Source: a virus
Length of the DNA stretch: 20,868 nt
IMG/VR virus record: IMGVR_UViG_3300043420_001458
Coordinates: 1-20,868 of that record
Strand: one strand, 5' to 3'
Positions 1 through 20,868 of this stretch are shown here, in pieces. The translations under genes were made by a program, and so were the position numbers. Under the pieces are notes generated by a model. That model saw only the letters and a list, made by a program, of their open reading frames with translations, had not been told where the DNA came from and searched no databases. Position 1 is the first letter of the stretch, and each line of letters starts with the position of its first letter.

Positions 1-1725
1 TACTATAATTTTCTTCGTTCTCATAAAACAGGACAAGAAATTCGTACAAATATTTGTATGATTTCAATGTTTAAAAACGAATCAAAAGGTATTCGTCGAA
101 TGCTTGAATCAGTTTGGAGACATATTGATTTTTATATTTTTCAAGACAATGGATCTACAGATGGAACTCCAGAAATTGTAGAAGAATTTTTTGCGGATAA
201 AAATATTCCAGGATTCATTTATAAAGTAGAGGAAGGATGGGTTGGATTCGGTTGGAATCGGGATCACCTACTTCAAACAACTCTTCAGAATGATCATGGT
301 TGTGATTGGATCATGAAGATGGATTGTGATGAATATTTAGAAGTTGATGATGATTTTGATTGGTCTTATTTCTACAATACAAACACTGAAAGTTTTCATG
401 TTGCTGCAGTGAATCCTGGTTGCATTTATTATCGTGCTTGGATTTGGAATGCAAAACTACCATGGCACTTTCAACATGATCCTGCTCATGAAATCATTTA
501 TCTAGAAGACAAAGGTGATAACTTTCAAAGAGTAAACCTTCCCCGTGGTTTAAGGATGATTGGAACTAATGATGGTGAAAGTTATAATGTAAAAACAAAG
601 TATATTTCAGATGCTTTAAAACTTGAAGAGAAAATGATTCGTGAAGAAACTATGCTTACAGATACTTATCATTTCTGGTACATTGCAAAATCATATCAAG
701 ATTGTTATCGAGGAGATTTTTATCCACTAGGAGAAGCACATTCCAAAGAATTCGCAAGGAGATTTATTTTTTATTTTGAAGAGTACTTGAAGTTTATGAA
801 TGCATCTGGTATTCATGAAATGTCTTATTTTTCTGCATTCTCTATTGGTCTTGGATATAAATTTCTTGGAGAAATTGATAAGGCAATTGAATGGTTCAAA
901 AAGTCTGAAAGATATTGTCAAGTAAGAAATGAACATATTGTTTATCTGGCACAAACTTATTCTGAACTTGGTCAGTATGAAAAAATGCTGGAGCAAACTT
1001 CTATTTTGGTTGATCCAAATAGAAAACTTCCCTTCCCAGATTATTATTTCTTGATTGATACAAATCTCTATCAAGATAGTGGTACATATCCACAAGAACT
1101 CCATAACTATGCTCTATCAAAAGTAAACGAAGGTCAAAAAACAATCAATTCATTCTCAGTCAATGTATCAACAAAACCAAGACTTTGGATTGTTGATGAC
1201 TTTTATGATAATCCGTATGCAGTCAGAGATTTTGCTCTTCAGCAAGAATTTGAGGAGAATCTTGATTATTATAAGGGTAATCGTTCAAAAGAGCAATACA
1301 TTGTTCCTGGTACAAAAGAAGCATTTGAAAAAATTATTGGTAGAAAAATTACTAATTGGACTGAAACTCATGGAATGTGCGGAAGATTTCAATATTGCAC
1401 TGCACAAGATGATCTTGTTTATCACTGTGATGGACAAACCTTAGCAGGAATGATTTACCTAACTCCTGATGCGCCTTTTTCATGCGGAACTTCTTTGTTT
1501 GCACATAAAAGAACTAGTCTAAGAAATGAAAATGATTTTGGAGATATTGATGTATTTGGTGAGACAGGTTTTTATGATCGCACCAAGTTTGAACTTGTAG
1601 ATACTGCAGGAAACGTTTTCAATCGTCTTGTTTTATTTGACGCTAAATGTATTCATTCAGCAAATGAGTACTTTGGAACTGACCTAACTAATAGCAGATT
1701 ATTCCACTTATTCTTCTTTGATTGA
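1..1725 (+). CDS. GT2 glycosyltransferase - TPR-like - 2OG/Fe(II) dioxygenase-like fusion (5' partial)
   Basis: The reading frame is open from base 1, and its first residues (NIC before the Met at 58) complete the first strand of a family 2 glycosyltransferase fold, so the true start is upstream of the window. Numbering from the Met at 58, the GT-A part shows DNGSTDGT at 30-37 and the DxD-like DCD at 89-91, which bind nucleotide sugar and metal in this family. Helical TPR-like segments follow around 260-320. The C-terminal part from about 375 resembles DUF6445-type proteins and carries a plausible iron/2-oxoglutarate set: H456, D458, H533 and R547. I infer a bifunctional enzyme that adds a sugar and hydroxylates or oxidises the same or a linked substrate. 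One base separates its stop from the next start. The GT2 call is secure; the dioxygenase call is good but rests on motifs. Confidence 0.85.
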   Translation, partial: YYNFLRSHKTGQEIRTNICMISMFKNESKGIRRMLESVWRHIDFYIFQDNGSTDGTPEIVEEFFADKNIPGFIYKVEEGWVGFGWNRDHLLQTTLQNDHGCDWIMKMDCDEYLEVDDDFDWSYFYNTNTESFHVAAVNPGCIYYRAWIWNAKLPWHFQHDPAHEIIYLEDKGDNFQRVNLPRGLRMIGTNDGESYNVKTKYISDALKLEEKMIREETMLTDTYHFWYIAKSYQDCYRGDFYPLGEAHSKEFARRFIFYFEEYLKFMNASGIHEMSYFSAFSIGLGYKFLGEIDKAIEWFKKSERYCQVRNEHIVYLAQTYSELGQYEKMLEQTSILVDPNRKLPFPDYYFLIDTNLYQDSGTYPQELHNYALSKVNEGQKTINSFSVNVSTKPRLWIVDDFYDNPYAVRDFALQQEFEENLDYYKGNRSKEQYIVPGTKEAFEKIIGRKITNWTETHGMCGRFQYCTAQDDLVYHCDGQTLAGMIYLTPDAPFSCGTSLFAHKRTSLRNENDFGDIDVFGETGFYDRTKFELVDTAGNVFNRLVLFDAKCIHSANEYFGTDLTNSRLFHLFFFD

Positions 1726-1726
1726 A

Positions 1727-2962
1727 ATGAAATTTAGTCTTATTACTCCTTCTCATCGTTATCAAACTTATTTTGATGAACTGTACTCAAGCATTGTAGC
1801 ACAAACATATTCAAATTGGGAATGGATTGTTTATCTTAATGGAGAATTTAAAAAAGATCAACTTTCCGAAGAAATTTTAAATGACGAACGAGTTAAAATT
1901 TTTGAAGTATATGATGGCAATACAAATATTGGATATGTAAAAAATAAAGCATTTTTTCTAGGCACAGGGGATATTTTAGTTGAAGTTGATCATGATGATA
2001 TTCTAACAACTGACTGTTTAGAAGAACTTGCAAAAGCATTTGAAGAAAATCCAGATTGTGGATTTGTTTATTCTAATAATGCGACATATCACATGGAAGA
2101 TAAGTTTATTCCTTATGGATCAGTATATGGATGGACTCATAAAGAATACGAGTGGAATGGAAAAAAACTTACCGCAATGAACTCTTTTGATCCATCAAGT
2201 CATTCAGTTTCTTATATTTGGTATGCACCTGATCATATTCGAGCATGGAGAAAAGAAGTATATAAAAAAATTGAGGGTCATAATGTAAATTTATCAATTT
2301 GCGATGATCATGAATTACTAATTCGCACTTATCTTGAAACTAAGTTTTATCATATTCAAAAAACTCTTTATATCTACAGAATTACTGGTGATAATAGTTG
2401 GTTGGAAAGAAATGAAGCGATTCAGATTAAAACAAAAGAACTTCACAATCAATATGCACAAGTTTTAGCAGAAAGAGATGCAGATTTAAAAGGTTTGATG
2501 AAGATTGATATTGGTGGTGGATTATTTCCAAGAGCAGGATATACAACAATTGACCAAGAAGATGCTGATATTATTTGTAATTTGGACGATGGTATACCAC
2601 TAGAAGACAATAGTGTTGGAGTAATCAATGCATCTCATGTAATTGAACACCTTAAGGATCCTATCAAAACAATGAGAGAAATTCATCGTGTTTTGGCACA
2701 TGGTGGTTGGGCATTTATAGAAGTTCCTTCAACTGATGGTAGAGGTGCTTGGCAAGATCCAACACATGTTTCTTATTGGAATCAAAATTCTTTTTGGTAT
2801 TACACTAAAAAATCTCATGCACAATTTATTCGTAATAAAGATATTAAGTTTTCTTGTTTAAGACTTGAAACTAACTGGTGGGAACATCATATCGCAGTTG
2901 TCAATACTCATCTTGTTGCAGTGAAGGATGGTGTAAGATATCCAGGACCTATTGAGATGTAA
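1727..2962 (+). CDS. GT2 glycosyltransferase - SAM methyltransferase fusion
   Basis: A two-domain enzyme of 411 residues. The N-terminal half is a family 2 glycosyltransferase, beginning MKFSLITPSHR with the DHDD metal/nucleotide motif at 88-91. The C-terminal half, from about 258, is a class I SAM-dependent methyltransferase: glycine-rich motif I (DIGGG, 261-265), the HVIEHL segment (304-309) typical of the methyltransferase-11 type, and a DPTHVSYWN segment (344-352). It presumably transfers a sugar and methylates a sugar or acceptor. A TTG at 1718 is in frame, but the ATG at 1727, one base after the previous stop, fits family starts better. Translation is probably coupled to the upstream fusion gene. 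What the methyl group is placed on is not visible. Confidence 0.85.
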   Translation: MKFSLITPSHRYQTYFDELYSSIVAQTYSNWEWIVYLNGEFKKDQLSEEILNDERVKIFEVYDGNTNIGYVKNKAFFLGTGDILVEVDHDDILTTDCLEELAKAFEENPDCGFVYSNNATYHMEDKFIPYGSVYGWTHKEYEWNGKKLTAMNSFDPSSHSVSYIWYAPDHIRAWRKEVYKKIEGHNVNLSICDDHELLIRTYLETKFYHIQKTLYIYRITGDNSWLERNEAIQIKTKELHNQYAQVLAERDADLKGLMKIDIGGGLFPRAGYTTIDQEDADIICNLDDGIPLEDNSVGVINASHVIEHLKDPIKTMREIHRVLAHGGWAFIEVPSTDGRGAWQDPTHVSYWNQNSFWYYTKKSHAQFIRNKDIKFSCLRLETNWWEHHIAVVNTHLVAVKDGVRYPGPIEM

Positions 2963-2963
2963 T

Positions 2964-2993
2964 TTGACATGATTAGTTGATTGTGTCTATAAT
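2964..2993 (+). promoter_or_regulatory. sigma70-type promoter, consensus -35 and -10
   Basis: TTGACA (2964-2969) and TATAAT (2988-2993) match consensus at every base, with an 18-base spacer. It begins two bases after the stop of the upstream gene. The -10 lies in TGTCTATAATT, which recurs in the promoter at 12840-12869. It would be read by the host RNA polymerase without phage factors and would drive the tail-adhesin block. Confidence 0.7.
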
Positions 2994-3025
2994 TTTCCTT
3001 GTCAAAGTTGAAAGTTGAATTAATT

Positions 3026-3033
3026 TATAAATA
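3026..3033 (+). promoter_or_regulatory. T4-type late promoter TATAAATA
   Basis: An exact T4 late promoter octamer, recognised in T4 by the gp55 sigma factor with gp33 and the gp45 clamp. It lies in an intergenic gap about 80 bases before a virion-type gene, which is where a late promoter is expected. The octamer alone is not rare in AT-rich DNA; location and downstream gene type support it. Predicted start of transcription is near 3039. Confidence 0.65.
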
Positions 3034-3063
3034 ATAACTGTAAAGCCGAGTGGAGACACGAAG

Positions 3064-3108
3064 ATGGTGAAGAGAAACCTTATTCATTTACAATGGGGAG
3101 GTGAATAA
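3064..3108 (+). CDS. possible 14-residue leader peptide
   Basis: An ATG at 3064, eight bases after a GGAG (3052-3055), opens a 14-codon frame (MVKRNLIHLQWGGE). Its TAA shares the A of the next gene's ATG (TAATG, 3106-3110). It lies between the late promoter and the first tail gene. The TAATG junction suggests termination-reinitiation, but the next gene has its own GGGGAGG site, so this may be chance. No function is assigned. Confidence 0.3.
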   Translation: MVKRNLIHLQWGGE

Positions 3109-3452
3109 TGGCAATTCAAATTTCAGGAACAACTGTCATTAATGATCAAAAAGAACTCTCAAGTGGATTAGCATCTGCTTATGATACTGTAACAGTATCA
3201 GCAACTGGAGGAACTATTACTAATAGAACTGTTTATTGTGTGACTGCTGCTGGACAAACTATTACTTTACCTGCATCACCATCTGCTGGCAATGAAGTTG
3301 TTATTATTAACGGTGGTAATATTACAAATACAGTAATAGCAAGAAATGGTCAAAATATTATGGGTCTTGCAGAAAATATGACTTTAGATAAAGCATATGC
3401 TGCAATGACATTTATTTTTACAGACGCAACAAGAGGTTGGAGGATCATCTAA
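3108..3452 (+). CDS. small tail-fibre-like virion protein
   Basis: A 114-residue protein rich in Thr, Ala, Gly and Asn with alternating beta-strand patterns such as TITNRTVYCVTAAGQTITLP and VVIINGGNITNTVIARNG. This style is common in repeat domains of cyanophage tail fibres and adhesins, where short strands ending in a turn stack along the fibre. It ends TRGWRII, a typical end for such a domain. It has a strong GGGGAGG ribosome site and its stop directly abuts the ATG of the glycine-rich adhesin. I infer that it is a chaperone-like or connecting piece of the same fibre tip, or a stand-alone fibre module. Late expression is expected from the octamer upstream. The virion assignment is by composition and context. 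Confidence 0.6.
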   Translation: MAIQISGTTVINDQKELSSGLASAYDTVTVSATGGTITNRTVYCVTAAGQTITLPASPSAGNEVVIINGGNITNTVIARNGQNIMGLAENMTLDKAYAAMTFIFTDATRGWRII

Positions 3453-4871
3453 ATGAGTTTATTAAGTCAATTTTTTCCATCTGGTGGTGGAGTAACTAAA
3501 ATAGACTTCCTTCTTATAGGAGGAGGAGGTGGTGGCGGCGCTTCTGGTGGATATCCAGGTTGTATGCAAGAGATAGGCCTTGGTGGTGGTGGCGGCGGCG
3601 GTCAAGTTGTTATTGGAGAAGATTATGAAACAACTCCAGGAATAACTTATTCAATTACAATTGGTGCCGGTGGTGCCGGTGGTGGATTTTATTTTCCACC
3701 ATCTTTTTTTGCAGCACCGCCGGTACCAACACCCTGCTATGCTATCAATAAATCTATGAAACGGGGAAGTGATGGTGGAGATACTTTTCTAGGATCTATA
3801 AGAGCTCTAGGCGGTGGTGGTGGTGGTTCAGGTTTTTCTTGTGTCCTATGTTGTGAAGAACATTCATTTAAAGGGAGGAATTATGGAACTGGTGGAGGTG
3901 CTGGGGCATGTAGTGATGCTAACGTTAATACAAGTTCACCCGATCAAGGGAATGCTATTGCAAATTATTCTATTGGACAAACTATCAAGTTAGGAACAGT
4001 CGGACAAAGAGTTGAAAAATCAGATTGTTGGGAAAGCATTTATGCATCAGTTTGTTGGTATAAAGGTGTTAGTGGTGGTGGTGGCAACGCATCGGGAGCA
4101 CAAAGTGGTGGTACTGGATATATTGAGTTGAAAACACCATTTGTAAATAGTATCAATTGCTGCTGTATATATCAGAATTTTACAAAAGTTTACGAATGTT
4201 CTTTTTCCTGCATTCAAACTTGGATACCAAACAAATGGTGTGGATATTTATCAGGTGGGGCTTCAGCAGTATCTGAGTCAGCAACCAAAAGAGCTTCTCA
4301 TCAATATAGTTATCATGGTGTTGATGGATACCTAACTAATATTGAAGGCGCTGAGTCCTATTATGGTGGTGGTGGTAGTGTAGCATGGTCCCTAATATAT
4401 TTTGATAATCTATATCATGGAGTTGCTATGGATCCTTCAAATCCATGTTGGCCTTATTTTAGCAATTATAACTGTTATGCATGTCCATATGGAGGACAAG
4501 GTGGTGGAGCTACTATTAAAGCAAATACTGTAAGACCAAGTAATCCATACTGGACAACTAGTACTTGTGGGGTTCCACTTGGTTACCCTTATTGTTGCTT
4601 ACTTAGTGGCAGAGTTTTATACAATGGTGAATCTGGTTTAGGTGGTGGTGGAGCAGCTCACTACATCCATGCTCAACCAAATACTGGACCTGTTTTCCCT
4701 GGTTATAGTCAATGTGCATATTGTGGAACTAATGGTGGGTCTGGAGTTGTTATAATTAGATATCCAACAAATTTTTCTGCTGCAACTGTAACTGGAAATA
4801 CACCAACAACACCACAATCGGGATATCATGTTTATAAGTGGACAAGTCCTGGTACTATAAAATTTAATTGA
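3453..4871 (+). CDS. glycine-rich, cysteine-rich tail fibre adhesin
   Basis: A 472-residue protein with long glycine runs near residues 23-29 and 44-50, more near 120 and shorter GGGG tracts later. The C-terminus has GSGVVIIRYP followed by a TPQSGYHVYKWTSPGTIKFN-like end, the usual close of glycine-rich phage tail proteins. Glycine-rich tips of this kind (compare the gp38 adhesins of T-even phages) form polyglycine helices that display variable host-recognition loops. About 22 cysteines, several clustered (CVLCC, CCC, CC), are unusual for a tail tip and could form disulphides or bind metal. Runs of GGT/GGC codons could slip by whole codons without a frameshift. It starts directly after the stop of the upstream fibre-like gene. 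Receptor binding is inferred; structural identity is fairly sure. Confidence 0.75.
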   Translation: MSLLSQFFPSGGGVTKIDFLLIGGGGGGGASGGYPGCMQEIGLGGGGGGGQVVIGEDYETTPGITYSITIGAGGAGGGFYFPPSFFAAPPVPTPCYAINKSMKRGSDGGDTFLGSIRALGGGGGGSGFSCVLCCEEHSFKGRNYGTGGGAGACSDANVNTSSPDQGNAIANYSIGQTIKLGTVGQRVEKSDCWESIYASVCWYKGVSGGGGNASGAQSGGTGYIELKTPFVNSINCCCIYQNFTKVYECSFSCIQTWIPNKWCGYLSGGASAVSESATKRASHQYSYHGVDGYLTNIEGAESYYGGGGSVAWSLIYFDNLYHGVAMDPSNPCWPYFSNYNCYACPYGGQGGGATIKANTVRPSNPYWTTSTCGVPLGYPYCCLLSGRVLYNGESGLGGGGAAHYIHAQPNTGPVFPGYSQCAYCGTNGGSGVVIIRYPTNFSAATVTGNTPTTPQSGYHVYKWTSPGTIKFN

Positions 4872-4890
4872 TATTAGGAGGTAAAATAAA

Positions 4891-5400
4891 ATGGCTCATT
4901 TTGCACAATTAGATGAAAATAATATTGTTATTAATGTGATTAAAGTAAATAATGATGATATTATTGATGAAAATGGAAATGAAAGTGAAGAACTTGGAAT
5001 TATTAGGTGTCAGTCTCATTTTCCAGATACAAGATGGATTCAGACCTCATATAATAATAATATGAGAGGTCAATATGCAGCGAGGGGAATGTATTATCAT
5101 GAAGATCATGATATTTTTACATATCCATCTCCATATCCTTCTTGGATTTTTAGTTTAGAAGAACTTCGCTGGAATCCACCTATTCCAGCACCAGAAGGAA
5201 CACTTCTAGATGAAGGACAGATATATGATTGGAATGAAAACGAACAAAAATGGATTATTATGGATATTCCTAATCCATTTTTAACAAATCAAGATGGATA
5301 TTCTAACTATGATTCAGAAAATTATGTTGTCCAATGGTCAGGATTTGAGTGGATATTAATTCCAAAAGAAGTACCTAATGTTGGAATAGCATCAACATAA
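4891..5400 (+). CDS. conserved cyanophage tail-region protein
   Basis: A 169-residue protein beginning MAHFAQLDENNIVINVIKV, with WIQTSYNN, a YPSPYPSW segment and repeated tryptophans. I recognise this as a family often found near tail fibre genes of cyanomyoviruses: a short beta-rich N-terminal domain, then a Pro/Trp-rich region repeating a W-x-PP-x-P-x-P pattern. Its role is not known to me; a virion or fibre-assembly function is inferred from position. The ribosome site AGGAGGT (4876-4882) is strong. The last 30 residues (YSNYDSENYVVQW and beyond) look like an added tail. A rho-independent terminator follows, so this is the last gene of the structural block. Confidence 0.65.
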   Translation: MAHFAQLDENNIVINVIKVNNDDIIDENGNESEELGIIRCQSHFPDTRWIQTSYNNNMRGQYAARGMYYHEDHDIFTYPSPYPSWIFSLEELRWNPPIPAPEGTLLDEGQIYDWNENEQKWIIMDIPNPFLTNQDGYSNYDSENYVVQWSGFEWILIPKEVPNVGIAST

Positions 5401-5417
5401 TTTTTGTGCTATAATTC

Positions 5418-5446
5418 AAATGGAGTGAAAAATCACTCCATTTTTT
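5418..5446 (+). terminator. rho-independent terminator
   Basis: An 11-base-pair perfect stem (AAATGGAGTGA with TCACTCCATTT), an AAAA loop and a run of six T. It closes the tail gene block and separates it from the dioxygenase/carbamoyltransferase block. Confidence 0.85.
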
Positions 5447-5454
5447 ACATCATA

Positions 5455-5460
5455 TATAAT
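5455..5460 (+). promoter_or_regulatory. possible -10 element after terminator
   Basis: TATAAT directly behind the terminator and 31 bases before the next start codon. No good -35 is seen at 16-18 bases upstream, so support is limited to the -10 match and its position. Confidence 0.25.
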
Positions 5461-5491
5461 ACATGAAAATAATTTATAGGAGTATTTGATT

Positions 5492-6115
5492 TTGGCAAAT
5501 CAAAGTATTTGGTTTTATACAAATATCCCAAGCGAAATTGTGGATATTATAGAAAAGGACTTACAAAAAAATAATATTGATAAAATTTTAGAAGAATCTA
5601 GAGTTGGAAATGGAAAATCTGATCATGATATCAGAAATGCAAAAAATGTTTGGATCCCAACATCTCATTGGATTGGTGGATTTCTTTGGTATTATGCGGA
5701 TAGAGCAAATAGAGAAAATTTTAAATATGATTTAACATGTGTTGATGGAGAAAATCTTCAATACACATTATATAAAGAAGGAGATCACTATACTTGGCAT
5801 ACAGACCAAGATTTAGCTACTTTTTATAAACCACAAAATTCTGGTGGAAGAGATCATGAAACTTTAGTAAATGATTTTATTATGGATAATACCGAAAATG
5901 TTAGAAAATTATCTTTCTCACTTCAATTATCAGAGGATGATTCATATGAAGGAGGACAATTTCAATTATTAGATGGTCTTAATTCATATATTGTTCCAAG
6001 ACAAAAAGGGACTATTGTATTTTTTGATTCAAGAACTCCTCATAGAGTAAGAAAAGTAACTAAGGGAGTTAGAAAAAGTATAGTTGGATGGATACTTGGT
6101 CCTCGTTGGAGATGA
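5492..6115 (+). CDS. 2-oxoglutarate/Fe(II) dioxygenase, PKHD/prolyl-4-hydroxylase type
   Basis: A double-stranded beta-helix dioxygenase of 207 residues. The iron ligands are H103 and D105 (WHTD) and H184 (TPHRV); R194 (VRKSIVGW) is placed to bind 2-oxoglutarate. The core LSFSLQLSEDDSYEGGQFQLL and the GTIVFFDS strand are typical of PKHD-type hydroxylases, which hydroxylate protein or small-molecule carbons using O2 and 2-oxoglutarate. No ATG is available: an in-frame stop lies at 5477, and the choices are TTG at 5486 or TTG at 5492. AGGAG at 5478-5482 gives nine bases to 5492 but only three to 5486, so I chose 5492. It heads the cassette after the terminator. The substrate is unknown; a sugar or a glycosylated protein is likely from context. 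Confidence 0.85.
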   Translation: MANQSIWFYTNIPSEIVDIIEKDLQKNNIDKILEESRVGNGKSDHDIRNAKNVWIPTSHWIGGFLWYYADRANRENFKYDLTCVDGENLQYTLYKEGDHYTWHTDQDLATFYKPQNSGGRDHETLVNDFIMDNTENVRKLSFSLQLSEDDSYEGGQFQLLDGLNSYIVPRQKGTIVFFDSRTPHRVRKVTKGVRKSIVGWILGPRWR

Positions 6116-6121
6116 TAAGTT

Positions 6122-6766
6122 ATGTCTATACAAACAACCTCAAAAACAAGTAATGAAAAATTTGAGAAAGATGGGTGCTTGTTGGTAAAAAATATTTGGA
6201 ATGCTAAAGATTTATTTTGTGAAGTTCCTGATTATAGAGGATTAATTAATTACCACGGTAAACTTAGTAAGTTTACTCATGTACCAGTAGAATCTCAAGT
6301 TAAAGGATCTTTGGCAAGATACCATTATCCACCATACAAATATTTTCATTCGCAAATTAGGAAAAAAATAGAAAAAATATTAGGAGAAGAATTATTCAAT
6401 ACTTATTATTATGATAGATTTTATTTTCCTGAACAAGAATTAGTAAAGCATACTGATAGACATTCTTGCGAAATTTCCATAACAATAAATGTGAGTACAA
6501 ATTTAAACTCTTTTTGGCCAATTTTTGTTGAATCTCCATCAGGTGAAAATCTTTCTTTTTCATTAAAACCTGGAGATGGATTAATATATAAGGGTTGCGA
6601 AAGACCACATTGGAGAAATAAAATGCCTTCAAGATATGGAAAAGTTCAAAAATTTATTAGGAAATTTAAAAATTTAGAAGATGATTCATATTATCATCAA
6701 GTATTTTTTCATTATGTGTTGGCAAATGGTCAGAGAAGTCACTATGCAAATGATGTAAAACATTAA
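6122..6766 (+). CDS. 2OG/Fe(II) dioxygenase-like protein
   Basis: A 214-residue protein, six bases after the preceding dioxygenase. The likely iron ligands are H110 and D112 (KHTDR) and H163 (RPHW), with the strand pattern CEISITINVSTN and LKPGDGLIYKG expected for the beta-helix core. The usual basic residue for 2-oxoglutarate is not obvious; the last core strand reads YHQVFFHYVLANG. Related proteins occur in cyanobacteria and their phages, often beside sugar genes. It is not closely similar to its neighbour, so this is not a simple tandem duplication. It probably acts on the same glycan or peptide substrate, but the substrate cannot be read from sequence. No strong ribosome site is present; translation may follow from the gene before. 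Confidence 0.75.
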   Translation: MSIQTTSKTSNEKFEKDGCLLVKNIWNAKDLFCEVPDYRGLINYHGKLSKFTHVPVESQVKGSLARYHYPPYKYFHSQIRKKIEKILGEELFNTYYYDRFYFPEQELVKHTDRHSCEISITINVSTNLNSFWPIFVESPSGENLSFSLKPGDGLIYKGCERPHWRNKMPSRYGKVQKFIRKFKNLEDDSYYHQVFFHYVLANGQRSHYANDVKH

Positions 6767-6789
6767 AAAAATATTAAAGGAGATTATTT

Positions 6790-8481
6790 ATGATTACAAT
6801 TGGTGTTTATGGTGCTTTTGATTGGAGAGCAGATAAATCATTTAATCAATATAATGAACAAACCTGGTGCCATGATTCTGGAGCGACTATTTTTGTTGAT
6901 GGAAATCATATTTGCAGCATTTCTGAAGAAAGACTGACTAGAAAAAAGTATGATGGTAATTACCCAATTAATTCTATTGATTACTGTTTAAAAGAAGCAA
7001 ATGTAACAGAAGATCAAGTAGATTTAATTTGTGTACCTAGTATGTGTGTACACATTTGGTATAAAAAATGGTATGAAAATAAAATTCATACCATTTTAAA
7101 GACAAAATTTCCAAATGCAGAGATTAAAATTGTTTCACATCATTTGAGTCATGCATGTGCTTCAATTTTTACATCAAATTTCAATGAAGGATCTTTTTTA
7201 ACTCTGGATGGTGCAGGATCTCTTCTTTTGGGATATGACTACGATCCAAAAATGGCAGAAACTAGTTCAATTGGATACTTTAATAAAAGTAAGAAGCAAA
7301 TTAGATTTTTCACTGGACCTTCTGGACTCACTGATTTTGGAACTTTTTATCACGCATATGCACACCAAATTTATTGTGAAAAAATTAAACAACATATTGA
7401 TGGGTATGATGAAAAGTATCGTGAAAGTTGGGATGGAAAAATAATGGGTCTTTCTGCATATGGATCTACGGCAGAATTTACAGATAAAGATAAAGAGTAT
7501 AAACTCTCTAAAGATCTTGCTCACGGAACATTTCCTTACGTTACATTTAATTTGAGTAATTCACCAAAATGGAATACATTTAAAAATCCTGATGAAAAAG
7601 CATATCTCCTCCAAAAAAACTTTGAGAGTGCTCTTTTAGAATATTTTATTGAGTTAAAAAATGAAGGTTATTTGGATGATCATGTTTGCCTTTCTGGCGG
7701 TTCTTTCTTAAATGTACTTGGAAATTCTGTTTTAAAACAATCAAATATTGTAAAAGATATTCATATTCCACCGTGCCCAAATGATACAGGACTTCATTTT
7801 GGAGCAGCATGTTATGGGGTATTTAAGGGAGATGAAGAAGTCAAAATGCCAGAAAATATTGCACTTCTTGGAAAAGAATATAGTGATGAAGAAATTGAAA
7901 AAGTATTAAAAGAATCTAATATTTCTTATGAGAAATATGAAAATTTTGATGAGGTGTGTGATTTAATTTCAATATATTTGACTGCCGATAAAATTATTGG
8001 TTGGTTCCAAGGAAGATCAGAATTTGGTCCTAGAGCATTAGGTTCTCGTTCATTATTGATGCATCCAGGTCCTAAAGAAAACAAGGACATTATGAATTAT
8101 CGTGTTAAGCATCGTGAATACTGGAGACCTTTTGCTGGTATAATTCTAGAGGAAAACTTAAATGATTACTTTGAAGAAGATTTCAATTCTCCCTACATGT
8201 TGTATTCTCTTACAGTCAAAAAAGAAAAAGAACCTAAAATCGGAGCAATTACTCACGAAGATAAAACTTGTCGAATTCAGACAGTAAATGCTAGAATTAA
8301 TCCGAAAATGACTCAACTTCTCCAGAAATTTGAAGAATATTCAGATGTTCCTGTTCTTCTAAATACATCATTCAATGACAATGGAGAACCTATTGTCGAA
8401 TCACCTCAGGATGCTATCAATTCATTTAAAAATATGGATATTGATTATCTTGTAATTGGAAACTTTATTGTTAGGAAGTAA
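6790..8481 (+). CDS. carbamoyltransferase, NodU/CmcH/TobZ family
   Basis: This full-length enzyme (563 residues) transfers a carbamoyl group from carbamoyl phosphate, through carbamoyl-AMP, to a hydroxyl of a sugar or other acceptor. The N-terminal Kae1-like domain has CHDSGA (27-32), ISEERLTR (44-51), the metal-binding HHLSHA (117-122) and LTLDGAG (138-143). It then has LSGGSFLNVLGN (301-312). The C-terminal carbamoyl-phosphate domain has FQGRSEFGPRALGSRS (406-421), REYWRPFAG (442-450) and LLNTSFNDNGEP (523-534). All signature segments are intact, so it should be active. Ribosome site AAAGGAG at 6776-6782. Its stop overlaps the next start (TAATG). In this cassette it most likely carbamoylates a sugar made by the adjacent transferases. 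Confidence 0.93.
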   Translation: MITIGVYGAFDWRADKSFNQYNEQTWCHDSGATIFVDGNHICSISEERLTRKKYDGNYPINSIDYCLKEANVTEDQVDLICVPSMCVHIWYKKWYENKIHTILKTKFPNAEIKIVSHHLSHACASIFTSNFNEGSFLTLDGAGSLLLGYDYDPKMAETSSIGYFNKSKKQIRFFTGPSGLTDFGTFYHAYAHQIYCEKIKQHIDGYDEKYRESWDGKIMGLSAYGSTAEFTDKDKEYKLSKDLAHGTFPYVTFNLSNSPKWNTFKNPDEKAYLLQKNFESALLEYFIELKNEGYLDDHVCLSGGSFLNVLGNSVLKQSNIVKDIHIPPCPNDTGLHFGAACYGVFKGDEEVKMPENIALLGKEYSDEEIEKVLKESNISYEKYENFDEVCDLISIYLTADKIIGWFQGRSEFGPRALGSRSLLMHPGPKENKDIMNYRVKHREYWRPFAGIILEENLNDYFEEDFNSPYMLYSLTVKKEKEPKIGAITHEDKTCRIQTVNARINPKMTQLLQKFEEYSDVPVLLNTSFNDNGEPIVESPQDAINSFKNMDIDYLVIGNFIVRK

Positions 8482-9467
8482 TGAAAACAATTATTAATGT
8501 TGATGGTGGATATGGTCGTATCCTTTGCGCAATTCCTGCTCTACTCAAATATGGAAAACTGCATCCAGATGAAGACTGGTATGTAATGATTCCTGGTTGG
8601 GATGTAGCAACTTGGGGAATTCCAGAACTTCAGAATAGAACATTTAACCCAGAAACAAAGGGTATGTTTGAGAACTACTATTGGGATGCTGATAAAGTTA
8701 TTGCACCAGAACCTTATAAACTTCCTAAGTTTTATAGGAATGAGATTTCTCTTCGTGAAGCATTTGATTCTATCATCAACGAAACAGAAGATCACTCAGA
8801 CCTTCCTGATATGATTTTTAAGTGCTCCATTGATGAAATTATTGCAGCAAAAAGTTGTCTTTCAAATATTCGTAAAGATAATATAAACAAAAAAATCATT
8901 GTTTTTCAACCTTTTGGAAGTACAATTGAAAATACTGAAATTGGAATGTATGACAAATCAATGAGATCTATTAATCATTATATGGTTGAAAAGATTGTCA
9001 ATGAATTGTCTAAAGATTATGTTTTAATCAATATGAATGCTCCAGTATGGGGACATCCTGATGTTATTAATATACAACCAGATCCTGGATTGAGAATTTG
9101 GGCAGCAATCATTCAGGAAGCAGATTATTTTATTGGTTGTGATAGTTGTGGACAACACATGGCAAGATGTGTTGGTACAGATGCTTCAATTGTAATTGCA
9201 GGAACTCATGAAATTAATATTTCTTATCCAGAAAAGTTCCATATTATTAAAAGGGAAGGTGCAAAATACTATCCAAATCCAATGAGAGTATCAATGATAA
9301 ATTCAATGCTTTCGGATAAACTCAACGAAGAAAGAAATTCTTTCTCTGATAATGAAATCAAAGAAGCAATCAAAGAAATTCGTAAGAGAATTGAAAAAAC
9401 AAGTAAAATTACTGGAGCAACAACAGTCAAAGCAATAGAAGTAAAAGAATCTAAAGGTTTTTCATGA
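8481..9467 (+). CDS. GT9/heptosyltransferase-like glycosyltransferase
   Basis: A 328-residue GT-B-fold candidate. The first strand and glycine loop (INVDGGYGRILCAIPALLK) match the N-terminus of heptosyltransferase-like proteins, which adds sugars to lipopolysaccharide-type acceptors. The C-terminal domain has FQPFGS (142-147) and then EADYFIGCDSCGQHMARCVG, the typical donor-site segment where GT9 proteins read D-S-G-P-x-H; here C223 and Q225 replace parts of it. The ATG overlaps the carbamoyltransferase stop, so the two are likely co-translated. The last 60 residues are charged and probably helical. The donor sugar is unknown. I am fairly sure of the fold and less so of the exact family. Confidence 0.75.
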   Translation: MKTIINVDGGYGRILCAIPALLKYGKLHPDEDWYVMIPGWDVATWGIPELQNRTFNPETKGMFENYYWDADKVIAPEPYKLPKFYRNEISLREAFDSIINETEDHSDLPDMIFKCSIDEIIAAKSCLSNIRKDNINKKIIVFQPFGSTIENTEIGMYDKSMRSINHYMVEKIVNELSKDYVLINMNAPVWGHPDVINIQPDPGLRIWAAIIQEADYFIGCDSCGQHMARCVGTDASIVIAGTHEINISYPEKFHIIKREGAKYYPNPMRVSMINSMLSDKLNEERNSFSDNEIKEAIKEIRKRIEKTSKITGATTVKAIEVKESKGFS

Positions 9468-9826
9468 TGCAGTGTCCAAGAGTTCCGATTTCAATTGGAG
9501 AATTGCTTGATAAAATCACAATCCTTCAAATCAAAGCAAAGAAAACAGATAATACTTTTGTACATAAAGAACTTAATGATTTAATTACAATTGCACAGGA
9601 ACTTAAGGTTTATAGAGAAGATTATCTAAATGATCTGAAAACTGTTAACGAAAAACTATGGGATATTGAAGATAAATTGAGAGAACTTGAAGATTTGTGG
9701 AAATTTGATGATGAATTTATTTACCTAGCAAGACAAGTTTATATTACAAATGACGAAAGAGCAAGAATAAAGAAACAAATTAATGACAAAACAAATTCAG
9801 AGTATTCTGAAATTAAATTATATTAA
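9464..9826 (+). CDS. DUF6165-like coiled-coil protein
   Basis: A 120-residue protein whose start VPISIGELLDKITILQIKA and conserved late segment DDEFIYLARQVYITNDERARIKKQIN match what I remember of DUF6165. That family is found next to glycosyltransferases in polysaccharide gene clusters; its function is not known. The middle is strongly heptad-like (YLNDLKTVNEKLWDIEDKL), so it may be a dimer or a scaffold for the enzymes around it. It overlaps the GT9-like gene by four bases (ATGA), with a second in-frame ATG three bases on. No catalytic motif is seen. Confidence 0.75.
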   Translation: MMQCPRVPISIGELLDKITILQIKAKKTDNTFVHKELNDLITIAQELKVYREDYLNDLKTVNEKLWDIEDKLRELEDLWKFDDEFIYLARQVYITNDERARIKKQINDKTNSEYSEIKLY

Positions 9827-9848
9827 TTAATGTATTGTAAGAAAATCA

Positions 9849-10748
9849 ATGATTCCAAAAATTATCCATCAATCAGCACCTAAAGATACTAACGTTTGGC
9901 ATCCATTATGGTTTGAGTGCCAAGAATCTTGGAAAAGAAATTTCCCAGAATCAGAATATCAATATATTATGTGGAATGATGATGATATTGACGAATTAGT
10001 GAAAAATAATTATCCAGAGCATTGGAACTATTTTAAAGATATCAGACCACATATTGTAAAAATTGACATATCAAGATTCTTTATTTTACATCATTATGGT
10101 GGAATATATGCAGATATGGATACCTACTGTTATGGTAATTTTTACACTAGAATAAAGTCTGAAAAAGTTTTACTCGTACAGTCATCATACTTGGCAGAGG
10201 AAAAATATCAAAATTCTTTGATGTGTTCAGAAAAAAATAATAGTTTTTTCATTGATTGTATAGAAGAAGCATTTAAAAGATCTAAAATATTTGGGAATTT
10301 TGATATTTTTGACAAAAACTTTTCCCCAGAGAAAAAAATACCAAGTATTATAAAGGTTATATCAGGTCCAATTTTATTAACTAAATTATTAAAAGATAGA
10401 AAATACAAAAATATAGTAAAATGTTTGCATTATGCAATTTATAATGCTAGACCAAAGGAATATTCAAACAAAATATATGTCAGACACATGTTAACTGGTC
10501 AATGGGGAAATGATACCATAGATTATCTTATAAAACAACACAAAATACTAGAATTTAATGCAAATGAACGCATAGAATTTTCAGAATTACGAAAAATAGA
10601 TTATAAACAATCTAAAGATATTGACATATCAAATTTTAATTTTTATAAAGATCTTTCTCTCGCAGACAAATTTTATTTGGAGATGAGGTTTGATTATGAT
10701 TCTGTGGATTTAGAAGAAATTATGAACCCAATACCAATAAAATATTAA
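9849..10748 (+). CDS. GT32-type glycosyltransferase (DxD sugar-binding region)
   Basis: A 299-residue enzyme with the classic start IPKIIHQSAP (2-11), W-rich middle, and the conserved block KIDISRFFILHHYGGIYADM running into DTYC, where D89-M-D91 is the metal/nucleotide-sugar DxD motif. These are hallmarks of the OCH1/mannosyltransferase-like GT32 family. The C-terminal region is longer and less conserved, and very AT-rich. It probably adds a hexose to a glycan made by the cassette; donor and acceptor are not visible. The next start follows after four bases, so it is likely co-expressed with the dioxygenase-like gene downstream. Confidence 0.85.
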   Translation: MIPKIIHQSAPKDTNVWHPLWFECQESWKRNFPESEYQYIMWNDDDIDELVKNNYPEHWNYFKDIRPHIVKIDISRFFILHHYGGIYADMDTYCYGNFYTRIKSEKVLLVQSSYLAEEKYQNSLMCSEKNNSFFIDCIEEAFKRSKIFGNFDIFDKNFSPEKKIPSIIKVISGPILLTKLLKDRKYKNIVKCLHYAIYNARPKEYSNKIYVRHMLTGQWGNDTIDYLIKQHKILEFNANERIEFSELRKIDYKQSKDIDISNFNFYKDLSLADKFYLEMRFDYDSVDLEEIMNPIPIKY

Positions 10749-10752
10749 TTTT

Positions 10753-11295
10753 ATGAAAATGAAAATTGTCAACCAAAAATTAAATATCTATAGCATAAAA
10801 AATTTTCATAAACCTCCATTGTTCAAGAAAAATAAACTGATTAAAATATGTTGGGAAAATTTAAAGTATAAACGTCAAGGATATAATTGGCCAATAATTG
10901 ATGAGAACCACTGGTTTTCATTACTTTATGATAAATTTTTCGATTTTTCAATGAAAAAATTTAATTTTACTCCTGATGAAAAATTGAGTAGACGATGTTG
11001 GTGCTATGGATCAACACAAACTAATTATAGTTCTTACTGGCACGATCATAAATTAACATCAACAATTAATTCAGTCTATTATCTAAGCATTCCATCAAAA
11101 ACATCTATTAGTTTTTTGGATGAACAAACCCAAATATTGTTTCCATACTTTCCTGAAGAAAATGAGTTGATAATTTTTCCAAATGATCTTAAGCATAAAC
11201 CAAATAATTTTTGTGGAAAAGGCAGTAGGATTTCTATAAATATGGAAATTATTGCTAAAGAATCTTCAGATCTCTTATTTAATAGAATCAAATAA
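10753..11295 (+). CDS. 2OG/Fe(II) dioxygenase-like protein (HxH type)
   Basis: A 180-residue protein resembling the 'putative 2OG-Fe(II) oxygenase' family common in cyanophages. The core reads SSYWHDHK, then STINSVYYLSIP, ELIIFPNDLKHKP and GSRISINMEI. Likely iron ligands are H97, H99 (or D98) and H148; R159 is placed for 2-oxoglutarate. The HxH in place of HxD is seen in this family. The N-terminal third is rich in Lys and aromatics and has no recognised domain. Base composition is lower in G+C than the transferases upstream. A second in-frame ATG lies six bases after the first. Substrate unknown. Confidence 0.7.
   Translation: MKMKIVNQKLNIYSIKNFHKPPLFKKNKLIKICWENLKYKRQGYNWPIIDENHWFSLLYDKFFDFSMKKFNFTPDEKLSRRCWCYGSTQTNYSSYWHDHKLTSTINSVYYLSIPSKTSISFLDEQTQILFPYFPEENELIIFPNDLKHKPNNFCGKGSRISINMEIIAKESSDLLFNRIK
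11235..11242 (+). promoter_or_regulatory. possible late promoter TATAAATA inside a gene
   Basis: An exact late octamer within the 3' end of the preceding dioxygenase-like gene, 70 bases before the small gene at 11312. In DNA this AT-rich several exact octamers are expected by chance, so support is weak. Confidence 0.2.
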
Positions 11296-11311
11296 TTCGT
11301 TATACATAATT

Positions 11312-11548
11312 ATGTTAGTAAATCAAATGAAATTTATGATACCAAATATAGAAAATATTCGACATGCAAAAGAATGGGCAAACATTTCTGAAGAAACCTG
11401 TAAAGAATACTGTTCTTTGTATAATATGGTAAGAAGAGAACTTGGTGGTTTATCTAATTTTGAAACCATCAGACATATTACAAATTATGTAATAGATTCT
11501 ACAAATAAAAGATTCAATATCATACATTCAGAATATGATATAAAATAA
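11312..11548 (+). CDS. small hypothetical protein
   Basis: A 78-residue protein I do not recognise. It is helical in appearance with conserved-looking residues (HAKEWANISEETCKEYCSLY, then RRELGGLSNFETIRHITNYV). The frame is open further upstream, but that would overlap the previous gene, so the first ATG after that stop is used. ATGs at 11327 and 11336 are also possible. There is no clear ribosome site. Amino-acid use looks like a real protein (balanced, with an amphipathic pattern), unlike the shadow frames nearby. It lies between two dioxygenase-like genes and may be part of the same unit. Confidence 0.55.
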   Translation: MLVNQMKFMIPNIENIRHAKEWANISEETCKEYCSLYNMVRRELGGLSNFETIRHITNYVIDSTNKRFNIIHSEYDIK

Positions 11549-11603
11549 AATTATTATTCCTTTTATTTCGTATTTTTCTATATTTTTTAAAATCAAAGAT
11601 GCC

Positions 11604-12236
11604 ATGAAAAAATTATTTAAAGGTCTTCCAGTTTATAAAGTTTCTAATTTTTACAAAAAAGAGACTGATAAAGAATTTTCCAACAATTATGATTATTTTA
11701 TTGAGCAATACAAAAATGGTTTAAATATTAAAGAATCTGGTTACTTTCCTAAAGATAATTATTCTTTTCCTATAGAAAATAATGATTATACAAAAAAATT
11801 GATGGATAAAATTTTTACTTTTTGTAAGAAAAAGTTCAAATTCTCAAATAGTCCTTATGTTAGCAAAACTCTAAATGTCTATGCATCAAATGCATACAAA
11901 TCAGAGAATATTTTGCATAATCACTATACACAAGAGCATGGTAAAATTTGTTCAATATATTACTTTAATGCTCCAGAAGATACTGGAGGAAAAATTATGT
12001 TTAAACTTGCATTTGATGACCCAAAAGTATTTTATTATAAACCAAAAAAATATGATTTATTGATTTTTCCAGATGTAATTTTACACTTTGAAGAAGATAT
12101 GAATGAGTCTGAAGAATATAAAATTTCTCTAAATTATGATATATCAATGTCTGAAGACTCTTTTGATATTTTTATTGAAAATTTTGAAAATAATCTATTA
12201 AAAAGAATATTGCGGAAGTTTTCTTTTCGAAAATAA
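11604..12236 (+). CDS. divergent 2OG/Fe(II) dioxygenase-like protein
   Basis: A 210-residue protein with the same core order as the gene at 10753: LHNHYTQEHGKICSIYYFNA, then GGKIMF, YDLLIFPDVILHF and YKISLNYDIS. The likely iron ligands are H105, H107 and H161. At the 2-oxoglutarate position a lysine (K173) replaces the usual arginine, which some members of the fold accept. The protein is highly charged and the gene is among the most AT-rich in the window (about 20-30% G+C over sampled lines). The C-terminus ends in a basic segment (LKRILRKFSFRK). Active or degenerate cannot be decided from sequence. A terminator follows, ending the cassette. Confidence 0.6.
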   Translation: MKKLFKGLPVYKVSNFYKKETDKEFSNNYDYFIEQYKNGLNIKESGYFPKDNYSFPIENNDYTKKLMDKIFTFCKKKFKFSNSPYVSKTLNVYASNAYKSENILHNHYTQEHGKICSIYYFNAPEDTGGKIMFKLAFDDPKVFYYKPKKYDLLIFPDVILHFEEDMNESEEYKISLNYDISMSEDSFDIFIENFENNLLKRILRKFSFRK

Positions 12237-12266
12237 CCCAAAATTCAATATCTAATATTAGAATTA

Positions 12267-12288
12267 TTACACTTTAAGAACTGTCCAC
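12267..12288 (+). repeat. third, weaker copy of the 22-base upstream element
   Basis: Aligned without gaps to the elements at 14533 and 18663 it matches 12 and 13 of 22 bases respectively, sharing the pattern AC..TTT.A.AA.TGTC. As in those copies, a hairpin follows and a -10-like hexamer (TATAGT, 12319) starts exactly 31 bases after the last base. The match alone is weak; the equal spacing raises it. Confidence 0.35.
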
Positions 12289-12289
12289 C

Positions 12290-12320
12290 AAAACCCCACA
12301 GGAAACCCTGTGGGGTTTTA
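12290..12320. terminator. rho-independent terminator, near-symmetric
   Basis: A 13-base-pair perfect stem (AAAACCCCACAGG with CCTGTGGGGTTTT) around AAAC. The T run is only four bases before TATAG. It ends the glycan cassette. The A run on the other side is short, so action on the opposite strand is only possible. Confidence 0.8.
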
Positions 12321-12379
12321 TAGTAATTTGCACTAACAACCAAAGGATGTATTCAAGTTTAGACAGACTGATTTTCATT

Positions 12380-12413
12380 GGATCCTTTATGATCCTCATG
12401 AACTGGGGAGTTC
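12380..12413 (+). other. two tandem small hairpins in the leader of the metallopeptidase gene
   Basis: GGATC-CTTTAT-GATCC (12380-12395) and GAACT-GGGG-AGTTC (12400-12413) lie four bases apart, 24 bases before the start codon at 12438. The rest of the 12321-12437 gap shows no gene. A TACTAT (12424-12429) is a poor -10 candidate. Five-base-pair stems can arise by chance. Confidence 0.3.
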
Positions 12414-12437
12414 GTCTCACTCATACTATTCTGAATT

Positions 12438-12854
12438 ATGTTTTATCTTGAAATCACTGGCCACAAGGCACCTAGAAGGCGCTGTAAAGACGCTGTAGAA
12501 TGGTTTGTGAGGAATCATATGCCTAGGCATAAATTGGACATCATAGTGCACCATAGAGGTCTTCTGAGAGAAGGTGTGTATGGGTGGTGCACTGTTCAAG
12601 ATTGTGATTGGAAACCAAGATGCTTTCTTTTGGAGATTCATAATCGCCTTGATTCAAACAATTACCTTAATACACTTTTTCATGAGTTAGTTCATGTACA
12701 TCAACATGTTCGTGGAGATCTTCGTGATAAGGGTTCTCTAAGACTCTGGAAGGGTATTGATTGTAGCGAACTTGATTATGAAGAACTTCCATGGGAACTA
12801 GAAGCAGAAGCAATGGAATCTTCACTTCTTCATGAGTACTTGACAAGACCATAA
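12438..12854 (+). CDS. SprT-like zinc metallopeptidase
   Basis: A 138-residue protein with an HExxH zinc motif, FHELVHVHQHVRGDL, with H82, E83 and H86. E122 or E124 in the later ELEAEAMESSL helix would be the third ligand. Size and layout fit small SprT/minigluzincin-like peptidases; homologues are frequent in T4-like cyanophages. SprT/Spartan proteins cut proteins crosslinked to DNA; whether this one does is unknown. The final codons contain the -35 of the next promoter, and the -10 follows the stop, so the gene downstream has its own transcription start. No clear ribosome site precedes the ATG. Confidence 0.75.
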   Translation: MFYLEITGHKAPRRRCKDAVEWFVRNHMPRHKLDIIVHHRGLLREGVYGWCTVQDCDWKPRCFLLEIHNRLDSNNYLNTLFHELVHVHQHVRGDLRDKGSLRLWKGIDCSELDYEELPWELEAEAMESSLLHEYLTRP

Positions 12855-12869
12855 GAATCTGTCTATAAT
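12840..12869 (+). promoter_or_regulatory. sigma70-type promoter, consensus -35 and -10
   Basis: TTGACA (12840-12845), 18-base spacer, TATAAT (12864-12869). It has the same hexamers, spacer length and TGTCTATAATT surround as the promoter at 2964, and again sits at the end of the upstream gene. It would drive the 532-residue protein from about 12876, leaving a leader of about 55 bases. Confidence 0.75.
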
Positions 12870-12931
12870 TGGATTGTTGCCCTTTGAGAACTCCGGTAGC
12901 TAAATATCTCTAGGAAATAATAAACATTCTC

Positions 12932-14530
12932 ATGGCAGCACCAAACACAAAGGAGTTCCTTGCATGTTTTGCCTTTGCGTATTTCATGAAGAATCAGAAC
13001 TATAAGAATAATCCACAACATAAAGAAGATTGGATTGATATCTTTAATGACTTTAAAGTTGGTGATGTAAAACCAATCTATCAAGAGTATCTTGAACCAA
13101 ACTTTAAGTATTCAAATTTAAAATCAAGATATTCGTATATAACAGGTAGTCCAGATAATCACTTGTATGCGATTTATAATCAGATGGTTACTTTGTTTGA
13201 TTCAAACTTATTGAATACAACTAAAAAGTACAGAATATACGGACAAGATAGTAGTTTTGTAAAAACTGTAAAGGATGATTGTTTAAAGAGATTGCATGAA
13301 ATATTCTCTGAATCATTCTCTAAAGATGCAAAGGCACAGGATTTAACACCTGCAGATTTTTATATTGTTGACTCTAATGAGGCAGATAATATAAAAAAAG
13401 AATTTAAAAAAGAAATCATAAGTCCCAAGAATGATACAACATTACTTTTAAATTACCAGAAGGATAAGAGTAAGACTTACGAACAACTTATTGTTAAGTA
13501 TTTTAAGAGTAAGGAACTATTTCCTATTTCACATAAGATGCCAGATGGAAAAGATCCTTCAACATCAATTAAATTGGGTGGAAATATATCAAAAATTGGT
13601 AATGTGAATAAAAAAAATATTGATCCTTATTCACAATTAATGGTCGCATTGTATGCAAAAAGTCCAAGTGAAGTTGAAAAGTTAATTGATAAGATTATTG
13701 ACATTAGATATGAAAAGTGGGATATTCGTGAGAATATTAGCTCTACTACTTGGGCATTAAATTTTGATTTTAATTATAAAAAGTTAGATTCTCATTTTGA
13801 TGATGCTGAATTTTTATTAAAACCAATTCCAAGTGGTGGATCTGGTAGTTTTAATGGTAAGTTCTTCATTGTAAAAGGACAAAAAGCACAAACACCATGG
13901 GTTGCTGGAATGGCACCAAGATCATTAGAACCATTCTTAAGATCTTATTCTGGATATAATAACATTATGAGATTACTTGGAAAGAAAAGAGCACAAGTAT
14001 TTGATGATGTAATTTACAAAGAGTTATTAAGGACAAAACGAACAAAGCAAGCAGCAGATCTTGAAATGAATAGAATTCGTTCAAAGATACCAGAATATAG
14101 AAAATGTATGGTATTATTGATGAGTCCTAAGTTTCATACTTTTAATGAACTTTCGAAAAAACTTTCACCATTCTTTATTAAAATTGGACAATTGGGTGGA
14201 TTTGAAGAGTTTCAAAAAGAGATGATTAAAAAGATTCGATCTGAAGGTGGATTCTCAACTGACTTAGGAGCAATTAATTCGACCCGTTTATCTGAACATT
14301 ATATTTCTCTACAAATGTCTTATTTCCTATTTGTAGGTGGTCAATCCTTCAGACAATTCTTAAAAAAATCAATTTTCTTTACGATCTTTGGTGCAATTAC
14401 GAAGAGAGGTTTTACAAAAATTTCTGGTAGTGGTGCGACTAATTTAGTGAAAAGAAAGATACAAACTGGTAAGATGCTCAAAGAAGTTGAAGTTTCATTT
14501 ACTGCTGCACCTCATTTAATTCTGCTATAG
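12932..14530 (+). CDS. large protein of unknown function
   Basis: A 532-residue protein I do not recognise by name. It is mostly soluble and Lys-rich. Segments that look conserved are TPADFYIVD (139-147), YEQLIVKYFKSKELFPISHKMP (183-204) followed by TSIKLGGN (211-218), a glycine-rich PIPSGGSGSFNGKFFIVKGQ stretch near 310, and a hydrophobic C-terminal part (SYFLFVGGQSFRQFLKKSIFF). The pairing of an Asp-ending strand with a later I-S-x-K strand recalls PD-(D/E)XK-like nuclease cores in some phage proteins, but this is a guess. It has its own strong promoter at 12840 and a UUCG-loop terminator after it, so it is a single-gene unit between a peptidase and a helicase. AGGA at 12912 is too far off to be a good ribosome site. 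Confidence 0.8.
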   Translation: MAAPNTKEFLACFAFAYFMKNQNYKNNPQHKEDWIDIFNDFKVGDVKPIYQEYLEPNFKYSNLKSRYSYITGSPDNHLYAIYNQMVTLFDSNLLNTTKKYRIYGQDSSFVKTVKDDCLKRLHEIFSESFSKDAKAQDLTPADFYIVDSNEADNIKKEFKKEIISPKNDTTLLLNYQKDKSKTYEQLIVKYFKSKELFPISHKMPDGKDPSTSIKLGGNISKIGNVNKKNIDPYSQLMVALYAKSPSEVEKLIDKIIDIRYEKWDIRENISSTTWALNFDFNYKKLDSHFDDAEFLLKPIPSGGSGSFNGKFFIVKGQKAQTPWVAGMAPRSLEPFLRSYSGYNNIMRLLGKKRAQVFDDVIYKELLRTKRTKQAADLEMNRIRSKIPEYRKCMVLLMSPKFHTFNELSKKLSPFFIKIGQLGGFEEFQKEMIKKIRSEGGFSTDLGAINSTRLSEHYISLQMSYFLFVGGQSFRQFLKKSIFFTIFGAITKRGFTKISGSGATNLVKRKIQTGKMLKEVEVSFTAAPHLILL

Positions 14531-14532
14531 TC

Positions 14533-14554
14533 AGACGGTTTTAAAAGTGTCACA
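14533..14554 (+). repeat. 22-base upstream element, copy 1
   Basis: This stretch matches 18663-18684 at 19 of 22 bases without gaps, ending in AAGTGTCACA. The core GTGT-C-ACAC (14547-14555) is an odd-length palindrome. TATAAT begins 31 bases after its last base here and in copy 2, with a hairpin between. It may be a binding site or part of a conserved transcription start/stop module. Confidence 0.65.
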
Positions 14555-14555
14555 C

Positions 14556-14580
14556 CGACTCCTTCGGGGGTCGATTTCTT
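14556..14580 (+). terminator. UUCG-tetraloop terminator
   Basis: CGACTCC and GGGGTCG pair over seven bases (one G-T pair) around a stable TTCG loop, followed by ATTTCTT. It would end transcription of the 532-residue gene just before the helicase promoter. Confidence 0.65.
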
Positions 14581-14584
14581 GCTG

Positions 14585-14590
14585 TATAAT
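14585..14590 (+). promoter_or_regulatory. -10 element of the helicase gene
   Basis: TATAAT seven bases before the ATG at 14597. No good -35 lies 16-18 bases upstream; the 22-base element may stand in for it. The likely start of transcription falls on or within a base or two of the ATG. Confidence 0.5.
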
Positions 14591-14596
14591 TTTCTC

Positions 14597-15841
14597 ATGA
14601 TCAACAAACCAATGATTGAACTTCGTCCTCACCAGCGTCGCTCCTTGACTGCTATGGAGCGTTATGTACTTGGTCAACTTGTCATGCCCACAGGTGCTGG
14701 CAAGACTCTTGTAATGATCTTTGATGCGATCCGCCAGTTTCAGCAGGATCATCATCAGACCATCGTGGTTGTTGCTCCGCGCATCCTGCTTGCATCTCAA
14801 CTGTGCTCTGAGTTTCTTGAGCACATCGACAACTCTCATGTGATGCATGTGCACAGTGGTGAAACTGAGCACTTTAGCACAACTAACCCAAAAAAGATGG
14901 TTGCATGGACAAGTATTGCTGAAGGACATAAATTGATCTTTACAACTTACAACTCCCTGCACAAAGTTCAACAGTCTGGCATCAAGGTAGACACAATCTA
15001 CTTTGATGAAGCACACAACAGTGTCAAGAAGTCTTTCTTTGAATCGACCGAATACTTTTCTCAGAATGCAGATCGTTGCTACTACTTTACGGCAACTCCG
15101 AAGCATTCTCATACCTACAAAAAACCAGGTATGAATGACTCGCGGGTTTATGGTCAGGTTATTATGAATGTCCCTGCACCTGAACTAATCAACAATGGTT
15201 CGATTCTTCCTCCTAAGATCAACCTACAACAGATCGATGCTGTGCGCGTCAAAGAGTTTGGTGCTGAGCGTGATTGCATGACTCTTCTTGATACGATTCT
15301 CAATGAGGATCATATGAAGAAGGTTCTGGTTGCTGCTCCCAACACCAAAGTTCTGATGCGGATGCTTGCCGAAACAGAATTCATGACCGAAGTTCAATCT
15401 TATGGTTATGATGTTCTCTGGATCACTGCAAAATATGGTGCATTCATCAACAATCAAAAAGTATCCCGTGAAGTATTCTTCAATACTCTGACCTCTTATG
15501 GCAAAGATCCCAACAAAAAGTTCATTCTCCTTCACTACAGCATTCTTTCTGAAGGTATCAACTGCCCTGGTCTTACTGCTTGTGTTCTGATGCGCAACAT
15601 GGATATGATTCAAATGTGCCAAACTGTTGGTCGGGTGATTCGCCTTAACCAAGATGATGTGAGTCGTATGAAATCTGGTGAACTGACTCCTGGTGATATT
15701 GACAACTACACTAAATCATTTGGTATTGTTCATGTTCCCATCTACAGCAACGTTGGTATTGCTACTGCTCGTCGGCTTCAGTCCATTGTTGATACAGTAT
15801 TCATCGATGGAGAACCTTGTATCTCTGAAATCAAACGCTAA
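14597..15841 (+). CDS. SF2 DEAH-type DNA/RNA helicase
   Basis: A 414-residue ATP-dependent helicase of the ResIII/DEAD-like type. Numbering from the ATG at 14597: Q-motif-like LRPHQ, Walker A MPTGAGKT (30-37), FDEAH (136-140), motif III FTATP (164-168) and motif VI QTVGRVIRL (342-350). It would unwind or remodel nucleic acid during replication or recombination. It lacks the extra N-terminal domain I associate with T4 UvsW, so I do not use that name. The frame runs back to a TTG at 14579, but that would put TATAAT inside the gene; ATG 14597 or 14612 is preferred. Its G+C (about 47-52% over sampled lines) is well above that of the cassette, suggesting a different origin. Its stop overlaps the next start (TAATG). 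Confidence 0.9.
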   Translation: MINKPMIELRPHQRRSLTAMERYVLGQLVMPTGAGKTLVMIFDAIRQFQQDHHQTIVVVAPRILLASQLCSEFLEHIDNSHVMHVHSGETEHFSTTNPKKMVAWTSIAEGHKLIFTTYNSLHKVQQSGIKVDTIYFDEAHNSVKKSFFESTEYFSQNADRCYYFTATPKHSHTYKKPGMNDSRVYGQVIMNVPAPELINNGSILPPKINLQQIDAVRVKEFGAERDCMTLLDTILNEDHMKKVLVAAPNTKVLMRMLAETEFMTEVQSYGYDVLWITAKYGAFINNQKVSREVFFNTLTSYGKDPNKKFILLHYSILSEGINCPGLTACVLMRNMDMIQMCQTVGRVIRLNQDDVSRMKSGELTPGDIDNYTKSFGIVHVPIYSNVGIATARRLQSIVDTVFIDGEPCISEIKR

Positions 15842-16053
15842 TGGAAATCTATCATCCTACAATTCTTGATCCAAAACCTCTTCCAAAATCATTTATTACT
15901 TCCGATGGATATGCTGGGGTTAACTATGAATCAAAACTAATGATTCTTTATCAAGGTAAACAACTTAAAGTTTGTAACACTTATAATAGTGCTATGAATT
16001 TTATCAAAAAACATAGGAGTACTTCTAAAAAAGGAACCGTATTTATCAAATGA
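15841..16053 (+). CDS. small hypothetical protein
   Basis: A 70-residue, basic protein I cannot name. It has a beta-rich middle (DGYAGVNYESKLMILYQGKQLKV) and a basic tail (KKHRSTSKKGTVFIK). The ATG overlaps the helicase stop as TAATG and its own stop overlaps the next ATG, so its translation is coupled on both sides. It may act with the helicase, but nothing in the sequence shows this. Confidence 0.6.
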   Translation: MEIYHPTILDPKPLPKSFITSDGYAGVNYESKLMILYQGKQLKVCNTYNSAMNFIKKHRSTSKKGTVFIK

Positions 16054-16253
16054 CTCGAACAAAATCAAAAATTGTTTATCTCACTCCTGTTTCTGCTGAA
16101 GCAAAAAGTCAATTTTATTTTGACATGTCTTTACTCCATTCTTGTCGTATACTAGAAGAAACTGAAGACTTGTATTATGTTGAGTCTATTACTAAGGGGT
16201 GTTCGTTTTGGATTCCTAAAATTGGTAATATGGATTGGAAGGTGGAAAAATAA
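16050..16253 (+). CDS. small hypothetical protein
   Basis: A 67-residue protein (MTRTKSKIVYLTPVSAEAKS...) with a short beta-rich pattern (DLYYVESI) and ending WKVEK. It overlaps the previous gene by four bases (ATGA). I recognise the style of a conserved small cyanophage protein but no function. Confidence 0.6.
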   Translation: MTRTKSKIVYLTPVSAEAKSQFYFDMSLLHSCRILEETEDLYYVESITKGCSFWIPKIGNMDWKVEK

Positions 16254-16256
16254 ATA
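16249..16256 (+). promoter_or_regulatory. possible late promoter (AATAAATA)
   Basis: It matches the relaxed octamer NATAAATA that I recall for cyanophage late promoters, and sits 20 bases before the start at 16276. The first base differs from the T4 consensus, and AT-rich DNA makes chance matches common. Confidence 0.25.
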
Positions 16257-16275
16257 AAAAAAATGCATTAGATAC

Positions 16276-16449
16276 ATGACTGAAAATCAAGAGAATGCAA
16301 TCAATCTCATTGTTGAGGGATTGTATTCTATTCGTCCAGAACTTAGAACAAGAGCAAAAAAGATGAATTGTGAACAAGAACTTGACGAAATCAAAGATGA
16401 CCTGTTAAAGTATCTGAATACAATTAGATGCTCGCATCTAAATAAGTAA
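16276..16449 (+). CDS. small acidic/helical hypothetical protein
   Basis: A 57-residue frame read directly from the DNA: MTENQENAINLIVEGLYSIR, then a PELRTRAKKM stretch and CEQELDEIKDDLLKYLN. It is helical throughout with alternating charge and starts 22 bases after the previous stop. Length, codon use and the tight fit between neighbours support a gene; function unknown. Confidence 0.55.
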   Translation: MTENQENAINLIVEGLYSIRPELRTRAKKMNCEQELDEIKDDLLKYLNTIRCSHLNK

Positions 16450-16461
16450 AAATTAAAGATT

Positions 16462-16707
16462 ATGACACCCATACAATCAACATTTCTTATCATATTTGGC
16501 ATTCTTGCCTATATGATCATTGTAGATGAGAATGTTGCAAAGTATATAATGTTATGGGTAGCAATTATTAAAGTAAATACTGAAAGAATTATTTGGATGA
16601 TTAGATTTCATCCAAATAATTTTGTAACTACTTGGTTACAAAACAGAAAGTATGCTAAAATTGCTAAAGAATTACAAGAAGAATTTTTATCAAAATCTGA
16701 CGAATAA
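16462..16707 (+). CDS. small membrane protein
   Basis: An 81-residue protein with a hydrophobic N-terminal segment (about 7-22, TFLIIFGILAYMIIV) and a second weaker one (about 26-40, AKYIMLWVAIIKV). The C-terminal half is soluble and basic then acidic (NRKYAKIAKELQEEFLSKSDE). It probably sits in the host inner membrane with its charged tail in the cytoplasm. No family recognised. Confidence 0.6.
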   Translation: MTPIQSTFLIIFGILAYMIIVDENVAKYIMLWVAIIKVNTERIIWMIRFHPNNFVTTWLQNRKYAKIAKELQEEFLSKSDE

Positions 16708-16750
16708 AAATGATTCTTATTCAAGTACACATTTTAAATTAAAACTAATT

Positions 16751-16975
16751 ATGGCACTATCTACGCAAACTTTAGAGCATCTTTTGGAAGCAGAATCTCA
16801 TATTCGTGCTGCTATTCGTGTCGCATCAACATCAGAAAAACCACTAGTAGTAAAACAACTTTCTCATCTTCTTCTTGATTTGGAGCAGTGTAAAAAAATT
16901 GAAGAGTTAATGGATATGCTAGAATCAAGAAAACCTGGGAGCAGTGGATCATTTGGAGCATTTTTTAATGAGTAA
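16751..16975 (+). CDS. small helical hypothetical protein
   Basis: A 74-residue protein starting MALSTQTLEHLLEAESHIRA. The frame extends back to 16652 inside the previous gene, but the ATG at 16751 gives a natural amphipathic helical start. Leu-rich helices (KQLSHLLLDLEQCKKIEELMDML) suggest a coiled-coil or small bundle; the tail is Gly/Ser-rich (GSSGSFGAFF). Function unknown. Confidence 0.6.
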   Translation: MALSTQTLEHLLEAESHIRAAIRVASTSEKPLVVKQLSHLLLDLEQCKKIEELMDMLESRKPGSSGSFGAFFNE

Positions 16976-16996
16976 AGAAATGTAACCCAAACATAA

Positions 16997-17042
16997 AATA
17001 AATATTAAAAAATCAGGTATTGTGAGTAAATACTGATATAAT
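16997..17042 (+). promoter_or_regulatory. regulatory gap: late-like octamer, imperfect palindrome, extended -10
   Basis: The 90-base gap holds AATAAATA (16997-17004), an imperfect inverted repeat TCAG-GTATT...AATAC-TGA (17013-17036), and directly after it TGATATAAT (17034-17042), an extended -10 that needs no strong -35. The palindrome would cover the -35 region, so an operator is plausible. Confidence 0.4.
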
Positions 17043-17065
17043 ATGTTAGCAAACGCACACAAACT

Positions 17066-17221
17066 ATGCAATTAACCAAAGAAGAATTTGAAGAACTTGA
17101 CTCTCTTCGCAGAGCAATTAATGAGTATCCAGCATCTGTTCATTGGGATAAAATGGAAAGATTTGGATACCTTATGGTTAAAAGTCTTGAAGGCAAATCT
17201 GATGTTAGACCAGTTGTTTGA
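17066..17221 (+). CDS. small hypothetical protein
   Basis: A 51-residue frame read directly: MQLTKEEFEELDSLRRAINE, then YPASVHWDKMERFGYLMVKS and a short tail SDVRPVV. It is helical and charged, and has the look of conserved small cyanophage proteins. It starts about 17 bases after the predicted transcription start of the promoter at 17034. Function unknown. Confidence 0.55.
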   Translation: MQLTKEEFEELDSLRRAINEYPASVHWDKMERFGYLMVKSLEGKSDVRPVV

Positions 17222-17288
17222 CCGTCATATGGTCAATTGACAAATTCTAAAATCACTATTAAACTGACAGAGTAATTTACAGTAAACA

Positions 17289-17534
17289 ATGACAACCAAA
17301 TTTCTTTATATCGTCGATCACTACGTTCCTTTTCCAAGTTCAGAATATGGTGGTGTTTGGAATGTAATTGCAGAGAATGATGATGAGTGTTTTGATCTCA
17401 TTACTGCTGAAGATAATGGAAACTTTGAAGAAAAGCATTATAGTATTTTGAGAGAAAATATTCTAAAGTCTGAATATTTTGAACTTCATTCTTCTGATCA
17501 AGAATCCCGTGTTGTTATGGAGTTTACTACCTGA
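17289..17534 (+). CDS. conserved small cyanophage protein
   Basis: An 81-residue protein with YIVDHYVPFPSSEYGGVWNV and then VIAENDDECFDLI. I recall this pattern from small proteins of cyanomyoviruses with no assigned role. It is acidic and probably a single alpha/beta domain. Its stop overlaps the next ATG (TGATG). The 67-base gap before it holds TTGACA (17237-17242) but no good -10. Confidence 0.65.
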   Translation: MTTKFLYIVDHYVPFPSSEYGGVWNVIAENDDECFDLITAEDNGNFEEKHYSILRENILKSEYFELHSSDQESRVVMEFTT

Positions 17535-17701
17535 TGCCAAATCATGTTGCTCAAACCAATCACATGCTTTCCCAGTTGAAACAGTTTTATTCTGATCGTA
17601 TTGATTCTCTTAAATCTGAAATTACAAAAAAACAAGAAGAAATAAATCAACTTAAAGACCAAATTGATTTAATTTCTAAAGGAAAAATTTACGATTGTTA
17701 A
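17534..17701 (+). CDS. small coiled-coil protein
   Basis: A 55-residue frame read directly from the DNA. After MPNHVAQTNHMLSQLKQFY, residues about 20-48 form a clear heptad pattern (IDSLKSEITKKQEEINQLKD), then a short tail ending KIYDC. It starts on the stop of the previous gene (TGATG), which supports coupled translation. It probably forms a dimer; function unknown. Confidence 0.55.
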   Translation: MPNHVAQTNHMLSQLKQFYSDRIDSLKSEITKKQEEINQLKDQIDLISKGKIYDC

Positions 17702-17704
17702 GTT

Positions 17705-17884
17705 ATGAGCAATGATGATCGACTTTATTCGATTGGTGTAGTTGAAGATTATTACATTGCTCGAATGGATGAACTTGTTGAACAAGAATTATTTGATGAT
17801 TCCAATGCTTTATTTGAAGAGTTTGTTATTGATGATGAACCGGATGAATGGATTTTTTTGAATGATTTAACAAATGTTTGTTGA
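17705..17884 (+). CDS. small acidic hypothetical protein
   Basis: A 59-residue, very acidic frame (MSNDDRLYSIGVVEDYYIAR, then ELVEQELFDDSNALFEEF and DDEPDEWIF). The strong negative charge is like that of DNA-mimic or binding-partner proteins of phages, but nothing more specific can be said. It starts three bases after the previous stop and overlaps the next gene by 11 bases. Confidence 0.5.
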   Translation: MSNDDRLYSIGVVEDYYIARMDELVEQELFDDSNALFEEFVIDDEPDEWIFLNDLTNVC

Positions 17885-18050
17885 AAAAACTGAAGTAATT
17901 TATCGAGGAATGTGTGGAATTATTCAATTTGTTGGTGATCAGTATGTTGTAATTAAACTCCCACCAAAACCTAGTAGAAATTCTCCATTACTTTTAGTTT
18001 ATAAAGAAAATCAAAGTGAAATTTTAATCATGAAGGAAAGTGAAAGATAG
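17874..18050 (+). CDS. small conserved cyanophage protein
   Basis: A 58-residue frame (MFVEKTEVIYRGMCGIIQFV, then GDQYVVIKLPPKPSR and LLLVYKENQSEILI). The alternating hydrophobic strands suggest a small beta-barrel; the opening resembles small conserved proteins I know from cyanomyoviruses. It overlaps the genes on both sides (11 bases before, 11 after). Function unknown. Confidence 0.55.
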   Translation: MFVEKTEVIYRGMCGIIQFVGDQYVVIKLPPKPSRNSPLLLVYKENQSEILIMKESER

Positions 18051-18264
18051 AAAAGTTAATAAAAGAAGTTACTGGAGAATCTGGGCAAAGGCACTTGGAC
18101 AAAAAGGATCTAAAAATGACAGAGAAGCAGATATCATTGCTATTGTACGGACTTTTATATTCATCACTTATCTTATCACTAATATTGCTATTGTTGCCAA
18201 CGCAGTAAGGCATTGGAATGATGTAGAATATCCAAGAGAAAATATAATTTGCACTAATAAATGA
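18040..18264 (+). CDS. small single-span membrane protein (GTG start)
   Basis: A 74-residue protein starting with GTG at 18040. A basic N-terminus (KDRKVNKRSYWRIWAKALGQ) is followed by one membrane segment (about 33-53, IAIVRTFIFITYLITNIAIV) and a polar tail. The WRIWAKALG...ADIIAIVRT pattern is familiar from cyanophages. No in-frame ATG exists. A positive-inside reading places the N-terminus in the cytoplasm. Function unknown. Confidence 0.65.
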   Translation: MKDRKVNKRSYWRIWAKALGQKGSKNDREADIIAIVRTFIFITYLITNIAIVANAVRHWNDVEYPRENIICTNK

Positions 18265-18473
18265 TAAACAAAAGAGTTTTAGAAATTCCATCCAAACCAT
18301 TTCATGAACTTTTTCCATATGCTTTAGAATGGTTTGTGAAGGAAAACAATAAAAAACTGCAACACACCGCTTACTTTCCCTACGATGACTACAGAAACGA
18401 ATACGCAAAACGACTTAAAGGAACTGGAGCAGAAAAAATCAGAAAGTTTAAAACACCTAAACGATCTGATTGA
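18261..18473 (+). CDS. small hypothetical protein
   Basis: A 70-residue basic protein (INKRVLEIPSKPFHELFPYA, then LEWFVKENNKKLQ and a Lys/Arg-rich end). It overlaps the previous gene by ATGA and overlaps the next gene out of frame by 89 bases, so its C-terminal third is encoded in DNA shared with another protein. That third is low in hydrophobic residues. Function unknown. Confidence 0.5.
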   Translation: MINKRVLEIPSKPFHELFPYALEWFVKENNKKLQHTAYFPYDDYRNEYAKRLKGTGAEKIRKFKTPKRSD

Positions 18474-18660
18474 TGATACTTTTTACGTAAAACAACAACG
18501 ATGGGGGACTTGGAATTCTTATGACAAAGATGGAAAAGAATTGGTCACATCTCTCACTGAAGAGCAATGTATATCAGCGACCCGTTTTATTCTTAAAGGA
18601 CGGCAGGAAGGTTTCTCTGAATCCAAATCTTATGAATCGGTTATCGGCGGAAAACTTTAA
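18385..18660 (+). CDS. conserved small cyanophage protein
   Basis: A 91-residue protein with an acidic helical N-terminus (LKELEQKKSESLKHLNDLID) and a conserved-looking C-terminal part, WGTWNSYDKDGKELVTSLTE followed by CISATRFILKGRQEGFS and GGKL at the end. I know this C-terminal pattern from cyanomyoviruses, without a function. The only Met in frame is the first, inside the previous gene, so the 89-base overlap seems real. The last gene before the 18661-18746 regulatory gap. Confidence 0.65.
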   Translation: MTTETNTQNDLKELEQKKSESLKHLNDLIDDTFYVKQQRWGTWNSYDKDGKELVTSLTEEQCISATRFILKGRQEGFSESKSYESVIGGKL

Positions 18661-18662
18661 GT

Positions 18663-18684
18663 AGACAGTTTGATAAGTGTCACA
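18663..18684 (+). repeat. 22-base upstream element, copy 2
   Basis: AGACAGTTTGATAAGTGTC and the following ACA match copy 1 (14533-14554) at 19 of 22 positions. Copy 2 is likewise followed by a hairpin and by TATAAT 31 bases after its last base. Confidence 0.65.
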
Positions 18685-18712
18685 TGAGGTCTTGTTTTAT
18701 TGACAGACCTCA
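18685..18712 (+). other. hairpin inside promoter spacer
   Basis: TGAGGTCT (18685-18692) and AGACCTCA (18705-18712) form an eight-base-pair perfect stem with a 12-base loop, followed by TTTAT. It could be a weak terminator for the genes before it or an operator, since it covers the promoter spacer. Confidence 0.5.
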
Positions 18713-18720
18713 TTTATAAT
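18692..18720 (+). promoter_or_regulatory. sigma70-like promoter
   Basis: TTGTTT (18692-18697), 17-base spacer, TATAAT (18715-18720). The -35 matches three of six bases plus the TTG core; the -10 is perfect. It would start transcription near 18727, ahead of an excellent ribosome site. Confidence 0.55.
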
Positions 18721-18746
18721 ATGTACATCTAAAGGAGGTAAATGCC

Positions 18747-19139
18747 TTGGGTATGTTTGATTATTTCAGATCTTCATATGATCTGGGGGAACAATTTACT
18801 AATGTAGTGTGTCAAACCAAAGACATTGAAGATGGTATTGGTGGCACCATGACTGACTATTGGTTAGATCCTATTGGTCAGTTATGGTATCCAAGTTATC
18901 GTGACACTCATACTTTTGAAGAGATTAAAGAAGATGATCCAAGGTATAATGAAAGTGGATTTTTGAACTTTGAATGGGTGCCTACTGGCAAGCATGGTAA
19001 ATATCAACCATGTCTAATTACAAAGTATATTGAAATACATCCCGAAGGATGGGAAGGTAAATGGGAAGACTGGCCTCGGTTGCGATTACACTTTAGATAT
19101 GGTAAACTAAAAGATTATATGGATGTAACTGGACGATGA
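18747..19139 (+). CDS. conserved cyanophage protein of unknown function (TTG start)
   Basis: A 130-residue protein beginning MGMFDYFRSSYDLGEQF. The start is TTG at 18747: AAAGGAGG (18731-18738) gives eight bases of spacing, against 14 to the ATG at 18753 and three to an out-of-frame ATG at 18742. The middle has QTKDIEDGIGGTMTDYWLDP, probably a beta-rich fold, and a Trp/Gly-rich end (GWEGKWEDWPRLRLHFRYGK). The N-terminus GMFD with a following Cys-containing strand (NVVCQTKD) is a pattern I recall in phage and cyanobacterial proteins with no assigned role. First gene of the last operon. Confidence 0.7.
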   Translation: MGMFDYFRSSYDLGEQFTNVVCQTKDIEDGIGGTMTDYWLDPIGQLWYPSYRDTHTFEEIKEDDPRYNESGFLNFEWVPTGKHGKYQPCLITKYIEIHPEGWEGKWEDWPRLRLHFRYGKLKDYMDVTGR

Positions 19140-19327
19140 AAACTTCTACTGCTATTGGTGTTGCTTTTGGTGCAATTATTATTGCTGTTGGTGGGCTATT
19201 ATTTGAAGCATGGTTACTTGGACTTATTCTGTCTTGGTTTGGTGTATCCTTGACTTTCTGGCAGAATTTTGTTATTGTGGGTCTTGCTAATATGATTTTC
19301 AAAAACACTGGAGTATCTTCTAAATGA
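19136..19327 (+). CDS. small membrane protein
   Basis: A 63-residue, very hydrophobic protein with segments at about 5-22 (glycine-rich, IGVAFGAIIIAVGGLLF) and 27-54 (LLGLILSWFGVSLTFWQNFV and beyond), so two or three membrane spans. It overlaps genes on both sides by four bases (ATGA). It may pair with the membrane-anchored protein downstream. Confidence 0.6.
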   Translation: MKTSTAIGVAFGAIIIAVGGLLFEAWLLGLILSWFGVSLTFWQNFVIVGLANMIFKNTGVSSK

Positions 19328-19728
19328 AAAACCAAAACGGATTTATTGAACCTGTTATTGCTCTATCGGCAATTGGTATTATCGTTGTTGCTGGTCTCAT
19401 CTTTATTGGTGGCCCACAATATAATGTGTGGCAACAATCTCTTTCTGGTAAAGCAGAACTTCAAAAGGCAGAATATACTCGCCAGGTAGCAGTGCTTGAA
19501 GCACAAGCAAAGAAAGATTCAGCAAAGCAACTTGCTGATGCTGAAATCATCCGTGCTACTGGTGTTGCTAAGGCAAACCAAATTATTGGTGAGAGTTTGA
19601 AGGATAATCCTGCTTATCTTCAGTATCTGTGGATCACAGAAGGTGAGAAAGATTCTAACCGCACTGTGTATATGATTCCCAGTAATGGTGGTGCTCCTAT
19701 CCCCACATTTGATATCCAAGGAAAATGA
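19324..19728 (+). CDS. membrane-anchored SPFH/prohibitin-like tail protein
   Basis: A 134-residue protein with one N-terminal membrane segment (about 10-29) and a long charged helix (43-90) rich in Ala, Lys and Glu. The stretch KQLADAEIIRATGVAKANQI followed by SLKDNPAYLQYLWI resembles the C-terminal helix of SPFH-domain proteins (prohibitin, HflC, stomatin), where it drives oligomer assembly. The SPFH domain itself is missing, so this is a reduced form: anchor plus oligomerisation helix. The end (RTVYMIPSNGGAPIPTFDI) is also SPFH-like. It lies between a membrane protein and small soluble genes. In the host it may form a membrane ring or interfere with HflKC/prohibitin; this is inference. Confidence 0.65.
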   Translation: MKNQNGFIEPVIALSAIGIIVVAGLIFIGGPQYNVWQQSLSGKAELQKAEYTRQVAVLEAQAKKDSAKQLADAEIIRATGVAKANQIIGESLKDNPAYLQYLWITEGEKDSNRTVYMIPSNGGAPIPTFDIQGK

Positions 19729-19931
19729 CTGAAAGATCTCAAAGATTTATGAGTATGATATGGGAAGAGCGTAATAATGGTGCTGATACTGAAGAAAAAT
19801 TAGTATCTTCTATTCTTCGTATTGTATCAGAAAATATTCAATCTTATTCTGCTCAAGATGGTAGAATTGTATTGGATAAAAAAGATTTACTTAAACTATC
19901 CGAAGAATTAAATGAAACTAATCACATTTAA
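19725..19931 (+). CDS. small acidic helical protein
   Basis: A 68-residue protein (TERSQRFMSMIWEERNNGAD, then EEKLVSSILRIVSENIQSY and KKDLLKLSEELNE). It is helical and acidic, and overlaps its neighbours by four and 20 bases. No family recognised. Confidence 0.55.
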   Translation: MTERSQRFMSMIWEERNNGADTEEKLVSSILRIVSENIQSYSAQDGRIVLDKKDLLKLSEELNETNHI

Positions 19932-20301
19932 GCATCGTTATGATTATGGTCATGACTGGTATGTTCAAATCCTACATACAAAAAATTGGGCACTGTTTCA
20001 AGCATCTGTAAGTTGGAATGATTATGCCAGTTGGCCATATCTACAGATCAAATCTGGATGTGGTAGCACGTTGAGTATTATGTTCTGGGCATACCGATTC
20101 GGTATTGATGTTGGAATTATTGAAAGAACATGGAACTGGGATTACATGGAAGATAGTGAGATTAAGGAAGAGAAAGATCAATATAAGGATTGGGTAGAAT
20201 ATTATTATCCCGAAGAGGTTAATCCATCTCCAGAAGATTGTATGCCGCCTTGGGGTCATAGTGATCTAGAATACCTTGCTAAGAATAGAGAAGATGTTTA
20301 G
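19912..20301 (+). CDS. hypothetical cyanophage protein
   Basis: A 129-residue, aromatic-rich protein (KHRYDYGHDWYVQILHTKNW, then SWPYLQIKSGCGSTLSIMFW and acidic KEEKDQYKDWVEYYYPEE). The first half looks like a beta-sheet domain; the second is acidic and Pro-rich. It overlaps the previous gene by 20 bases and the next by eight. I do not know a function; the style is that of small conserved cyanophage proteins. Confidence 0.6.
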   Translation: MKLITFKHRYDYGHDWYVQILHTKNWALFQASVSWNDYASWPYLQIKSGCGSTLSIMFWAYRFGIDVGIIERTWNWDYMEDSEIKEEKDQYKDWVEYYYPEEVNPSPEDCMPPWGHSDLEYLAKNREDV

Positions 20302-20677
20302 CACACCATTAAAAGGAACCCATCCGAATAAAACTAAGATGAACTGGTGGGAGTATTGGATTGGTCATTGTTGGATGACAGGATGGCAGAGTATCCGCTC
20401 CAACTTCCGAGTATGGGTAGATCTCATGGGATCAAACTATGAGAATTGGAATCTTCTTAGCACAGTAGAAGATCCAGAACAAGAATGTCTTGAATGGTTC
20501 TGGGCAGGTTTAGTTGAGGATGATGTTTATCCTAAAGAGTTTCTTGAATATCTGATGCAAATGGTTGATGATATTGAAACTGGAAAAGAAAAAGTAGTTC
20601 CACTTGATGAGGACTTCTTTGATAGAATAAAAGAACTTGTAAAAGATGTGGAGTTAGATGATGAAGAACCTACCTGA
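20294..20677 (+). CDS. hypothetical cyanophage protein
   Basis: A 127-residue protein beginning MFSTPLKGTHPNKTKMNWWE. A TTG 18 bases earlier is in frame, but the ATG at 20294, after AGAGAAG, is preferred. It is rich in Trp in the first half (NWWEYWIGHCWMTGWQS) and acidic at the C-terminus (VKDVELDDEEPT). Function unknown. Confidence 0.6.
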   Translation: MFSTPLKGTHPNKTKMNWWEYWIGHCWMTGWQSIRSNFRVWVDLMGSNYENWNLLSTVEDPEQECLEWFWAGLVEDDVYPKEFLEYLMQMVDDIETGKEKVVPLDEDFFDRIKELVKDVELDDEEPT

Positions 20678-20846
20678 TAAAAAACAACTGGATATTATGT
20701 GGACAGTGGCAACCAGTGGCGCTTTGGAAACTGGCACACGCCCTCACTATGGATTCGCAGATCTGCTGTATGATTACCTCGCAGACAATCTCAAAAACAA
20801 ATACGGAGTTGAACTCTGCTATGAGAAAGGTGATCGTCAAACCTAA
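20658..20846 (+). CDS. small hypothetical protein
   Basis: A 62-residue protein (MKNLPDKKQLDIMWTVATSG, then HYGFADLLYDYLADNLKNKY). Two adjacent ATGs (20658 and 20661) are possible starts. It overlaps the gene before by 20 bases and the next by 26. Function unknown. Confidence 0.55.
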   Translation: MMKNLPDKKQLDIMWTVATSGALETGTRPHYGFADLLYDYLADNLKNKYGVELCYEKGDRQT

Positions 20847-20868
20847 GAGTAGCAAGGCAAAGAATCGC
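20821..20868 (+). CDS. 5' end of a further gene, cut by the window
   Basis: An ATG at 20821 opens a frame that stays open to the window end (MRKVIVKPKSSKAKNR). The basic KPKSSKAKNR opening matches what I recall of a small conserved cyanophage protein. The overlap with the previous gene fits the pattern of this region. Too short to say more. Confidence 0.5.
   Translation, partial: MRKVIVKPKSSKAKNR

Follow-up and report, generated by a model that had tools for sequence, protein, structure and literature searches.

Gene G (positions 6122 to 6766; phrog_2954), which carries the label 'ferrochelatase', is predicted from its modelled fold and its conserved residues to be a mislabelled 2OG dioxygenase and the partner of the preceding gene F, and this is the strongest result of the analysis of a 20,868-nucleotide stretch of viral DNA (IMG/VR record IMGVR_UViG_3300043420_001458; hereafter the window), in which all features described below lie on the + strand. 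The AlphaFold model of G (pLDDT 95), for which the alignments were built from the window and IMG/VR loci without database phages, has the double-stranded beta-helix (DSBH) fold of a 2OG dioxygenase and is P4H/PHD2-like; in Foldseek it had 519 matches with E ≤ 0.001, of which the 50 listed are all 2OG enzymes, and the VIA Z values were 13.4 to 15.2 for the 50 matches listed. The metal-ligand motif of H110-x-D112 and H163 is invariant in 38 sequences, and R165 and H197 are also conserved in the alignment. G itself had no match in Pfam, its profile had no meaningful match among PDB sequences, and PF05721 (PhyH) gave nothing over its cut-off in ten marine phages.

The iron of 2OG oxygenases is non-heme, which argues against the current annotation of G as a ferrochelatase that gives heme iron to its oxygenase neighbour. 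The predicted fold likewise speaks against it, and PF00762 (ferrochelatase) had no match over its cut-off in 14 G-carrying genomes, while cellular controls were matched, and found none of 40 members of the G family. The reading of G as a viral ferrochelatase and hence an auxiliary metabolic gene (PMC9599517, PMC11561400), in favour of which stands solely the label inherited via PHROG_2954 and GenBank, was therefore rejected as almost certainly wrong.

Gene F (5492 to 6115, with a TTG start, 5486 being also possible) can be assigned by its sequence to the P4H/PKHD group of the 2OG-Fe(II) superfamily. It matches PF13640 over the Pfam cut-off (E = 1e-14), and its matches in the PDB are prolyl 4-/PKHD hydroxylases (E 1e-15 to 1e-12) covering most of F; in its HxD...H...R motif, H105 and H186 are invariant and D107 and R196 conserved to at least 90%. 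F sits at most two genes upstream of G in 65 of 65 distinct loci (the loci are related to each other, so that this and the other locus counts are not independent), and the two genes are fused in the order G-F in the three phages S-SCSM1 (ORF248), S-SCSM2R (S-SCSM2R_301) and ACG-2014f, the G part of ORF248 having been given as pfam05721 without a tie to 'ferrochelatase' (PMC9602691). It is also evident that, in phages of different lineages, F-G usually has a poly-glycine tail adhesin as its neighbour: the first large gene is Gly-rich upstream of F-G in 36/44 loci as compared with 8/53 downstream, and a poly-Gly adhesin also adjoins the F-G cluster in HTVC023P (of a podoviral type, PMC9599517) and HTVC033P, both pelagiphages, as well as in Mosig, HTVC008M, S-SM1, P-RSM4 and Bellamy.

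In the window the adhesin genes had initially been placed in the middle of one cassette, but they form a separate, transcription-unit-like block. Upstream of it lie a sigma70-type promoter with a perfect TTGACA-N18-TATAAT (2964 to 2993) and a T4-type late promoter, TATAAATA (3026 to 3033), about 80 nt ahead of gene C (3108 to 3452), which codes for a small tail-fibre-like protein (phrog_31104, weak tail-fibre PHROGs) of a family recurring upstream of Gly-rich genes in relatives. Gene D (3453 to 4871) codes for a glycine-rich adhesin (PF21722) with 22 Cys, in which no Gly-X-Y repeat was found; such a collagen-like repeat was rejected as a general substrate signal, being present upstream in only 7/43 F-G loci. 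Between the adhesin and F, gene E (4891 to 5400; phrog_7759) codes for a small protein that might possibly be a fibre chaperone, and an intrinsic terminator (5418 to 5443; -14.3 kcal/mol, z -4.8) ends the adhesin unit. It is directly followed by a sigma70-type promoter of F (5444 to 5473) with 10/12 matches, conserved in relatives: at least 10/12 matches were found at F in 68% of 74 loci and in 3% of shuffles. In the window as a whole the late-promoter motif is no more frequent than chance would give, and it is informative only in that it recurs ahead of fibre gene C in different loci, where it was found in 6/16 loci and in none of the shuffles; it is similarly placed in contigs L002, L019 and L119, and L112 has the same sequence here as the window.

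The genes preceding the adhesin unit form a two-gene cassette, A-B, that moves on its own: in relatives it recurs with 78-86% DNA identity where the surrounding genes are unrelated. Gene A (1 to 1725) is cut at its 5' end by the window edge and combines GT2, TPR and DUF6445 (2OG-type) domains; L112, which is identical to window positions 1-4835, adds a methyltransferase (PF13578) at the N-terminus and one more GT2, giving a full product of 943 aa (methyltransferase-GT2-GT2-TPR-2OG), whose predicted structure was of too low a confidence for use (pLDDT 50). In the C-terminal DUF6445 (Pfam), H93-x-D95 and R184 are invariant and H170 is 90%-conserved; profile-profile comparison with 2OG families gave probabilities of 35-49%, weak support for homology, and the DUF6445 profile had no meaningful match among PDB sequences. 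Gene A thus joins GT2 and DUF6445 in one chain, the 2OG nature of the latter being putative. Gene B (1718 to 2962) combines a GT2 with a SAM methyltransferase. A glycosyltransferase and a 2OG hydroxylase are found in one polypeptide in the collagen lysyl hydroxylase/glycosyltransferases LH3 and mimivirus L230, an analogy in working that would apply to gene A only. However, the GT2 is not an LH3-type glycosyltransferase, DUF6445 is not a lysyl hydroxylase domain and adhesin D is devoid of a collagen repeat; a profile search with gene A gave no match to LH3 and hence no sequence homology to its domains.

Downstream of F-G, gene H (6790 to 8481) codes for a NodU/TobZ-type O-carbamoyltransferase, with both Carbam_trans domains (PF02543 and PF16861, 8e-66) and TobZ as its match in the PDB (4e-60). 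Gene I (8481 to 9467; phrog_8954) is weakly GT9/heptosyltransferase-like, its match to the heptosyltransferase family TIGR02201 (E 3e-4) lying far below the cut-off, and had neither a Pfam match nor a meaningful profile match among PDB sequences. It is followed by gene J (9464 to 9826; DUF6165, 8e-10) and gene K (9849 to 10748; GT32, PF04488). Gene L (10753 to 11295) matches 2OG-FeII_Oxy_5 (PF13759) with 28.3 bits, just over the cut-off of 27, whereas gene N (11604 to 12236) reaches 21 bits and thus stays below it, yet matches PHROG_81 at 3e-8; between them lies ORF M (11252 to 11548; 98 aa). Both have an HxH...H and not an HxD...H ligand motif, and the PF13759 family profile matches 3bvc and 2rg4 (E 2e-16 and 5e-15) as well as F (96.8%). 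No relatives of N were found among viral contigs.

The stretch is a mosaic of separately mobile modules, namely the A-B cassette, the late-promoter adhesin unit, the F-G pair, the carbamoyltransferase-GT9-DUF6165 genes and a tail that varies. F-G is without a carbamoyltransferase within three genes downstream in 42/45 loci, and K to N are swapped in relatives for a sulfotransferase and a 2OG gene, or nothing is found in their place. The sole conserved block is F-G-H-I-J, found in six other contigs, one of which has F-G in duplicate and another an ORF of 82 aa separating H from I. Purifying selection is indicated by a dN/dS of about 0.1 in A and 0.1-0.35 in F to I. With respect to content, the initial annotation had counted five dioxygenase-like and four glycosyltransferase domains within 12.2 kb, the latter of three families. 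Of these, F and G are supported, L is just above and N below the threshold in PF13759 and DUF6445 is a weakly supported case, while the GT2 domains in A and B and the GT32 in K stand and the GT9-like I is a weak match; the SAM methyltransferase, carbamoyltransferase and DUF6165 protein were all recovered by profile search. The five dioxygenases are not all mutually divergent, as had been held, since L and N are 28% identical and form a single family. Since the parts recombine independently in relatives (F-G, A-B and K to N each move separately), the inference of one pathway leading to one hydroxylated, methylated and carbamoylated sugar chain is unsupported and was rejected, a role in decorating the virion or the surface of the host being plausible as such.

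Marine T4-like phages also contradict the view that phage sugar modules rarely combine so many oxidative steps (PMC9602691, PMC7824862), as patchworks of probably hydroxylating and decorating enzymes beside fibre genes are common in them: an equal span holds 7, 6, 6 and 5 2OG domains in S-SCSM1, S-SSM7, HTVC008M and P-RSM4, respectively, so that an exceptional dioxygenase density was rejected. S-SCSM1, with 24 2OG genes (PMC9602691), has its seven domains within 8.7 kb by tail-fibre genes and a UvsW-like helicase, but unlike in the window no carbamoyltransferase or glycosyltransferase is annotated in that stretch. Carbamoyltransferases, several 2OG oxygenases and methyltransferases occur together in the sugar/amino-acid modification cluster of the jumbo cyanophage S-SSM6a, glycosyltransferases clustering separately in cyanophages (PMC7824862); here, however, the genes follow tail-adhesin genes, and no halogenase or HAD phosphatase was found among the window proteins scanned, the window being a fragment. 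The hypervariable host recognition cluster of pelagimyophages and cyanomyophages, T4-like marine phages, likewise combines tail-fibre genes and glycosyltransferases, but its accessible description stresses GT8/LPS genes and mentions neither F-G nor a carbamoyltransferase block nor fusions of GT with 2OG domains (PMC7029224); its markers VrlC and the neck gene gp14 are both absent from the 20.9-kb fragment.

As best explanation, the island would represent the tail-fibre/host-recognition region of an uncultivated marine T4-like phage, with a two-component dioxygenase, P4H/PKHD-like F and mislabelled G, as its stable heart beside the poly-glycine tail adhesin. F-G would most likely hydroxylate adhesin side chains, or those of a glycan that the adhesin carries, and, being made from its own sigma70-type promoter, might be present ahead of the late adhesin; a glycan would then be built or capped, in this subgroup, by the carbamoyltransferase together with the GT9-like and GT32 enzymes and the fusion proteins A and B, which contain GT2. 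Substrate, reaction order and formation of an F-G complex are what we infer here, and the reading as a whole is held tentatively, at somewhat less than even confidence. It is based on the fold and motif of G and the match of F to prolyl hydroxylases, on the constant pairing, the three fusions, the Gly-rich upstream neighbour and its adjacency in other lineages, on the promoter at F, the late promoter at C and the terminator between E and F, and on the recurrence of F-G-H-I-J and purifying selection. Against the adhesin as substrate speak the promoter of F-G, which is of early/middle type and not of the adhesin's late type and fits host-directed roles at least equally well, and the missing Gly-X-Y repeat in D. 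Moreover, the fused G-F has no adjoining adhesin in S-SCSM2R and ACG-2014f, in S-RIM44 G lies within a 2OG array with halogenases more than 7 kb from the nearest Gly_rich_2 match, and co-occurrence of PF21722 with G (10/14 genomes with G, 3/9 without) is only a trend. It seems rather unlikely, finally, that marine phages hydroxylate their poly-glycine tail adhesins post-translationally, some lineages also glycosylating and carbamoylating them, via the two-component, prolyl-hydroxylase-like F-G, dedicated to this task, and GT-2OG fusions, so that host binding would be tuned by a phage analogue of collagen modification.

The main rival explanation, a real if somewhat doubtful possibility, assumes that the enzymes alter the host surface polysaccharide (O-antigen or capsule) early, thereby changing the receptor and blocking superinfection, and that the adhesin neighbourhood is a mere hotspot of host-recognition genes. 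Such a role has been proposed for glycosyltransferases of the same island and for cyanophage clusters (PMC7029224, PMC7824862); in line with it are the sigma70-type promoter at F, the suitability of GT9/heptosyltransferase-like, GT32 and TobZ-type enzymes for LPS tailoring, and the three glycosyltransferases directly following the fused G-F in S-SCSM2R. However, F resembles protein hydroxylases, no flippase or polymerase was matched among the window proteins scanned, and adjacency to the poly-Gly adhesin is kept in non-syntenic lineages. The DSBH fold cannot separate protein from sugar substrates; since at least F and G look most like peptidyl hydroxylases, protein and sugar are equally likely as substrate.

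Production of a hydroxylated, carbamoylated small molecule from an amino acid or sugar, the secondary-metabolite reading of PMC7824862, appears improbable: although S-SSM6a has similar sets with halogenases and carbamoyltransferases, and in S-RIM44 and HTVC008M tryptophan halogenases are neighbours of 2OG genes, the block goes together with adhesin genes, and the proteins scanned of this fragmentary contig gave no match to a halogenase, a HAD phosphatase or an assembly-line gene. Even less probable is that the dioxygenases use up 2-oxoglutarate to tune host nitrogen metabolism, or repair or modify nucleic acid, as put forward for the 2OG genes of cyanophages (PMC3037559). The Foldseek matches of G include AlkB structures, and PF13532 weakly matches 5/40 of its relatives, but the sequence matches of F are P4H/PKHD proteins, and fixed pairing, fusion and adhesin adjacency would be unexpected for bulk 2OG sinks.

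The results remove a 'viral ferrochelatase' from the auxiliary metabolic genes, and if the adhesin is the substrate, mass spectrometry of virions of cultured phages would reveal the modification. Marine phages have a strongly expanded set of 2OG oxygenases, and where the role of these enzymes may be sought is indicated by the F-G pair, which accompanies the tail adhesins of several lineages, is served by a promoter of its own and occurs in fused form as well.

By gene content and closest relatives, this virus record of 20,868 bases is a marine T4-like phage, its UvsW-like helicase sharing 62% identity with that of Synechococcus phage S-SRM01 and its carbamoyltransferase 50% with that of Marine virus AG-345-L05 (Kyanoviridae). 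Pfam and PHROG scans back the domain list of the initial annotation. Gene A (1-1725; GT2-TPR-DUF6445) and gene B (GT2 and methyltransferase) are followed by a tail-fibre-like protein (C), a glycine-rich adhesin (D, 3453-4871), phrog_7759 (E), a PF13640 protein with matches to P4H and PKHD hydroxylases (F, 5492-6115), phrog_2954 (G, 6122-6766), a carbamoyltransferase (H, 6790-8481), phrog_8954 (I), for which the GT9 call comes from a weak heptosyltransferase match (E 3e-4), DUF6165 (J) and GT32 (K). Genes L and N, matching 2OG-FeII_Oxy_5 just above and under the cut-off, respectively, form a single family with the ligands HxH...H; HxD...H is present in F, G and the DUF6445 domain of A. Gene A is incomplete in the window, and its 943-aa version on contig L112, which has 100% overlap with positions 1-4835 and extends 1,292 bases further upstream, carries an additional methyltransferase and a second GT2.

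The family of G is labelled 'ferrochelatase' in GenBank and PHROGs, and this label shapes the reading of the adjoining 2-oxoglutarate/Fe(II) (2OG) oxygenases in PMC9599517 and PMC11561400. Profile searches, predicted fold and ligand motif indicate that G is not a ferrochelatase. The ferrochelatase profile matched 0 of 40 family members and exceeded the cut-off in none of 14 phage genomes with G, and it did match cellular controls. For an AlphaFold model built from 38 sequences (mean pLDDT 95), all 50 Foldseek matches listed are 2OG dioxygenases, headed by Pseudomonas putida prolyl-4-hydroxylase; VIA Z values are 15.2 for 6n1f, 14.4 for the P. putida enzyme and about 14 for PHD2, and residues H110, D112 and H163 are invariant. 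The authors of S-SCSM1 gave the part of ORF248 holding the G domain to pfam05721 (PMC9602691); the oxygenase nature of G was thus partly recognised there, without being tied to the 'ferrochelatase' label. The labels phrog_274 'DNA endonuclease V' and phrog_1644 'minor coat protein' also occur on apparent 2OG-type proteins, e.g., in S-RIM44 (L158), where gp159, with the former label, matches PF13640 (5e-7) and gp161, with the latter, weakly matches DUF6445 (1e-3).

F and G are a unit: F lies at most two genes upstream of G in 65/65 distinct loci, and both families share a single open frame in S-SCSM1 (ORF248), S-SCSM2R (S-SCSM2R_301) and ACG-2014f. That a 2OG oxygenase always adjoins the phage 'ferrochelatase' was noted earlier (PMC9599517). 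Contigs L040, L043 and L134 each hold two consecutive F-G pairs, suggesting duplication of the pair as a whole. In S-SM1 (L157, 1843-8096), a poly-Gly adhesin adjoins a series of dioxygenase-type genes that includes two tandem G copies, again labelled 'ferrochelatase'.

The island had been read as exceptionally rich in 2OG domains and as encoding one sugar-chain pathway, and neither reading holds. Counted per 12,236-base stretch in marine phages, such domains number 7 in S-SCSM1 (24 2OG genes genome-wide according to its paper), 6 in S-SSM7 and HTVC008M and 5 in P-RSM4, with 3-4 in a further five phages, so that the density of the window is ordinary. Instead of a single pathway there is a mosaic, in which A-B, F-G and the region after J recombine separately. 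The A-B cassette keeps 78-86% DNA identity among phages whose neighbouring genes differ, with differing N-terminal domains attached to A and strong purifying selection on the core (dN/dS about 0.1). Homologues of A combine a conserved GT2-TPR-2OG core with swapped N-terminal modules; one (L119, 2776-6576; 1,266 aa) has two GT2 domains and DUF6445. A carbamoyltransferase follows F-G within three genes in only 3/45 loci, F-G mostly occurring without one. The order F-G-H-I-J is kept in L001, L002, L006, L019 (where an 82-aa ORF separates H and I), L032 and L134 (where F-G is duplicated), and the region after J varies, with GT32 in L019, a sulfotransferase and a 2OG gene in L001, and nothing comparable in L002 and L006.

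Upstream of F-G, the first large gene is glycine-rich in 36/44 loci, as against 8/53 for the first downstream (the loci being related, a P-value on this contrast should not be read at face value), and the adhesin-F-G neighbourhood recurs in the pelagiphages HTVC023P and HTVC033P, the pelagimyophages Mosig and HTVC008M (there on the opposite strand), and S-SM1, P-RSM4 and Bellamy. Exceptions are S-SCSM2R, where three glycosyltransferases follow, ACG-2014f and S-RIM44. At genome level, PF21722 co-occurs with G as a trend only (10/14 genomes with G, 3/9 without). The 472-aa adhesin D contains 22 cysteines, an unusual feature in a tail protein assembled in the cytoplasm.

Adhesin and dioxygenase genes are probably separate units with differing timing, since a late motif precedes C, a terminator follows E and a sigma70 promoter precedes F. 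The T4 late promoter motif TATAAATA precedes C by about 80 nt, and 6/16 unique C-type upstream regions have it in a comparable position, against 0 in shuffles; cyanophage genomes have been searched for TATAAAT as this motif (PMC3037559). The terminator hairpin after E (-14.3 kcal/mol, z -4.8) has counterparts in few relatives, 6/74 upstream regions having one at this site with the window copy counted. A sigma70-type promoter with at least 10/12 matches, with the -10 element usually 22-31 nt ahead of the F start codon, is found at 68% of 74 F-G pairs vs 3% of shuffles, and the enrichment is absent at F homologues without G. Perfect 12/12 sigma70 promoters also lie at 2964-2993, just past B, and at 12840-12869, upstream of gene P (12932-14530; 532 aa), for which Pfam and PHROG gave no meaningful match and the fetched loci no relative.

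The recurrent adhesin neighbourhood is consistent with F-G hydroxylating the adhesin or a glycan on it, a reading which we favour only tentatively; that the enzymes modify the host surface instead is a close second, possible but somewhat doubtful. The island is a new variant among known islands, standing beside the host recognition cluster (PMC7029224) and the cyanophage modification clusters (PMC7824862). The most useful outcome is the re-identified G, together with a short list of cultured phages for substrate testing.
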